DNA of 64,000 bases, from assembly GCF_001428545.1 (NCBI RefSeq), contig NZ_LMHZ01000017.1:27828-91827 (forward strand), in the 5' to 3' direction. The position numbers were made by a program, and so were the translations under genes. Source of the DNA: Noviherbaspirillum sp. Root189. GTDB taxonomy: Bacteria; Pseudomonadota; Gammaproteobacteria; Burkholderiales; Burkholderiaceae_D. The notes under the pieces are model-generated. The model was not told where the DNA came from. It did not search any database and saw nothing but the letters and a program-made list of their open reading frames with translations. Positions 1 to 64,000 of this stretch are shown here, one piece after another (within the stretch, counting starts at the first letter, position 1; the number at the start of each line of letters is the position of its first letter).

Positions 1-491
1 AGCAGGCCGAGTTCGCCCATTTCGCGGAAGATCTTGCCGAATTCAAAGATGGGCACCATCACCAGCGAGCTTTGCACGCTCATCATCGAGCGGTAGCCGG
101 AGTCGACGCGCTCGACTTCGCGGGCGATCAGGCCGTAGGACACATAGTTGAGGCCGGGGCCGCCGTATTGCTCGGGGATGGTGGGGCCGAGCAGGCCGAG
201 TTCGCCCATTTCGCGGAAGATCGCCGGATCGGTTTTTTCATGGCGGAAGGCTTCCAGCACGCGTGGTTGCAGCTTGTCCTGGCAATACGCATTGGCGGCG
301 TCGCGCACCATGCGTTCGTCGTTCGTCAGCTGCTGATCATGGCGGAAGGCTTCCAGCACGCGTGGTTGCAGCTTGTCCTGGCAATACGCATTGGCGGCGT
401 CGCGCACCATGCGTTCGTCGTTCGTCAGCTGCTGATCCAAGAGCAGCGGATCGTCCCAGTGAAATTGCACTTTCTGGTCGAGAGGCCTCAA
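1..491 (-). CDS. gcdH: Glutaryl-CoA dehydrogenase, N-terminal part, with internal duplications
   Basis: This is the 5' part of a flavin acyl-CoA dehydrogenase that oxidises and decarboxylates glutaryl-CoA to crotonyl-CoA in lysine and tryptophan breakdown. Visible stretches typical of the family are [14 protein letters not shown] near the N-terminus, [16 protein letters not shown] and [19 protein letters not shown]. The likely start is TTG at 491-489, with GGAG seven bases upstream. The gene runs off the left edge. A 33-residue segment ([12 protein letters not shown] to EAFRH) occurs twice in tandem. After VPIFEFG, where the family normally continues into SEAQKQ-like sequence, the reading returns to [11 protein letters not shown], already present upstream. 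The protein is therefore abnormal as written, either mutated or misassembled. It is the last gene seen of the operon that starts at 4376. Confidence 0.8.
238..435. repeat. 99-bp in-frame tandem duplication inside gcdH
   Basis: Positions 238-336 and 337-435 are identical and adjacent, duplicating exactly 33 codons. A second, separate repeat of 33 bp lies at 1-33 and 190-222 (189-bp offset, also a multiple of three). Confidence 0.9.
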
Positions 492-525
492 GTTAACTCC
501 TTGTTCGGTTGAAGTATCAGATTTC

Positions 526-1638
526 TTATTCGCCAATATCATCCGGCGGCGGTAGCCGATAGGTCGCTGGCGTACGGCTTAGCTTGATAGGAGAGCCTAT
601 GCCTCGATAGCCGTTCGGCATGCTGACTAACATTTCGCGGTGCGCGCTGTGCGGATGCTCAAGTGCACTCTTGACATCAAGGATTGGCGCGCAGGGAACA
701 CCTTCTTGCATCAGCCGCTCGGTCAGCGTCTCGCCGTCGAATTCTTGCAGCAGTGTCGTCAATTTTTCACGCAACAGGCTGCGATTGGCCGAGCGGGAAC
801 CGGCATCAAGGAATTCATTTTCATAGGCGAGGGTCGGCGCGCCCAACACCTTGCAAAGAATCTGAAACTGGCGATCGTTCCCGACTGCGAGATAAATCGG
901 AGAAGTACGAGTTGGAAAGCTGTCGTACGGATAGATGTTGGGATGAGCATTTCCAGTACGCACTGGTGTTTTGTCATTCAGGAACCAGTTCGCTGCATGC
1001 GGATGGAGCAGTGAGAGTCCGCTATCGTAAAGAGCCGCCTCGACGAACTGCCCCTTTCCGCTGCGCTCGCGTTCGTTGACGGCGAGTAGTATTCCGATCA
1101 CCGCGTTCAGCCCTGTGACCATATCAACAACCGGCAAGCCGACGCGTAGTGGCTCGCTGCCCGCTTCGCCATTGACGCTCATGATGCCACTCATTGCCTG
1201 AATCGCTGCATCGTAACCAGGCAAACCGCCGAGCGGCCCGTCGGCACCGAATCCGCTTACCCGGCAGTGGATCAGGCGGGGAAAACGCTCGGACAAGGTT
1301 TCATAGCCTATCCCCCATTTTTCCAGTGTGCCGGTCTTGAAGTTTTCAAGCAGTACGTCCGCATCCGACAAAAGCTCAAGCAAGCTTGCGCGACCATCGG
1401 GCTGGCTTAAATCGAGCCGCATGCCGCGCTTGTTCCGATTCAGGCCGAGATAATACGAAGCGACTCCGTTAAGAAACGGTGGTCCCCATGTGCGGGTATC
1501 GTCGCCCTGGGGCGGTTCAATTTTGAGCACGTCAGCGCCATGGTCGCCGAGAATTTGACCGCAATAGGGTCCGCCGAGAATACGCGAAACATCGATTACT
1601 TTGAGGCCCTGCAGGGCTCCTGTCGCTGTAGTTGTCAT
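526..1638 (-). CDS. CaiB/BaiF family (class III) CoA-transferase
   Basis: This 370-residue protein is of the formyl-CoA transferase type, which moves CoA between carboxylic acids through an aspartyl-CoA thioester. Family landmarks are [20 protein letters not shown] at the N-terminus, [17 protein letters not shown], and [17 protein letters not shown]. The presumed catalytic Asp lies in the [11 protein letters not shown] segment at about residues 142-152. The start is six bases downstream of the Bug gene stop, and gcdH follows 34 bases further on. In Pseudomonas and Burkholderiales a CaiB-type transferase beside gcdH (often called gcdG) activates glutarate, which is a plausible role here. The substrate cannot be read from sequence alone. 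Confidence 0.87.
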
Positions 1639-1644
1639 CGTTCT

Positions 1645-2619
1645 TTAGTCCAGTTGTGCACCCGAGCTTTTAACGACATCCTTCCAGCGCGTGACTTCAC
1701 TCACCATGAAGGAGCGGAGGCTTTCGGGGTCGCTGCTGGGTGCCATTTCCAGCCCTTGCTTCTCCAGTGACTTTGCCAGCTCCGGTCGTTTCAACGCCGT
1801 AGCAAATGCCCGGTTCAGGTTGGCGACGACATCCGGAGGCGTACCGGCCGGCGCGACAATGCCGAAGAAGACGCTGACGTCGAAGCCTTTGACTCCCTGT
1901 TCAGCGACGGTCGGTACGTCAGGGAGGGCGCGTGAAGGACCGCTTGTCGTTACGCCGAGCACGTGCAACTTGCCGGCTTTGATAAACGGCAGTGCGGTAA
2001 GGACATCCGTAAAAGCCATGGAAACATGGCCGGCAATCAGATCGTTCAGCGCGGGCCCTGTTCCTTTATAGGGAACGTGCATAAAGTCCGTCCCTGCGAG
2101 CTTGTTGAACATGACCCCGGCGAGATGAGACGATGCGCCATTGCCGGAAGAGGCGTAGGTTAGTTTGCCGGGATTCGCTTTGCCGTACGTTATCAATTCC
2201 TTGACATTCTTCACCGGAATGCCGGGATGTACTACCAGTACGTTCGGCAGATAACCCAGATTGATAATGGGTGTGAAGCTGCGCAACGGGTCGTAGCTGA
2301 TTTTCTTGTAAAGGCTTGCATTGATGGCGAGCGGACCAGAGGTGCCGAACAGGATGGTTTGACCATTCGCCGGTGCCCGGGCAACAAAGTCAGCACCGAT
2401 GTTACCGCCGGCGCCGGCGCGGTTGTCGACGATGACGGTTTGCCCGAGAATGTCCTTCAGTTCATGGGCAATGGCACGCGCCATTGCATCCGTCGGGCCG
2501 CCAGGTGCGAACGGAACCACCAGCGTAATCGGCTTGCCCGAGGCTGCGTCCTGCGCCAGGACGGCGGAATGGTTAAAAATGCCAAGTAAGCCTGCAAGAA
2601 CGATGGAAGCGATTTTCAC
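1645..2619 (-). CDS. Bug family periplasmic solute-binding protein (TctC-like)
   Basis: A 324-residue tripartite-tricarboxylate-type receptor. An N-terminal signal peptide (MKIASIVLAGLLGIFNHSAVLAQ) is followed by the Bug hallmark ITLVVPFAPGGPTDAMAR and by VIVDNRAGAGGNIGADFVA. Bug proteins bind small carboxylates in the periplasm, and many have no dedicated membrane partner next to them, as here. It sits between the acyl-CoA dehydrogenase (35-bp gap) and the CoA-transferase (6-bp gap), so it probably captures the acid that these enzymes handle. Ligand unknown. Confidence 0.9.
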   Translation of the reverse strand: MKIASIVLAGLLGIFNHSAVLAQDAASGKPITLVVPFAPGGPTDAMARAIAHELKDILGQTVIVDNRAGAGGNIGADFVARAPANGQTILFGTSGPLAINASLYKKISYDPLRSFTPIINLGYLPNVLVVHPGIPVKNVKELITYGKANPGKLTYASSGNGASSHLAGVMFNKLAGTDFMHVPYKGTGPALNDLIAGHVSMAFTDVLTALPFIKAGKLHVLGVTTSGPSRALPDVPTVAEQGVKGFDVSVFFGIVAPAGTPPDVVANLNRAFATALKRPELAKSLEKQGLEMAPSSDPESLRSFMVSEVTRWKDVVKSSGAQLD

Positions 2620-2654
2620 TATTGTCTCCTTTATTGCCCTGAGTAGGCGTTGTT

Positions 2655-4376
2655 TTACTGCTCAAGTAGGTTTAGTGTTGCCGGATCCGCATTTGCCTCA
2701 TCATCAAAGAGCAGTTGTGCTCCCGCATCACTGTAGGGTTTGAGCGGGTCCCGCGGCGAGAGACGGTGCATAACAACTAACTGCGCCAATGCCATGCGTT
2801 TTAGCGAGCCGGTTTTGCTTGCCTCCCATGCCATCGCGATAGCGGAACTTAGGTGATACAGCGCTGATGCAGCCTGGCGCGCGTGGCGGTCGCCTCCCGC
2901 GGCGGCGGCCTCTTCGGCAAAGCTGGAGGCTTGGGCAATCAGTGCTGAAAACCGCGCACGTACGACAGGGTGCATGGTCGTCTGTTCCAGCAGAGTCGAG
3001 AGATGATCCTGGAGTACTTTCAGCGAGCCTTCGCGAACGATTGCCCGAATCACATCCTGCGCCACGATATTGCTTGTGCCTTCCCAGATTGAACCAAGAT
3101 GGGAATCCCGGAGCAATCGCGGATCGCTCCACTCTTCAATGTATCCGCAGCCGCCACGCACTTCCATCGCATCGCCCGTCACCCGACGCGCGTCGCGACA
3201 GGCACGGAATTTCAGCATTGGCGTGAGAATGCGCACGAGTGCATATGCCTTGCTGTCCCCGCCGTCGGCGCGCCGCAGGGCATCCGCCGCCTGAAACATC
3301 ATGGTACGGGCTTGCTCACCAGGCAGCATTATTTTGGCGAGCTGTCGCTGCATCAGCGGCATATCAATTAAACGTTTGCCAAACGCCTTGCGGTGGCGCG
3401 CAATGTATTGCGCTTCAGCGGCCGCCCGGCGCATCATGCCGGCGGCACGCACACCATTTGAAAGGCGAGAGTTATTCACCATGTCTGCCATCTGCACAAA
3501 TCCGCGCCCGAGCTCGCCGACAAGGTACGCGGTAGCGCCTTCAAGCCGAATCTCTCCGCTTGCCATGGAGCGGGTTCCAAGCTTGTCCTTGAGCCGGATG
3601 ATGCGGTAGGCATTGGGAGAGCCATCTTCAAGCCGGCGTGGCAGCAGGAACAGGGAGACGCCCTTCATACCCTCAGGAGCGCCTTCCACCCGGGCCAGCA
3701 CCATCGCAAGCGCGGCGTCCGGATTCGAGCAGAACCACTTGTCGCCGCTCAGCTTCCAGACTGCCCCGTCACGCTGCGCCACGGTCGCGGTTGCGGCAAT
3801 GTCGGACCCTGCGCCTTGTTCGGTCATAAACATCGCCCCCTGTGCAAGCGCATCCAGGTCCTGCGATGTCAGTGCCGGAAGATAACGCTCCACCAGTGCC
3901 GGGTCGCCAAACTTGCGCAGGGTCCTGGTCAGGGAATCGGTCATCGACACCGGACAGCAAAGCCCGAATTCAGCCTGCACGAACAGGAATGTCAGCGCGT
4001 ATTTCACAGCAGCAGGCATTGGCTCGGACCAGCCGAGCACACCGCCGCGATGTGACATGGCGGCCAGGCCGAAGTCGGAATAAGCGATTTTTTCCATTTC
4101 CACGTAAGCCGGATGCTTGACGATGCGCTGCAAGTCCTTTCCGGTACGGGTGCGATGCTCCAACGTTGGCGGATGGCGATCGGAGGTCTGCGCCAGGGCG
4201 TCGAGGACGCCGCCTGCAAGTTCGCCAAGACGGTGAAGATGGGGCTTGAGATGATCGACGAGTTGCGCAGGGAGATAGAGCCTTAATAGCGATTCCAGCT
4301 CGCGGTCTTCGACAAAAGAATTGGTACCAAAGCGATCCGGAATGGCTTCTTCATGGATAGCGTCGCGGGCAGTCAT
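2655..4376 (-). CDS. Acyl-CoA dehydrogenase, AidB/ACAD11-like
   Basis: A 573-residue FAD enzyme, much longer than the usual 380-residue acyl-CoA dehydrogenase, with an extended N-terminus and C-terminus as in AidB-type proteins. Visible motifs are MTEQGAGSDIAAT (about residues 184-196, FAD and substrate contact) and, near the C-terminal third, VRGGCGYIEEW and GSIWEGTSNIVAQDVIR. ATG at 4376 is chosen because GGAG lies seven bases upstream; an upstream ATG at 4436 lacks a ribosome site. It is the first gene of a minus-strand operon with Bug protein, CoA-transferase and gcdH, and diverges from a LysR regulator. Probable role: oxidation of an acyl-CoA of unknown chain. A DNA-repair-like role as proposed for AidB is less likely in this context. 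Confidence 0.85.
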   Translation of the reverse strand: MTARDAIHEEAIPDRFGTNSFVEDRELESLLRLYLPAQLVDHLKPHLHRLGELAGGVLDALAQTSDRHPPTLEHRTRTGKDLQRIVKHPAYVEMEKIAYSDFGLAAMSHRGGVLGWSEPMPAAVKYALTFLFVQAEFGLCCPVSMTDSLTRTLRKFGDPALVERYLPALTSQDLDALAQGAMFMTEQGAGSDIAATATVAQRDGAVWKLSGDKWFCSNPDAALAMVLARVEGAPEGMKGVSLFLLPRRLEDGSPNAYRIIRLKDKLGTRSMASGEIRLEGATAYLVGELGRGFVQMADMVNNSRLSNGVRAAGMMRRAAAEAQYIARHRKAFGKRLIDMPLMQRQLAKIMLPGEQARTMMFQAADALRRADGGDSKAYALVRILTPMLKFRACRDARRVTGDAMEVRGGCGYIEEWSDPRLLRDSHLGSIWEGTSNIVAQDVIRAIVREGSLKVLQDHLSTLLEQTTMHPVVRARFSALIAQASSFAEEAAAAGGDRHARQAASALYHLSSAIAMAWEASKTGSLKRMALAQLVVMHRLSPRDPLKPYSDAGAQLLFDDEANADPATLNLLEQ

Positions 4377-4400
4377 TGATCGTCTCCGATTACAAAGGTG

Positions 4401-4448
4401 GTAATTCATTGTGCGACTCGGTTCGATATGCGTCAAATATTGAATTAC
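4401..4448. promoter_or_regulatory. Inverted repeat in the divergent LysR/dehydrogenase intergenic region
   Basis: GTAATTCA at 4401-4408 is mirrored by TGAATTAC at 4441-4448, in the 98-bp gap between the divergent operon and the LysR gene. Position and dyad form fit a LysR-type binding region. The assignment is inference. Confidence 0.4.
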
Positions 4449-4474
4449 AATGATTCGATATTATTTTCTAATCG

Positions 4475-5356
4475 ATGCCGATGGAATTCAGACACCTGAA
4501 GTACTTTGTTGTGCTGGCTGACGAGTTGCATTTCGGCAGGGCGGCAAAGCGCCTGGCGATTTCTCAGCCGCCTCTCAGCCTTAACATCCAGCAACTGGAA
4601 GCATCACTCGGTGCGACGCTTTTCGAGCGCAACAGTAAGTCGGTGAAACTGACGCCGGCGGGTGTGGCGTTTCGTGAAATTGCATTTCGCTTGCTAGCCG
4701 AAGCAGAGGAGGGCAAGGAGAGGGTGCGGCAAATTGCAAAGGGTGCCGGCAGCCGGGTACGCATTGGCATTGTCGGATCAATGCTGTTTCGTGGCTTGCC
4801 CGAGCGCCTGTCCGCCTTCCAGAAAGAACATCTTCGGGTGGACATCGTTCTCTCTGAAGGTAATTCCAGCGAGCAGGTGGATGCCCTGGTCCGCGGCCAG
4901 ATCGATCTTGGCTTTGTCCACACGGCGCGCATTCCGCGAGAACTTAACAGGACGCTTTATGCATCCGAACCATTTGTATGCTGTTTGCCGAGCTACCATC
5001 CTGCGGCGGGAAAAGAAGCGGTCGATTTAAGCATTCTTTCGGCCGAACCGCTCATCATGTTTTCCCGTGGCGCTTCACCGGATTACTACCAGCGTATTTT
5101 GGCGTTATGCGAAGAACAAGGCTTGCAGCCGACAGTCCGGCATGAGGTGCGCCATTGGCTAAGTGTCGTTTCGCTTGTTTCCAAAGGAATGGGCATTGCA
5201 TTGGTGCCCAGTGCGCTTGCCGATGCCGGAATTGGGGGCGTACGGTTTCTTTCAATCGGAGCGTCCAGATACCGGTCCGAGGTCTATGCGGTATGGGACG
5301 AGCGACAAATGCCGGCTGTCTTGCCGACATTGATTGAGGCACTCAAGAAAGACTGA
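4475..5356 (+). CDS. LysR family transcriptional regulator
   Basis: A 293-residue regulator. The N-terminal winged helix-turn-helix spans about residues 1-60 (FRHLKYFVVLADELHFGRAA, ISQPPLSLNIQQLE, GATLFERNSKSVKLTPAG), followed by a periplasmic-binding-like effector domain from about residue 90. It is transcribed divergently from the acyl-CoA dehydrogenase operon, the standard arrangement for a LysR activator and its target. An alternative start at the second Met (4481) would shorten it by two residues. Effector unknown, presumably the acid or its CoA ester. Confidence 0.92.
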   Translation: MPMEFRHLKYFVVLADELHFGRAAKRLAISQPPLSLNIQQLEASLGATLFERNSKSVKLTPAGVAFREIAFRLLAEAEEGKERVRQIAKGAGSRVRIGIVGSMLFRGLPERLSAFQKEHLRVDIVLSEGNSSEQVDALVRGQIDLGFVHTARIPRELNRTLYASEPFVCCLPSYHPAAGKEAVDLSILSAEPLIMFSRGASPDYYQRILALCEEQGLQPTVRHEVRHWLSVVSLVSKGMGIALVPSALADAGIGGVRFLSIGASRYRSEVYAVWDERQMPAVLPTLIEALKKD

Positions 5357-5701
5357 AGCACTGCGGAGTAATTGCCGGACTTTTCCGCCCCGTGAATGCG
5401 GAGGAGAGGAATGGGTAGCGATAGTTTTCGCATATCCTGTCTTGTGCGGTGATCATTGCCAAGCAGCATGAAACATCTTTCATTGCGTCCTGAGTGATAT
5501 CGAATAATGCCGAAACCGGGTTTTCAACTGCATTTCACACTAGTTTCCCACTTCCGTTAAAGTGTTGTCTGATGTGTGAAGGTAAATGCGACATCGGAGC
5601 GTGAAGAAGTTCCACACCCTGCGTTTGCTTTTATCCCGGCGATGCTGCGAAAGCTTGCTTGCGCCCGGATGTCAAATAATCCCGACCGTGGACAAGGAAA
5701 T
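5357..5701. other. Intergenic region without a recognised gene
   Basis: It lies between the LysR gene and the chosen MFS start. An open frame in phase with the MFS gene extends back to GTG at 5576 but shows no transporter-like sequence before residue 43. No clear promoter or terminator was identified. Confidence 0.4.
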
Positions 5702-6997
5702 ATGGATAAGAACGGCAAGGTGCAATCTGAACAGCAGCCGCTAACTGCGAAGCGCGAAGAAGTTTGGTACTTCGGATGGAATATTGTGGGGGCGGCGACT
5801 TTACTCACCTTGCTGACCGTGGGTATGCGCCTCGGCATTGGCCCATTCTTCCTTCCGATGTCTCAAGACCTTGGCTTTAGTCGGAGTTTGCTTTCCGGGA
5901 TCATCGCGATTGGCATGCTTTTTTATGGCTTGGCCATGCCTTTGGCCGGCTACATGGTAGGACGTTACGGAACCCGGTTCGTATTGTTGCTTGGCACAGG
6001 GATTGTTACTGCATCTGTCATCTGGTCGATATTCGCGCGTTCACCGGTTACCTTTCTTTTAGCGTTTGGTGTGCTGATGTCTGTTGGTCTCGCATTTACC
6101 AGTCCGGTGGCACTTACGCCTGTCATCAGTCGATGGTTCACACGTCAGCGCGGGATGGCACTGTTTTTCCTGTCAACGGGTTCCATGGCGGGCATGGCTG
6201 TCATGACGCCCTTGCTGACATTCGCGATTGAAGCATTTGGCTGGCGTACCACGCTCCTGGGTTTTGCCGCCGTCTTTATTGTAGTCACAGTTCCTACAGC
6301 GCTATTTATCATCCGAGACAGTGCCCCGCTCAATACGGATCTTCTGCCGGATCAGATTCCCGTCCAAAATGCGCCGCAACCTGAAGCAGTAGCTGCTTTG
6401 AAATTTGGTGAAGCGGTCCGGACGTCTCCATTCTGGAAAATCTTTCTAGGCTTGTTTGCCTGTGGTTTCAGCATGAATCTACTGGGTACCCATGGCATGC
6501 CGATGCTGATGGACCATGGTTTTGATGCGATGACCAGCTCCATGGGTATCGGGGTGATTGGTTTCGTCGCCATTTTTGGCACTTTAATCCTCGGGCGCTT
6601 GTCGGATCGCTTACCACGGCGGAATATCCTGGCGGCTATCTATTTCATCCGTGGGTTTGGCTTCTTTGCATTGCTACTTGTAGGTACACATTGGGAACTG
6701 TACATAGCAGCGGCGATAGGCGGTCTTGTATGGGCCGGCAGTATCGCTACCTCGTCAGCGATCCTGGCCGATGTCTATGGAGTCCGTCTGGTTGGCGTCA
6801 TGTATGGCTGGGCCTACCTGGGCCATCAGATCGGTGCAATGATAAGTTCATGGCTGGGCGGATGGGGTTTTGAGGCGTTCGGCACACACTGGATTGCTTT
6901 CGGTACCGCTGGACTTTTGCTCCTGATTGCCGCTACGGTTTCTCTGCGATTGCCTGACAGGCGTAAAGCCTTAACGGCACGCGGCCTCGCAATGTAG
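5702..6997 (+). CDS. MFS transporter, monocarboxylate/oxalate-formate type
   Basis: A 431-residue, twelve-helix major facilitator carrier. The N-terminal half begins YFGWNIVGAATLLTLLT and carries the loop motif GYMVGRYGTR between helices 2 and 3. The second half carries GRLSDRLPRRN in the matching loop. This pattern resembles oxalate/formate antiporter-like permeases. ATG at 5702 is preferred over GTG at 5576 because AAGGA precedes it and the family length fits. It stands alone downstream of a LysR gene on the same strand, so the regulator might also control it. Substrate unknown, probably an organic acid. Confidence 0.82.
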   Translation: MDKNGKVQSEQQPLTAKREEVWYFGWNIVGAATLLTLLTVGMRLGIGPFFLPMSQDLGFSRSLLSGIIAIGMLFYGLAMPLAGYMVGRYGTRFVLLLGTGIVTASVIWSIFARSPVTFLLAFGVLMSVGLAFTSPVALTPVISRWFTRQRGMALFFLSTGSMAGMAVMTPLLTFAIEAFGWRTTLLGFAAVFIVVTVPTALFIIRDSAPLNTDLLPDQIPVQNAPQPEAVAALKFGEAVRTSPFWKIFLGLFACGFSMNLLGTHGMPMLMDHGFDAMTSSMGIGVIGFVAIFGTLILGRLSDRLPRRNILAAIYFIRGFGFFALLLVGTHWELYIAAAIGGLVWAGSIATSSAILADVYGVRLVGVMYGWAYLGHQIGAMISSWLGGWGFEAFGTHWIAFGTAGLLLLIAATVSLRLPDRRKALTARGLAM

Positions 6998-7085
6998 TTT
7001 CGCATTCTATGGCAGAACTGTTCGGCTTATGCAATTCCGGTGCGAATCGCACCTTCGACGCATTCCATCATGTAAACAAACCAGT

Positions 7086-8438
7086 TCATGGAGCCGGCCT
7101 TTCCTGCTCATCCTCTGCCTCCGGATCAGGTTCAACGGCGTTTCCATTACCCGCCGGCGCGATCCTGCTTCGCATTTTTCGGGCAAGGCTGCCGATCGTT
7201 TGCTGCAATCGCTCTGCCATTACCTTTTCTGCGGGGTCGAGGAGGAGCTCTACCTCCCTTACAGCCATTGGGATTGCGGTTTCGACCTGGACCGCCATCT
7301 CGCGTGCGATTTTTTCGACATATTTGGGTCCCACACGGACTGATTCAGCCAACGCACGGATCTGCGGTGGGCCAATCTTGCCCGGCTCGGTCTCCCCGCC
7401 GATGGTGAATGCAAAGTTTTGTCCAAGTCCTGGATATACGCGAGTGCTCATGAGATCGTAGAAAGGGGCGAGGCGTAATCCTTCGTCCGTGGCGATCATC
7501 GACAGGTTCTTGGCATGCGAGTCATTGTTGCCAACATAGAGATTGAAGAACAGCCACCTCAGCAAATTGCGTTGATCGACGGCCGGGCGTGCGGAGTCCT
7601 TGAGGATCTCAAAACAGTCCCGGAACGACGGGCCGCCGTCTGCCTCGTATTTCACGTCAGAGGGCTTTCCGGCAATCTGGCAAAAGTCAGCCTGCCAAAG
7701 TCGCTTTAGCAATCCGTCTTCCCGGATCACCCGGTCGTACCGCTCAACCAGGCATGCTTTGACAACCGGCTGGTACGTCACGTTCGCTGTTGGTAGTTCG
7801 CAGAGCTGTGCTGCGCGCATGATGATCGTCTCGTTGACAGCAGAGGCGAAAATTTTGATATCCGGGCGCACCATGTCAGGCTTCAGAATATGCGTCGATG
7901 GCGCCGAGCCCATTGGCCGCAAGGGGTGTCCGTCCTCAGTGAGAGATACCAGCATTTTGAACTGCGCGCCTGAGATCGAGATGCGCGGTTTGGGTAGATC
8001 GGCAGCTGCTTTCTCGACGGCGGCACGTTCTCCGGCGAGTTCTCCATCAGCGTGGACCAATGCATTGACCTGTTCCCAGGTTAGACGCTGATAGATCGGA
8101 TGCTGCGGTGCCTGCCCTTCGGGAAGGAGCACAACTGAGCCGGCGGTATCTCCGCCAACCATCGACAGCATCCCAAAAACGCTGGAGACGTGATGGCGAA
8201 GGCTAATGATCTTCCGCTGGTCGCCTTCCGGGAGCAAGTTTTCGAAAAAAGCATGGACCTGCGCGGAATTATTTGAGCCCGGCGCCAGCGGCAATGTTGC
8301 ATGTAATGCCGTGGCTCCCGGCCGCCCGAGCCAGCTGTTTACGTAGCTAAAGCTCAGGGGATCCGTACGATGCAGGGTACCGACCAGTTCATCGTCCATG
8401 TAGACCGAAAGAGCATTTGGCACGGCTTGATCGCTCAT
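7086..8438 (-). CDS. hipA: HipA family serine/threonine kinase toxin
   Basis: A 450-residue HipA-type kinase. The N-terminal couple-HipA domain (about residues 5-110) includes FFENLLPEGDQRK and VGGDTAGSVVLLP. ISGAQFKMLVS (about 155-165) corresponds to the phosphate-loop region with the autophosphorylated serine of HipA. THILKPD is the ATP-binding lysine segment. The catalytic NNDSHAKNLS (Asp at about 306) and the metal-binding APFYDLMS (Asp at about 328) are both present, so the kinase appears intact. Known HipA toxins phosphorylate aminoacyl-tRNA synthetases and induce dormancy. The ATG overlaps the hipB stop by four bases, the normal antitoxin-first coupling. Confidence 0.93.
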   Translation of the reverse strand: MSDQAVPNALSVYMDDELVGTLHRTDPLSFSYVNSWLGRPGATALHATLPLAPGSNNSAQVHAFFENLLPEGDQRKIISLRHHVSSVFGMLSMVGGDTAGSVVLLPEGQAPQHPIYQRLTWEQVNALVHADGELAGERAAVEKAAADLPKPRISISGAQFKMLVSLTEDGHPLRPMGSAPSTHILKPDMVRPDIKIFASAVNETIIMRAAQLCELPTANVTYQPVVKACLVERYDRVIREDGLLKRLWQADFCQIAGKPSDVKYEADGGPSFRDCFEILKDSARPAVDQRNLLRWLFFNLYVGNNDSHAKNLSMIATDEGLRLAPFYDLMSTRVYPGLGQNFAFTIGGETEPGKIGPPQIRALAESVRVGPKYVEKIAREMAVQVETAIPMAVREVELLLDPAEKVMAERLQQTIGSLARKMRSRIAPAGNGNAVEPDPEAEDEQERPAP

Positions 8439-8710
8439 GACTTACCTTTTTTTCTGATCACAACCTCAAGGCCTAAAAGAGCAAGAATATCCATCGCTTT
8501 CTGCATCTGAACAGTCTTTTTTCCTTTCTCAAGGTCCACAATAAAGCGGTTACCCACGCCACCAAGTCCGGCGATGTCGAGTTGCGTCATGCCTTGGCTT
8601 TTACGTACCTGTTGGATGAGGGAACCAATATCCTCCATCCGTGAAACAGCGATGGGAAAGTCGCCACCATTCCGGTGCGGTAATTTTTCTTCCATTTCAT
8701 GCCCCATCAT
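8435..8710 (-). CDS. hipB: HipB-like helix-turn-helix antitoxin
   Basis: A 91-residue Xre-type DNA-binding protein upstream of and overlapping hipA. The helix-turn-helix spans about residues 27-80: GSLIQQVRKSQGMTQLDIAG, VGNRFIVDLEKGKKTVQMQK. It should bind HipA and repress the pair. The start is uncertain: ATG at 8710 has no strong ribosome site, and a Met at 8638 just before the domain is possible. Three copies of an operator-like sequence lie directly upstream. Confidence 0.88.
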   Translation of the reverse strand: MMGHEMEEKLPHRNGGDFPIAVSRMEDIGSLIQQVRKSQGMTQLDIAGLGGVGNRFIVDLEKGKKTVQMQKAMDILALLGLEVVIRKKGKS

Positions 8711-8715
8711 TGAGT

Positions 8716-8737
8716 AAAAATGACCGATCAGTAATTT
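8716..8737. promoter_or_regulatory. Probable HipB operator, proximal copy
   Basis: The sequence AAAAATGACCGATCAGTAAT lies six bases upstream of the hipB ATG. It matches the copy at 8765-8784 except for two bases. The core GACCGATCAGT is close to a palindrome around CGATC. Confidence 0.5.
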
Positions 8738-8764
8738 TATACAAGATACGCGGACCTATCAATT

Positions 8765-8838
8765 AAAAATGCCCGATCGGTAATCTTGGAGCTCAACGCT
8801 ATGTTTCTGTACTTCATAGTTACCGATCGGGCATTTTT
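8765..8838. promoter_or_regulatory. Perfect 19-bp inverted repeat, probable HipB operators
   Basis: AAAAATGCCCGATCGGTAA at 8765-8783 is exactly mirrored by its reverse complement at 8820-8838, with 36 bases between. Each arm contains the near-palindrome TGCCCGATCGGTA. With the copy at 8716 this makes three sites upstream of hipBA, as expected for cooperative autorepression. A stem-loop in RNA is an alternative reading. Confidence 0.6.
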
Positions 8839-9051
8839 GCATGGGCCTATCCGAGATTACGAAGAAGCTGGCTGTAACACCATGAAAGCACATTGCAAAT
8901 CCAGGTTTCAGCGTTGAACAGGCAGGGCAGCGAAAGACTACGCCTGCACCACCCGAATAAAGCGCCGACTTTAAACAAATAGCAATTCCTGAAAAGCGAG
9001 CCACGGGTATAACGATGTACAGGCTTTTCCAATCGCGTGTAAAGGCGGCCT

Positions 9052-9435
9052 ATGAACCTCGAAAAGGTGATATTTGCGTTTTTTATCGTTTTTGCAGCAA
9101 CGCTAAACTTTGGCTTTTTTATCGGCGATATCGACCGTCCAGAGTTGCATAATGTTTATGAACTGTTCGCCGCTATTGTCGTGAATTTAATTGCAACAAT
9201 ACTGAAATTCGGTGACCGCACGCAGATTGGCGCAGTGCTTTTATCCACTAGTCTGGTTGCGGATATTCAACTGATCGCGGCGGCGGTTATCTGGACCGTT
9301 GTCGTGCATGTTACCGGCACCGGTATGACACCCGAACACACGGCCAGTGTCGTTTCCTTATCCGGCGGAGCGCTTTTAGCCAATATCGTCTCTCTCATCA
9401 TGCTCATTGTTGAAACAGTCATGATGCGGCGTTAA
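9052..9435 (+). CDS. Small integral membrane protein paired with a potassium channel
   Basis: A 127-residue protein with three to four hydrophobic segments: VIFAFFIVFAATLNFGFFIG, VYELFAAIVVNLIATIL, LIAAAVIWTVVVHV, LANIVSLIMLIVETVM. AAAGGCGG precedes the ATG. It ends two bases before the double-RCK potassium channel gene, so the two are surely co-transcribed. It resembles the uncharacterised DUF6394-type proteins, recalled from memory and not searched. A role as channel accessory subunit is inference from adjacency only. Confidence 0.7.
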   Translation: MNLEKVIFAFFIVFAATLNFGFFIGDIDRPELHNVYELFAAIVVNLIATILKFGDRTQIGAVLLSTSLVADIQLIAAAVIWTVVVHVTGTGMTPEHTASVVSLSGGALLANIVSLIMLIVETVMMRR

Positions 9436-9437
9436 TC

Positions 9438-11129
9438 GTGAATAGTGTATTTTTCCTGATTCTGCGGCGCATGAGGGCACCCCTCATCGTGCTTGTCGTT
9501 CTCTACGCAGTGGGAGTACTGGGATTGACTCTCGTTCCTGGCGAGAACGCGGATGGGACGGCGGCACCGCCCCTTGGTTTTTTCCACGCCTTTTACTTCA
9601 TCAGTTACACCGCCACAACAATTGGTTTCGGCGAAATCCCCAAGGCCTTCTCCGATGCGCAACGACTGTGGGTCACGGTATGTATCTACATGACGGTGAT
9701 TGCATGGACCTACTCGATCGTCACCGTACTGGCGCTGCTAAAGGACACCGCATTTCTACAAACCTTGGTCGCCTCCCGTTTTGCCCGGCGTGTAAAACGT
9801 ATACAAACCCCTTTCTACCTGATTTGCGGATGTGGAGAGACCGGCAGTCTTATCTGTCGCGCTTTAGATATTCTGGGTTATGACTTTGCCATTCTGGAGA
9901 AAGATGGACTGCGGGTTGAAGAACTGGATATGGAGGACTTCATCACGAATGATCCGGTTCTTGCAGCTGACGCCTGCGTGTCGGACTATCTGCTGATGGC
10001 GGGCCTGCGCCATCAGCAATGTCGCGGAGTGCTGGCAGTGACCAACGATGAACAGGCCAATCTCGCGATCGCCATCAATGTACGTCTTCTCAACCCGGAG
10101 ATAACTGTTCTTGCTCGGGTACGGAGTCCATTGGTCGCCGCCAACATGGCCACATTCGGCACTCACCATATCGTGGATGCCTATGAGAGGTTTGCCGAAT
10201 ACCTGGCGATGGCAATTTTCTCTCCAGAGCGCTTTCGCCTTATCGAAATACTGACCGCGCTGCCGGGAACACCGCTACCGCAAGTGCACCGTCCGCCGCG
10301 CGGGCATTGGATCCTTTGTGGTTACGGTCAATTCGGAAACGCGATTACCCGTTTTTTTGCATTACCCGGCGTTAAGCTGTCTATTATTGATCCGAAGGGA
10401 GACGCCCCTGAGAATTTTCAGATCCTGAGGGGAACCGGAACGGAGGCAAGCGTATTGAAAGAAGCCGGCATCATGGAAGCCCGCGGTATTGTGGCCGGGA
10501 GTGACAACGACATCAGCAATCTCTCCATCGCCATGATGGCCAAAAAACTCAATCCGGATATATTTATTGTGGCGCGCCAGAACCAGGCCGCCAACGATGT
10601 GCTGTTCGATATATTTCGGCCCGATTTCAGCATGGTGCATACCCGCGTCGTGGCGCAGGAATGCATTTCGATTCTTACCACTCCGTTCCTTGCTCGTTTT
10701 CTCGGCGCTGTGCGAGGGGCTGACGAAAGCTGGTGCAAGAAAGTCTCCTCCCGCCTGGAATCTCTCTGTGACGGCCTCGTACCGGAAGTCTGGGACGTTA
10801 AGATTGAAGAGCACATCGCGCCGCCGGTACACCAGGCACTGATGGAGCACCAGCCTATCAGTGTCGGCCAGTTAATGCGGGACAATGCGAACTGGACAGC
10901 GGCCTTGCCAGCCATAGTCTTGATGATTGTGCGGCAAGGGGAGCAAGTTCTCCTTCCGGACGATGAGGTCAAGCTGAAGGCAGGCGATGCCCTTCTGATT
11001 GTCGGCCAGCACGCTGCTCGTTCTGCGCTACATCTGACACTGCAGAATGCGAATGCTTTGGATTACGTCCTTACCGGCCAGGACAGGCGCGGAGGCTGGT
11101 TGTGGCAGTTCCTTTTCGCTAAACGCTAG
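9438..11129 (+). CDS. Potassium channel with two TrkA-N (RCK) domains
   Basis: A 563-residue two-helix channel. TM1 spans about residues 14-32, the pore loop with selectivity filter TATTIGFGE about 58-66, and TM2 about 78-100. Two cytoplasmic RCK domains follow: the first Rossmann motif is LICGCGETGSLIC near 128-140 and the second ILCGYGQFGNAI near 291-302. A TrkA-C-like tail occupies roughly 470-545 (VLLPDDEVKLKAGDALLIVG). The filter reads GFG instead of GYG, a variant known among K+ channels. It probably gates K+ flow in response to nucleotides or ions and is coupled to the small membrane protein just upstream. Confidence 0.88.
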   Translation: MNSVFFLILRRMRAPLIVLVVLYAVGVLGLTLVPGENADGTAAPPLGFFHAFYFISYTATTIGFGEIPKAFSDAQRLWVTVCIYMTVIAWTYSIVTVLALLKDTAFLQTLVASRFARRVKRIQTPFYLICGCGETGSLICRALDILGYDFAILEKDGLRVEELDMEDFITNDPVLAADACVSDYLLMAGLRHQQCRGVLAVTNDEQANLAIAINVRLLNPEITVLARVRSPLVAANMATFGTHHIVDAYERFAEYLAMAIFSPERFRLIEILTALPGTPLPQVHRPPRGHWILCGYGQFGNAITRFFALPGVKLSIIDPKGDAPENFQILRGTGTEASVLKEAGIMEARGIVAGSDNDISNLSIAMMAKKLNPDIFIVARQNQAANDVLFDIFRPDFSMVHTRVVAQECISILTTPFLARFLGAVRGADESWCKKVSSRLESLCDGLVPEVWDVKIEEHIAPPVHQALMEHQPISVGQLMRDNANWTAALPAIVLMIVRQGEQVLLPDDEVKLKAGDALLIVGQHAARSALHLTLQNANALDYVLTGQDRRGGWLWQFLFAKR

Positions 11130-11286
11130 AGCAGTTGCGGTCTGACTGGCCGCCGGCTTGACGCGTCGCCGCTTCTCGCCCAATATTTCCGTTTGGAAAA
11201 CATAACTGCTTCGACAAATACAGGCTTTAGAGGGAGGGATGGCGACTGCGCCGCTCCTGTGTAAGCCGGCGGGATGAAGGAATACG

Positions 11287-12246
11287 ATGAACCTACGCTT
11301 TCTGGAAACATTCGTCTGGCTCGCTCGAATCCGTAATTTCCGGATGACCGCAGAGAAGCTCCACACGACGCAGGCGGCCGTGTCCAGTCGGATCGCGACC
11401 CTTGAGCAAGAACTTGGCGTGCGCCTATTCAACCGTGCCGACCGCGAAGTGACACTGACGCTGGAAGGAACCAAGGCGCTGATTTACGCCGAGCGCCTGG
11501 TGAATACTACCCAGGAGATGCTGGAAAACATGAAAGATCCGGCGCTATACACCGGGGTGGTACGCATCGGCGTCATCGAATCCATTATTCACTCTTGGTT
11601 TCCCGACCTGATGACGCGCATACATCGCGCCTATCCGCATCTGGAAGTGGAACTGGCAGGGGATACGACCATACGGTTGATCGAGCAATTCAACAAAGGG
11701 CATCTTGATGTCATCCTGCAGACCGATCCCGTGTTCGAGACAAATGTACAGAATTTGCCCCTATGCGATTTCCCGATGCGCTGGTTTGGTGCAACCGGAT
11801 TGAATCTCCAGGGTGATGTACTGACCCTGGCCGATATCGCGACGTTTCCGATCCTGAGCTTTTCGCGCAATTCAGGTCCGCATCGGTATCTGGAACGGCT
11901 GTTCAAGGATAAAACCGAGAAGCCGGTCAGGATCAATTGCATGACGTCGGTGTCTGCGATGGTGCGGCTCGTCGTCGACGGCTTCGGCCTGGCCATGCTC
12001 CCGCCTGCAATCGTGCAGAAAGAGCTGGCCAGTGAGAGTGTGTCTGCCCTGCGCATCGACAGCGATATGCCCAACATGTCCCTTATCTGCTCTTACCGGT
12101 CGCGATCGGAAACGCGGCTGTTTCAGCAGATCGCCATTGCTGCGCAGCAAAGTGCGCAGGATTTTGCGCGCGGGCTACCGGGAGAAGTGGCACGCATGCC
12201 GTCGACAGAAGTGCCGGGTGATCCATGGGCAATGGCGAGGCCATAA
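11287..12246 (+). CDS. LysR family transcriptional regulator
   Basis: A 319-residue regulator. The helix-turn-helix is in the first 60 residues (MNLRFLETFVWLARIRNFRM, TTQAAVSSRIATLEQELG, VRLFNRADREVTLT), with an effector-binding domain after about residue 90. It lies on the same strand as, and 98 bp upstream of, the DUF4286/TRAP operon, whose promoter sits in that gap. It is therefore the likely regulator of that operon. Confidence 0.92.
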   Translation: MNLRFLETFVWLARIRNFRMTAEKLHTTQAAVSSRIATLEQELGVRLFNRADREVTLTLEGTKALIYAERLVNTTQEMLENMKDPALYTGVVRIGVIESIIHSWFPDLMTRIHRAYPHLEVELAGDTTIRLIEQFNKGHLDVILQTDPVFETNVQNLPLCDFPMRWFGATGLNLQGDVLTLADIATFPILSFSRNSGPHRYLERLFKDKTEKPVRINCMTSVSAMVRLVVDGFGLAMLPPAIVQKELASESVSALRIDSDMPNMSLICSYRSRSETRLFQQIAIAAQQSAQDFARGLPGEVARMPSTEVPGDPWAMARP

Positions 12247-12285
12247 ATTTAATTGATCGGAAATGGAAAAAATTTCTTGTTTGCT

Positions 12286-12314
12286 TTGACAATTCGTCGG
12301 CGTCAGAATAGATA
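12286..12314 (+). promoter_or_regulatory. Sigma-70-type promoter of the TRAP/amidase operon
   Basis: TTGACA at 12286-12291 is a perfect -35 box, followed after 17 bases by TAGATA at 12309-12314 as the -10 box. The first gene starts at 12345. The spacing is optimal. Confidence 0.65.
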
Positions 12315-12344
12315 ATCGTTAACACAACTCTCTGGCTGGCTTCT

Positions 12345-12992
12345 ATGAACGCTGACAAGGAACGCGGCTTACTTTGCATCTGGACCGATGTTGATCGTGA
12401 GCACGAACTGGATTTTAATCGCTGGTATGACCGCGAACATATGCAGGAGCGCGTGGCGATTCCTGGCTTTCAGAGCGCGCGTCGTTTTGCCGCAGTAAGC
12501 CCCTGTCCAAGGCCTTATCTGGCGCTTTACTACACGGACAGCCTTGATACTTTCCAGTCTGAGGCCTACCGGACCGCATTTGCAAACCAGACTACCTGGT
12601 CGCTCGAGAACTTCAAACGCATGCGCGGCACGCAGCGGCGCGTCGGCCGTTTGAGTCTGGAGCATGGTGAAGGGGAGGGCGGGGCGCTCGCATTGTTTGT
12701 CGTGCCAGAAAATATCCTCAGCCAGGCGGACATCAAAAACCAGCTGCGGCAGAACCTGATGGATCTGACCGGCGAAGACCACATCATACGCACGACGCTG
12801 CTTGAGACCGATGCGGCCTTGTCCACGCCTGTGACGGCAGACGCGCAGCCTACACCTGCGGATGGCGTTGTGATGATTGAGGCCACGCGCGTGGAAGTTG
12901 CACAGCAACATGCGCAGGCGTTATCCCAATCCGTAGGGCTTCCCTTGGAAGAAGTCTATTCGTTTCAGTCGCTCTGGCGGCTTGCTTCCTAA
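12345..12992 (+). CDS. DUF4286-like protein (EthD-type ferredoxin fold)
   Basis: A 215-residue soluble protein. It opens with GLLCIWTDVDREHELDFNRW and YDREHMQERVAIPGF, matching the pattern of DUF4286/EthD-like dimeric alpha-beta barrel proteins. The second half (ALALFVVPENI, VVMIEATRVEV) seems to repeat the fold. The function of this family is unsettled; relatives act in ring-opening and oxygenase pathways. It is the first gene of the operon, 20 bp before the TRAP receptor, so it may be a small pathway enzyme or sensor. The start has no obvious ribosome site. Confidence 0.7.
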   Translation: MNADKERGLLCIWTDVDREHELDFNRWYDREHMQERVAIPGFQSARRFAAVSPCPRPYLALYYTDSLDTFQSEAYRTAFANQTTWSLENFKRMRGTQRRVGRLSLEHGEGEGGALALFVVPENILSQADIKNQLRQNLMDLTGEDHIIRTTLLETDAALSTPVTADAQPTPADGVVMIEATRVEVAQQHAQALSQSVGLPLEEVYSFQSLWRLAS

Positions 12993-13012
12993 ATTTTTTT
13001 GGAGAGAGACAC

Positions 13013-13990
13013 ATGACCCTGAACCGCCGCTACTTCCTTACCGGCATGGCCGCCCTGTGCCTAAGCCTGTCATCAGCCCATGCTGCCGAACGCTGGAACA
13101 TGTCCACCGAGCAGCCCGATGGTAACTACATCACGGCTGTCGCGCGCGACTTTGCGGCTGACGTGGCCAAGGCTACCAACGGCGAACTCGACATCAAGAT
13201 TCATTCCAATTCGGTGCTGTTCAAGCGCGCCGATCTCAAGCGTGCCGTCCAGACCGGTCAGGTGCCGCTCGGCGACGTGCTGGTGTCGGTGCTGGGCAAC
13301 GAGGATGCCATCTTTGAAGTTGACGCGGTTCCTCTGTTGGCACGCGACTTCGACAGCGCCTGGAAGTTGTGGCAGGCAAGCCGCGCACAGATGGAGGCGC
13401 GCTTGCAGAAGCAAGGCATCAAGCTGCTTTATAGCGTGCCATGGCCACCGCAGGGTATCTACACCAAGGTGCCCGTCAAGCAAATGTCCGACTTCAAGGG
13501 TATGAAGTTCCGCGCCTACAATGCCGCAACGTCGCGCCTGGTCGAACTGATGGGTGCCTCGCCGACCACGGTCAACTCGGGCGACGTTCCGCAAGCTTTC
13601 GGAACCGGCCTGATCGAAGCCATGATCACGTCGCCGGCCACCGGCGTCGACTCCCAGGCGTGGGACTTCGCCAAGTATTACTACGACGTGCAGGCTTTCA
13701 TCCCGAAGAACGTGGTCATGGTCAATGCACGTGCGTTCGCAAGGCTGCCCCAGGCTTCACAGAAAGCAGTACTGGCTGCTGCCGAACGTGCTGAAAAGAA
13801 AGGCTGGGAAGTCGCGCGGTCCAAGACCAGTGAGCTGACTCAGACTCTGGCCAAGAACGGCATGGTCGTCGGCCCGACGCCTGAAGCAATGCAACCGGAA
13901 CTGGCCAAGATCGGTGCAGTAATGGCTGAAGAATGGCTGAAGAAAGCCGGTCCCGAAGGCAAGGCGATACTTGACCAGGCTAAGCGTTAA
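13013..13990 (+). CDS. TRAP transporter solute-binding protein (DctP type)
   Basis: A 325-residue periplasmic receptor. A signal peptide (FLTGMAALCLSLSSAHAAE) is followed by a DctP domain: FAADVAKATNGELDIKIHSN, the segment with MKFRAYNAATSRLVELMGAS, and VNSGDVPQAFGTGLIEAM. The receptor arginine in KFRAYN is the usual carboxylate contact. GGAGAG stands about ten bases before the ATG. With the DctQ and DctM genes just downstream it forms a sodium-driven uptake system, probably for an acid made or used by the amidase and oxoprolinase-like enzymes of the operon. Confidence 0.93.
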   Translation: MTLNRRYFLTGMAALCLSLSSAHAAERWNMSTEQPDGNYITAVARDFAADVAKATNGELDIKIHSNSVLFKRADLKRAVQTGQVPLGDVLVSVLGNEDAIFEVDAVPLLARDFDSAWKLWQASRAQMEARLQKQGIKLLYSVPWPPQGIYTKVPVKQMSDFKGMKFRAYNAATSRLVELMGASPTTVNSGDVPQAFGTGLIEAMITSPATGVDSQAWDFAKYYYDVQAFIPKNVVMVNARAFARLPQASQKAVLAAAERAEKKGWEVARSKTSELTQTLAKNGMVVGPTPEAMQPELAKIGAVMAEEWLKKAGPEGKAILDQAKR

Positions 13991-13993
13991 GCA

Positions 13994-14497
13994 ATGACGT
14001 TCCTGCATCGGCTATACCGGCTCTCCGGGCTATTGTCAGCGACAGCTCTGGTACTGATCTGCGTGTTGATCATGGCGCAAGTCATCGCCCGGAATTTTGG
14101 CTCCACAGTGCGTGACGCGGAAGAGTTCGCCGCTTGGGCGATGGCCGCGGCGGGCTTTCTCGGCTTGCCTTATGCGTTGCACTGCGGGTCTCATATCCGG
14201 GTGGAGGTGGTCATGCGCTTCATTCCACAGCGCCTCCATCAGCCGATGGAAGTTCTGGTATCGGTTATCGGCCTGCTGCTGGCAGCTTATCTGGCTTGGT
14301 ATTGCACTGCGTTTGTGATTGAAAGCTATCAATTCAATGAGGTGTCGCAGGGCTTGATTGCGGTACCGCTGTGGCTGCCTCAGTTACCAATGGCGATCGG
14401 CACGATCCTGCTGGTGGTGGCTTTTGGAGAGCGGCTGGTGCGAGTGCTGCGGCATGAAAATTTTGAAATCGGTGCTGGCGAAGCGAGGAGCGAGTAA
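13994..14497 (+). CDS. TRAP transporter small permease (DctQ type)
   Basis: A 167-residue protein with four hydrophobic helices (LLSATALVLICVLIMAQVIA near residue 15; SVIGLLLAAYLAWY near 92; LPMAIGTILLVVAF near 131) and the family motif RDAEEFAAWAMAAAGFLG. It starts four bases after the receptor stop, and its last base overlaps the DctM start codon. It is the membrane partner of the large permease. Confidence 0.9.
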   Translation: MTFLHRLYRLSGLLSATALVLICVLIMAQVIARNFGSTVRDAEEFAAWAMAAAGFLGLPYALHCGSHIRVEVVMRFIPQRLHQPMEVLVSVIGLLLAAYLAWYCTAFVIESYQFNEVSQGLIAVPLWLPQLPMAIGTILLVVAFGERLVRVLRHENFEIGAGEARSE

Positions 14498-15801
14498 TGG
14501 ACATGCTGTGGCTCGCGATCGTGCTTGGCGGCGCACTTCTCGTGCTGTTAAGCATGGGCGTATGGATTGCGCTGGCGCTGATCGCCGTAGGTATCATCGG
14601 CATGGAGGTCTTCGCCGGCGCGCCTGGCGGATCCATTCTCGCCACGAACAGTTGGGCATCAAGCGCCAGCTGGACCATGACGGCCCTGCCATTGTTTATC
14701 TGGATGGGCGAAATTCTGTTTCGCACCAAGCTGTCGGAAGACATGTTTGCAGGACTGGCACCCTGGGTGGACAAATTGCCAGGTCGTCTGCTGCATGTCA
14801 ATGTCCTCGGGTGCGGTATCTTTGCCGCGGTCAGCGGATCGTCTGCAGCGACAGCCGCCACCATAGGCCGTATTTCCCTTCCCGAACTCAAGTCGCGCGG
14901 TTATCCAGAGAGTATTTCCATCGGATCGCTGGCAGGGTCGGGGACGCTGGGTCTTCTGATTCCGCCTTCGATTATCATGATTGTGTATGGCGTCGCAGCC
15001 CAGATCTCAGTCGCCCGGCTGTTCATCGCCGGCGTGTTGCCCGGGCTGCTCCTGATGGTCCTGTTCTCGGGATACATCATTCTATGGGCGGGACTGAACA
15101 AGGAGCAGATTCCTGCTGCAACGCTGAAGATGAGTTTCGTCGAGAAACTTAACGCGTCGAGAAGCCTGATTCCGGTAGTGCTTTTGATCATCGGCGTCAT
15201 CGGCTCCATCTATGCTGGATTTGCGACCGCCACTGAAGCTGCCGCTATCGGCGTGGTTGGCGCACTATTGATCGCAGCCATGTCGGGTATGCTGACGCGC
15301 GTCACATTTGTCGAAAGCCTGCTCGGCGCGGTGCGAACTTCGACAATGATCTTCTTCATTCTGCTGGGGGCAGCCTACCTGACTTCTGCGATGAGCTTTA
15401 CCGGTCTGCCCGCAGCGCTTGCGAACTGGATTGCCGGCGTGGGCATGCCTGCCTGGGCGCTGCTGGCGGCGCTGACCTTGTTCTTCATCGTACTAGGCTG
15501 CTTTCTGGATGGAATTTCGATCGTGTTGCTGACGACTTCGGTGATTTTGCCGGCTGTCCAGGCGGCGGGCATCGATCTGCTCTGGTTCGGTATTTTTATC
15601 GTTCTCGTCGTCGAGATGGCACAGATCACGCCGCCTGTTGGCTTCAATCTGTTCGTCGTGCAGAGCATGAGCGGAAAGGACATCTTCACGATAGCAAAGG
15701 CCTCTTTCCCGTTTTTCGTTCTCATGATCGTTGCCGTCGCGTTGATCACAATGTTTCCGCAGATTGTGTTGAGCCTGCCGAGCGCCATGGTGGCCCGCTG
15801 A
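14497..15801 (+). CDS. TRAP transporter large permease (DctM type)
   Basis: A 434-residue, roughly twelve-helix permease. Family motifs include VSGSSAATAATIGRISLPEL near residues 110-130, GTLGLLIPPSIIMIVYG, and the closing TPPVGFNLFVVQ. It carries the transport path of the TRAP system and is translationally coupled to the DctQ gene. The PPSIIMIVYG segment is intact, so the transporter looks functional. Confidence 0.93.
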   Translation: MDMLWLAIVLGGALLVLLSMGVWIALALIAVGIIGMEVFAGAPGGSILATNSWASSASWTMTALPLFIWMGEILFRTKLSEDMFAGLAPWVDKLPGRLLHVNVLGCGIFAAVSGSSAATAATIGRISLPELKSRGYPESISIGSLAGSGTLGLLIPPSIIMIVYGVAAQISVARLFIAGVLPGLLLMVLFSGYIILWAGLNKEQIPAATLKMSFVEKLNASRSLIPVVLLIIGVIGSIYAGFATATEAAAIGVVGALLIAAMSGMLTRVTFVESLLGAVRTSTMIFFILLGAAYLTSAMSFTGLPAALANWIAGVGMPAWALLAALTLFFIVLGCFLDGISIVLLTTSVILPAVQAAGIDLLWFGIFIVLVVEMAQITPPVGFNLFVVQSMSGKDIFTIAKASFPFFVLMIVAVALITMFPQIVLSLPSAMVAR

Positions 15802-15822
15802 ACCTGTTGACGAAAGTGATTC

Positions 15823-17175
15823 ATGTCCCTTCCTCCTAATACCCTGGATTACTGGCGCGGTGAACTGCACAGTGGTCGCGTCAGCAGTCGGGAGCTGACT
15901 GAACTGGCGCTGCAGGCCGCATTGAACTCGAGCGAAGCCCAGTCAACCTTCATCGCAGTGCATGCCGCCACTGCGCGTGCCACGGCTGACGCAATGGACA
16001 CGCTGCGTGCAGCCGGGGTGCCATTGGCGCCGCTGGCAGGCATTCCCATCTCGATCAAGGACTTGTTCGATGAAAACGGACAAGTCACGCGTGCAGGTTC
16101 CATAGTTCGAAATGACGCGGCACCGGCATCACGCGACAGCATCGTCGTGGAACGCCTGCGGCAGGCTGGCGCGGTGATCATCGGCCGCACCAACATGACT
16201 GAATTTGCGTATTCGGGCCTGGGTCTGAATCCGCACTACGGCACGCCGCGCAACCCCTGGGATCGCGAGACGGGAAGGATTCCCGGCGGTTCTTCTTCAG
16301 GCGCCGCCATATCGATCACCGAAGGTGCCGCCGTTGCTGCGATTGGCACCGATACAGGGGGCTCTGTCCGCATTCCTTCCGCACTTTGCGGGCTGACCGG
16401 ATTTAAACCAACTGCGAGGCGTGTGCCCGACACCGGCGTATTGCCGCTATCGACCAGTTTGGATTCGATCGGTCCCCTTGCCCGCAGCGTGTCCTGCTGT
16501 GCCCAGCTCGATGCGGTACTGTCTGGCACTTCTCGTACGGATCTCCGCCCAGTCTCACTGGCCAACCATCGTTTTGCCATACCGCGCACCCTGGTCTTTG
16601 ACGGCATTGATGCTACGGTGAGCGCAGCGTTCGAAGCGGCATGCGGCACGTTGTCGAAGGCGGGGGCAAGGCTAGTCGAGATTGAGGTGCCGGAGTTTGC
16701 CGAACTTGCGCATATCAACCGGCACGGAGGCTTCATAGCCGCCGAGTCGTGGACCTGGCATGCCGATATGCTCGGACAACGTGAAGCGGAATACGATCCG
16801 CGAGTGGCGGTACGGATTCGTAGAGGCGCTGCAATGCGAGCCTCGGATTACATCACGCTACTCAACGATCGCAGGCGCTGGAGTGCGGGCGTGCAGCAGC
16901 GCCTTGCGGATGCGGGCTGCGATGCGTTTTTGATGCCGACCGTACCGGTAATCGCGCCGCCGATTGCCGCACTGCGTGACAGCGACGAACTGTATACGTC
17001 CACCAACCTGCTCATCCTGCGCAATCCAACACTATTCAACTTTGTTGATGGCTGTGCGCTGAGCTTGCCCTGCCACAAGCCGGGCGATGCGCCGGTCGGC
17101 CTGATGGTTGCAGGCATGCATGGACAGGACGAGCAGATACTCATGCTCGGCGCAGCCATTGAAGCAGCGCTCTAG
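15823..17175 (+). CDS. Amidase-signature family amidohydrolase
   Basis: A 450-residue amidase of the Ser-cisSer-Lys class. Catalytic Lys79 lies in GIPISIKDLFDENG, the cis-Ser lies in PGGSSSGAA (about 157-159) and the nucleophile Ser181 in GTDTGGSVRIPS. All three are present. It hydrolyses an amide bond and is co-transcribed with the TRAP system and an oxoprolinase-like enzyme, so its substrate is probably an amide or ring-opened intermediate of an N-containing compound. GatA of the tRNA transamidosome is excluded: no gatB or gatC lies nearby. Confidence 0.88.
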   Translation: MSLPPNTLDYWRGELHSGRVSSRELTELALQAALNSSEAQSTFIAVHAATARATADAMDTLRAAGVPLAPLAGIPISIKDLFDENGQVTRAGSIVRNDAAPASRDSIVVERLRQAGAVIIGRTNMTEFAYSGLGLNPHYGTPRNPWDRETGRIPGGSSSGAAISITEGAAVAAIGTDTGGSVRIPSALCGLTGFKPTARRVPDTGVLPLSTSLDSIGPLARSVSCCAQLDAVLSGTSRTDLRPVSLANHRFAIPRTLVFDGIDATVSAAFEAACGTLSKAGARLVEIEVPEFAELAHINRHGGFIAAESWTWHADMLGQREAEYDPRVAVRIRRGAAMRASDYITLLNDRRRWSAGVQQRLADAGCDAFLMPTVPVIAPPIAALRDSDELYTSTNLLILRNPTLFNFVDGCALSLPCHKPGDAPVGLMVAGMHGQDEQILMLGAAIEAAL

Positions 17176-17244
17176 CAAGTGATCTAAATCGTTAGGGCAG
17201 GATTCTGCGTATGCCTGTCCGCCGTCACACTATAAGGAGATGCA

Positions 17245-18294
17245 ATGGCAGACAGGATTGCTGTCATTCTTGGCGGCACCGGCATGGTCGGTGCCAATAT
17301 GGCCCAGCTGCTGGACAAGGTGGGCGGATGGGACGTGACGATCGTGTCGCGCCGTCCGCCGCAGTTTGAGACCCGGGCCCGTCATGTCGAGTGTGACATG
17401 AGCGACCCCGCCGATTGTGCGGTCGCACTGGGACAACTGACACAGGTCACGCACATTTTCTGGACCGGCCACGCGACCGGTACGCGTTGGGTGGACAAGG
17501 CTTCCAGGGATACAGACCTGTTCCGAAATGCCATGACGTCGATCCTGCCGGGTGCCAGCCGTCTGGAACACGTTTCGCTGCTGCAGGGTTCGAAATATTA
17601 CGGTCGACACCTGGGGCCATTCAAGACACCGGCGAAGGAGAGCGACGCACGCCACTTTCCGCCGAACTTCTATTACACGCAGGAAGACCTGCTCAAAGAG
17701 CTTGCACGCGGCAAGCGATGGAGTTATTCACTGATGCGGCCGCATATCGTCTGCGGCTATGCGCGCACGGACATCAACCTGCCCAAGCCGATCGCCGTCT
17801 ACGCCACCTTATGCAAGAAATTGGGATTGCCGTTGCGCTTTCCAGGGCCGGAAGCCGCATTTCGTGCTATCCATTGCGCAAGCGACGTCGAGTTGCTGAA
17901 CAAGGGCATGCTCTGGGCGGCCACCACGCCTGCAGCCGCCAACGAGGCTTTCAACATGGTTAACGGCGACCACTTCCGGTGGCAATATCTATGGCCGCGG
18001 ATTGCGGAGTATTTTGAGCTCGAGAACGGTGGGGTACAGCAGATCGATCTCGAACTCATGATGGCGGACAAGGAAGAGTTATGGAATGAAATCGTGCAGG
18101 AGCATGGCTTGCTGCCGACGCCATTTTCGGAGGCCGCCAATTGGGCATTCGCCAATTATGCATTTGCTCCGACCTGGGACATCATGCTCGACAACACGAA
18201 GGCAAGAAAATATGGGTTCCAGGAATTTGTCGATTCGGAAGACATGTTCATCCGGATCTTTGACAGCTTCAGGCAGCAACGCTTCATTCCCTGA
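17245..18294 (+). CDS. PRISE-type SDR reductase (progesterone 5-beta-reductase/iridoid synthase-like)
   Basis: A 349-residue extended short-chain dehydrogenase. The N-terminal Rossmann motif is [13 protein letters not shown] (about residues 7-19). The hallmark [10 protein letters not shown] (about 140-150) carries the conserved Tyr typical of the PRISE group instead of the usual YxxxK. Further on come [14 protein letters not shown] and [17 protein letters not shown], both characteristic. Known members reduce the carbon-carbon double bond of enones with NADPH. GGAGATG lies right before the start. Between an amidase and an oxoprolinase-like enzyme it suggests an unsaturated carbonyl in the pathway. 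Confidence 0.82.
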
Positions 18295-18386
18295 GTTCGA
18301 GCGGGTATGCGCAACTGCCGTCTACACCATCATTCGCATCCGTTTCCGATGCCGGGACGGTGCAACACCGTAATAGGGCCAATATC

Positions 18387-21300
18387 ATGACCACCGATGC
18401 ATCACATTTCAGCCTGCAAGACAGTCGGCGCTGGCAATTCTGGATTGATCGTGGCGGCACCTTCACCGATATCGTTGCTCGCCGCCCGGACGGCCTTCTG
18501 GTGACCCACAAGCTGCTCTCCGAAAACCCCGGCCAGTATGACGACGCAGCATTGGCGGGTATCCGCGCGTTGCTGGGATTGAAGACGGGCGATCCAATCC
18601 CGGCTGACCAGGTGGAAGCGGTCAAGATGGGAACCACGGTTGCGACCAATGCCTTGCTTGAACGCCAGGGCGAACCCACGCTGCTGCTCACCACCAAGGG
18701 ATTCCGGGACGCGTTACGTATCGGATATCAGGCACGTCCGCGGATATTCGATCGTCGCATCACGCTGCCAGAACTTCTGTACCGCCGTGTCGAGGAAATC
18801 AACGAACGTATCACCGCGCAAGGCGACGTATTGCAGGAAATGCAGCAGGACGAGTTACGGGTGAAGCTGCAGGCGGCGCTCGACGCCGGGATACGCTCGA
18901 TCGCGATTGTCTTCATGCACGCATACCGGTATCCGCAGCACGAGCAGGTAGCTGTGAAGATGGCAAATGAGATAGGTTTTACCCAGGTATCGGCTTCCCA
19001 CCAGATCAGTCCGATGATGAAACTGGTTGGACGCGGCGATACCACCGTCGTTGATGCTTATCTGTCCCCGCTGCTGCGGCGCTACGTGGACAGGATCGCG
19101 CGGGAGCTTTCCGGCATCAAGCTGATGTTCATGCAGTCCAGTGGTGGACTCACCGCAGCCGATCAGTTTCAGGGAAAGGATTCAATTCTGTCAGGTCCCG
19201 CCGGCGGCATTGTCGGCATGGTGCGTGTAGCGGAGGCCGCAGGCGCGCATCAGATCATAGGATTCGACATGGGTGGCACGTCGACCGACGTGTCTCATTA
19301 CAACGGGGAATTCGAACGCGCATTCGAGACCCAGGTTGCCGGTGTGCGGATGCGCGCTCCGATGATGAACATCCATACGGTGGCCGCGGGCGGCGGGTCG
19401 ATCCTGCAATTCGATGGCGCACGCATGCGCGTCGGGCCGGACTCGGCGGGTGCCAACCCGGGACCTGCAGCTTACGGCAATGGCGGACCGCTCGCCGTTA
19501 CGGACTGCAACGTCTTGCTGGGCAAAGTTCAGCCTGCGTTCTTTCCGCAGATCTTCGGACCGCAGGCAAACCAGCCGCTCGATACCGGGACAGTGCAGCA
19601 AAAATTTAAAGACCTGGCAGCCCAAATTACCGCAGATACCGGCCGTGCCAGCACGCCGGAATCGGTTGCCGAAGGCTTCATCAGCATCGCCGTGTCCAAC
19701 ATGGCAAATGCGATCAAGAAAATTTCCGTTGAGCGTGGTTACGACGTGACTAAATACACGCTGGTCAGCTTCGGTGGCGCCGGCGGCCAGCATGCCTGCC
19801 TGGTGGCCGATGCGCTCGGGATGAATCGTGCACTGATTCATCCGCTGGCCGGCGTATTGTCTGCCTACGGGATGGGACTGGCGGACATCACGGCCATGCG
19901 GGAAACCAGCATTGAATTACCGTTGCACCAGGATAGCCTGTCGCAATGCGACGTGGTACTGGCAGAGATGGCTGTCAGAGCAACGCAGCAGGTCGCGACA
20001 CAGGGCATCGCGCAGGAACGCATCAGTCTCGTCCGGCGCGCTCACCTTCGTTACGAAGGAACGGACGCTGCATTGGTGGTCGATTACGTGGACGTGCCTG
20101 GAATGCAGGCAGCGTTCGAGGCCGCCTACCGGCAGCGCTACAGCTTTCTGATGCCGGACAAGCCGCTCATCATTGAAGCCCTATCGGTGGAGGCGATTGG
20201 CCGGAGCGGCGAGCAGGCACGGGCTCCCGACGTTACGCAGGCAAGCGCCGGTACATTGCCCGCAGCCACCGCGACTGTGCGCATGTATTCGGGCGGCCGA
20301 TACCATGACACGCCGGTGTACCGACGGGAAAACCTGGGCGCCGGACTCCGCATTGCCGGTCCCGCTATCGTTTCCGATGCCAATGCCACGACGGTGGTGG
20401 AACCTGAATGGCAGATGGAAACCCTGCCGGGTGGCGAATTCCTCCTCACGCGTGCCGCGCAACGCGCACAGCGTTTTGCGATTGGCACCGCGGTCGATCC
20501 AGTGATGCTTGAAATTTTCAACAACCTGTTCATGTCGATCGCGGAACAAATGGGCGCAACACTTGCGAACACCGCATTCTCGGTCAACATAAAGGAACGA
20601 CTCGATTTCTCGTGCGCGCTTTTCGACGTCGACGGTAGCCTTATTGCGAATGCGCCGCACATGCCGGTGCATCTCGGTTCGATGGGCGAGAGTATCAAGA
20701 CCGTCATCCGAAAAAACGCGGGATGCATACGACCCGGGGACACTTATGTGCTGAATGACCCCTACAACGGTGGCACACACCTGCCCGACGTTACTGTCGT
20801 CACGCCGGTATTTGACGAAGCGGAACAGGACCTGCTGTTTTTCGTTGCGTCGCGCGGCCATCATGCGGACATCGGCGGCATCACGCCCGGCTCAATGCCG
20901 CCGAACAGCAAGTCAGTTGAAGAAGAAGGTGTGCTGCTGGACAATTTCAAGCTTGTCGAGAGCGGGCACCTGCGCGAGCGCGAGTTACGTGAACTGCTCA
21001 GTGGAGGCCGCTATCCTACCCGCAATCCGGATCAGAATGTCGCCGACCTGCGCGCACAGATCGCCGCCAATGAGAAGGGCGTCGCCGAACTGCGGCGCAT
21101 GGTACGGGAGTTCGGCCTAGAAGTGGTCAGGGCTTACATGAAGCACGTGCAGGACAACGCGGAAGAAGCGGTGCGCCGCGTCATCGGCGTGCTGAAAGAC
21201 GGCGAATTTGCCTACGAAATGGACAACGGCGCAACCATTCGGGTAGCCGTCAAGGTCAACAGCGAAGCGCGTAGCGCAGTCATCGACTTCACCGGCACGT

Positions 21301-22076
21301 CAGATCAGCTGCCGAACAACTTTAATGCACCGTCAGCCGTATGTATGGCCGCGGTACTGTATGTGTTCCGCACACTGGTCGACGACGAGATCCCGATGAA
21401 TGCCGGCTGCCTGAAGCCGCTGCAGGTCATCATTCCTGAAGGCTCGATGCTCAATCCACACGTTCCCGCCGCTACCGTCGCCGGCAACGTCGAGACGTCG
21501 CAATGCATTACCGATGCGCTGTATGGCGCGCTCGGCGTCATGGCAGCCGCACAGGGGACCATGAACAATTTCACGTTTGGTAACGCCCGGTACCAGTACT
21601 ACGAGACCATCTCGGGCGGTTCCGGTGCGGGCCTGCTTGGCAAAGACGAACGTGGCGAGCTGCTTTGCTTCGACGGTACCGATGTGGTTCAGACGCACAT
21701 GACCAACTCCCGTCTTACCGATCCCGAAGTACTGGAATGGCGCTTCCCTGTCTTGCTGGAGAGCTTCGAAATCCGTACTGGAACTGGCGGCGCCGGGCAA
21801 GGCACTGGCGGAAATGGCGCAATCCGTCGCATTCGCTTCCTCGAACCAATGACGGCGTCCATCCTGTCGAACCGACGACGTATTCCTCCGTTTGGACTGG
21901 CGGGAGGAGCGCCGGGAGTCGGCGGCCTCAACTATGTGGAGCGACGGGACGGTACGCGCATTGACCTTGGCGCGACCGATTCAATCGAGATGCTGCCCGG
22001 CGATGTGTTTGTCGTCGAAACGCCAGGCGGCGGCGGGTTCGGTCCGCCGCGCGTGGCCAAAGCCGGACAACATTGA
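18387..22076 (+). CDS. Fused hydantoinase A/B, 5-oxoprolinase-like ATP-dependent amidohydrolase
   Basis: A 1229-residue fusion of HyuA- and HyuB-type subunits, like eukaryotic and bacterial 5-oxoprolinases. The HyuA half has the nucleotide-binding start [36 protein letters not shown], and [16 protein letters not shown]. The HyuB half begins near residue 705 ([19 protein letters not shown]) with [20 protein letters not shown] and [13 protein letters not shown], and ends [17 protein letters not shown]. Such enzymes open a lactam or hydantoin ring at the cost of ATP. ATG at 18387 is preferred to GTG at 18360 on family alignment. The last bases overlap the next gene's TTG start. It may act on 5-oxoproline, a hydantoin or another cyclic amide. 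Confidence 0.9.
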
Positions 22077-22963
22077 GTCATCAAAAATTGAACAAAAACG
22101 CAATATTTATTCATGTCGCTGGTTTATGGACACTCTCCACGCTGGATGCTTCGGCAAAGTGGCTGGTTCTTGCAGGTGTGCCGGTGCTCATGGTGACATG
22201 GGTGCGCTACGTGATGCACATTGCCCTGATGACCGCGCTTGTGCTGCCATCGCAACGCAGCGCCATCTTCAAGACCCGGTCCTTGTCACGCCAGTTGATC
22301 CGCGGCTTGCTGATGGTATTGTCCACAGTGCTGTTCTTCTCGGTTCTCAGGCGTCTTCCGCTTGCCGAAGCAACCTCACTCAATTTCATGGCCCCGTTGT
22401 TCCTGATGGCCATGGCGCCGTGGCTGCTTGATGAGACGCATCGATGGCACCGCTGGGTCGGCGTGGTGATGGGTTTTGCTGGTGTGCTGATCATCGTGCG
22501 CCCAGGATCGCCGCTTGATCCTGTTGGCGTCGCGCTTGGTCTGCTGACGGCACTCACGTTTGCCTTTTTTCAGATCGCCACGCGTCGCGTCGCGCATGAT
22601 CACCCGTTAACGACAAATTACTATGGCGGTCTTTTCGGCTCGGTCGCGTTGACACTGGCGTTACCATGGTTTTGGAAAACACCGGAGCTGTCGCCAGGAC
22701 AGTGGTTGCTGTTGATGTCTACCGGCGTTACCGGGTTTGTCGGTCACTTGATGCAGATTATGGCGTACAGCAAAGCACAGGCGACACTGCTTGCACCGTT
22801 CAGCTATTTGCAGATCATCGCGGCGGTCGCGCTCGGCTGGCTGGTGTTCGGCCAGCTGCCGGATCTGACCACGGTGTTTGGCATTGCCCTGATCGGCCTC
22901 GCGGGACTTGCCGTGGTGTTATGGGAAACGCGGATGGCGTTCTCGCGGACGGTGAAGCAGTAA
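22073..22963 (+). CDS. EamA/DMT family transporter
   Basis: A 296-residue ten-helix drug/metabolite transporter with two EamA repeats. The first carries [20 protein letters not shown] and the second ends with [20 protein letters not shown]. The likely start TTG at 22073 overlaps the oxoprolinase stop (TTGA), so translation is coupled. It is the last gene of the operon and may export a by-product or regulate solute levels. Direction of transport cannot be told from sequence. Confidence 0.85.
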
Positions 22964-23001
22964 TAGTCTGTGTCCGGTCCGACGTGAGCGGATCCGGGCT
23001 G

Positions 23002-23036
23002 GTTTCTTCCTGTACCTGCCAGGTACAGGAAGAAAC
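23002..23036. terminator. Perfect 16-bp stem between convergent genes
   Basis: GTTTCTTCCTGTACCT at 23002-23017 is exactly mirrored at 23021-23036 with a three-base loop. It sits in the 92-bp gap between the convergent eamA-like gene and gdhA. It could end transcription from both sides, although no T-run follows on either strand. Confidence 0.55.
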
Positions 23037-23055
23037 AGGCAGATGCGCTTGACGT

Positions 23056-24399
23056 TTAAATGACGCCTTGGGCCAGCATTGCGTCCGCCACTTTGACGAA
23101 ACCGGCGATGTTTGCTCCGTCCACATAACTAAGGCTGCCATCTGCACGCTTGCCGTACTCCAGGCAGGCTGCGTGGATGGCTTGCATGATCTGCAGCAGG
23201 CGGCCATCTACCTCTTCACGCGGCCAGGAAATGCGCTCCGCGTTCTGGCTCATCTCCAGGCCGGACGTGGCGACACCTCCGGCATTGCTGGCCTTGCCTG
23301 GCGCATAGAGAACACCGGCTGCTTCGAATGCTTTTGCAGCATCAATGGTCGACGGCATGTTGGCGCCTTCGGCCACGCACAGTACGCTGTTCCTGATGAG
23401 AGTCGCAGCATCATTGGCATCCAGTTCATTTTGGGTCGCGCATGGTAGCGCCACATCCACCGGAACATGCCATGGGCGCACACCGGGCTCGAAGCGCGTG
23501 CCGGTACGTCCGGCATAATCGCTGACGCGGCCATAAAGATGGTTCTTCACTTCCATCAAAATGGCGAGCTTTTCGGGGGTGAAGCCGTCTTCATCGATGA
23601 TGGTGCCGCTGGAGTCGGACACCGTAATGACCTTTGCACCAAGGGCCATGGCTTTTTCCACCGCGTACTGCGCGACATTGCCTGAACCGGAGACACTAAC
23701 GCGCAGACCGTCAAACGATCGGCCACGCGTCTTGAGCATTTCATCTGCAAAATATACGGTGCCATAACCAGTAGCCTCGGGACGGATCAGCGAACCGCCG
23801 AAGCTCAAGCCTTTGCCGGTGAATACGCAGTCAGCACGGTTGGTCAGTTTCTTCATCATGCCGGTCATGTAACCCACTTCGCGGCCACCTACGCCAATGT
23901 CACCGGCAGGAACGTCGGTATCGGCGCCGACATGGCGAAACAGTTCGCTTACGAAGGCTTGGCAGAAGCGCATGACCTCGCCTGGGCTCTTGCCTTTTGG
24001 GTCGAAATCCGACCCGCCTTTGCCCCCACCCATAGGCAGCGTGGTCAACGCATTCTTGAAGGTTTGCTCGAAGGCCAGGAATTTCAGGACTGACAGGTTG
24101 ACGGTCGGATGGAAGCGCAGGCCGCCCTTATAGGGGCCGATCGCCATGCTGTGCTGAATGCGATAGCCGCGATTGACTTGGACCTGGCCGTGATCATCCA
24201 CCCAGGAAACACGAAACATCACTACGCGCTCAGGCTCCACCAGGCGGTCAAGCAGACCTTGATCGGCATATTTCGGATGCTTCTCAATGTAAGGCCACAA
24301 GCTTTCCATGACTTCTGTGACTGCCTGAAGGAATTCAGGTTGACCGGAATTGCGGTCAGCAACATGTTGCAAGAACTGGTGCGCTGAAGCGTACTTCAT
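23056..24399 (-). CDS. gdhA: NADP-specific glutamate dehydrogenase
   Basis: A 447-residue enzyme, the same length as E. coli GdhA, forming glutamate from 2-oxoglutarate and ammonia with NADPH. Visible motifs are YKGGLRFHPTVNLSVLKFLA and FKNALTTLPMGGGKGGSDFD (catalytic Lys and glycine-rich substrate loop), PAGDIGVGGREVGYM, and the nucleotide-binding VSGSGNVAQYAVEKA. The start at 24399 has GGA eight bases upstream; the frame extends another 19 codons without support. It stands alone and convergent with the preceding operon. Confidence 0.95.
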   Translation of the reverse strand: MKYASAHQFLQHVADRNSGQPEFLQAVTEVMESLWPYIEKHPKYADQGLLDRLVEPERVVMFRVSWVDDHGQVQVNRGYRIQHSMAIGPYKGGLRFHPTVNLSVLKFLAFEQTFKNALTTLPMGGGKGGSDFDPKGKSPGEVMRFCQAFVSELFRHVGADTDVPAGDIGVGGREVGYMTGMMKKLTNRADCVFTGKGLSFGGSLIRPEATGYGTVYFADEMLKTRGRSFDGLRVSVSGSGNVAQYAVEKAMALGAKVITVSDSSGTIIDEDGFTPEKLAILMEVKNHLYGRVSDYAGRTGTRFEPGVRPWHVPVDVALPCATQNELDANDAATLIRNSVLCVAEGANMPSTIDAAKAFEAAGVLYAPGKASNAGGVATSGLEMSQNAERISWPREEVDGRLLQIMQAIHAACLEYGKRADGSLSYVDGANIAGFVKVADAMLAQGVI

Positions 24400-24662
24400 A
24401 TCGGATTCCAAAAGAAAGAAAAGATTTAAAACCTTATTTTCGCATGATTGATGCACCAGGATAGTGCACTTCTTTTATCCTGATCTATAGTTGATATGTT
24501 CGTTCCTCGCATTAATTGTCGTTATTACCTATGGATGTGATTACCGGAGAAGAATTAGGTGATGTAAATAAATAATCATTTTGCAAGGCTAGCCCCGTCC
24601 ACTTACCGAAGTCGGTTAGAATCGACAGTACGTACCGGATTCTCCGGCGTCCATGGCACGAG

Positions 24663-24699
24663 CCCCGCCGAGAAGTCCCACGCGGGGTTTTGTGTTTTT
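24663..24699 (+). terminator. Terminator-like hairpin in the leader of the SWIB gene
   Basis: CCCCGC at 24663-24668 pairs with GCGGGG at 24682-24687, followed by a T-rich stretch (TTTTGTGTTTTT) to 24699. It lies 28 bp before the start codon. It could be an attenuator in the leader or the end of a short independent RNA that starts after about 24580. No upstream gene on this strand needs a terminator here. Confidence 0.5.
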
Positions 24700-24727
24700 G
24701 GAATTTAGTGCATTTTTGGAGTATGTG

Positions 24728-25003
24728 ATGGCTACAGCAGCGAAGAAGGAAAGCAAACCAAATGCCGGTTTCATGAAACCCGTGACGCCTTCCGCCGTAC
24801 TCGCGGACGTGGTCGGTTCGGCGGCTATGCCACGTACCGAGGTAACGAAAAAGGTATGGGATTACATCAAGGAGCACAATCTGCAAGATCCGGCCAACCG
24901 CCGCATGATCAATGCTGATGCAAAACTGGAAGCCGTATTCGAAGGAAAAAAACAGGTATCCATGTTTGAAATGACCAAGCTGATTTCAAATCATTTGAAA
25001 TAG
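24728..25003 (+). CDS. Stand-alone SWIB/MDM2-domain protein
   Basis: A 91-residue protein that is nearly all SWIB domain. A lysine-rich N-terminus (MATAAKKESKPNAGFMKPVT) is followed by LADVVGSAAMPRTEVTKKVW and DYIKEHNLQDPANRRMINAD, ending FEMTKLISNHLK. The domain is best known from eukaryotic SWI/SNF subunits; short bacterial copies are common in betaproteobacteria and chlamydiae and are thought to bind DNA or chromatin-like structures. Their role is not settled. ATG at 24728 is chosen for the GGAG six bases upstream; the frame extends back through the hairpin without support. Confidence 0.88.
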   Translation: MATAAKKESKPNAGFMKPVTPSAVLADVVGSAAMPRTEVTKKVWDYIKEHNLQDPANRRMINADAKLEAVFEGKKQVSMFEMTKLISNHLK

Positions 25004-25143
25004 CAGCCAGCTGGCTGTAACACTGCCTGTGCCAAGCTTGTCGCATCGCCGCGTCATCAATCATGGAGATGCGGGAGCGGCGGCGCAGGTCTGGGCGCCA
25101 CTCATTCCACCTTATCACTACGTTGTATTTCCGAAGGAATCGC

Positions 25144-25653
25144 ATGACCGTTACCCTGTACTCCGCGTCCATTCCAGTTTTCAGGCAGATGCTGAACAGC
25201 CTCAGCGCAATTCTGGACAAGGCAGAACAGCACGCCACTGCAAAAAACATCGATCCCGATGCGCTGCTGCAAGCACGCCTTTTCCCTGACATGTTTCCAT
25301 TGATCCGTCAGGTGCAGATAGCCGCGGATTTTGCCAGAGGCGTAGCGGCCCGGCTTTCTGGCGTAGATGTCCCCAAGTACGAAGACAACGAAGTAACGTT
25401 CGCAGACCTGCAATCGTTACTCAGTAAAACCCTGGCGTTCATTGATGGCTTTGCGCCCGAACAAATCGATGGCAACGAAGACCGTGAAATCATTACGCGT
25501 CCCGGCACGCCAAAAGAAAAGAGATTCAATGGCCAGTCGTATTTGTTGAACTACGGTCTCCCGCAGTTTTTCTTCCATGTCACCACGACCTACGCGATTT
25601 TGCGCCACAACGGTGTGGAAGTCGGTAAGCGGGATTATATGGGCGCGTACTAA
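25144..25653 (+). CDS. DUF1993 family protein
   Basis: A 169-residue soluble, mostly helical protein. The segments TLYSASIPVFRQMLNSLSAI, LFPDMFPLIRQVQIAADFAR and GLPQFFFHVTTTYAILRHNG are characteristic of DUF1993, a DinB-like four-helix bundle family. His in FFFHVTTTYAILRHNGV might bind metal as in DinB-type folds. AAGGA precedes the start at 25144. Function unknown. Confidence 0.85.
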   Translation: MTVTLYSASIPVFRQMLNSLSAILDKAEQHATAKNIDPDALLQARLFPDMFPLIRQVQIAADFARGVAARLSGVDVPKYEDNEVTFADLQSLLSKTLAFIDGFAPEQIDGNEDREIITRPGTPKEKRFNGQSYLLNYGLPQFFFHVTTTYAILRHNGVEVGKRDYMGAY

Positions 25654-25689
25654 AAGGCATAGGCTTTTCCGGACCGTAAAATGCATCGC

Positions 25690-26066
25690 GGAGCATTGCT
25701 TGATACGGTACTTAATGTGACCTTCGAAAATCTCCGACAATGCCTGACTGCGGACTTCCGTCATGGTATTGCCGGCTGCCATGTCGTTGCTGACGTACAG
25801 GTTGCCAATGATGTTCACTGGAATGAAGGTCTGGGCGCCGTCGCGGAGACGGGTGTAGGGCAGGGCGCACGCGCCCCGCGCCACATCGCCTGAGTTCAGA
25901 TTCACCAGTACACCAGTACTCCAGCGCCAATTTCGCCTTCCGGGTTGTAGAACGCAGGTAATTCAGGGTTGCGCATTGCGGCTGGCCATTTGCCATCGCC
26001 CTCCGATGCAAACCAACGTTCCTGCGGATAATGCACAAAAGGGCGGTTAGCAACGGTTTCACTCAT
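25690..26066 (-). pseudogene. ycaO (RimO accessory YcaO) relic, frameshifted and truncated at both ends
   Basis: Two consecutive frames match the middle of E. coli-type YcaO. The first (26066 to about 25905) reads SETVANRPFVHYPQERWF and AFYNPEGEIGAGVLV. The second (about 25905 to 25690) reads NLNSGDVARGACALPYTRL, VNIIGNLYVSNDMAAGNTM and ALSEIFEGHIKYRIK. The break is an 8-bp tandem duplication, TACTGGTG twice, which shifts the frame and creates a stop after YW. Both the N-terminal part and the large C-terminal part are absent. Comparison is to the remembered E. coli protein. Confidence 0.75.
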
Positions 26067-26498
26067 CCGCATTAAAACTCAACCGACGCATAGAGGGACG
26101 AGCAGCGCCAACAAAAATTAGCTGCCCGATGCAGGAAATCACGAGACGGAATGTGCAGAAAGAGGAGAAATGATCTTGTGCCAAGCCCTTGAATTTTTGT
26201 GACGGATCTCCATCTCAAAGATGTCTCCTCCACCTCCTCTTGGTGGATTTCGCCCGGTGCCTCTACAGGGACCCGGGCTTTTTTGCGTCAGCATTTTCGT
26301 AATCATCGAGAGAATAACCGCCCTTTCGCGATATAAGCCTAAACGGCAGTGGTGGCAAAGCGCGGACCATACGCTTTGGGTCAATGCCTGAGAAAGGCTA
26401 TTACATCGGACCGATATTTCCGGTTCGTCAGTCGATTGTCAGGTTCGGGGCGCAAGCTCAAATTAAACACATCCTTTCAAAACCATCCGGAGACAAAC
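26067..26498. other. Intergenic region with an orphan terminator
   Basis: No convincing gene. On the minus strand a strong purine-rich ribosome-like site (AGGAGGTGGAGGAG, about 26224-26237) precedes only a 24-codon frame, which may be the stump of a deleted gene. The hairpin at 26252-26284 is listed separately. Confidence 0.4.
26252..26284 (+). terminator. Rho-independent terminator without an adjacent gene
   Basis: GCCCGG at 26252-26257 pairs with CCGGGC at 26273-26278 and is followed by TTTTTT. The nearest plus-strand gene ends about 600 bp upstream. It may end a small RNA or a lost gene. Confidence 0.55.
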
Positions 26499-26669
26499 AT
26501 GACAAATGCAAAAACACTGGTAGCACCCGCCAAAACATGGGCAACCATGGACAATCGCGCAAAAGCGATTTTTCTTGCGAAGCTCACGCTGATGCTTTGT
26601 AGCTTTGGGTTTATCTTCGGCGGTGTCCTTGTCGAGGGGATGGTTTATGACAAGCTTCCCGACGCATAA
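26499..26669 (+). CDS. Small single-span membrane protein
   Basis: A 56-residue protein with a polar N-terminus and one hydrophobic helix (AKLTLMLCSFGFIFGGVLVE, about residues 27-46). GGAG seven bases before ATG and a compact frame support it as real. I do not recognise the family. Neighbours give no hint of a function. Confidence 0.55.
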   Translation: MTNAKTLVAPAKTWATMDNRAKAIFLAKLTLMLCSFGFIFGGVLVEGMVYDKLPDA

Positions 26670-26759
26670 CGGACGACCTGCTTAGGTAGCCCTGAAAACA
26701 AAAGTCTAGAGCAGTACCAAAGCGATGGCACTTTTGCGCGTGCAGGCAAGAGCCATGCG

Positions 26760-27257
26760 TTAATCCAGAAGGGTCCGGGCCATCTCAAACCGCTCGGACC
26801 AATATCGATTGGTCAGCTTGTCTACCCGCACTCGGCCGCGGGCGTTAGGCGCATGAATGAACTCCCCTTTGCCAAGGTAAATTCCCACATGGGAAAACGG
26901 GCGACCCAAGGTATTGAAGAACACCAGGTCGCCAGCCCGAAGCTGGTCGAATCCCGTATCGCGCCCCTGGCGCGCAAGTGAAGCCGCATTTCCCGTCAGC
27001 GGCAGTCCGGCTGCCTCGCGGTACACGTAGGCGACCATCCCCGAGCAGTCCAGCCCCGCGTCCGGATTTTTTCCGCCAAAGCGATATCCGGTACGCAGGA
27101 GCATCAATGCGTACATGGCTACTTCCTGTGCGGCGGGCGAGGCTTGTCGTTCATTCTGAAATGTGTCGACGGTGACCCGCTCCTTCGAAATGTGCGGCGT
27201 GCTGCTGCAGCCGACGAGGCTGAGAAGGAGGAGGGCAACAGGAACGGTTCGTCTCAT
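26760..27257 (-). CDS. NlpC/P60 family lipoprotein, peptidoglycan endopeptidase
   Basis: A 165-residue cell-wall hydrolase. The signal peptide ends in the lipobox LVGC (Cys17), giving a lipoprotein. The NlpC/P60 domain starts near residue 42, with the catalytic Cys71 in LDCSGMVAYVYR and His in FSHVGIYLG, followed by a third polar residue in EFIHAPN. The catalytic set is intact, so cleavage of stem peptides is expected, as for E. coli Spr/MepS. Single gene with no operon partners. Confidence 0.9.
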   Translation of the reverse strand: MRRTVPVALLLLSLVGCSSTPHISKERVTVDTFQNERQASPAAQEVAMYALMLLRTGYRFGGKNPDAGLDCSGMVAYVYREAAGLPLTGNAASLARQGRDTGFDQLRAGDLVFFNTLGRPFSHVGIYLGKGEFIHAPNARGRVRVDKLTNRYWSERFEMARTLLD

Positions 27258-27571
27258 GCAGGTCCATGTAGGTTTTTGGCAGTCGAATGATATCAGGCGC
27301 CAGACTTATTCTCTTTTCCAGTGACACAGAACGTGAAAACAAGACCTTTATTAAAGTGCCTTTAATCTTAACGATTACTTCTTGATTATTTCTTGTAATT
27401 ACCGCTCGAAAAAACGAGATCGCCTGCCTTCTCGAGGTAAACCGTCTTCGCTTCAATCGCCTTCGATACAGGGTTTGGCCACTTGTAATCAGCATTGCCT
27501 TTTCCAGGTGATTTGTTGGCTCGACGGTATGGCTGGCGTCAACGAGAAGGTTTGGTGTTACATCAAATTGC

Positions 27572-27595
27572 CATCGTTACTTGCAAGTAACGATG
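27572..27595. promoter_or_regulatory. 24-bp perfect palindrome, probable TetR operator (distal)
   Basis: The half-site CATCGTTACTTG at 27572-27583 is exactly mirrored at 27584-27595. The core TTACTTGCAAGTAA resembles the second palindrome at 27753, and a TetR gene lies in the cluster downstream. Confidence 0.65.
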
Positions 27596-27715
27596 CGACG
27601 TTCTGCGTTGTATTTATTATCAACTTCGTAGAATTGCCGTCGGAAGGCATCAAAAGGGCGGGAATCAGCCTTATTTCTATCCATATGTGTCTTCGAGATA
27701 AATTTTTTGAGCTAG

Positions 27716-27764
27716 TTGCACGAGCAATTTCCTGTGCTAGTATTGTCAACGTTACTCGCGAGTA
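27716..27764 (+). promoter_or_regulatory. Promoter with overlapping TetR-type operator, upstream of the Liv operon
   Basis: TTGCAC (27716-27721) and TAGTAT (27738-27743) with a 16-bp spacer form a promoter. The palindrome TACTCGCGAGTA at 27753-27764 lies just downstream of the -10 box, at the expected transcription start. A bound repressor there would block initiation. Confidence 0.6.
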
Positions 27765-27829
27765 GATAAAAACAAAGGCGGGTGGCGCGGAATAAAAATC
27801 GAATGCACTGCACAAAAAAGGAGACAACC

Positions 27830-28687
27830 TTGCAGGCAATAGCGAGTCATTCCATTCTCGAGGTCCGTGGCGTCACGCTACAGTTCGGCGGCGTCAAGGC
27901 GCTCGACAATGTCACCTTCAGTGTTGCTGACGGTAGTATCACTTCCGTTATCGGACCGAACGGTGCGGGAAAAACGTCGGTTTTCAACACAATTTCGGGG
28001 TTTTACAAACCGACCTCCGGCGACATTTTTCTGCATCAGAAAAGCCTGTCCGGTATCGCCCCGCCGCGACGTGCTGCCCTTGGGCTCGCGCGCAGCTTTC
28101 AGAATATCGCCCTGTTTCGCGGAATGACGGTCCTCGACAACATCAAGCTGGGCCGTCATTGTCACCTGAAGACGGGTCCGCTTGCCGGGCTTTTTTTTAC
28201 TCCTGGTGCGCGCCGGGAAGAAGAACAACTGCGGCAGGAAATCGAAGAGCGCATTATCGACTTCCTGGAAATTGACCATATCCGCAAGGCGCCGGTCAGC
28301 TCCTTATCATACGGTTTGCAGAAACGGGTCGAGCTGGCACGCGCGCTTGCCATGAAACCCAAGATCCTGCTTCTGGACGAACCGGTCGCGGGCATGAATC
28401 GCGAAGAGACCGAGGACATGGCGCGCTTCATCCTTGAAGTGCGCAGGGAGTGGGGGATCACGATCCTGATGGTCGAGCATGACATGGGTATGGTGATGGA
28501 CCTGTCCGACCATGTGGTCGTGCTCAACTTCGGTCAGGTCATCGCGAGCGGCCTTCCCTCCGAAGTGCAAGCCAACCCGGAAGTTATCCGCGCCTACCTG
28601 GGATCCGGCGATATTCAAGCGCTGCGCGCGCAATACAAGAACGCCGCGACGCGGACAGCACGAAACGGGATGAGGAGCGCCGCCTGA
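27830..28687 (+). CDS. Branched-chain-type ABC transporter ATP-binding protein (LivG-like)
   Basis: A 285-residue ATPase. Walker A is GPNGAGKTS, the signature region SYGLQKRVELARALAMKPK, and Walker B ILLLDEPVAG. The start is taken as TTG at 27830, with AAAAAAGGAG seven bases upstream; the frame extends to 27782 without a ribosome site. It overlaps the LivH gene by one base. Together with LivH, LivM, a binding protein and LivF it builds a complete uptake system. The neighbouring CoA ligase and hydratase suggest an organic acid, not leucine, as cargo. Confidence 0.9.
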   Translation: MQAIASHSILEVRGVTLQFGGVKALDNVTFSVADGSITSVIGPNGAGKTSVFNTISGFYKPTSGDIFLHQKSLSGIAPPRRAALGLARSFQNIALFRGMTVLDNIKLGRHCHLKTGPLAGLFFTPGARREEEQLRQEIEERIIDFLEIDHIRKAPVSSLSYGLQKRVELARALAMKPKILLLDEPVAGMNREETEDMARFILEVRREWGITILMVEHDMGMVMDLSDHVVVLNFGQVIASGLPSEVQANPEVIRAYLGSGDIQALRAQYKNAATRTARNGMRSAA

Positions 28688-29568
28688 TGTTCGACTGGCT
28701 GTTTTTCCTGGAGATATCGCTGGCGGGTCTTGGCACCGGCGGACTGTATGCCCTGACTGGTCTGGCTTTCGTCATCATCTACAAAGCGACACGCGTCGTG
28801 AATCTGGCAATTGGCGATATGCTGATGGCCGGTGCGTATTTGTTCTTTGCCTTCTCCGTCGGTGCGGGGCTGCCGTTGTGGATTGCCATACCGGCAGCGC
28901 TGCTGGCCATGGGCGTGCTTGGTATGGCAGTAGAGCGCGTAGTGATACGCCCCATGCTGGGGGAATCCCCGATTGCGTCCTTCATGGTGACAGTCGGCCT
29001 GTCATCGATATTAGTGGGCCTCGTGGAACTGATCTGGACCGCTGATCAGCGCCGGCTTCCGGAATTTATTCCTTCCACACCGATACGAATAGGCGAGGCA
29101 TTTCTGGCGCCGAAGATTTTCTATGGGTTCTGGGTTGCGGTTGCCTTGATCGCCATCGTCCTGGTGACCTTCCGATACTGGCGTGGTGGTGTGGCCTTGC
29201 GTGCCACCGCATCGGATCAGGCGGCGGCGTATTCAATGGGAATCAATGTGCCGCGTGTCTTTTCTCTTGCATGGAGCTTCGCAGCCGTCATTGCCGGAGT
29301 GGCAGGCATCGTCGTCGGTGCGATTGGCGGCCTATCGTCCTCCATGGGCGTGTTCGGGCTATCGGTGCTGGTGGTGGTGATTTTCGGCGGCCTGGACAGC
29401 GTTGCCGGCGCGCTGGTCGCCGGTCTTGTCATCGGTCTGGTAGAGGCATGGGCAGGGGCGTATCTGGGCGGCGAATACAAGTTGCTGGCGACATTCATCC
29501 TGCTGGTGGTCATCCTGTTGATACGTCCGTACGGACTGTTTGGCACTCATGAGATAGAGAGGCTGTAA
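28687..29568 (+). CDS. Branched-chain-type ABC transporter permease (LivH-like)
   Basis: A 293-residue membrane protein with about eight helices. Typical motifs are GGLYALTGLAFVIIYKATRV and NLAIGDMLMAGAYLFF near the N-terminus, ATASDQAAAYSMGINV (the ATPase-coupling region), and VVIFGGLDSVAGALVAGLVI. The start codon overlaps the LivG stop and its stop overlaps the LivM start, both by one base. Confidence 0.9.
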   Translation: MFDWLFFLEISLAGLGTGGLYALTGLAFVIIYKATRVVNLAIGDMLMAGAYLFFAFSVGAGLPLWIAIPAALLAMGVLGMAVERVVIRPMLGESPIASFMVTVGLSSILVGLVELIWTADQRRLPEFIPSTPIRIGEAFLAPKIFYGFWVAVALIAIVLVTFRYWRGGVALRATASDQAAAYSMGINVPRVFSLAWSFAAVIAGVAGIVVGAIGGLSSSMGVFGLSVLVVVIFGGLDSVAGALVAGLVIGLVEAWAGAYLGGEYKLLATFILLVVILLIRPYGLFGTHEIERL

Positions 29569-30608
29569 TGCGTATTGGCTCCGCCAAGGAAAGCTACGCC
29601 GATGACGAGTCCTTATTCGACAGCGCAACTCAGCGCGCATGGTTCGCGGTACTGCTCGTCACACTGGCCGCATTTCCTTTCATTGCCGGTGAATACTGGT
29701 TGTACCTGGCGTGTCTGGTGGCGATCAATATCGCGAGTACGACAGGACTTAATCTGCTGACCGGCTATACCGGCCTGGTTAGCCTCGGGCAGGCCGCTTT
29801 CATGGGGCTCGGTGCCTATACGGTTGCCATACTGCAGATCCGCTTCGGTTCTCCCTTCCTGATCAATTTACTCGCCGGCGGCATCGTGGCAATGATTGGC
29901 GGCATCTTCGTCGGCTTGCCATCGCTACGCGTGAAGGGTCTTTACCTTGCGATCGCCACCATCGCGGCTGGCTTCATTTCGCATTTTGCATTCTCCCATT
30001 GGGCAAGTTTGACCGGCGGCACAGGCGGCTTGGCTGTACCGCCCGCGCAATTGTTCGGGCTAGCGCTCGACACTTCCTTCCGGTTGTATTGGGTCATCAT
30101 GCCGATCACCATACTGATGTTGTTCGGTGCGGCCAATCTGTTCCGTACGCGTATCGGACGCGCCTTCATTGCCATTCGCGACCGCGATATTTCAGCGGGT
30201 GTGCTTGGCATTCCTCTGTTGCGCTACAAGTTGATGTCTTTTGCCTTGTCCTCCTTTTACGCCGGTGTGGCAGGCGGCATGTTTGCGTACTTCTTCCGGA
30301 TCGTTACACCGGAAAGTTTTCCCCTGATCATGTCGATCTTCTTTCTGGCCGCTGTCATCGTCGGCGGCATGGGCACCATACGTGGCGGCATCTTTGGCGC
30401 AGTGTTCATGACCATGGTGCCCGAATTGCTCAAGCTGGTAGTCGGCTGGCTGCCGCTGACCAGTAACGCGACGCTGATACTTTCACCGGTCCGTACTGTC
30501 GTATTCGGCCTGCTGATTGTGCTGTTCCTGATCTTCGAGCCGCACGGCCTGGCCGAGATATGGCGCCGTGTTCGCCGCACTTTTCACCTATGGCCATTCC
30601 GGACATAG
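29568..30608 (+). CDS. Branched-chain-type ABC transporter permease (LivM-like)
   Basis: A 346-residue membrane protein. Family motifs are NLLTGYTGLVSLGQAAFMGL, GLPSLRVKGLYLAIATIAAG, the coupling segment AIRDRDISAGVLGIPLLRYK, and FLAAVIVGGMGTIRGGIFGA. It pairs with LivH to form the channel and ends 23 bp before the binding-protein gene. Confidence 0.9.
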   Translation: MRIGSAKESYADDESLFDSATQRAWFAVLLVTLAAFPFIAGEYWLYLACLVAINIASTTGLNLLTGYTGLVSLGQAAFMGLGAYTVAILQIRFGSPFLINLLAGGIVAMIGGIFVGLPSLRVKGLYLAIATIAAGFISHFAFSHWASLTGGTGGLAVPPAQLFGLALDTSFRLYWVIMPITILMLFGAANLFRTRIGRAFIAIRDRDISAGVLGIPLLRYKLMSFALSSFYAGVAGGMFAYFFRIVTPESFPLIMSIFFLAAVIVGGMGTIRGGIFGAVFMTMVPELLKLVVGWLPLTSNATLILSPVRTVVFGLLIVLFLIFEPHGLAEIWRRVRRTFHLWPFRT

Positions 30609-30631
30609 GACATAACAAGAGGAGACGACAG

Positions 30632-31819
30632 ATGTTTGGCAATCAATGGAAGAAGTGGCTTGCGACACTCGCCGCAGCCGGCACTCTCGGCCTTGCCGGC
30701 AATGCATCGGCACAGCAAAACGCACAGCAAAACGATATCGTCCTGGGTGGCTCCATTCCCATGACCGGTGTGTTTGCCTTCGCCGGTATCGGCATTGACG
30801 CTGGTATCAAGGATTACCTCAAAATCGTCAACGATGCGGGCGGTATCAAAGGCCGCAAGGTGTTGTACGTGCCCGAGGATACGGGCTACAAGGTTGACGC
30901 CTCGATGGCGGCCTTCAAAAAAATCACCAGCCAGCACAAGGTCAATCTTTATTACGCCGATTCGACCGGTTTTTCCAAAACGGTCAATCCCGAACTGGAG
31001 CGTGCCGGATCGATGCTGATGACCGGTGCGTCGTTTGCGAAAGAACTCAACGATCCGCAGAAATATCCGCTGCAGTTTATGGTTGGACCCGACTATACGG
31101 AAATGGTCGGCATTCTGCTGAATTACATCGCCAAAACCAAACCGGGCGCAAAGATTGCGCTGGTGTATTCCGATACGGAGTTCGGCCGTGACCCGGTAGA
31201 GGGAACGCGTGCCGCCGCCAAAAAGCTGAACCTGAATCTCGTCAGCGAAATCGTGACTCCTCCAAGCAGTGTTGATGTGAGCGCCGAAGTGATCAAGCTC
31301 AGGCGTGCCGACCCCGACTATACGATTTTCCATGGCTACGTCCTGGCACCCATTCCTGAATTTATCAATCAGGCCAAGGCGATGGGGATGAAATCCGCTT
31401 TCATGGGCACATTCTGGACCATGGACAATTCCACTGTGATGCGTATGGGCGACGCTGCTGACGGCTTCATGGGTGTGATGCCATATCGGTATTACTACGA
31501 TACCGAAGGCAAGTCACCGATGCTGGAAAAAATCCGGCAAATGCGTCCCGAATACCAGAGCACTGCTTACACACAAGGATTCCTGGCGGCGATGCTTATG
31601 ACGGAAGCGGTCAAGCGCACGCTTGATGCAGGAAAACCGCTCGACGGAAAAAACCTGAAAGCAGCGTTGAATTCGATTCAGAACTTCGACACTGGCGGTC
31701 TCATCGGGACGCCGATTTCCATCAAGGGAAATTCCATTCCGGTGGGGCGCATCTACAAGGCAGACATGAAGCAAAAGAAAATGCTGCCGGCATCCGACTG
31801 GATCACACTGAGCCAGTAA
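30632..31819 (+). CDS. ABC transporter substrate-binding protein (LivK/Leu-Ile-Val type)
   Basis: A 395-residue periplasmic receptor. A signal peptide (ATLAAAGTLGLAGNASAQ) is followed by a Peripla_BP_6 domain: IVLGGSIPMTGVFAFAGIGI, YVPEDTGYKVDASMAAFKKI, and ALVYSDTEFGRDPVEG. ATG at 30632 is chosen because AGAGGAG precedes it. The fold and position inside the Liv operon are clear; the ligand is not. Receptors of this group in Burkholderiales often bind aromatic or aliphatic acids. Confidence 0.9.
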   Translation: MFGNQWKKWLATLAAAGTLGLAGNASAQQNAQQNDIVLGGSIPMTGVFAFAGIGIDAGIKDYLKIVNDAGGIKGRKVLYVPEDTGYKVDASMAAFKKITSQHKVNLYYADSTGFSKTVNPELERAGSMLMTGASFAKELNDPQKYPLQFMVGPDYTEMVGILLNYIAKTKPGAKIALVYSDTEFGRDPVEGTRAAAKKLNLNLVSEIVTPPSSVDVSAEVIKLRRADPDYTIFHGYVLAPIPEFINQAKAMGMKSAFMGTFWTMDNSTVMRMGDAADGFMGVMPYRYYYDTEGKSPMLEKIRQMRPEYQSTAYTQGFLAAMLMTEAVKRTLDAGKPLDGKNLKAALNSIQNFDTGGLIGTPISIKGNSIPVGRIYKADMKQKKMLPASDWITLSQ

Positions 31820-31828
31820 GGAACCGAC

Positions 31829-32644
31829 GTGAGCGATAGTGAGAGCGAAGGCATGGTCCTCGAGGTGAATAACATCGAGGTCGTCTACAACAAATCTGTG
31901 CAAGTCTTGCGCGGCCTGTCGCTCGCGGTCCCGCGCGGCCAGATTGTGGCGCTGCTAGGCAGCAATGGCGCTGGTAAGTCGACCATGCTGAAGGCGATTT
32001 CCAATCTGCTGCCATTGGATGACGGCGCTGTGACGCGGGGTGAAGTCCGTTTCCAGGGTCATGCGGCAACCAGCAAGGCGCCGCATGAACTGGTGCGTGC
32101 CGGCCTGTTTCATGTGATGGAGGGGCGACGTGTATTTGAAGACCTGAGCGTGGAAGACAATCTTGTCGCCGCCAGCTATGCGCTGGCAGATGGAAAGAAG
32201 CCCGACTTCAATCTGGTGTACGAGTATTTTCCCAGGCTTTATGAACGACGGAGCGGTCTCGCCGGTTATCTTTCCGGCGGCGAGCAACAGATGCTGGCAA
32301 TTGGCAGGGCACTCGTCGCTGAACCGGTCCTGATGCTGCTCGATGAGCCTTCCCTGGGCTTGTCGCCTGTCATGGTCGAGGCTATCTTTACCATCATTGC
32401 ACGCATCAATGCGGAGCGGGGCGTATCGATGCTTCTGGTGGAGCAGAACGCGTCGGTGGCTCTGGCCGTGGCAGATTACGGCTATATCATGGAAACTGGC
32501 AAGGTCGTGACTGACGGAAGCGCTGAAAAGCTGGCGTCGGATCCCGACGTACGCGAATTTTATCTGGGCGTCGGCAGTGAAGGGGCAAACAAGGGTTTCC
32601 GCGAACTCAAACATTACAAGCGTCGCAAGCGCTGGCTGTCCTGA
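31829..32644 (+). CDS. Branched-chain-type ABC transporter ATP-binding protein (LivF-like)
   Basis: A 271-residue ATPase. Walker A is GSNGAGKST, the signature LSGGEQQMLAIGRALV and Walker B LMLLDEPSLGLSP. GTG at 31829 is preceded by AAGGA. Its C-terminal tail (about residues 245-271, EGANKGFRELKHYKRRKRWL) is basic and longer than usual for LivF. It lies two bases before the CoA-ligase gene. Confidence 0.9.
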   Translation: MSDSESEGMVLEVNNIEVVYNKSVQVLRGLSLAVPRGQIVALLGSNGAGKSTMLKAISNLLPLDDGAVTRGEVRFQGHAATSKAPHELVRAGLFHVMEGRRVFEDLSVEDNLVAASYALADGKKPDFNLVYEYFPRLYERRSGLAGYLSGGEQQMLAIGRALVAEPVLMLLDEPSLGLSPVMVEAIFTIIARINAERGVSMLLVEQNASVALAVADYGYIMETGKVVTDGSAEKLASDPDVREFYLGVGSEGANKGFRELKHYKRRKRWLS

Positions 32645-32646
32645 AC

Positions 32647-34458
32647 ATGGAACCAATCGTCTATACCAAAACCCAGCCGCAAATGTTGCGCGAACAGGCA
32701 AGGCTGCATCCCCACAGCGTTGCAATACGGCAGAAGGAATTCGGCATCTGGCGCCCGCTCACCTGGGCCGCCTACTACCGGCGAGCCCGCCATGTGGGAC
32801 TGGGCTATCGCGCAATGGGCCTGCAACCGGGCGCCCACATCGCCGTGATTTCGGAAAATCGCACGGAATGGGTACTTGGCCAGCTTGGTGCTGCGGTAGC
32901 GGGGCTTGTGACAGTCGGTGTTTATCCTACTAGCCCGGTCAACGAAATTGCTTACGTTCTTCATCACTCGGATGCGCAGCTTGTCATTTGCGAAGATCAG
33001 GAGCAAGCCGACAAAGTGCTTGATGCCATCGATCAGCTTCCACATCTCAAAAAGATTATTGTCATTGAAAAAAAGGGCTTCCTCGATATCCAGTCCAGGG
33101 ACACGGAAAAGGTAATTACTTTTTCCGACCTCGAAACAATCGGTGCGGAATATGAGCGGACACGCCCTGATCTTATTGATGTTTGCCTCGATAGCCAGAC
33201 CATGGAGGACACAGCGCTCATCATCTATACATCAGGTTCGACCGGCAAGCCCAAGGGCGCCATGATCAGCTATGCCAATATCGCCGCCATGGCCCCGGGT
33301 GTCATTGAGCGTCTTGCGCTTCAGTCCGACACCACGCATCTTTCCTACTTGCCGCTCTGCCATGTTGCAGAACAGATGCTCACAGCGTTCGTTCCGCTTT
33401 ATCTTGGGTCGCGTGTCGATTTCGGCGAATCGATCCGGACGGTTCAGGAGGACCTGCGTGAAGTCGCACCCAGCATGTTTCTCGGTGTGCCGCGTATCTG
33501 GGAAAAGCTCCACTCGGCCATCTCGATCAAGATGCAGGAGTCGGGAGCATTGCAGCGGTATCTATTCGCGAGTGCCATGCGACGTTGCCAGCCGTTTTCC
33601 GAAAAGGCGGCGCACCAGCGCAGTGTCGTCGAGCGCCTTACTTTTTTCATCTACTACCTGTTGATTTTTCGTGCCCTGCAAAACTTTATTGGTCTGCGAC
33701 GCGCACGTATTGCGCTGACCGGCGCAGCGCCGATAGCACCTGCCATTGTGCAATTCTTTCGTACCATGGGTGTTCCCCTCATCGAGGTGTACGGAATGAC
33801 AGAGTCGAGCGGTATGGTGCTGGGCCAGAAGGCTGATTCAGTGCGCATCGGCAACGTCGGTGTGCCGACCGTAGGCGTCGAATACCGGTTGTCCGACGTA
33901 GGCGAACTACAGATACGCGGGCCCATGGTCTTCAAGGGCTACTACAAGAATCCCGAGGCTACTTCTGCGTCGATCGTGGATGGTTGGCTGCATACCGGCG
34001 ATGTGGTAAGCGAGCAGGGCGGTGTATTGAAGATAGTCGACCGTCTCAAGGACATCATGATTACGGCCGGCGGCAAGAACCTGACGCCATCTGAAATCGA
34101 GAATACGATGAAAGCCAGCCGCTTCATCAAGGAATGCATCGTTATCGCCGATGGGCGCAAGTACGTTTCCGCGTTAATCCAGATTGACTACGATGCGGTT
34201 GCCCAGTGGGCCGAGGCACGGAATATTCCCTTTACCCACTTCCGCTCGCTGACCGAATCGCCCGAAGTGCGCGACCTGATCCAGGCCGAGATCGATAGTG
34301 GCAATGCGCGTCTCGCGCAGGTGTCACACATTCGCAAGTTTCATTTGTTGACCAAGGAACTTGACCATGACGATGGCGAAGTCACGGCGACCATGAAGGT
34401 GCGGCGCGCAAGTATCTATAAGACTTATAACGCAGAGATTGAAGGAATGTATTCCTGA
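32647..34458 (+). CDS. AMP-forming acyl-CoA synthetase (long-chain fatty acid ligase type)
   Basis: A 603-residue adenylating enzyme that couples a carboxylic acid to CoA. ATP-binding motif IIYTSGSTGKPKGAMISYAN near residues 195-214, then YGMTESSG, DGWLHTGDVV and DRLKDIMITAGGKNLTPSEI, whose Lys region performs the second half-reaction. Its layout resembles FadD15-type ligases. It starts two bases after LivF, so imported substrate is probably activated at once. The substrate could be a medium or long acid or an aryl-alkyl acid. Confidence 0.9.
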   Translation: MEPIVYTKTQPQMLREQARLHPHSVAIRQKEFGIWRPLTWAAYYRRARHVGLGYRAMGLQPGAHIAVISENRTEWVLGQLGAAVAGLVTVGVYPTSPVNEIAYVLHHSDAQLVICEDQEQADKVLDAIDQLPHLKKIIVIEKKGFLDIQSRDTEKVITFSDLETIGAEYERTRPDLIDVCLDSQTMEDTALIIYTSGSTGKPKGAMISYANIAAMAPGVIERLALQSDTTHLSYLPLCHVAEQMLTAFVPLYLGSRVDFGESIRTVQEDLREVAPSMFLGVPRIWEKLHSAISIKMQESGALQRYLFASAMRRCQPFSEKAAHQRSVVERLTFFIYYLLIFRALQNFIGLRRARIALTGAAPIAPAIVQFFRTMGVPLIEVYGMTESSGMVLGQKADSVRIGNVGVPTVGVEYRLSDVGELQIRGPMVFKGYYKNPEATSASIVDGWLHTGDVVSEQGGVLKIVDRLKDIMITAGGKNLTPSEIENTMKASRFIKECIVIADGRKYVSALIQIDYDAVAQWAEARNIPFTHFRSLTESPEVRDLIQAEIDSGNARLAQVSHIRKFHLLTKELDHDDGEVTATMKVRRASIYKTYNAEIEGMYS

Positions 34459-34484
34459 ACCCCTCTGCTCACCGAAACACATTG

Positions 34485-35228
34485 ATGACCTCAAGGAAAG
34501 CGCCGGCTTCAACGACGGCAACACCATCGGAAACGTCAACGGCTTCCCCATGGAAGAAAACCCGTGACGTCGCGAAGGAACGCGAGGAAAAGCGAGACGC
34601 GGTACTGCGGACAGCGGCACAGATGTTTAATGAAAAGGGATTTCATGCAACCTCGCTGGATGAAGTGGCCGAGCGTCTGCACATAACAAAACCAACGCTT
34701 TATTACTATGTGAAGAATAAGGACGATATCCTGTTCCAGTGCGTCAGTCGTGGACTGGCGCTGCTTCAGGATGCGATTCGCGTGGTCGGACAGTCGGGCG
34801 GTACTGCCGAAGACAAGTTGTATGCGGCAATGCGGCAGTATGCGGAAATCGTCACGATGGATTTTGGCATGTGCGTGATCCGTGTCGGCGAGGATCCCTT
34901 GCCACTGGAAAGCCGCAAAAAACTGCGCAGCATGAAGGGAGCGATCGACACGGAGTTTCGGCAGTTGATCGAACAAGGTATTGCCGAAGGCACAATGGCG
35001 CCATGCGATCCAAAAATGGCGGCGTTCACCATTGCCGGCGCGCTGAGCTGGATAGGGCGTTGGTATTCGCCTGACGGGCCGATGCATCCGGATGACATCG
35101 CTACCCAGGTAATCAACTTGCTGTCGTTTGGAATTTCCCGCCGTCGCGCGGAAGAGCGTAGTGCGGTCGTTCGTCCGGCCGCATCGGCACCCGCGCGCAA
35201 ACGTCCGAGGAAAGCCGGCACAATCTGA
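34485..35228 (+). CDS. TetR family transcriptional regulator
   Basis: A 247-residue repressor. After a Ser/Thr-rich N-terminal extension (about 30 residues), the helix-turn-helix reads AVLRTAAQMFNEKGFHATSL, DEVAERLHITKPTLYYYVKN. The ligand domain follows, and the tail is basic. ATG at 34485 or TTG at 34482 could start it. It lies inside the ABC/ligase/hydratase cluster and is the obvious candidate to bind the two palindromes at 27572 and 27753, with an acyl-CoA as likely inducer. Confidence 0.88.
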   Translation: MTSRKAPASTTATPSETSTASPWKKTRDVAKEREEKRDAVLRTAAQMFNEKGFHATSLDEVAERLHITKPTLYYYVKNKDDILFQCVSRGLALLQDAIRVVGQSGGTAEDKLYAAMRQYAEIVTMDFGMCVIRVGEDPLPLESRKKLRSMKGAIDTEFRQLIEQGIAEGTMAPCDPKMAAFTIAGALSWIGRWYSPDGPMHPDDIATQVINLLSFGISRRRAEERSAVVRPAASAPARKRPRKAGTI

Positions 35229-35267
35229 ATCGGTAAAATCGGCACAACTTCACTCTGGAGCACTCCC

Positions 35268-36053
35268 ATGATGGATTCAGGCAAACCAGTATTAATGAAG
35301 CGAGAAGGCGACGTTGCCTATATCGTATTGAATCGGCCCTACGCTTATAACGCGCTGGACGTCGCGACTGCCACGGCATTTCATGACTGCTGCACCGGCA
35401 TTGCGGCTGATACAAGCATCCGCGCGGTCGTAATCAAAGGGGAGGGCAAGTCTTTCGGCGTGGGAGGGGATCTTGCCGCATTGCGCGCCGACCCTCCGGC
35501 GATTGCCATGGCCCTGATCGAGCCTCTGCATGCCTCGATCAAAATCCTCACCTCCATGGACGCGCCGGTAATCGCCAGTCTGCACGGCAACGTCGCTGGC
35601 GGCAGCATGAGCTTGGCAATGGCCTGTGATCTGGCGATTGCTGCTGACAGCGCGCGGTTCAATCTTGCCTATATCAACGTGGCTGCCAGCTGCGATTTAT
35701 CTGGATCGTGGCATTTGCCGAGGCTCGTAGGCCTGCGTAACGCGATGGCAATCGCCGTGCTGGGTGACACGTTTGACGCGTCCGAGGCGCATCGCCTCGG
35801 ATTGGTGAATCAGGTGGTACCTGCCGCGGATCTGGAGTCGGCTACTGCTGCGCTTGCTGAACGGCTCACCAAAGGGCCGACGCTGGCAATCGGGAGGATG
35901 AAGCGCTTGATGCGACAGTCATTCGACAACACGCTTGCCACGCAGCTTGATGCTGAACGAGACAACTTTCGCGACAGTACCGGGACGCAGGATTTTCGTG
36001 AAGGACTGGATGCGTTCTTCTCTAAACGCCCTGCGCGGTTTCAAGGGAAATAG
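35268..36053 (+). CDS. Enoyl-CoA hydratase/isomerase family protein
   Basis: A 261-residue crotonase-fold protein. The oxyanion-hole segments are KSFGVGGDLAALR and SLHGNVAGGSMSLAMACDLA. The active-site region reads FNLAYINVAASCDLSGSW. The first catalytic acid of classical hydratases seems absent while an Asp (CDLSG) sits near the second, so isomerase or other crotonase chemistry is possible. GGAG precedes the start. It is the last gene of the cluster and probably acts on the CoA ester made by the ligase. Confidence 0.85.
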   Translation: MMDSGKPVLMKREGDVAYIVLNRPYAYNALDVATATAFHDCCTGIAADTSIRAVVIKGEGKSFGVGGDLAALRADPPAIAMALIEPLHASIKILTSMDAPVIASLHGNVAGGSMSLAMACDLAIAADSARFNLAYINVAASCDLSGSWHLPRLVGLRNAMAIAVLGDTFDASEAHRLGLVNQVVPAADLESATAALAERLTKGPTLAIGRMKRLMRQSFDNTLATQLDAERDNFRDSTGTQDFREGLDAFFSKRPARFQGK

Positions 36054-36122
36054 GGTATTGAAGCAAAGCAGAACAATGCAGAATCATTATTACATAGGTG
36101 ATCGGCATGTTGATTAGTCAAG

Positions 36123-37802
36123 CTACGCGTCTGCACCCATAGAGGGTTGTTCCTGCGCACCCGAGGCGCGGATGTTATCCATGAAGAAGAGGCCTTCTTT
36201 ACCTTTGCGCTTGGCCTGATACATTGCGATATCGGCCTGGGCGATTAAATAGGATGATGTGATAGCAGATCCTGCGTGGGTCGCAATGCCGATGGACATG
36301 CCAAGCTTGAAAATTTCCCCGCCGATCTCGAACGGCTCACTGATGGCGCTCAGGCATTGCTGCGCGATTAAGTTCGCCGCGGCGCTCGCATCGCTTAGCC
36401 CCGTAGCCAAGATCACAAATTCGTCACCTCCCAAGCGCGCCACTGTATCGATCCGGCGGCGCCCCTCCGTCAACCGGCGCGCAACTTCGCACAGTACCGC
36501 ATCGCCCGTAGTATGGCCGTAATTGTCGTTAATTCCCTTAAAGTCATCCAGATCGCAAAACAGCAATGCGATCTGCGATCCGTCACGGTGCATGGCTCCC
36601 AACGCTAACTCCAGGCGCTCTTCCAACATCGTCCGATTATATAATCCGGTTAGCGAATCATGATGCGCCAGGAACTTCAGACGTTCCTCGGTGGCCTCGC
36701 GGGCTGATTCTTCGGCGCGCAGTCTATGTACGAGAAAATTAAAACCGTGTAGCAGTTGACCGACTTCGTCGTCGCGCACCACCGGCAAGGGCGTGAGCCT
36801 TATTTTTCCGTCTGCCATGCCACGTATCGCCCGCGCGGCATCAGTGAGAGGGCGCAGGATACGAGGTAGAGCAATGAGCAACATCGTCATGATTAAAACG
36901 AGAAAAATTACGCTCGTTTTGAACATGAACTTGCGCAATTCTTCAACAGGGCGAAATGCCTCCTTCGTCGGCATGCGTGCAACCATGAACCAGCCTGTGC
37001 TAGGTACCGTCACAATCGCTGACAGTTCCTCCGTGCCTTTGGCATTTATCGTGATGCCGGTACCCCGATAGCCGGCCATTGCACGATCATGCAGGTGATT
37101 CACACCCGTAGGCGGCGTTGGCGTCAAAATCATCGTCGGATCGCTTGATGCGATAAACAAATGATCTGCCGGTGAAATCAACAGAAATCCACCGGTTGCT
37201 CCCAATTGGGATTCTTGCATCAGATCTAAAAATCCTGGTGTATTGAGTCGTGCCACGCCTGCCAGCACCGCCACCACGCTTCCGCCAGTATCGCGTACCG
37301 GTGCCGCGAAAATGATAATCGGGTCGCCGCTTGCGCGGCCGCGCGTTGGCCGTCCAATGACTGGTTTGCTGCTCCGTAGTGCGGCCAGAAACCAGTCTGA
37401 TGTTGCATAGTCGAGCTCGCTACGACCGGTAACGCGTGGATATTCCGCATAGAGGCCACGCCCGTCCGGACGTACCACGATCAGACCGCCGTTAAACAGA
37501 GGATTGATTTGCTGCCTATCCTTGATCCAATTTTGTAATGCGTCGGGTTGAGACGCTAATTTCGCGGGAAATTCAGTTGCAAATTGGTTGATTAATTCCA
37601 GGCGTGACGTAATGCTGTGGTCTATATCCTGGGCTATATAAGATGCAATAGACAATTGTTGTGTGGCGACCAGCTCTTGCACGTTTGCGTGAAACATCGG
37701 CAGTGCGATGAAGAAGCGCACAATGACACCAATTATGACAAGCCCGACGCCAAGCGCCACAAGCCGAAACTTCATGCTATGAATGCAAATTTTCAGTTGC
37801 AT
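36123..37802 (-). CDS. Diguanylate cyclase with periplasmic Cache sensor, HAMP and GGDEF
   Basis: A 559-residue membrane signalling enzyme making cyclic di-GMP. TM1 is about residues 12-34, a double-Cache sensor occupies about 40-290 (VVRPDGRGLYAEYPRV, GRPTRGRASGDPIIIF), TM2 about 295-315, HAMP to about 370, and GGDEF from about 385 to 540. The active site RLGGDEF is intact. RRID, five residues before GGDEF, is a full RxxD inhibitory site. A start at 37775 is possible. It is divergent from the Tad locus across a 770-bp gap; a link to pilus control is only suggestive. Confidence 0.92.
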   Translation of the reverse strand: MQLKICIHSMKFRLVALGVGLVIIGVIVRFFIALPMFHANVQELVATQQLSIASYIAQDIDHSITSRLELINQFATEFPAKLASQPDALQNWIKDRQQINPLFNGGLIVVRPDGRGLYAEYPRVTGRSELDYATSDWFLAALRSSKPVIGRPTRGRASGDPIIIFAAPVRDTGGSVVAVLAGVARLNTPGFLDLMQESQLGATGGFLLISPADHLFIASSDPTMILTPTPPTGVNHLHDRAMAGYRGTGITINAKGTEELSAIVTVPSTGWFMVARMPTKEAFRPVEELRKFMFKTSVIFLVLIMTMLLIALPRILRPLTDAARAIRGMADGKIRLTPLPVVRDDEVGQLLHGFNFLVHRLRAEESAREATEERLKFLAHHDSLTGLYNRTMLEERLELALGAMHRDGSQIALLFCDLDDFKGINDNYGHTTGDAVLCEVARRLTEGRRRIDTVARLGGDEFVILATGLSDASAAANLIAQQCLSAISEPFEIGGEIFKLGMSIGIATHAGSAITSSYLIAQADIAMYQAKRKGKEGLFFMDNIRASGAQEQPSMGADA

Positions 37803-38571
37803 TGACTATTCGCTTTTAGCTGTCATACGCCTTTGCACCGCCGGTACCAGAATAATTCATATACTACCATCTGAATAATTGATAAGTACGCATCAAATTC
37901 ACAGCGTGCCGCCAACGACTATCGACCAATTCCCCATACGAGAGCGCTTTAGCCTTGACTGTACCGCCAATGCCCGCTGCCGTCGTTTCGGATAATCAGC
38001 TTCGGATATGTCAGTACCATTTCAAGAAGGCTTAACTGCGTAAACTTCCTCGGTGAAAAGCTTGGCTCCGTACCATGCATATATGGTCACAAAGTACCCG
38101 GGCCTACCCATCCATCAGCTGCAACCGACACGAGTAGCGAAGTCGCTGCATTGATGGCGTTGGCCTTTTTGTACTTTGCGTACTTCAGTGCTGGACGGCC
38201 CGGTCAGTCCGGCGTCTGAGCCCCCGAACCCCGGTAATGATCGCTACCTCGTGCTTTCTTTCGAAAGGCATAGGCATAAGACGCATAAAAAGCGACTTAC
38301 AGAGTTTGATCATCATCATGGCATGAGTGACCAAGTTTAACTTGCATCAAGTTATTTTTGGTTTACGGAAAATGCAAGACAGTTAACAAAAAAAACAGTT
38401 CCGCGTGACTCAATAAAGTTTGTGGTTACTCAATAACCATGACATGCGGCAGTTATTTAATGATCAACAACTAAATGCCATTTAATCAATAAAAACTTTA
38501 ACGATAAATGGCTTAACCGCTACCAACGTCGCTCGGGTAAGTGTGCGAAAGCGTGGCATAGGGAGAAAATA
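37803..38571. other. Long intergenic region upstream of the Tad locus
   Basis: No gene found in 769 bp. The left half holds the nested inverted repeats at 38090-38178. The right half, from about 38330, is AT-rich, with a palindrome CAAGTTTAACTTG at 38332-38344, and probably contains the promoter of the Tad operon. Confidence 0.5.
38090..38178. other. Nested inverted repeats, possible structured RNA or protein site
   Basis: Outer arms CAAAGTAC (38090-38097) and GTACTTTG (38171-38178); inside, GGCC (38101-38104 and 38162-38165), CCATCA/TGATGG (38112-38117 and 38152-38157) and AGCGA/TCGCT (38136-38140 and 38143-38147). All nest as one multi-stem fold. It matches no riboswitch I can name. Confidence 0.3.
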
Positions 38572-39186
38572 TTGCAAACCGATTCTGGTATTTCCGCAAT
38601 TCTCACTTCGCTGTCTGTATGCATAGACCTCCTAGTCATGCTCGGTACCGAACCACGCATGGTCGCATTATTTAGTCTGCTGCTTTGCGCTGGCGTTATC
38701 GACTACCGTACACACAAAATTCCTAACTGGCTCACGTTAAGCGGTACTGCCGTTGCGCTTATCTATGCTGCTTTTGTTCCTTTCACCCCGGTCCACGGTT
38801 TTATATGGGCATTAGGAGGAATGACAATCGGCTTCGTCCTGTTGGTTCCGTTTTATGTGCTGAAGGTGATGGGAGCGGGCGACGTGAAGCTGATGGCAAT
38901 GACTGGCGCATTTTTGGGCGCGAGCGACGCATTCAACGCTGTGATTGCTACCTTCATTGTCGGTGGCATCGCATCCATTTTTTTCGCGGCGTATCACCGA
39001 GTTTTTGGCCGAATGATAAGCAATGTAAAAGCCGTTACCGAGCTCATGCTGATATCGGCCGCAACCGGCGTCAAAGCTGGTAGCCCTACCCAGGTGGTCC
39101 AGTCGGTAGGGAAGTTGCCTTACGGCGTAAGCATCGGAATAGGCACCACTGGCTATGTCATAGCAACACAGCTTGGCATTATTTGA
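38572..39186 (+). CDS. Prepilin peptidase of the Tad system (TadV/CpaA)
   Basis: A 204-residue type IV prepilin peptidase that processes Flp pilins and pseudopilins. The two catalytic Asp are Asp44 in GVIDYRTHKIPNW and Asp104 in MGAGDVKLMAMTGA (GxGD motif). About six hydrophobic segments. TTG at 38572 is supported by GGGAG six bases upstream. First gene of the Tad locus. Confidence 0.9.
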   Translation: MQTDSGISAILTSLSVCIDLLVMLGTEPRMVALFSLLLCAGVIDYRTHKIPNWLTLSGTAVALIYAAFVPFTPVHGFIWALGGMTIGFVLLVPFYVLKVMGAGDVKLMAMTGAFLGASDAFNAVIATFIVGGIASIFFAAYHRVFGRMISNVKAVTELMLISAATGVKAGSPTQVVQSVGKLPYGVSIGIGTTGYVIATQLGII

Positions 39187-39217
39187 AACACTTCACAACA
39201 TCAACTCAAGGCAGAAC

Positions 39218-40063
39218 ATGAAAAACATCAAGGCAATAGGGTTGTTGTTCCTTGCAGTTATCGCGGGTCTTACGGCAGCGGTATACGCAGCGGGATGGGT
39301 ATCGCATCAGGGAAACATCGCTTCGAATAAAGTGGTAGTGGCGGCTGTCGATATCCAGCTTGGCACCAAAATTAATCAACAGATGCTTGCGACGATAGAC
39401 TGGCCCAGCGGATCCATGCCCTCCGGATCGTTCACTGAAATTAAAGATCTGCAGGACCGAGTACCGAAAGTCAGCGTGCTACGTGGCGAACCTATTCTAG
39501 ATGGAAAACTGGCGCCGATAGGAACACGTGGCGGCTTATCCGCTGTCATCGCCGATGGAAAGCGCGCCATGACCGTGCGCGTTAATGATGTAGTCGGTGT
39601 CGCGGGCTTTGCTCTCCCGGGTAATTATGTTGACGTCATGCTGAATACGCAGCGCGATAAGGACGGCCGATCCGAAGAAAGCAAACAGATTAGCAAAGTA
39701 GTGCTCGAGCAGGTGCTCGTTCTAGCAGTTGCGCAGGAATCCGGCCGTGACGATACCACGCCAAAGGTAGTCAGCGCCGTCACGTTGGAGCTAAGTCCGG
39801 AAGACGCCGAAAAACTTGATCTTGCTCGCAGCGTCGGCACGCTATCTCTCGTTCTGCGCAACCAGGTAGACAAGGCGCCTATCTCCACGGCAGGTGTGAC
39901 TAAGAAGCAGCTCTTTGGCGAGAAAGAAATACGTCCGACCACAGTCGCCTTGACCATCAAGCCGACTCCACCAAAGCCTGCTCCAGTGAAAAAGCAACAT
40001 CCAACACAGTGCGTCGAGGTTATCCAAAACGGCACACATTCACTCAACTGCTTCCAACAATAA
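39218..40063 (+). CDS. Flp pilus assembly protein RcpC/CpaB
   Basis: A 281-residue periplasmic protein. One N-terminal helix (IGLLFLAVIAGLTAAVYAAG) is followed by a SAF domain (VVAAVDIQLGTKINQQMLAT) and the RcpC region (MTVRVNDVVGVAGFALPGNY, VDVMLN). ATG at 39218 has AAGG upstream; an in-frame upstream extension overlaps the peptidase gene. The C-terminus is proline- and lysine-rich and ends with two Cys. RcpC supports the secretin channel. Confidence 0.88.
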   Translation: MKNIKAIGLLFLAVIAGLTAAVYAAGWVSHQGNIASNKVVVAAVDIQLGTKINQQMLATIDWPSGSMPSGSFTEIKDLQDRVPKVSVLRGEPILDGKLAPIGTRGGLSAVIADGKRAMTVRVNDVVGVAGFALPGNYVDVMLNTQRDKDGRSEESKQISKVVLEQVLVLAVAQESGRDDTTPKVVSAVTLELSPEDAEKLDLARSVGTLSLVLRNQVDKAPISTAGVTKKQLFGEKEIRPTTVALTIKPTPPKPAPVKKQHPTQCVEVIQNGTHSLNCFQQ

Positions 40064-40083
40064 AACAACCAGGAGCATTCCTC

Positions 40084-41607
40084 GTGCGCAAATGTTATAT
40101 ACAGACCGCCGTAGTTATCGCACTGGCTTCCACCGGCCAGACATTCGCTGCCAGTCAAACGCCATCAAGTAATACATCTGCAGGAGGATTGAAGCCATGT
40201 TCATCTGTCGCCGTCGATCCGCCAACATACGTTACTTTGGGAAAATCAACAGTCGTGAAGCTTAGTTTTCCTGCTGCACGCATGGTCGTCGGAGGTCAGT
40301 CCACCAGTCGCACGGTTTCTCCAGCAACACCGATAAACAAGGAGGAAAAGCCCGCTCTACCACCAGGCCCCCAGACAACTTCCGATGGCGTCGCCGACGT
40401 AGACATCACCCTTCTCAGTCCAACTGACTTATTCTTCCTTGGCAAGAAATCGGGGTCCATGAATCTTGTTTTGCAAGGAACGGACGGACGCTGTTCTATC
40501 AAGGATGTCATCGTAACGCTTGACCCAAACACCTTGCAAGCCAAGCTGACCGAACTTATGCCAGAAGAAACCGGTATCAAAGTGCGAGGCGCTGAAAACG
40601 CCGTAGTCCTAACCGGGTTAGTCAGCGACGTCGTCAAGCTCGATCAGATCATCAATCTCGCGACATCCTATGGCGACGGGAAGAAGGTCGTCAACATGCT
40701 GCGCGTCTCTGATCCGCAGCAGGTCATGTTGGAAGTGAAGATCGCGGAAGTAAGCAAAAGCCTATTAGATCGGTTCGGATTGGACTTCAGTAGACTCGCC
40801 ACGTCGGCTGACGGTTCCAAGTCAAAAATCATTTCCGGAATTGTTGGCGGTGGACCAGCGGTCTTTGAGCGATATCGGCCGGGACTGACCTTTGATCTCG
40901 AACGATCGGTTCCCTTCGATGCACGGGTTACCGGTGTCAATCAGGCGTCTCTGTTTGGGATGGACGCAGAAAAGAAAGACGGTTTGGTACGCGTACTCGC
41001 CGAACCAAACATCATGGCAATCAGCGGCCAGCAGGCCAGCTTCCTCTCAGGAGGAAAGATCTTCATCCCCGTTGCGCAGAACAACATGGGTGGGGGCACG
41101 ACCATTACGCTTGAAGAGAAAGAGTTCGGCGTAGGTTTAAAATTTACTCCGACAGTCCTGGACCGTTCCCGCGTAAATCTGAAATTGACATCAGAAGTTT
41201 CCGAACTTTCTCAAACGGGGTCTCCCTTTACTACGATCAACGGTGCGACGTCTATCCTCCCATCAATGGCTACGCGCCGCGCAGATACAACTGTGCAGCT
41301 AGGTGACGGACAAAGCTTTGTCGTCGCAGGACTTATTCGCAATAACGTTTCGGAGACCATCAGTCGTTTCCCCGGGGTGGGAGAGGTGCCGATTCTGGGC
41401 GCACTTTTCCGGTCAACCGAGTTCCAGAACGATAAAACAGAGTTGGTCTTCGTCGTGACGCCGCGATTGGTAAAGCCGATTACTACGGACGTCGTTCTGC
41501 CAACTGATAACCACATCGTGCCAAATCGGGCCGAAGTTCTATTCCTGGGAAAAGCTGAAGGCGCGACCAAAGAAACGACGTCTGAGCCAAGTCCCCCGAC
41601 CAAGTAA
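40084..41607 (+). CDS. Tad secretin RcpA/CpaC
   Basis: A 507-residue outer-membrane secretin. GTG at 40084 has AGGAG eight bases upstream and is followed by a signal peptide (CYIQTAVVIALASTGQTFAA). The N-terminal pilus/BON-like region is followed by the secretin core: LEVKIAEVSKSLLDRFGLDF, VRVLAEPNIMAISGQQASFL, FGVGLKFTPTVLD, and FPGVGEVPILGALFRST. An upstream in-frame extension overlaps rcpC and is ignored. Confidence 0.92.
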   Translation: MRKCYIQTAVVIALASTGQTFAASQTPSSNTSAGGLKPCSSVAVDPPTYVTLGKSTVVKLSFPAARMVVGGQSTSRTVSPATPINKEEKPALPPGPQTTSDGVADVDITLLSPTDLFFLGKKSGSMNLVLQGTDGRCSIKDVIVTLDPNTLQAKLTELMPEETGIKVRGAENAVVLTGLVSDVVKLDQIINLATSYGDGKKVVNMLRVSDPQQVMLEVKIAEVSKSLLDRFGLDFSRLATSADGSKSKIISGIVGGGPAVFERYRPGLTFDLERSVPFDARVTGVNQASLFGMDAEKKDGLVRVLAEPNIMAISGQQASFLSGGKIFIPVAQNNMGGGTTITLEEKEFGVGLKFTPTVLDRSRVNLKLTSEVSELSQTGSPFTTINGATSILPSMATRRADTTVQLGDGQSFVVAGLIRNNVSETISRFPGVGEVPILGALFRSTEFQNDKTELVFVVTPRLVKPITTDVVLPTDNHIVPNRAEVLFLGKAEGATKETTSEPSPPTK

Positions 41608-41619
41608 CCGGAGATAGAT

Positions 41620-41889
41620 ATGAAAAGTTCTGTAGCAGTATTCTGCATCGGCATATTGGGCGCCTGTTCGACCACACCCAATTACGATGCCAGATTCGGG
41701 GACGCTGTACGGCAATCGCGATTCCAAATGACGATTAACCCCGATGCTGGGAAAACTCTTGATTCGATTGCGGGTATGGATGGCAAATCCGCCAAGGAGG
41801 CGGTTGGCCGTTATCAGGGAAGCTTCAAAGAACCCCCGCCGGTAACAAATGTAATCAACATCGGCGGCAGCCTTGGAAGCGGAAAGTAG
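41620..41889 (+). CDS. Small Tad-locus lipoprotein
   Basis: An 89-residue protein with a lipobox (FCIGILGACST, Cys16), so probably outer-membrane anchored. GGAG lies before the ATG. The mature part is polar (DAVRQSRFQMTINPDAGKTL) and ends in a glycine-rich tail. Such small lipoproteins often follow the secretin in betaproteobacterial Tad loci and may act as pilotin; that role is inferred. Confidence 0.75.
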   Translation: MKSSVAVFCIGILGACSTTPNYDARFGDAVRQSRFQMTINPDAGKTLDSIAGMDGKSAKEAVGRYQGSFKEPPPVTNVINIGGSLGSGK

Positions 41890-41975
41890 CTATAGAAGAT
41901 GCGCATTTGACCTGCGGATCCAAGTCATAAAACCCATTGCATTCCCGCTGCCAGTATCGGTATGTACCTGCTTGT

Positions 41976-42014
41976 TGTTCGTAGTAGCTGTTCGTAGTAG
42001 TTGTTCGTAATGTA
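41976..42014. repeat. Three 13-bp-period direct repeats upstream of the first pilin gene
   Basis: TGTTCGTAGTAG occurs at 41976-41987 and 41989-42000, and a third diverged copy starts at 42002. A related sequence (AGTAGTAGTTCGTTAGGTAG) precedes the second pilin gene near 42390. Confidence 0.6.
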
Positions 42015-42068
42015 GTACCACTTAATAGTAAAAACGTCCATTTACAACCTATGCCGAAGGAATCACAA

Positions 42069-42281
42069 ATGACCAAATTTCTCTCAGCGTTCACCAAATC
42101 AATACACAATTTTTGTAGGGATGATGACGGCGCTCAAGTTGTCGAGTATGCGCTTATTATCGCGGTCGTTTCAATTGCCCTGGTATTGGCGCTTCAAGGC
42201 CTAACCGCCAACGGGGGCGGTTTCGCGACCTTCATAACACGCGTCACAACTTGCTTGACCGGTACAGCAGCTTGCGTTTGA
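42069..42281 (+). CDS. flp1: Flp-type pilin 1
   Basis: A 70-residue type IVb prepilin. The short leader ends DDDG; the cleavage site is G before AQVVEYALII, with Glu at +5 and Tyr at +6 as in Flp pilins. One hydrophobic helix (ALIIAVVSIALVLALQGL) follows, and the tail has two Cys (TTCLTGTAACV). AAGGA precedes the start at 42069. The mature subunit polymerises into the Flp pilus after cleavage by the peptidase at 38572. Confidence 0.92.
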   Translation: MTKFLSAFTKSIHNFCRDDDGAQVVEYALIIAVVSIALVLALQGLTANGGGFATFITRVTTCLTGTAACV

Positions 42282-42461
42282 TTGCATGTTGAGGTTCTTT
42301 GTATGACTGGCCTTGGAACTTCCAGCCGTACTAATTGGGAAAGATATCTCTAGCCAGTATTCGGCCTTGCCGATTTTGAGCAGCATCGCAGTAGTAGTTC
42401 GTTAGGTAGCAACGTGTCATGTCAGTAAACATCCATTCACCACTTATGCCAAGGGAAGAAA

Positions 42462-42671
42462 ATGAACCAACTGATCACAGCATTTAACAACTTCATCCGA
42501 TCCTTCGCCCGAGACGAAGAAGGCGCGCAAGTTGTCGAGTATGCGCTAATTATCGCCGTCGTCTCAATTGCCCTCGTAATTGCGTTGCGTGCCTTAACGA
42601 CCGGCGGTGGATTTGCGGCTTTTATTACCCGAGTTACCACTTGCTTGACAGGCACTGCAGCTTGCGTGTGA
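42462..42671 (+). CDS. flp2: Flp-type pilin 2
   Basis: A 69-residue prepilin nearly identical to the first in its helix and C-terminus (EGAQVVEYALIIAVVSIALV, FITRVTTCLTGTAACV), with a differing leader and loop. The G-AQVVEY cleavage site and both Cys are kept. It arose by local duplication of flp1, including part of the upstream repeat. Either may be the main pilin. Confidence 0.92.
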   Translation: MNQLITAFNNFIRSFARDEEGAQVVEYALIIAVVSIALVIALRALTTGGGFAAFITRVTTCLTGTAACV

Positions 42672-43045
42672 TCGAACTGGTCGATCGCAGATAACAAAGT
42701 TTGGGAGGCTACTACGGTCTCCTAAACTGCGTTAGCTGTATGGGTAAAAAGGTATCCCTGGTTATTGCGGTTTATGAGGAGCGAATTCGTTTTTCAGCGG
42801 TGAACTTATCTGCTTCTACACTTGACGGCAGGTTAACAAGCAATACCCGCAAATGCGAACTCACATTCACTGTTTTAGTTAGTCACTATGTCAGGCGATG
42901 TAGTCATCAATGGCAGCAATATGCAACCAATGATGCACTTTGGTCTATGGAACCAGTTGTTTGACATTGATGCCGCTTACTAGATTCTGTTGCTACACAG
43001 GGTGCCGGAATGCCCGGCTTGTTACGTCCACTCTAAGGTACCGTT
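42672..43045. other. Intergenic region after the pilin genes
   Basis: A hairpin with a 9-bp stem (42699-42707 with 42719-42727, one G-U pair, 11-base loop) lies just after flp2, without a T-run. It may stabilise or attenuate the pilin mRNA so that downstream genes are expressed less. An 87-codon frame at 42701-42964 shows no gene-like features. Confidence 0.4.
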
Positions 43046-44311
43046 ATGAGTAAGGTAGATCGCAACCAACGAGGTGCTGTTCTTGTTACCTCCATCTTGG
43101 TCGTGCTTTTCCTAATGGGATTCATGGGCATCGCGTTGGACTTTGGCCGACTGTTTATCGTGAAAACCGAGCTGCAGACTGCAGTGGATAGTTGCGCGCT
43201 GGCTGCGGCCCACGAGCTTGATAAAAAGTCTGACTCGTTGACTAGAGCACGCAGCAGCGGTACCACGGCCGGAAATTTGAATCGTGTTGACCTGCAATCC
43301 ATTAATTGGAGAAACCGCGGCCAGATTGTTGACGCCGATATCACATTTAAAAACGCAAACTATGTCGATACAACTGATCCAGCGGTAGCTATCTATGCGC
43401 AGTGCCGACATACCCATGCTGGGGTACCAATGTGGCTTCTGCAAGCGTTGGGGGCATTCTCCGGCGCATCCGCGACTTTCCCAGGCACACAAAACGTTTT
43501 TGCATCGGCCGTAGCAACAAGGGCCAGCGCCCAGACGACCTGCCCTGTACCTGTCGCCCTGAAACCGAGGCCTGGTGGGACGGCGCCGAACTATGGATTT
43601 GTGGTTGGTGACTGGATCACGCTCATCATGGCTCAAAATGCAGCAGCGGGAGGCCAAATCGGCTGGGCAAACTTGGACGGCTCCAATAGCGCATCCCAGA
43701 CCGTAGCAGAAATGGAGGGATCTTGCGGCACTGAAGTCGGCGATACGCTAGGCACACCTGGCGTACAAGCATCTGTTGCCGACGTATGGAATTTTCGATT
43801 TGGAATATACAAAAATAGCAGTGAGCCTAGCATACATCGGCCCGACATGACCGGCTACGCTTACACTTCTACCAATTGGCCAAGTGGGCGTAACGCATAC
43901 GACGGACCAGTCCCTCCCGGAGCACATTCTTCCGCGGAAAATTTTGTCACAAAGCGGCTTTCTTTTGCTTCTTGCGCCGATACCGGTACGAGAGTACGTG
44001 GTGCAAATAGCTGTGAATCCATTACCGGCTTAAGCCTGAATAGTTTCCAGAGCCTTGCCGCTCCAGGCAATGTGCCCGGCGGGCATCGCGAGTATGGCAG
44101 CAATCGCCGACTTGTGGTTGTCCCCGTCGTTAACGATGCAATGGGAGTCGTTGATTATGCATGCATGTTCTTGTTGCAACCGCTCAGTATCCCAATGACC
44201 GACGTACAGCTTGAGTACAGAGGAAATGCGGGAGATGCAAACAGTCCTTGCACCACCAGCGGCTTGCCCGGTGGGTCGGCTGGTCCTCTGGTTCCAGTGT
44301 TAGTCCAATGA
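43046..44311 (+). CDS. TadG-like protein (Tad domain, no von Willebrand region seen)
   Basis: A 421-residue protein. The N-terminal Tad-type segment RGAVLVTSILVVLFLMGFMG continues as a membrane helix, followed by IALDFGRLFIVKTELQTAVD, the region shared by TadE/TadG proteins. The remainder is a secreted-looking domain with many Gly, Ser, Asn and several Cys. A MIDAS motif (DxSxS) of the von Willebrand domain found in many TadG proteins was not seen, so this is a variant. It probably forms a minor pilin or envelope anchor. Confidence 0.78.
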   Translation: MSKVDRNQRGAVLVTSILVVLFLMGFMGIALDFGRLFIVKTELQTAVDSCALAAAHELDKKSDSLTRARSSGTTAGNLNRVDLQSINWRNRGQIVDADITFKNANYVDTTDPAVAIYAQCRHTHAGVPMWLLQALGAFSGASATFPGTQNVFASAVATRASAQTTCPVPVALKPRPGGTAPNYGFVVGDWITLIMAQNAAAGGQIGWANLDGSNSASQTVAEMEGSCGTEVGDTLGTPGVQASVADVWNFRFGIYKNSSEPSIHRPDMTGYAYTSTNWPSGRNAYDGPVPPGAHSSAENFVTKRLSFASCADTGTRVRGANSCESITGLSLNSFQSLAAPGNVPGGHREYGSNRRLVVVPVVNDAMGVVDYACMFLLQPLSIPMTDVQLEYRGNAGDANSPCTTSGLPGGSAGPLVPVLVQ

Positions 44312-44319
44312 GGTACGCC

Positions 44320-44748
44320 ATGAAAAGAAATGAACAGGGGGCAGCCGTGATAGAGCTTGCTTTGATACTACCCGTACTCTTGCTCTTAACGTTTATCGTG
44401 ACTGAATTTGGACGGGCCGTATATCAGTACAACTCCATTGCCAAATCGGTCCGGGACGCCGTGCGTTATCTTGCAGTCCAAACCCCGGGCACGCACATTG
44501 CAGAAGCACGCAGCCTAATTGTCTACGGAAATACTGCAGGCGTTGGGACGCCGCTTGCTCCCGGCCTCACGTTAGCCCACGTGGCTACTCCCACTTGGCA
44601 GGCAGCGGGCGCTACCCCAGCGATCAATACCGTCACCATTACCGTGACAGGCTACACGTTCCAGTCCCTATTCGGCAGCGCGTTCGGCGTTAATCTCGGA
44701 AACTTTAATTACAGTGATATCAGTGCAACCATGCGAGCCCCATCATGA
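44320..44748 (+). CDS. TadE-like pseudopilin
   Basis: A 142-residue protein. The class motif QGAAVIELALILPVLLLLTF carries the Glu that follows the prepilin cleavage glycine (G-AAVIE), followed by a helix and TEFGRAVYQYNSIAKSVRDA. ATG at 44320 is chosen for GAGG seven bases upstream; an ATG at 44308 overlapping the TadG stop is also possible. The next gene overlaps it by four bases. Confidence 0.85.
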   Translation: MKRNEQGAAVIELALILPVLLLLTFIVTEFGRAVYQYNSIAKSVRDAVRYLAVQTPGTHIAEARSLIVYGNTAGVGTPLAPGLTLAHVATPTWQAAGATPAINTVTITVTGYTFQSLFGSAFGVNLGNFNYSDISATMRAPS

Positions 44749-45176
44749 ATGTCCGTCAATCTGGTGCGACGATCATCGAGTTTTCTCTTTCTCTAACGAT
44801 CTTCCTTACCTTCTTGTTAGGCATAACAGATTTTAGCCGGATGCTATTTACCTGGAGTGCGGCCAATGAAGCAGCACGAATGGGGGCAAGATACGCCGTA
44901 GTTTGTGATAACACATTCAACCGAGACGCAGTACTAGCAAAGATGCAGCGCTTACTGCCGCAAATTGCGAGTATTGATGTCGTTTGGGAACCGGCGGGTT
45001 GTAATGCATCCAACTGCGCGGGTGTAACGGTCAACATTACTAATATCGACTATCAGTGGATATCGCCGATTGCGGGATTATCAAGAATGGCGCCAATCAG
45101 CATGCCAAGATTTTCCACCTACCTTCCCAGGGAAATGATGGGACAGGATCCAAATAACGCAACAATCTGTTCTTAA
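44745..45176 (+). CDS. TadE/TadF-like pseudopilin
   Basis: A 143-residue protein with the motif SGATIIEFSLSLTIFLTFLL and GITDFSRMLFTWSAANEAAR, the usual TadE/F layout of cleavage site, helix and small-residue stretch. Four Cys in the secreted part. The ATG overlaps the previous stop (ATGA). It sits where TadF is found in other loci. Confidence 0.83.
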   Translation: MNVRQSGATIIEFSLSLTIFLTFLLGITDFSRMLFTWSAANEAARMGARYAVVCDNTFNRDAVLAKMQRLLPQIASIDVVWEPAGCNASNCAGVTVNITNIDYQWISPIAGLSRMAPISMPRFSTYLPREMMGQDPNNATICS

Positions 45177-45192
45177 TAACCAGGATAGAAAA

Positions 45193-46344
45193 ATGAAAAT
45201 CGTATTGATTTCCACGAATAAAAATAACATAGATGAAGCGAACAAGATAGCCCAAACGGGATCGCACACGCTAGTGGCCATCGACGGAGGTTTTTCCTCA
45301 GTGCGTACTATCGCTGAACAGGAACAACCCGACCTGCTGCTGATAGATGACGCCGGTACCGGCACCAATGCTTTTGATCAAATTGAATACATTGCAATGC
45401 AGCGTCCGAACACAGCCATCGTTTTGATCTCGTCCAACCACACGCGCGACTTCTTATTGGATGCTATGCGTGCTGGGGTGCGCGAAGTACTACTTTCACC
45501 GGTTTCTGCACATTCACTCGAAGTAGCGATCAATCGCGTCGCGGCAAAACTACCTGGTGGCCATAACATGGCGTTAGGTAAAGTTCTTGCCTTCATGTCG
45601 TGCAAGGGAGGGAGTGGCGCCACATTTCTTGCCACCAATCTTGGTTATCAGTTAGGGGAAGATCGCAAAGTGCTTCTGATTGATCTCAATCTTCAATTTG
45701 GCGACGCCCTTTCATTTTTGTATGACGGCAAGCCTGCTTCCACACTGGCCAGCATTGCACGTGATATCCGTCGTCTGGATGGATCGTTTCTTGCAGCAAG
45801 TAGCGTTCGAATCACGGAAAATTACAGTATTCTCGCTGCGCCAGAAGACCTGTCAGAAGCCGTCGATATAAAGCCGGCGCATATCGACGCCATCCTTAAC
45901 CTCGCGGTTACACAGTACGAATTTGTATTGCTCGATGTAGGTCGCACCGTCGACCCGGTGTCCATCAAGGCTCTCGATCACGCATACCGCATTTTTCCAG
46001 TGCTGCAAGCTGGGTTGCCGTATCTTCGTAACGCAAAAAAGTTGCTGAACACTTTCAAAGCATTGGGCTATCCCGACGAAAAGGCGGAGCTTATAGTCAA
46101 CCGTTTTGACAAGCGCGGCGATATTGGCATTGATGATATCCGTCGGCTTGTCGGCTCGACACGACTGCATATGGTCCCCAATTCGTATAGGGACGTGAAT
46201 ACTTCGATTAATCAGGGCAACCCATTAATTAAGACGGCAAGCAGTAACACGGTTTCACGAATTCTGTCGGACCTTACTGCCGCGTTGAACCCGCGCCAGG
46301 AAGCATCACGTGGCTTTTTTGGCCGAATTCTCAAGCGTGCATGA
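45193..46344 (+). CDS. TadZ/CpaE-type ATPase
   Basis: A 383-residue protein. An atypical receiver domain (residues 1-120, PDLLLIDDAG, AMRAGVREVLLSPVSAHSLE) is followed by a MinD/ParA-like ATPase. The deviant Walker A is CKGGSGATF (Lys138), then LLIDLNLQFGD and FVLLDVGRTVD. TadZ places the pilus machine in the cell, often at a pole. AGGA lies before the start. Confidence 0.9.
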   Translation: MKIVLISTNKNNIDEANKIAQTGSHTLVAIDGGFSSVRTIAEQEQPDLLLIDDAGTGTNAFDQIEYIAMQRPNTAIVLISSNHTRDFLLDAMRAGVREVLLSPVSAHSLEVAINRVAAKLPGGHNMALGKVLAFMSCKGGSGATFLATNLGYQLGEDRKVLLIDLNLQFGDALSFLYDGKPASTLASIARDIRRLDGSFLAASSVRITENYSILAAPEDLSEAVDIKPAHIDAILNLAVTQYEFVLLDVGRTVDPVSIKALDHAYRIFPVLQAGLPYLRNAKKLLNTFKALGYPDEKAELIVNRFDKRGDIGIDDIRRLVGSTRLHMVPNSYRDVNTSINQGNPLIKTASSNTVSRILSDLTAALNPRQEASRGFFGRILKRA

Positions 46345-46413
46345 CGTGGTAATCGGTGCCGCATGCCCTCGTCATTTTCCTTCTAACAGGCTTATCTACG
46401 GAGTACGCACACA

Positions 46414-47760
46414 ATGTCATTTCGAGAAAAACTAAATGCGAGCGCCACCGAACAAGACTTACGAACTGAATCAAGGGCGCCTAGGGACGCATACCAGGCA
46501 TTGAAGAGCCGCATTCATCTGAAGATGCTGGATAAATTTGATTTGTCAGCCTTGGAGACTCTTCCTCCGCAGGCATTACGCCAGGAGATCGCTGGGTTGG
46601 CAGAACGCCTACTTCAGGAAGAGCAAGCGCCGATCAACGACACTGAGCGCCACCTGCTTGTTCGTGATATTCAGCATGAAATGCTTGGATTTGGGCCGTT
46701 GGAATTGCTAATGGCGGACCCTGAGGTTTCAGACATTCTAATCAACTCCTATAACCGCGTATATGTCGAACGTAAGGGGAAACTGGAACTGACGCAAGTT
46801 GCGTTCACCGACGAAAAGCATCTATTGCGGATTATTGACAAGATCGTGTCGCTGGTCGGTCGCCGGATCGACGAGTCCAGTCCGATGGTGGATGCTCGCT
46901 TACCAGATGGCTCACGTGTTAACGCCGTGATTCCTCCCATAGCGCTCGATGGTCCAATGATGTCCATCCGCCGGTTTGCCCACATTCCGCTCAAGATGGA
47001 CAATTTGGTTGAAGACCTCAAGAGCCTGACGCCGGAAATGGCCCGCATGCTCGAAGGGCTATGCAAGGCAAAGATCAACATTTTGATCTCTGGCGGTACT
47101 GGCGCAGGAAAAACCACTTTACTCAATATTTTATCCGGCTTCATCCCAGAATCGGAACGTATAGTCACTATTGAAGATGCAGCGGAACTGCAACTGCAAC
47201 AGCCGCACGTCGTGCGCCTGGAAACGCGCCCAATGAATATCGAGGGGACCGGTGAAATCACCCAGCGCGCGCTTGTGCGAAATGCACTCCGCATGCGCCC
47301 AGACCGAATAGTCATCGGTGAGGTACGTGGCGCCGAAGCAGTCGACATGCTGCAAGCCATGAATACCGGTCATGAAGGTTCACTGACAACTATCCATGCA
47401 AATACGCCCCGGGATGCATTGGCGCGTTTGGAAAATATGATTGGCATGGCAAATCTCAACTTGCCGCACCGAGCTGCGCGGCAGCAGATTGCTTCCGCAA
47501 TTACCGTCGTTCTCCAAGCGCTCCGCCTTCCAGACGGAAAGCGAAAAATCACGAGCATCCAGGAGATCACTGGTATGGAAGGCGATATGATCACTATGCA
47601 AGAAATCTTTTCATTTAAACAAACTGGAATAAGCGGCGACGGTACGGTCGAAGGCTATTTCCAGGCAACGGGAATCCGTCCAAAATTTACTGAACGGCTG
47701 CGGTCCTTTGGTGTTGCGCTGTCAGAGGCGATGTTCGACCCAACAAGAAACTACCAATAA
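46414..47760 (+). CDS. Tad secretion ATPase TadA/CpaF
   Basis: A 448-residue hexameric type II/IV secretion ATPase powering pilus assembly. Walker A is [15 protein letters not shown] (about residues 225-239). Also visible are [20 protein letters not shown] (Walker B), the His-box [19 protein letters not shown], and [15 protein letters not shown]. All catalytic parts are intact. It lies nine bases before tadB. Confidence 0.94.
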
Positions 47761-47768
47761 GGGACCTT

Positions 47769-48761
47769 ATGTCACAATCAATTGAAAGCAATTCGGCCCT
47801 AATCATTTCGCTATTAGTATTTCTAACGGTCGTTTTACTGCTGGAAGGTCTATACCTCCTATGGAGGAATTACAGAGGGCCGAGGGCTAAAAAAATCGAA
47901 ATGCGACTGAATGCATTGTCCGCCTCATCGAAACGCGTACAGTCGTCGTCAATATTAAAACAACAGACGCTTAGCGACGTACCAGCCCTCGAGCGGTTTC
48001 TATCTTCGATGCCACGAGCGCTCGGATTGCAAGGATTTATTGATCAGTCAGGATTGCAATGGACCGTTTCTCGGTTATTGCTCTCCTGTGCCGCGACCGG
48101 GATCTTTGCTTATTTGGCGGTCACTGCGTTCGCGCACCAAGCGATGCTTACTGCCACACTGATTTCGATCTTCGTTTCCGCTATGCCGTTTCTTTATGTG
48201 TATGCTAAACGTAGCTCTCGTCTAAAAAAGCTTGAACAACAGCTCCCCGACGCAATCGATCTCATCATCCGAGCACTGCGCGCCGGGCATGCATTTTCTT
48301 CGGGTTTGCAGATGATCGGCGAAGAAATGTCTGAGCCGATTGCAGGCGAGTTCAGAATTGTCCATGATGAGATTAGTTTTGGTGTCTCACTGCAGCATGC
48401 ACTGGCAGGCTTAAGCAAAAGAGTACCAATCACTGACCTGCGCTACTTTGTCGTGGCGGTGCTGATCCAGCGAGAGTCTGGCGGCAATCTTACCGAGGTC
48501 CTTGGAAACCTGAGCCGGCTGATCCGTGACCGGTTGAAGCTGTTTGCCAAAGTACGTGTTTTATCTTCCGAAGGGCGGCTATCGGCGTGGGTGCTTGGAG
48601 TGATGCCATTCGTTTTGGCGGCCGTAATGAACCTCGTGAATCCGGACTTTATGTCTCTGTTATGGACCGATCCAATTGGAACCGCCATCATCAAGTATAT
48701 GCTGACGCTGATGGTCATCGGGGTTCTGATACTACGGAATATCATCAAAATTCGGGTATAA
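47769..48761 (+). CDS. Tad inner-membrane protein TadB
   Basis: A 330-residue membrane protein. An N-terminal helix (LIISLLVFLTVVLLLEGLYL), two helices near residues 100-140, and a T2SSF domain (LEQQLPDAIDLIIRALRAGH, SLQHALAGLSKRVPITDLRY, FVVAVLIQRESGGNLTEVLG) lead to two C-terminal helices. It forms the platform with TadC. Confidence 0.92.
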   Translation: MSQSIESNSALIISLLVFLTVVLLLEGLYLLWRNYRGPRAKKIEMRLNALSASSKRVQSSSILKQQTLSDVPALERFLSSMPRALGLQGFIDQSGLQWTVSRLLLSCAATGIFAYLAVTAFAHQAMLTATLISIFVSAMPFLYVYAKRSSRLKKLEQQLPDAIDLIIRALRAGHAFSSGLQMIGEEMSEPIAGEFRIVHDEISFGVSLQHALAGLSKRVPITDLRYFVVAVLIQRESGGNLTEVLGNLSRLIRDRLKLFAKVRVLSSEGRLSAWVLGVMPFVLAAVMNLVNPDFMSLLWTDPIGTAIIKYMLTLMVIGVLILRNIIKIRV

Positions 48762-48776
48762 CAAGGGGCAAGCATC

Positions 48777-49688
48777 ATGATACTACCGGCATTGATTTTT
48801 ATTGCAGTAACGCTGGGATTGGCCGGCATCTTTCTGCTAGTTACGCCGACGAAAACTCAACAGCGAATACGTACGTTGGCAGAACCGGTGAAACATGCGA
48901 ACTGGATTGAAAATGCGGCCAATGTCGTAAAACCTTTTGCCAGGCTTTCGACCCCCGAAGACAATTGGGAGAAGTCGCTGCTCAGAATTAGGTTTATCAA
49001 TGCCGGCATTCGGCACCCGGATGCACGGATAGTCTATTTCGGAATCAAAACATTATTGCCCGTATTATTCGCCGCGGTTGCCTACATCGCAGTCCGGGCG
49101 ATCCCTCAACTCGATGGGCTGATGCTCGCTATGTGGTTAATGTTATCGGCACTTCTTGGCTGTTATCTTCCAAACTTGTATCTCTACTTGCGGATAAAGA
49201 ACCGCAAGCGCGAGATTTTTGAAAACTTTGCAGATGCAGCTGATCTTATGCTCGTATGTGTGGAAGCAGGTCTAGGTTTAGATGCGGCGCTCACCAAAGT
49301 GGCAGACGAAATGAATGCAAAGTCTGTTGCATTAGCAGAAGAAATTCATCTCACCAATCTCGAGATGCGGGCTGGCGGTTCCCGTGAAAAGTCACTGCGC
49401 AATCTGGCGCTCCGTACCGGTATCGAGGAGGTCAGTACATTTGCAACGATGCTTACGCAGGCCGACAAGTTCGGTACCAGTATCGGTGAATCACTTCGAG
49501 TCTTCTCGGACGATCTACGTCACAAACGGCAAACACGTGCTGAAGAGCTCGCTGCAAAAATCCCAACGAAAATGCTGTTCCCACTCGTTGTGTGCATTTT
49601 CCCGTCAATAATTATGGTAATCATGGGGCCTGCAGCTATCCAAGTTGTCAGGACTATATTGCCGATGATCGGCAAAGGGTCCGTTTGA
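48777..49688 (+). CDS. Tad inner-membrane protein TadC
   Basis: A 303-residue membrane protein. The T2SSF domain holds FADAADLMLVCVEAGLGLDA, LRNLALRTGIEEVSTFATML and ADKFGTSIGESLRVFSDDLR, and the end is two helices (MLFPLVVCIFPSIIMVIMGP). It is the last recognisable Tad gene: tadD, usually next, is missing, and IS remnants begin about 260 bp on. Confidence 0.92.
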   Translation: MILPALIFIAVTLGLAGIFLLVTPTKTQQRIRTLAEPVKHANWIENAANVVKPFARLSTPEDNWEKSLLRIRFINAGIRHPDARIVYFGIKTLLPVLFAAVAYIAVRAIPQLDGLMLAMWLMLSALLGCYLPNLYLYLRIKNRKREIFENFADAADLMLVCVEAGLGLDAALTKVADEMNAKSVALAEEIHLTNLEMRAGGSREKSLRNLALRTGIEEVSTFATMLTQADKFGTSIGESLRVFSDDLRHKRQTRAEELAAKIPTKMLFPLVVCIFPSIIMVIMGPAAIQVVRTILPMIGKGSV

Positions 49689-49906
49689 AAACGATTCTCC
49701 TCGTACACTATGAGGAACTGAAACAGGAGTTCGAACAGGGCGTTATGAAGGACATAGCTAGTGTGGTTTCCATCGTCCTGCATCGCGGCATTTGGCTGCT
49801 TATGGCTTTACGCTTGCGCAACGGTGTCGTCAAAAAAAGGGCAAGGGAGGGCCGGCTGCCTTGCTTAGCCAAAAGTTACCGCCCATGCGTGCCAGTGAGC
49901 GCGTAA
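49685..49906 (+). CDS. Short frame coupled to tadC, uncertain
   Basis: A 73-codon frame with TTG overlapping the tadC stop (TTGA). The product starts MKTILLVHYEELKQEFEQGV and has one weakly hydrophobic stretch (VSIVLHRGIWLLMALRL). I recognise no family. It may be a real small protein, a remnant of a downstream Tad gene, or chance. Confidence 0.2.
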   Translation: MKTILLVHYEELKQEFEQGVMKDIASVVSIVLHRGIWLLMALRLRNGVVKKRAREGRLPCLAKSYRPCVPVSA

Positions 49907-49944
49907 CGTCATGTCCCTGACGCCATCCGATCGCTGCGTTTATT

Positions 49945-50225
49945 CGTGACGGATGTACTTGAGCAGTTAAATACGGAACGAGTAACGCCGATCACGATCC
50001 GGCAGGTTAAATACCTCAACAATATCGTCGAGCAGGATCATCGCGCGGTCAAATGAATCACCCGGATGATGCTGGGTTTCAAATCGTTTCGAGCCACCCA
50101 AGCCGTCATCGCCGGCATTGAGTTGATGCATATGATTCGAAGGCCAGTTCATGATGAAAGGCTGCGCCGGGATGTCGTTTGCCGACCAGTTTTACGCGTT
50201 GGCAGAAGAAGTCCGTCCAGCGTAA
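49945..50225 (+). pseudogene. IS6-family transposase, C-terminal remnant
   Basis: The frame reads VLEQLNTERVTPITIRQVKY, LNNIVEQDHRAVK, stop, ITRMMLGFKSFRATQAVIAG, IELMHMIR, then a one-base frameshift into MKGCAGMSFADQFYALAEEV. This matches the C-terminal third of IS6-type DDE transposases, including the catalytic Glu region (VEQDHRAVKR). A nonsense codon replaces the Arg after HRAVK. The relic ends with its stop at 50225. Confidence 0.75.
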
Positions 50226-50432
50226 GGATTGGGCAAACTTGTCGCACCATCGACGGATCGTCTCCTAATTGACCGTCACGCCGCGCTCGAAGAGCAGATC
50301 TTCGATATCACGCAAACTCAGCTGAAAACGTAAATACCAGCGCACGCCGCAACTGATGACGGCGCAGGGGCTTGGGTTTCTTCATCGAACAATTTTTCCA
50401 GCATTGTTCGTTAATGTGACAACGCAGCCGTC
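50226..50432 (-). pseudogene. IS6-family transposase, N-terminal remnant, opposite orientation
   Basis: On the minus strand the frame reads VRWYLRFQLSLRDIEDLLFE, RGVTVN, stop, ETIRRWCDKFAQ, matching the N-terminal helix-turn-helix of IS6-type transposases. The start region (MKKPKPLR at 50385) is in another frame. An IS-end-like sequence lies at 50407-50425. It abuts the C-terminal remnant on the plus strand directly. Confidence 0.7.
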
Positions 50433-50436
50433 CCCA

Positions 50437-51783
50437 CTATCGCACAAAACTTACTTTGTCAAAAGGCTCCATTGCATGCTCAAGCTTTTTTACTTGCTCA
50501 CGCATACTTTCGGCGGCTGACGATGTCTGACCTACTAAGGCATTGTTTTCCTGGGTGACCAGTTTCATTTCACGTACGATCTGGTTGACGCCGTCAATGC
50601 CATGCTGTTGTTCTTCACTTGCAGCAGCGATTTCTCCCATAATGCTGGCGACTTGCTTAACCGAGCTTACAATTCGTTCCATCGTCTGTCCAGCATCATC
50701 GACGAGTCTTGCTCCATTTTCGACCTTATTGACTGAGTCGCTAATAAGGTTCTTTATCTCGCTCGCAGCGATTGCACTACGCTGAGCGAGACTTCGAACT
50801 TCGGCAGCAACAACCGCAAATCCGCGTCCTTGTTCACCTGCTCGCGCCGCTTCGACGGCGGCATTCAGGGAAAGAATATTGGTCTGAAACGCTATACCAT
50901 CTATCACGCTTATGATGTCAACGATCTTGTGTGAACTTGCTTTAATCGCGCCCATGGTCCCGACCACCTGCGTTACAACGTCCCCGCCGGCCTGTGCAAC
51001 AGTCGACGCAGTTACAACCAAATTGTTTGCTTGTATTGCATTTTCTGCATTTTGTTTGACCGTTCTGGTAAGTGCCTCCATCGCATTTTCGGTTGATACC
51101 AAACTTGTGGACTGCGTTTCTGTGCGAGTGGTCAAATTGGCGCTGCTTATCGCAACGGCCTGCGACACCTGAGCCATCGTTCGCATACCGTCGCGGACGT
51201 TTGTGGCAGTGGTTCGCATTGTGTCGAGGGCACCGTGTAGCATGCGACTGCTTTCGGTCACCATCGTCGATTCTCTATGCAGCAAAATTGCGAGATAGGA
51301 CAGCACCGCTGTTTCCACGACCACATACGTGGCATGCACAAGAACGATGTCAAGTCCGGGATGCGTGAAGCAGAAGGTGGGATACCCCCACTTTTGGAGA
51401 TAGCTGAAACTGAAATGATGAACAGCAGCGACTGTTGCTCCGGCAACGATGACACGCCAGTCCTGATAACAAAGCAAAAAGGCTAGCATGACAAAAATGC
51501 CAAAGTGCAGCTCCGTCATGCCATGTGCTTGGTGAATGTGCAACGCGCAAAACATGATCAGTGCACTCGCCACACAAAGTCGAGTGGCGAGCGCGCCAGG
51601 CGCAAAAGATATTAGTATCGTTGGGACCAGAGCGAGGGGCAGCCCAATAAGAAGGGCTATAGAGAATGTATCATGCCACCTAGATAATGCTAGTGAAACA
51701 AAAAACAACATCCAGAGCAGTGGTAGAAATAGTTTGTCAGCTCGAATGTGCTCTTTCTGTCTTGTGGATTGGTGCTGACTCAT
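50437..51783 (-). CDS. Methyl-accepting chemotaxis protein with multi-span membrane input domain
   Basis: A 448-residue chemoreceptor. The N-terminal half (about residues 20-175) consists of six or so membrane helices ([50 protein letters not shown]) without an evident periplasmic sensor or HAMP domain. The signalling half has [40 protein letters not shown] and [14 protein letters not shown], the kinase-control hairpin tip. It may sense membrane or energy state. It stands alone between IS6 remnants and might be cargo. Confidence 0.92.
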
Positions 51784-52559
51784 TTTCGAAAGCCTGTTCT
51801 TTTCTTAAGTAACCTATAGATGGCTGTCATGGCACTTTCCACTAAGCCTAAGGCAAGACTAACTATATGTATCCCGTTACAAACCCGATTGATATTACGT
51901 TGCATAGGGGAATGTTGCATCCCATATTAATGGGAAATGCACGGTGAGGGCGCGACGTCGTGATGGCAAAAGCACGGCAGCCCCGAACAAATTCGGAGTT
52001 TGTTTGGATCGTGTCGTATCCGAAACGTTTCGGCATTTACCGCCTTGACGACAAACGGCTTCGGGCAACCTATGTCGTCTAAAAGAAGGCCTGTCTTTTT
52101 GGACCTAAAGCTGCCTGCAATTGATGACCTAGTAATTCTCACGACAAGCCCGTCTGCACCACCACTGAATGATTTGCACAAAGACGCTTATAGCCCAACT
52201 GACGATACTTTTAACGATAGCCACATTCGCCCGGATAGCATTAGGGCGTGTCATTAATAAAGTTATATGTCACAAATTCTGGTGTGTTTTATGTCTAATG
52301 CCACGATGACGCGAGCACAGAACAACGTTAGTAACGGGCTGCCGACTCAGCGTTATCTTGAAAACGAGTGCCAGAACGACTCGGAAGATTCAAAACGGCG
52401 TCCCATCCAATTTGTCGCTGTGCGCCAAACTTTTTCTCGATTTAGATAAGTAGTTTCTAAGCCTGTTTCACTTTTCCAACGCTCCCATGAATATGGGGAG
52501 GCATCCAATAAAGGTTTACGGTCTACTTGTGGTTTGTTTAAGCACACAAAATAGAAGAT
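51784..52559. other. Intergenic region without a supported gene
   Basis: Several short frames exist (for example 39 codons from 51963, starting MAKARQPRTNSEFVWIVSYP) but none has a ribosome site or family likeness. No insertion-sequence trace was recognised here. Confidence 0.4.
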
Positions 52560-53150
52560 ATGCAAAAACACACGCTGTTTTCATTCGGGTTGGCTCTCGC
52601 GCTTGTTGGCGGAGGTGTTTTTCTGCTCAATAACTCGATGTCTGGCTTTTGGCAGCCATCCGAAGATGCACCTGCGAGTTCGACAAACGAAGCGAACTCC
52701 GTTATTTCAATCCGTGAACCCGTTAATGCGGCATTACCGGACCAGCCAAAACGAGCATCACTCGATGAGCGCTCTGCCGCGGGCGGCATGATCAATAAAT
52801 GTCTCATTGAAGAAAAAACAGTCTACGTTGACCAAAAGTGCCCGACTGGCGCTACTGCTCAAGAGATTCACCTTTACGACACCGCAGGTGTTATCAGTCC
52901 GCCAAAAGCGGACCTTCAGGTCCTTACTGTACAGCGCAAAGCAGCCGAGGCAGAAGAGCACCAGGCGGGGCGTAATCAAGTGGTGACCGTAGGCGCATCC
53001 CAGTCAAAATCGAACCAATGTGCCTTCCTCGACCGGCATGTCGAGTACTTAGATTCGATGGCACGACAACCGCAGTCTGGTTCCACGCAAGATTGGATTA
53101 GAGACGAAAAATCTAAGACCCGGGACCGACAGGCTTCCCTTGGTTGCTAA
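52560..53150 (+). CDS. DUF4124-like secreted or membrane-anchored protein
   Basis: A 196-residue protein. One N-terminal hydrophobic helix (LFSFGLALALVGGGVFLL) is followed by a linker and a DUF4124-like stretch (INKCLIEEKTVYVDQKCPTG). The C-terminal segment CAFLDRHVEYLDSMARQPQS has regularly spaced residues seen in betaproteobacterial proteins of this kind and closes with Cys196. Four Cys could form disulfides. Function unknown; no operon partner. Confidence 0.6.
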   Translation: MQKHTLFSFGLALALVGGGVFLLNNSMSGFWQPSEDAPASSTNEANSVISIREPVNAALPDQPKRASLDERSAAGGMINKCLIEEKTVYVDQKCPTGATAQEIHLYDTAGVISPPKADLQVLTVQRKAAEAEEHQAGRNQVVTVGASQSKSNQCAFLDRHVEYLDSMARQPQSGSTQDWIRDEKSKTRDRQASLGC

Positions 53151-53159
53151 ATAGTCATT

Positions 53160-53502
53160 AGATTTATGCGGGAGGCGTCTGATAGTCGCCAGCACAATGA
53201 GGTCCGGTACTAGCTCTAGTCAATATCCCTGGAGTTGCCCCTATTAAATCGGACACCCTACGGCTAATTGGGCGCGGATGATGATCCGCTTGGGTTTCCC
53301 GGACCAATCCGAGGGCGAGTTTTCGGCGTTGTGATCCGCTTGGCTTGATCTTGGCTTGCCGAGTGACCACTATCTTGCGGCGCTTGGGCAGCTTGGAGCG
53401 TAGCTGCAGTTGTTCTTCGCTATAGAGTCGGTACATCTGGTTCTTGCCAAGCTGCCAGCCTTCGCGCTTGAGCAGTACGTGGATGCGCCGATAGCCGTAA
53501 CA
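53160..53502 (-). pseudogene. IS3-family OrfB transposase remnant
   Basis: The minus strand encodes CYGYRRIHVLLKREGWQLGK, NQMYRLYSEEQLQLRSKLPK and RRKIVVTRQAKIKPSG, a typical part of IS3 OrfB before its first catalytic Asp. After SG the likeness stops. A 12-bp direct repeat (TGATCCGCTTGG) near 53281 and 53333 marks the broken end. No complete element remains. Confidence 0.72.
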
Positions 53503-53745
53503 GCGCTGTCACGTTAATGAATCAGGAACACAGTGAGAGCTGGTCCAATCAATGCTCAAAAAGCAGTGCACGGATTTTGGGCGAGACCAATGATCTGATG
53601 AGCGCTTGGCGGCTACCGTGACGCGGCGCTTTTGCAGCAGGATATCAAGCTCGGCTCCATGCTGATCGACGGCGCGCCACAGCAGGAAAGGTTCCCTGCC
53701 GATGTTGACGAACACTTCGGTATCCTGAGTTTCAGGACGATGTTA
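53503..53745 (-). pseudogene. IS6-family transposase, central remnant with IS end
   Basis: The minus-strand frame reads TEVFVNIGREPFLLWRAVDQ and HGAELDILLQKRR, the region around the first catalytic Asp and the AVDQ-LDILLQ motif of IS6-type transposases. It decays after KRSSDHWSR. At 53503-53521 a sequence matching the IS end at 50407-50425 in 16 of 19 positions (inverted) marks the boundary. Confidence 0.7.
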
Positions 53746-53755
53746 ATCCGCCGCT

Positions 53756-55354
53756 CTAATCCGAACGCCGGGCGGCCAGGAAGTGGCGTACCACGGGCTT
53801 CCCCTCACCCCGGTGAAAGCGCATAACCTCGGCCTGGATATCGGCATCGGCGCGGGACACCCTTTGATGCTGGCGCAGGTGCTCGGCCCACGATTCGACC
53901 TCAAACCATTCGAGCATCAGGCCGGGGGCGGCCACGTCTTCCGCGATTCCCCAGGCATAGGCGCCGTCGCGCCGCCGTTCAGCCGACAAGCGCGTGACTG
54001 CGGCGATGAAGGCCGCGCGCTCAACGGGCTCGATACGGTACTCGATCTGGATCAGCACCGGACCGCGATCGTACTCGACGGGTTCCGCCGTCAGCGGTTC
54101 GGGCCAGTAGTTGGAGGGCGTCAGGTCGGCTTCGCCGCGAGGCAGCTTGAGCCGGTGCGCGGCCAGTCCGGCCAGTACCAGTCCCACTGCGCCGACCTGC
54201 AATGTGTAGGGCACGCCGATCCCTTGCGCCACTGCGCCCCAGCCCAGGCTGCCCGCCGTCATGGCGCCGTTGAACACGGTGAGGTACACCGCCAGCGAGC
54301 GCCCGCGCACCCAGTTGGGCAGGATGGACTGCGCCACGCCATTGAGCGTGGTCAGCGCGGTGATCCATGCCGCCCCCAGGAGCAACAACGCGATCACCGC
54401 CGCCCATTGCGGCGGCGCGAAGGACAGGAAGGCCATCACCGTGGCCGTGACCATGGCTGCCGCCAGCAGCAGCCCATCGGCGTTCAGGCGGGCACGCAGC
54501 TTGGGCATGACAACTGCGCCGCCGATCGCACCCAGGCCGACCGCGCCGAGCAGGATGCCGTAAAAGCCGGCGCCGCCGCCGAGCAGCTGGCGCGCCAGGA
54601 GCGGCAGCAGCGCCCAGACCGAACTCGCCAGCGCGAAGAAGACGAAGGCGCGCGCCAGCACGACGTGCAGTTCGCGGCTGGCGCGAGCGTAGCGCAGGCC
54701 GGCGCGGAAGGCGCCCAGGAAACGTTCGGACAGGGCGTCCTGCGCGGCTGGTGGTCGCCGCCACCAGAGCAACGCGGCGATGACAAACACGTAGCTGATG
54801 ACGTCGATGCCGTAGGTGAAGGCGGCACCCAGGGTGGACAGAATCAGTCCGCCCAGGGCCGGACCGGTCGCACGCGCGATGTTGATGCCCAGCGAGTTGA
54901 GCGCCACTGCGCCCTTGAGGTCCTTTTTTTCCACCAGCTCAGGCACGATGGCCTGCCAAGTTGGTCCCATCAGCGCCGCACCGACGCCGCCGAGGAACGT
55001 CAAGGCCACGAGCGAAGTGATCGATTGCAGGCCTGCGGCCGACAGCAGCATCAGGCCGATGCTTGCGCAGGCCATCAGCACCTGAATGCCGATCAGGAAT
55101 TTGCGCCGGTCAAGGATGTCGGCCAGGACGCCCGCAGGAATCGCCAGCAGGAATACCGGCAGCGTGGCGGCCGCCTGCACCATCGCCACTGCCGCAGGCG
55201 AAGGCGACAGGTCGGTCATGATCCATGCGCTGGCGACGTCGCGGATGAAACTACCGGTGTTTCCGATCACCGTTGCCGCCCACAGCACGGCAAACAGCGT
55301 CTGACGCAAGGGCGCGAAGCTGCCGCCTGTCGATGTTTGTGCGTTTGGCGCCAT
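53756..55354 (-). CDS. MFS exporter of the EntS/MFS_3 type
   Basis: A 532-residue major facilitator protein. Twelve helices run to about residue 410 (WAATVIGNTGSFIRDVASAW, LPVFLLAIPAGVLADILDRR, GPTWQAIVPELVEKKDLKGA). A soluble C-terminal domain (YRIEPVERAAFIAAVTRLSA, RDGAYAWGIAEDVA) resembles a dimeric alpha-beta barrel and is typical of this subgroup. ATG at 55354 has AAGGAG upstream. It is the last gene of a GC-rich operon; substrate unknown, probably a small metabolite or xenobiotic. Confidence 0.87.
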   Translation of the reverse strand: MAPNAQTSTGGSFAPLRQTLFAVLWAATVIGNTGSFIRDVASAWIMTDLSPSPAAVAMVQAAATLPVFLLAIPAGVLADILDRRKFLIGIQVLMACASIGLMLLSAAGLQSITSLVALTFLGGVGAALMGPTWQAIVPELVEKKDLKGAVALNSLGINIARATGPALGGLILSTLGAAFTYGIDVISYVFVIAALLWWRRPPAAQDALSERFLGAFRAGLRYARASRELHVVLARAFVFFALASSVWALLPLLARQLLGGGAGFYGILLGAVGLGAIGGAVVMPKLRARLNADGLLLAAAMVTATVMAFLSFAPPQWAAVIALLLLGAAWITALTTLNGVAQSILPNWVRGRSLAVYLTVFNGAMTAGSLGWGAVAQGIGVPYTLQVGAVGLVLAGLAAHRLKLPRGEADLTPSNYWPEPLTAEPVEYDRGPVLIQIEYRIEPVERAAFIAAVTRLSAERRRDGAYAWGIAEDVAAPGLMLEWFEVESWAEHLRQHQRVSRADADIQAEVMRFHRGEGKPVVRHFLAARRSD

Positions 55355-55364
55355 GGGGATCTCC

Positions 55365-57260
55365 TTACACAGCCCAACAGGAACAGCCGAGTGCGCCGAA
55401 GAAGCCCTTGAGGTCCGAGGCCGGCACCTTCGAGGCCCAGGCACGCGCGTGCTCGTGGCCATGCAGGCCGCAAGCGCTGGCGCAACCGCAGGAGGCGACC
55501 AACTGGTAGCCCGGCGGCTGCAGCGAGTTCCTGCCGGCGCCGTCCGGCTCGCCCCAGGCCCCGTAACCCTTGAAGGTGCGCGTGGGCGACCAGTCGGGCA
55601 TGGCTGGCGGCAGCGGCGTGTCGTCCAGCGGCGCGAAGTCGCCCGCGCCGTAGACCACGCGCCCGCCCACGACCGTGAGGTCTGAGGTCAGGAAAGAAAT
55701 CTCGTCTTCGGGCACGCCGAAGTAGTCCTTGCTCGGCATGATCAGGTCGGCGAACTGGCCTGCCTGGATGCGTCCGCGCTTGCCTTCCTCGTTGGAGAAC
55801 CAGGCCACGTTCTCGGTCCACATGCGCAACGCGGTCTCGCGATCGATCAGCTTGTGCCGCGGATAGAGCTGCAGGCCGCCCACGGTCTTGCCGGTCACCA
55901 TCCACGACAGCGATACCCAGGGGTTGTAGGAAGCCACGCGGGTGGCGTCGGTGCCGGCCGAGACCTTCACGCCCTTGTCCAGGATGCGTGAGATCGGTGG
56001 GGTGGTTTCGGCAGCCCTCGCGCCGTAGCGCTCGACGAAGTATTCGCCCTGGTAGGCCATGCGGTGCTGCACGGCGATGCCGCCGCCGAGCGCGGCGATG
56101 CGGTCGATGGATCGGTCGGAAATGGTTTCGGCATGGTCGAAGAACCAGTTGATGCCGGCCAGCGGGGTGTCCCGGTCGACCTTTTCGAATACGTCGAGCG
56201 CGCGCGAGATGGTTTCGTCATAGGTGGCGTGCAGGCGCCAGGGCCACTTGTTCTGCGCCAGGATGCGCACCACTTCCTCCAGCTGGCCCTCCATTTCGGG
56301 CGGCATGTCGGGACGCGGCTGACGGAAGTCCTCGAAGTCGGCGGCCGAGAACACCAGCATCTCGCCGGCGCCGTTGTGGCGGAAGTAGTCGTCCCCCTGC
56401 TTGTACTTCACGCTGGAGGTCCACTTGAGGAAGTCCTCCTTCTCCTGCCCGGGCTTTTGCGTGAACAGGTTGTAGGCCAGGCGCACGGTCAGCTGGCCCT
56501 CGTCGGCCAGCTTCTGGATAACCGCATAGTCTTCCGGATAGTTCTGGAAGCCGCCGCCCGCGTCGATCACGCCGGTCACGCCCAGGCGGTTGAGTTCGCG
56601 CATGAAGTGGCGCGTGGAGTTGACCTGGTAGTCGAAGGGCAGCTTGGGGCCCTTGGCCAGGGTCGCGTAGAGAATCATGGCATTGGGCTTGGCCAGCAGC
56701 AGGCCGATCGGATTGCCGTTGCCGTCGCGCGTGATCTCGCCGCCCACCGGATCGGGCGTATCCCTGGTGTAGCCGACGGCGCGCAGGGCCGCGCCATTGA
56801 GCAGGGCGCGGTCGTAGAGGTGCAGCAGGAACACCGGCGTGTCCGGCGCGATGGCGTTGATCTCGTCTAGGGTGGGCAGGCGCTTCTCGACGAACTGGTG
56901 CTCGGTGAAGCCGCCAACCACGCGCACCCATTGCGGCGCGGGCGTGATGGCAACCTGGCGCTTGAGCATGTCGAGCGCATCAGCCAGCGAACGCACGCCG
57001 TCCCATCGCAGTTCCAGGTTGTAGTTGAGGCCGCCGCGCACGACATGTGTGTGGTTGTCGAACAGGCCGGGCAAGACGTGCCGGCGCCTGAGGTCGACGA
57101 GCTTCGTTGCGGGACCGGCCAGGGCCAGGATGTCCTGGTCCGCGCCGACGGCCAGGAACTTGCCGTCCTTGACTGCGACGGCGCTGGCGATGGGATTGGC
57201 GCGATCGAGGGTGGTGATCTGGCCATTGTGGAAGACGATATCGGGAATGGAATCGGCCAC
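55365..57260 (-). CDS. YtcJ-like metal-dependent amidohydrolase with Cys-rich tail
   Basis: A 631-residue TIM-barrel hydrolase of the amidohydrolase_3 type. Metal ligands are seen in LPGLFDNHTHVVRGG (HxH), WRLHATYDETI, WFFDHAETISD and the closing Asp in KVSAGTDATRVASY. Start GTG at 57260 has AGGAG eight bases upstream. The last 40 residues hold clustered Cys and His (SCGCASACGLHGHEHARAW, GCSCW), an unusual extension that could bind metal. It follows the XapX gene and precedes the exporter by 10 bp. Substrate unknown. Confidence 0.87.
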   Translation of the reverse strand: MADSIPDIVFHNGQITTLDRANPIASAVAVKDGKFLAVGADQDILALAGPATKLVDLRRRHVLPGLFDNHTHVVRGGLNYNLELRWDGVRSLADALDMLKRQVAITPAPQWVRVVGGFTEHQFVEKRLPTLDEINAIAPDTPVFLLHLYDRALLNGAALRAVGYTRDTPDPVGGEITRDGNGNPIGLLLAKPNAMILYATLAKGPKLPFDYQVNSTRHFMRELNRLGVTGVIDAGGGFQNYPEDYAVIQKLADEGQLTVRLAYNLFTQKPGQEKEDFLKWTSSVKYKQGDDYFRHNGAGEMLVFSAADFEDFRQPRPDMPPEMEGQLEEVVRILAQNKWPWRLHATYDETISRALDVFEKVDRDTPLAGINWFFDHAETISDRSIDRIAALGGGIAVQHRMAYQGEYFVERYGARAAETTPPISRILDKGVKVSAGTDATRVASYNPWVSLSWMVTGKTVGGLQLYPRHKLIDRETALRMWTENVAWFSNEEGKRGRIQAGQFADLIMPSKDYFGVPEDEISFLTSDLTVVGGRVVYGAGDFAPLDDTPLPPAMPDWSPTRTFKGYGAWGEPDGAGRNSLQPPGYQLVASCGCASACGLHGHEHARAWASKVPASDLKGFFGALGCSCWAV

Positions 57261-57345
57261 GGTGGACTCTCCTTTCAAGCACTTCGGCGATGGCGTTGCG
57301 TCCTCCGGGCCATGCTGGCGGACGTACTTCAGGATAGGACGTTAT

Positions 57346-57618
57346 TCAGATCCGGTCTGTTTTATCCGTCTGCTGTCCGGCATGCCGGCCGGGCAACTGG
57401 CCGAACAGATGGCTGACGGTATGTTCCTTGTCGCAGGCGCTGGCGAACGGGGTTCCGCCAAGCAATTGCTTGCCGACCGGGATGATCTGTTCACCCACGA
57501 GAATGCCGAGCAGCCCCACCAGGGCGACCAGGGGCGGCGCGGGCGAGCGTACGTTGAGCAGGCTGTAGATGATGCCGACCAGCAAGCCGGCGCCTAGGGA
57601 AAGGGCGTAGATTTTCAT
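57346..57618 (-). CDS. XapX (DUF1427) domain protein
   Basis: A 90-residue protein with two hydrophobic segments (LSLGAGLLVGIIYSLLNVRS, LVALVGLLGILVGEQIIPVG) forming the XapX domain, then a soluble tail of about 35 residues. GAGG precedes the start. The function of the domain is unknown; it recurs beside isochorismatase-like and amidohydrolase genes, as here. Confidence 0.85.
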   Translation of the reverse strand: MKIYALSLGAGLLVGIIYSLLNVRSPAPPLVALVGLLGILVGEQIIPVGKQLLGGTPFASACDKEHTVSHLFGQLPGRHAGQQTDKTDRI

Positions 57619-57697
57619 GGTTCACCTCGATTCACGGCCATGTATGGCTGTTCCCCCAGCAGGCGCCGAGGGGATTGCAAGGAGAGCTTGCCTGGGC

Positions 57698-58381
57698 TTA
57701 CTTGGCCGGGTTCGGGCCGACGCGCTCGCCGTGCTTCACGCGCTCGGGCGACTTGTGGACCATGGTATAGGCATAGTCCACACCCATGCCGTATGCGCCG
57801 GAATGTTCCGTGACGATCTCGATCACCTCGTTGTACGTTTCCTTGCGCGCCCAGTCGCGCTGCCATTCGAGCATCACCTGCTGCCAAGTCACCGGCACGA
57901 TGCCGGCCTGCACCATGCGGTCCATGGCGTACTTGTGCGCATCGATGGAGGTGCCGCCGGAGGCATCGGCCACCATGTAGATTTCGTAGCCGCCTTCCAG
58001 CGCGGCGCAGAGCGCGAAGGTCGTGTTGCAGACTTCCGTCCACAGGCCCGAGACGATGACCTTCTTGCGGCCGTTGGCGGCCAGCGCATCGCGCACGTTC
58101 TGGTCGTCCCAGGAGTTCATCGAGGTGCGCTCCAGGATCTTGTGCTGGGGGAATACGGCCAGCAGTTCGGGATAGGTGTGGCCAGAGAAGCTTTCGGTCT
58201 CGACGGTGGTGATGGTGGTCGGGATGTTGAATGCTTTCGCTGCCTTGGCCAGCGCCACGACGTTGTTCTTCAGTACCTGGCGATCGATCGACTGCACGCC
58301 GAAAGCCATCTGCGGCTGCTGGTCGATGAAGATGATCTGGCTGTTCTGCGGTGTCAGGACTTCGAGATACTTTTTGGACAT
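57698..58381 (-). CDS. Isochorismatase-family cysteine hydrolase (YcaC-like)
   Basis: A 227-residue hydrolase. The catalytic Asp is Asp20 (IIFIDQQPQMAFG), Lys is probably in HKILERTSMNSWDD, and the nucleophile is Cys118 in SGLWTEVCNTTFALC. All three fit the YcaC subgroup, which acts on unknown amides or esters. GGAGGAG precedes ATG at 58381. Second gene of the operon, between pirin and XapX. Confidence 0.88.
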   Translation of the reverse strand: MSKKYLEVLTPQNSQIIFIDQQPQMAFGVQSIDRQVLKNNVVALAKAAKAFNIPTTITTVETESFSGHTYPELLAVFPQHKILERTSMNSWDDQNVRDALAANGRKKVIVSGLWTEVCNTTFALCAALEGGYEIYMVADASGGTSIDAHKYAMDRMVQAGIVPVTWQQVMLEWQRDWARKETYNEVIEIVTEHSGAYGMGVDYAYTMVHKSPERVKHGERVGPNPAK

Positions 58382-58537
58382 ACTAATTCTCCTCCGATGA
58401 TGGGAATGGGTTGAAAGAAGCGGCGTGCATTGCTGTTCGTGTTGCATTCGTACCGATGCGGCTGCTGCGGGAGCAACCGGCCCGGGCCTTGCGCGGAGGA
58501 CGCCGCAAAACCTCCCCGCGTATTTCTGTCTGCTGGA

Positions 58538-59242
58538 TCAGGCAGGCGCGTCCACCAGTATCAGCTCGGCATCCTCGCTGGCGATGACACGGATCAACGC
58601 CTCGTCGCTGATGGCCGCGCCGTCGCGTGCATTCAGCGCCACACCGTTGACCTCGACCTTGCCCTCGGCCGGCACCAGGTAGCCGTAGCGCCCGGCGCCG
58701 GAGAAGCGGTACTCGGCGGTCTCCCCTGCCTTCAGCGTGGCGCCCAGCACCCGCGCGTCGGCACGGATCGGCAGCGCATCCTCGTCACCCCGGATGCCGC
58801 TGGCCAGGGCCACGAACTTGCCGGAACGGTCGTCCCCCGGAAAAGGCTTGGATCCCCAGGACGGCGGCTCGCCGCGCCGGTCCGGGAATATCCAGATCTG
58901 GAAGATCCGTGTAATACCTGGCTCCGTGTTGTGCTCGGCATGGCGGATGCCCGTGCCTGCGCTCATCACCTGCACGTCGCCGGCCACGGTGCGGCCCTTG
59001 TTGCCCAGGTTGTCCTGGTGGGTGATCGCGCCTTCGCGCACGTAGGTAATGATTTCCATGTCGGCATGCGGATGCGGCGGAAAGCCCGTGCCCGGCTCGA
59101 TGGTGTCGTCGTTCCAGACCCGTAGCGCGCCCCAGTGCACGCGATCGGGATCGTGATATCCGGCGAAGGAAAAGTGATGCTTGGCATCCAGCCAGCCATG
59201 GCGGGCTCCACCGAGGCTTTCGAAAGGACGGCGTTCAATCAT
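58538..59242 (-). CDS. Pirin-family cupin protein (YhhW-like)
   Basis: A 234-residue bicupin. The metal site is in PPHPHADMEIITYVREGAIT (HxH), with further His and Glu in GIRHAEHNTEPG. E. coli YhhW has quercetin 2,3-dioxygenase activity; other pirins are redox sensors. The C-terminal cupin starts around residue 145. First gene of the GC-rich minus-strand operon, divergent from a LysR gene. Confidence 0.92.
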   Translation of the reverse strand: MIERRPFESLGGARHGWLDAKHHFSFAGYHDPDRVHWGALRVWNDDTIEPGTGFPPHPHADMEIITYVREGAITHQDNLGNKGRTVAGDVQVMSAGTGIRHAEHNTEPGITRIFQIWIFPDRRGEPPSWGSKPFPGDDRSGKFVALASGIRGDEDALPIRADARVLGATLKAGETAEYRFSGAGRYGYLVPAEGKVEVNGVALNARDGAAISDEALIRVIASEDAELILVDAPA

Positions 59243-59289
59243 GACGTTCTCCTGTGTGGTCTATTTGCGATGGATTCAGTTTAGGTCTT

Positions 59290-59335
59290 TTCCATCATGT
59301 GGAGAATCGAAGGAATGGAATCTCATCCTTTCCAT
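59290..59335. promoter_or_regulatory. Two dyads in the pirin/LysR intergenic region
   Basis: ATGGAA at 59315-59320 is mirrored by TTCCAT at 59330-59335. A second, weaker dyad (TTCCA, TGGAGAA) spans 59290-59306 and shares the same half-site. Both lie between the divergent promoters and fit LysR recognition and activation sites. Confidence 0.5.
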
Positions 59336-59419
59336 TTTTGATTGGATTGGCATATGCTCCCTATCTCATGCCGGGGACGCTCCCGTCATGCATTGACTTG
59401 CATTATTTTCAGAAGACAC

Positions 59420-60346
59420 ATGAAAACACTACCGGACCTGGAAGCCTGGGCCATCTTCGCCAAAGTCGCCGAGACTGGCTCCTTCGCCCGTACCGCGGCC
59501 GAGCTTTCGCTGTCGCAGGCCACGGTGTCGAAGGCTATTACCCGCCTGGAGGCGCGCATGAAGACCATGCTGTTTCATCGCACTTCGCGGCGCATGTCCT
59601 TGACTGAAAGCGGCTACGCCGCCCTGGAGAGGGCCTCGCGCATCCTGGAGGATGGCGAGGCGGTGGAGGCTGAGATTGCCGAACAGTCCTCGAGCCTGCG
59701 GGGCCTGGTCCGGCTCGCGGCGCCGATGTCGTTCGGCATCACGCGGTTGGCGCCGATGTTGCCGGGCTTCATGGAAGCCCATCCCGAGGTGGCGCTGGAC
59801 GTGCAGTTCGACGACAAGATGGTGGACCTGGTGGGCGACCGCTACGATCTGGCGCTGCGCATCTCCAATCTGGTCGATTCCAGCTTGCTGGCGCGACGCC
59901 TATGCACGGTGCGCCTCCTGTTGGTCGGCGCGCCCGGCTACTTCGAGCGCCACGGGCGCCCGCAGCATCCGCGCGACCTGGTCAACCACCGCATCCTGCA
60001 GTACATCTATACGCGCGGGGGAACGAGTTGGCGCTTCCGCCACAAGCGGCACGGCGAGTTCTCCCAGGCCGTTCCGGCGCGCCTGTTCGTCAATAATGCC
60101 GAAGCGCTGGAGCCCGCCCTGCGCGCCGGCCTGGGGCTGGCGCTGCAGCCGGAGTTCCTGGCCTGGCAGGACCTGCAGTCCGGCGTGCTGGAGACGGCCA
60201 TGGACGACTGGCAGGTGGAGCCGATCTCGCTGCACATCGTCACGCCGCCGGGGCGCAGGCGTCCCGCGCGCGTGCAGGCCCTGATCGACTACCTGGCCGA
60301 GCGCCTGGCCAGCGAACCTTGGACATACGACACGAGAATGCCGTGA
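59420..60346 (+). CDS. LysR family transcriptional regulator
   Basis: A 308-residue regulator of the CrgA/DsdC-like type. The helix-turn-helix is WAIFAKVAETGSFARTAAEL, SQATVSKAITRLEARMKTML, FHRTSRRMSLTESG; the effector domain follows (LRGLVRLAAPMSFGITRLAP). ATG at 59420 matches the family start better than the extended frame from 59342. It is divergent from the pirin operon and probably controls it. Confidence 0.92.
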   Translation: MKTLPDLEAWAIFAKVAETGSFARTAAELSLSQATVSKAITRLEARMKTMLFHRTSRRMSLTESGYAALERASRILEDGEAVEAEIAEQSSSLRGLVRLAAPMSFGITRLAPMLPGFMEAHPEVALDVQFDDKMVDLVGDRYDLALRISNLVDSSLLARRLCTVRLLLVGAPGYFERHGRPQHPRDLVNHRILQYIYTRGGTSWRFRHKRHGEFSQAVPARLFVNNAEALEPALRAGLGLALQPEFLAWQDLQSGVLETAMDDWQVEPISLHIVTPPGRRRPARVQALIDYLAERLASEPWTYDTRMP

Positions 60347-60508
60347 ATAGATTTTCACAGAATCGAATTTCTTAACCAACGCACCAGGAAGTCGTACCGT
60401 AGTGCGTGCTCATGCTCGCGCACTTCGCTTCACTCGATTCATGGCGCGCGTGCTGTCATTCGCTTTGCCCAAAACAGAAGCAATGTAAAGAATGCTTGAC
60501 TGGGACAA

Positions 60509-60727
60509 TTACCGGGCCGGATGCCCCATTGCCACCAGCTCGCGCATCCGGTAACGCGCGCTGCCGCAAGCGTTCATCCCGATCAGACACGGTTGCAGCT
60601 TGATAAAATATTCCAGCATCTTCGACCGGTCCAGCTTCTTGCACAATACCGCTTTCCCGTGGCCATCTATGCCATGAATTTGAAACACGTTCCTTGCGAG
60701 ATCGATGCCAACAGTAGCAATCTTCAC
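60509..60727 (-). pseudogene. IS110-family transposase, N-terminal remnant
   Basis: A 72-codon frame starting GTG at 60727: KIATVGIDLARNVFQIHGID, GHGKAVLCKKLDRSKMLEYF. This is the DEDD N-terminus of IS110 transposases, which are normally about 340 residues. It ends with a stop after VAMGHPAR. The catalytic motif GIDLARNVFQ is kept, but the rest is missing. Confidence 0.75.
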
Positions 60728-60794
60728 GGTGGAATGTAAGCCTAGTCGAGCAATTCCTTGGGCAAATTGACAATAAAATCGGTCAGCCCCTTCG

Positions 60795-60985
60795 TTCCTT
60801 GTCCCGGGCTCAAGTGCTTTACCATCGCAGCCGACGCTCGTGCGGCAGCATGAAACTGCACGTCGACTCGGAGTGCCGGTGGCGACGCTTGGCAACTGGG
60901 TGCGAAGGCAACGGAAGGGACAGCAGCCCACCCAGGCAGATGCGGCCACAGCACCAAAGCGCCCAGTGAGCGAACTTGAGGCGGA
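60795..60985 (+). pseudogene. IS3-family OrfA remnant
   Basis: The plus-strand frame VRQHETARRLGVPVATLGNW, VRRQRKGQQ, VSELEAE resembles the helix-turn-helix and leucine-zipper start of IS3 OrfA. The likeness ends abruptly at ELEAE. No OrfB follows. Confidence 0.6.
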
Positions 60986-61045
60986 GGATGGCCTACGGTG
61001 GCCGACTTGTTTAAAACTATCAATAGCCAACGTTTTCCGTCATGA

Positions 61046-61387
61046 TTATTCCTTTTTATCTTCCTTTACAACGACAACTTCGATGCCGAAGCAGGGGGTT
61101 GATTCGCCGAATAGGTAATCATGCAAAAGCTCCCGCACCTCTTCATTCAACGGATTTTCGTCCATACGGAGTAGACGTGCATGCAGCACTTCGTCACCAT
61201 TGACTTCAGCCTCTTGTTGCGCTTGGCTGACTAGCCACTGATCATAGAGTGTGAGCTGTCGGCTACTTTCTATGAGCGCATAAGGTGGCTCGGGAATGGT
61301 ACGACCGGAACATGTCAATATGAGGCCGTTCTTGCCGCTACGAACCTGATTTGATATAAACGATTTCGCCAAAGAAAATATTCTCAT
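61046..61387 (-). CDS. Hypothetical protein
   Basis: A 113-residue protein, unrecognised. The first half has LTCSGRTIPEPPYALIESSR; the middle is acidic and helical (WLVSQAQQEAEVNGDEVLHA); the end is FGIEVVVVKEDKKE. GGAG lies ten bases before the ATG. It stands next to IS debris and convergent with nothing obvious. Confidence 0.45.
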   Translation of the reverse strand: MRIFSLAKSFISNQVRSGKNGLILTCSGRTIPEPPYALIESSRQLTLYDQWLVSQAQQEAEVNGDEVLHARLLRMDENPLNEEVRELLHDYLFGESTPCFGIEVVVVKEDKKE

Positions 61388-61511
61388 ATCGACCTAGCTC
61401 CAATCATTAGGAGGGACATTCGGCGATTGACGGGTTTCGACGCTAACCAAACAGATGCACTGCCATCCCCAAGATGGGGCGCACTGCTCCATTTAAGGGA
61501 TTGCCGTTAAC

Positions 61512-62168
61512 TTAGAATTCCGTTTCAAGTTCGTCGATTTGTTCTGGTTCAACGAGTGCAGCAGCAGTCCATTCCTGCATTGCCGGTAATTCCAGAACGG
61601 TCTTGCAATACGCTTCCATTTCTCGATTCAACTCAACATGGTAGGTCATGAAGCGAGTCACCACCGGCGCATACATGGCATCCGCAAGTCCTGGGGTGCT
61701 GCCAAACAAAAACGGACCGCCATAGGTTGTTAGGCAATCCTTCCATATAGAGTCGATGCGGCCAATATCCGCCTGTGCCCGATCCCATATCTTGAAGTTC
61801 TCGAATCGACCTCTGATATTCATAGGTAGCGCAGAGCGAAGCGAAGTGAATCCCGAGTGCATTTCACCGCAAATGGCACGGCAATGCGTGCGCGCTCCTA
61901 AATCCGTAGGGATCAATTTTGCCTTCGGCCGGACTTCATTAAGGTATTCGCCGATAGCGAGCGTATCCCATACCTTCAGACCATTGTGAGTCAGGCAGGG
62001 AACGAGAATCGAGGGGGCAAGCAGTAGAATTTCAGCACGAACGGATGGATCGTCGAGCGAAACGATGTGTTCTTCGAAAGGCAATCCAGAAAATTTCATC
62101 ATGAGCCATCCACGCAGGGACCATGATGAATAGTTCTTGCTGCTGATCGTGAGGATTGTGCGCTCCAT
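61512..62168 (-). CDS. Glutathione S-transferase
   Basis: A 218-residue GST of the YfcF/maleylacetoacetate-isomerase-like type. The N-terminal thioredoxin fold starts LTISSKNYSSWSLRGWLMMK, with a Ser pair where the catalytic Ser sits. The cis-Pro region reads LAPSILVPCLTHNGLKVWDT. The C-terminal helical domain begins near residue 85. GGAGG precedes ATG at 62168. It diverges from the PHA depolymerase gene. Confidence 0.88.
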   Translation of the reverse strand: MERTILTISSKNYSSWSLRGWLMMKFSGLPFEEHIVSLDDPSVRAEILLLAPSILVPCLTHNGLKVWDTLAIGEYLNEVRPKAKLIPTDLGARTHCRAICGEMHSGFTSLRSALPMNIRGRFENFKIWDRAQADIGRIDSIWKDCLTTYGGPFLFGSTPGLADAMYAPVVTRFMTYHVELNREMEAYCKTVLELPAMQEWTAAALVEPEQIDELETEF

Positions 62169-62284
62169 TTGCGACCTCCGTACGCATGACCTTTGGTAGA
62201 GGCCACGCAAGCAGCATGCCATCGTGGCGTGCTACTTGCTTCGCAGTGATGAATTGTTGTGTAACATAACAGTCTGGAGTGGCC

Positions 62285-63508
62285 ATGCAATATCATGTAT
62301 ATCAGGCACAGGCGGATTTCATTAAGAAGGTGCAACTTATCCTTCAGATGACGCATGCGAGCGTGACTAGTCCGTTGCTGCGTCAGCAGCAGATTGTCAA
62401 GCAAATTGGTGCACTTTCGGAAATTGTTTCCGCTGCACGCATTACCCATACGCGACCGAACTTCGGTATTGACCGCATTAGCGTTAATGATGGACATGGC
62501 ACACGCGATGTTGCAGTCCGTGAAGTACCCGCCCTGGTTTTACCATTTGGGACCTTGCTGCATTTTAGAAAGGAGTCGGTCGAGGCACAGCCACGGGTAT
62601 TAATTGTTGCACCGCTGTCAGGCCATTTCAGTACGCTCATGCGTGAGACCGTGCGGACAATGCTTGCCGATCATGATGTGTATGTCAGCGACTGGCATAA
62701 CGCCTGCAATGTGCCCCTTGCAAGCGGTGGATTTGATATGGAAGACTATGTCGACTACCTGATCCGCTATCTGACGTTGCTGGGTCCAGGTACACATATC
62801 GTAGCGGTCTGCCAGCCTTGTGTGGCTGCACTTTGTGCTACCGCCATTCTGGCCGAGGATGGCAATCCGGTGCAGCCTAGAACGTTGACGCTCATGGCCG
62901 GGCCGATCGATACGCGTATCAATCCAACTTCGGTGAACGAACTTGCCGTCAAGCGCCCTCTGCACTGGTTCGAGAAGAACCTGATTAGCACCGTCCCTTG
63001 TCGGTATCCCGGTGCGATGCGCCGTGTTTATCCTGGCTTTTTGCAACTGACAGCTTTCCTCAATATGAATCTGGAACGGCACCTCATGTCGTTCAACGAG
63101 TTGCACCGTGCTTTGCTTGAAGAGGACTCAGCGAAGGCAAATACGATCAGCCGTTTCTATAAGGAGTACTTTGCAGTTCTTGATCTATCGGCGGAATTCT
63201 ATTTGGAGACGGTACGGCTAGTTTTTCAGGAGCACGCACTGCCACGCGGGGAAATGATGTGGAAAGGAAGCCGCGTCGATCCGGCGGCAATCCACCATAC
63301 GGCCCTGTTGACGGTAGAGGGTGAGCGCGATGATATCTGTGGACTAGGGCAGACCATGGCGGCACATGATCTCTGCCGCAACATACCCACCCGTCTAAAA
63401 TTGCATCACATGCAGGTCGGAGCAGGGCACTACGGCGTGTTCAGTGGACGGCGTTGGGAGCAACAGATTTATCCGGCTGTGCGCAGTTTGATTTACTCAA
63501 GGCAGTGA
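62285..63508 (+). CDS. phaZ: Intracellular polyhydroxyalkanoate depolymerase
   Basis: A 407-residue enzyme that degrades stored poly-3-hydroxybutyrate. The catalytic Cys lies in AVCQPCVAALC (Cys179, second Cys of CxxC), as in the Ralstonia eutropha type. The Asp is in TVEGERDDICGLGQT and the His in MQVGAGHYGVFSGRRW. The N-terminal part is typical. GGAG six bases before ATG at 62285 fixes the start. No PHA synthase is in the window. Confidence 0.9.
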   Translation: MQYHVYQAQADFIKKVQLILQMTHASVTSPLLRQQQIVKQIGALSEIVSAARITHTRPNFGIDRISVNDGHGTRDVAVREVPALVLPFGTLLHFRKESVEAQPRVLIVAPLSGHFSTLMRETVRTMLADHDVYVSDWHNACNVPLASGGFDMEDYVDYLIRYLTLLGPGTHIVAVCQPCVAALCATAILAEDGNPVQPRTLTLMAGPIDTRINPTSVNELAVKRPLHWFEKNLISTVPCRYPGAMRRVYPGFLQLTAFLNMNLERHLMSFNELHRALLEEDSAKANTISRFYKEYFAVLDLSAEFYLETVRLVFQEHALPRGEMMWKGSRVDPAAIHHTALLTVEGERDDICGLGQTMAAHDLCRNIPTRLKLHHMQVGAGHYGVFSGRRWEQQIYPAVRSLIYSRQ

Positions 63509-63574
63509 AGTACCTAAAGCTAACAGGCCGCATAAGGGTGATGGGCACCTTAAAAGCTGGGGAAGTGCCTCCGT

Positions 63575-63946
63575 TTAGGTTACCAATCGCGCCTCATGCA
63601 GCCGGTGCAACGTGATTTTACGTACTTCAATCTTGCTCTGCTGTATATGTGAGCGCAGCATCGGGTTGCGACGCGCAAGTTTGGACGGCGGGCAGTCCGA
63701 CAGATCAGGCAAGTGAGATTCGCGTGTGTGGATGGTCAGCAGACCTTGGCGCCGGGCGAAAGCGAGCAAGCCGGCCACTGCAGGCACGCTATGCGCCAGT
63801 GGCGTGACATCGTTGCCGAGCGATTCGCCGAAACCGCCTTGTTCGATGAAATCCCTTTGCATATCGATGACGATAAGAGCTGTCGTTCGATAGGGAAAGC
63901 GGTAAGTGCAGGGTGCCGCATTCACGATGCATTCAGGTGTCGTCAT
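63575..63946 (-). pseudogene. Isochorismatase-like hydrolase, truncated and fused to foreign sequence
   Basis: The first 95 or so codons match cysteine hydrolases such as biuret or nicotinamidase-like enzymes: [51 protein letters not shown]. From about 63655 the sequence changes to [20 protein letters not shown], which looks like the start of a GntR-type regulator, and it stops soon after. The catalytic Cys region is absent. Deletion fusion is the likely cause. Confidence 0.6.
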
Positions 63947-64000
63947 GCGGCTTGCTCCAGTGGCGTTTCGTCGACATGACTTGCCATGTACCGACCCAGC

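Follow-up and report, generated by a model that had tools for sequence, protein, structure and literature searches.

A conserved operon linking a TRAP importer of a 5-oxoproline-binding receptor clade to a PRISE-type reductase in Noviherbaspirillum and related bacteria: a possible route for 5-oxoproline-type carboxylates

Introduction

PRISE-type reductases are best known from plants. In the literature accessible to us their documented substrates are enones and 8-oxogeranial, not lactams; a Phe clamp has been linked to enones that are small and hydrophilic (PMC11643720, PMC8778713), and plant members are proposed to remove reactive electrophiles. According to the available text of two papers, a 2011 list of bacterial PRISE/VEP1 genes showed them to be patchily distributed, an antibiotic cluster (chondrochlorens) has one such gene at its end, and plant-interaction roles have been proposed (PMC3144213, PMC8778713). 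We found no publication in the openly licensed literature that ties a bacterial PRISE to nutrient breakdown.

Uptake and ring opening of 5-oxoproline are better described. TRAP receptors are reported to be restricted to carboxylates (PMC4646407), and both Bordetella receptors of the DctP6/DctP7 kind bind 5-oxoproline, DctP7 with a KD of 0.3 uM; a eukaryotic-type 5-oxoprolinase gene is found in the vicinity of the receptor genes (PMC13274462). Annotation to the hydantoinase/oxoprolinase superfamily does not give the substrate, for which caprolactamase serves as an example (PMC6061476). TRAP genes are also mentioned for arylmalonate decarboxylase clusters, in a text from whose available part the terms amidase, epimerase, hydantoinase and oxoprolinase are absent (PMC4996985). 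Here we analyse an operon within a 64,000-nucleotide stretch of Noviherbaspirillum sp. Root189 DNA (the window) that brings a PRISE gene together with genes of this kind. No description of an operon with this gene set was found in the openly licensed literature.

Results

A LysR-linked gene order is conserved across species

Eight genes on the forward strand occupy positions 12345-22963, downstream of a LysR-type regulator gene on the same strand (11287..12246; PF03466/PF00126) that is the first gene of the conserved cluster and lay outside the range covered by the preliminary description. That description counted seven genes, the TRAP system alone accounting for three of the eight found here, and was right about their coordinates, about their tight packing (intergenic gaps of -4 to 92 bp) and, g1 apart, about the families: DctP, DctQ, DctM, Amidase, PRISE (PF22917) and EamA each score above their own Pfam cut-offs. 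The order LysR-g1-dctPQM-amidase-PRISE recurs in all eight close PRISE loci, which come from other species of Noviherbaspirillum, Polaromonas, Ramlibacter and Rubrivivax and have PRISE proteins of 82-95% identity; LysR is at the same place in each, although the copy in L151 is a fragment only. In the other 72 PRISE loci, 24 of which hold less than 12 kb, neither g1 nor dctM nor hyuAB was detected. Gene counts for L146-L225 were made by tblastn because the ORF caller masked some genes under longer overlapping frames (PRISE in L150 and dctM in L152, for example). Pairs of g1 and PRISE no more than 10 kb apart were observed four times, window included, against 0.079 expected.

In four comparisons dN/dS was 0.03-0.23 for the operon proteins, ratios that are rough since dS was 0.70-2.51. 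The most constrained proteins were PRISE and the receptor: PRISE (dN/dS 0.028-0.050) was lowest in three of the four comparisons, and in the fourth dctP stood at 0.045 and PRISE at 0.046. The conserved order and the purifying selection rule out chance or artefact as the origin of the gene set and bear out its description as a conserved unit. HyuAB and the EamA-family transporter (22073..22963; PF00892) are outside the conserved core, the EamA gene being present in 2/8 related loci, the two from Noviherbaspirillum. We also considered as a further member the NADP-glutamate dehydrogenase gene that lies convergently at 23056-24456; none of the eight related loci has it, so it is not part of the unit.

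The 98-bp gap between LysR and g1 (12247..12344, forward strand) is the probable control region, as judged from aligned upstream regions: short blocks, TGAT-G and TTGTT, are common to the seven sequences aligned, window included. The strong promoter proposed earlier was not recovered: positions 11500-24000 contain no sigma-70-like site, whereas shuffled sequences average 4.9. A TTGACA at 12286-12291 lies in the gap without a -10 element at normal spacing and is not exactly kept among the six relatives aligned.

The TRAP receptor groups with a reported 5-oxoproline receptor

The importer comprises dctP (13013..13990), dctQ, the small membrane subunit (13994..14497; PF04290), and dctM, the large membrane subunit (14497..15801; PF06808, TIGR00786). 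The best PDB match of DctP is 2pfy (381 bits, 58.5% identity), and in a tree of 31 receptors, from which L149 was omitted as a near copy of L148, eight module receptors including that of the window grouped with L256, L257 and 2pfy at 100/99. By sequence, DctP thus belongs to the DctP6/DctP7 subfamily clade, which includes one reported binder of 5-oxoproline. The FRAY-type segment keeps its Arg, which we take to bind the carboxylate, in 31/31 sequences.

Across 399 genomes of the order, with at most five candidates scored per genome, two genomes carry receptors of 76-77% identity and no other match exceeds 52%. Within the window's own genome no second receptor of this kind was found at E <= 1e-50 among the 11 of 21 candidates scored. 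A receptor gene adjoins hyuAB or lies within ~3 kb of it, the other enzymes being absent, in 7 of 15 dctP loci, a count obtained with the ORF caller and blastp, which may miss genes and which also gave the contexts of the g1 loci and of the Ramlibacter locus. In Ramlibacter lithotrophicus a second TRAP system adjoins the module, and its receptor is 69% identical to 2pfz.

HyuAB is a fused, putative 5-oxoprolinase

The hyuAB gene (18387..22076) encodes, as the preliminary description had it, a protein of 1229 aa from the ATG at 18387, within an ORF that opens at GTG 18360. All four hydantoinase/oxoprolinase domains (Hydant_A_N, Hydantoinase_A, Hydant_A_C and Hydantoinase_B) are found in the single chain above Pfam cut-offs. 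The ATP motifs DxGGTxTD, DxGGT and GxxPGP, a list taken from the available text of PMC8453981, lie at residues 30, 303 and 364 counted from the GTG start, and Asp749, His807, Asp810 and His834 align with the four CapB metal ligands. Domains and motifs mark HyuAB as a eukaryotic-type (fused) ATP-dependent lactamase with putative activity on 5-oxoproline; its closest solved relative is named N-methylhydantoinase.

This is the only copy in the genome (PF01968). HyuAB adjoins the core in 5/9 species and is elsewhere in the genome in 3/9; in the remaining genome, a MAG, nothing beyond a 34% match to HyuA was found. Since fused HyuAB is found in eight of the nine genomes and PxpA in one, which is not the window's, HyuAB is likely to be the 5-oxoprolinase of most of them. 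Core-linked copies require two changes on the HyuAB tree, and none of 200 bootstrap trees allows one, which most simply suggests that HyuAB was linked to the core twice separately; a single old linkage in which the gene was later replaced could give the same pattern.

The amidase, PRISE and g1 proteins retain candidate catalytic residues

The amidase-signature hydrolase (15823..17175) scores 293.3 bits to PF01425 and falls in the PRK07056 subfamily (NF005460, 642.9 bits, cut-off 447). It contains Lys79, GGSSSG at 155-160 and DTGGS at 177-181, Lys and Ser motifs that we assume to form the catalytic triad. The PRISE protein (17245..18294) scores 80.3 bits to PF22917 (cut-off 27), and its best PDB match is progesterone 5-beta-reductase at 204 bits. 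Its Lys and Tyr were located by alignment to 2v6f, using what we take to be the residue numbers of the catalytic pair. K117, Y143 and both clamp residues, F126 and F302, are kept in all nine module copies, and the second clamp Phe is found in 12 of 86 other PRISE sequences. The earlier assignment to double-bond reductases of the PRISE group agrees with the domain and these residues, and the protein would probably act as an NADPH-dependent enone reductase.

The first gene of the eight, g1 (12345..12992), encodes a 215-aa protein predicted to form a two-repeat ferredoxin-like alpha+beta barrel, based on a structure model (pLDDT 93.8) and Foldseek/VIA matches. No Pfam family exceeds its cut-off, and the DUF4286-like label given previously (PF14114) falls short, with E 0.0078 and 16.9 bits where the cut-off is 25.8. 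Compared with PDB sequences, the single protein gave one chance-level match (E 0.62) and a profile of 24 sequences gave none up to E 10. W27, H32 and R36 are invariant in the alignment of 24. Folds of this type serve many functions; we propose that g1 is a proton-transfer enzyme.

The g1 family recurs near transport and catabolic-type genes. At L033 and L042, g1 and PRISE stand beside TRAP receptors only 21-24% identical to the window DctP, so the g1-PRISE pair is not tied to 5-oxoproline. In another genus, LysR, g1 and amidase genes cluster with an MFS importer and DUF2848, and TRAP and PRISE genes are absent; nothing relevant on DUF2848 turned up in the openly licensed literature.

Discussion

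We tentatively read the locus, with a probability of roughly 45%, as a LysR-controlled catabolic operon for carboxylates of the 5-oxoproline type. DctPQM would import a small carboxylated ring compound; g1, through its invariant His, may move protons and thereby form or rearrange a C=C bond activated by a carbonyl, which PRISE would reduce with NADPH; the amidase would cleave an amide; and HyuAB with ATP would convert the lactam so formed, most probably 5-oxoproline, into glutamate by opening its ring. Which compound is used, in what order the steps run and what each enzyme catalyses are inferences. The pathway is likely to pass through 5-oxoproline or a close relative, because the receptor shares a clade with one from Bordetella and receptor-HyuAB pairs occur without the other enzymes. 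The lactam proposed in the preliminary description fits the receptor and ring-opener groups, both tied to the lactam 5-oxoproline, whereas its "unsaturated lactam or imide" was a guess, as was its order of import, reduction, ring opening and amide hydrolysis; the substrates documented for PRISEs are enones and 8-oxogeranial. Its statement that no described pathway has this set agrees with our search of the openly licensed literature, but 5-oxoproline, which it named as the refuting substrate, probably lies on the pathway, since receptor clade and HyuAB both point to it.

5-Oxoproline alone does not explain g1, the amidase and PRISE. Plain use of 5-oxoproline, imported by DctPQM and opened to glutamate by HyuAB, would leave these three as accessories, for enone detoxification or for side substrates such as 5-oxoproline amides. 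This somewhat doubtful explanation draws on a receptor and a HyuAB both of 5-oxoproline type, on their pairing without the rest in 7/15 dctP loci, on a genome with no other such receptor, no other PF01968 protein and no PxpA, and on the electrophile removal proposed for plant PRISEs. It sits poorly with the strong constraint on PRISE and the persistence of g1-TRAP-amidase-PRISE where HyuAB is not adjacent, and the second TRAP of Ramlibacter lithotrophicus would be redundant. That same separation of HyuAB, in 4/9, would instead suit a core (LysR-g1-TRAP-amidase-PRISE) that breaks down a different enone-bearing small carboxylate amide, such as an acid of aromatic type or of plant origin, while the neighbouring HyuAB serves general 5-oxoproline recycling. 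The g1-PRISE pairs beside distant TRAPs and the g1-amidase clusters with an MFS importer and DUF2848 also favour this, but the receptor stays within the 2pfy clade and HyuAB was apparently linked twice, and we consider it unlikely.

Hydantoin, caprolactam or cyclic imide pathways, suggested by the hydantoinases and caprolactamase of the HyuAB superfamily, are strongly disfavoured. Hydantoin racemase and carbamoylase genes mark hydantoin clusters, and neither model is among the profile matches listed for the operon proteins. The best caprolactamase model reaches 347.8 bits, far from its cut-off of 1000, and hydantoin and caprolactam lack the carboxylate to which TRAP receptors are reportedly restricted (PMC4646407).

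A more far-reaching version, a bacterial route not described so far, is quite improbable: PRISE would reduce an unsaturated pyrrolidone carboxylate, made for example from pyrrole-2-carboxylate by g1 as a cofactor-free oxygenase or isomerase, and HyuAB would open the 5-oxoproline so formed to give glutamate. Nothing relevant on pyrrole-2-carboxylate gene clusters was found in the openly licensed literature. If true, this route would be the first case found there of a bacterial PRISE in nutrient breakdown, and the g1 family would gain its first function. The conserved operon ties a bacterial PRISE to a receptor clade of known ligand type, which makes its substrate searchable with a small binding screen, and would offer a starting point for working out what the g1 family does.

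Among known systems, the accessible accounts of PRISEs (PMC11643720, PMC8778713) share with the window protein the family, the Lys/Tyr pair and the kind of Phe clamp, whereas the window PRISE sits in a bacterial operon of catabolic type. The bacterial chalcone isomerase of Eubacterium ramulus has, like the g1 model, two ferredoxin-like domains, and in both sequences a His is followed three residues on by an acid (His33/Asp36 against H32/E35, compared by spacing; PMC9694015, available text), although no sequence similarity was found and the folds match with Z ~11 at 5 A rmsd. HyuAB belongs to the same superfamily as the caprolactamase CapAB of Pseudomonas jessenii and keeps the ATP motifs and all four metal-site residues, but CapAB has two subunits instead of one chain (PMC6061476, PMC8453981), and the text available for it reports no detected activity on 5-oxoproline (PMC6061476). 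The pxpTABC system of Corynebacterium glutamicum resembles the proposed operon in dedicated uptake and ATP-dependent opening of 5-oxoproline, with an enzyme, a transporter and a regulator that are unrelated to those described here (PMC13274462, available text). Bordetella pertussis DctP6/DctP7 share with the window operon both the receptor clade and a fused ATP-dependent lactamase, whereas g1, the amidase and PRISE, present in the window, are not named in the available part of that description (PMC13274462).

Gene content of the operon

The preliminary description had placed seven genes under a strong promoter at 12345-22963 and proposed that they form a pathway for an unsaturated lactam or imide. 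The genes are present, but they number eight: g1 (12345..12992), which encodes a 215-aa protein, dctP, dctQ, dctM, an amidase gene, the NADPH enone reductase gene PRISE (17245..18294), hyuAB (18387..22076), which encodes a fused 5-oxoprolinase-type lactamase, and an EamA gene; no strong promoter was found. Each ORF has its expected domain at a score that passes the Pfam cut-off, apart from g1, for which no Pfam family did so. Intergenic gaps range from -4 to 92 bp and a LysR gene (11287..12246) precedes the operon in the same direction, 98 bp away. The source genome yielded one PF01968 protein and one receptor of this DctP's kind (E <= 1e-50; 11 of 21 candidates scored), and PxpA was not found in it. 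An NADP-type glutamate dehydrogenase gene (23056-24456, minus strand) is convergent to the operon and would suit glutamate as product, but is present in none of the eight related loci. No operon of this kind was found in the literature searched, a collection of openly licensed papers.

Conservation of the core and of PRISE

A single scan of named species genomes with PRISE as query gave 93 relatives, of which 80 were kept. Eight are close (82-95% identity), from Noviherbaspirillum malthae, N. aerium, two Polaromonas (nearly identical to each other in this region), three Ramlibacter and a Rubrivivax MAG. From these identities, the window probably comes from a Noviherbaspirillum or a near relative. 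The order LysR, g1, dctP, dctQ, dctM, amidase, PRISE is present by tblastn in all eight, counting L151, in which LysR is a fragment only. In the DNA examined around the remaining 72 loci, 24 of which cover <12 kb, g1, dctM or hyuAB was found in none and an amidase match in two. The dN/dS values for PRISE between the window and the close loci L146, L147, L148 and L153 are 0.028, 0.046, 0.042 and 0.050, rough figures because dS is 0.70-2.51; in three of these comparisons PRISE has the lowest value of any operon gene, with dctP as low (0.045) in the other, and it is therefore not a loose passenger.

PRISE matches plant progesterone 5-beta-reductase (204 bits), and its Lys and Tyr, as well as both clamp Phe residues, are kept in all nine core species; among 86 other aligned PRISE rows the second clamp position is Phe in 12 and His in 71. 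At L042 (G000:C3:28500-48400, ~5890-13452), a second PRISE in the same genome adjoins a further TRAP set together with an IclR gene and one resembling g1. This cluster also includes an ORF of 150 aa that, judged by eye, resembles a type II dehydroquinase. The accessible text of two papers ties the Phe clamp to small, hydrophilic enones (PMC11643720, PMC8778713).

Linkage of HyuAB to the core

HyuAB relatives, mostly at 59-70% identity, are common: within the family, 101 of 195 genomes have a match at E <= 1e-100, a count that includes some partial matches and a few extra ones ~31% identical. When 20 of these loci were sampled with an ORF caller, none had an amidase, PRISE or g1, and six had a dctP match (complete dctPQM in three of the six). 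HyuAB lies directly downstream of the core in four of the nine species (window, L146, L147, L153) and upstream and divergent in L150; in three more it is located outside the flanks examined around the core, and the Rubrivivax MAG has only a 34% HyuA match. In a 33-row tree, Noviherbaspirillum copies are apart from Ramlibacter copies, and core-linked Ramlibacter copies group with unlinked ones from Ramlibacter and Polaromonas. The starred branches require two changes of linkage, of which the simplest reading is that HyuAB was joined to the core by two separate linkings; the alternative would be a single old linkage with later replacement of the gene. The window HyuAB keeps the four CapB metal ligands and the ATP motifs, as listed in the accessible part of PMC8453981.

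Receptor relationships and the proposed substrate

The best solved match of DctP is 2pfy (58.5% identity, pairwise alignment); we take 2pfy and 2pfz to be DctP7 and DctP6 of Bordetella pertussis. In a 31-row receptor tree holding eight of the nine module receptors (L149 left out), these group with the g1-linked receptors of L256 and L257, with 2pfy beside them at 100/99; 2pfz groups with receptors, two of which adjoin hyuAB in other genomes. As far as the accessible text of the sources goes, both Bordetella receptors bind 5-oxoproline (PMC13274462, PMC12344293) and their genes lie near a eukaryotic-type 5-oxoprolinase gene (PMC13274462). Across 15 dctP loci (all 14 non-own matches of one receptor search and one of another; some contigs short), hyuAB was beside dctP or within ~3 kb in seven, amidase in one, g1 in two and PRISE in none. 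The Ramlibacter lithotrophicus module adjoins a further TRAP system with a receptor that shares 69% identity with 2pfz, suggesting that the two receptors may carry different compounds. L256 and L257, from two genomes of another family, have g1 immediately upstream of dctPQM (receptor identity 76-78%), with no amidase or PRISE seen nearby; in L256, TetR and AMP-dependent ligase genes adjoin.

Both HyuAB and the clade of the receptor indicate 5-oxoproline, or a compound close to it, and 5-oxoproline alone was the case that the preliminary description had named against its own pathway. That case alone leaves the additional core enzymes unexplained. Receptor-HyuAB pairs occur in other genomes without g1, amidase or PRISE, and the g1-amidase-PRISE core is retained where HyuAB is not adjacent. 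Given both the bare pairs and the core without adjacent HyuAB, the simplest account is that the core would convert an imported compound into 5-oxoproline or a similar lactam, a substrate and step order that we infer. Against this account, the PRISE substrates reported in the accessible sources are enones and 8-oxogeranial, not lactams; HyuAB enzymes of alike sequence differ in substrate, according to the accessible text of PMC6061476; and in L033 and L042 the g1-PRISE pair occurs with TRAP systems of distant type.

The g1 protein

g1 and PRISE lie <=10 kb apart in four of 23 same-genome pairs in the family (0.079 expected); the window is itself one of the four, and the probability of at least three is 8e-5. 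Four loci of one other genus of the family (L124, L141, L142, L143) have LysR-g1-(two genes)-amidase without PRISE, with identities to the window of ~40% (regulator), 41-42% (g1) and 49-50% (amidase); scanning of one of these loci, L141, showed that the intervening pair encodes an MFS importer and a DUF2848 protein. At L040 (G017:C32, 139-4827), two g1-like genes flank a PRISE, accompanied by an arylmalonate decarboxylase/Asp-Glu racemase-type gene and an FAD enzyme.

The structure predicted for g1 from a 24-row alignment is a two-repeat ferredoxin-like barrel (pLDDT 93.8). The fold is matched by an anthrone oxidase-like protein, with a Foldseek E of 2.7e-10, and also by sulfur oxygenase reductases, by putative monooxygenases and by the bacterial chalcone isomerase. 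Eight columns are invariant in the 24 rows, W27, H32 and R36 among them, and E35 is nearly so. In chalcone isomerase, as described in the accessible text of PMC9694015, His33, water-linked to Asp36, accepts the proton and a reverse Michael reaction yields the enone. The H32/E35 spacing of g1 equals that of His33/Asp36, a likeness that is suggestive at most.
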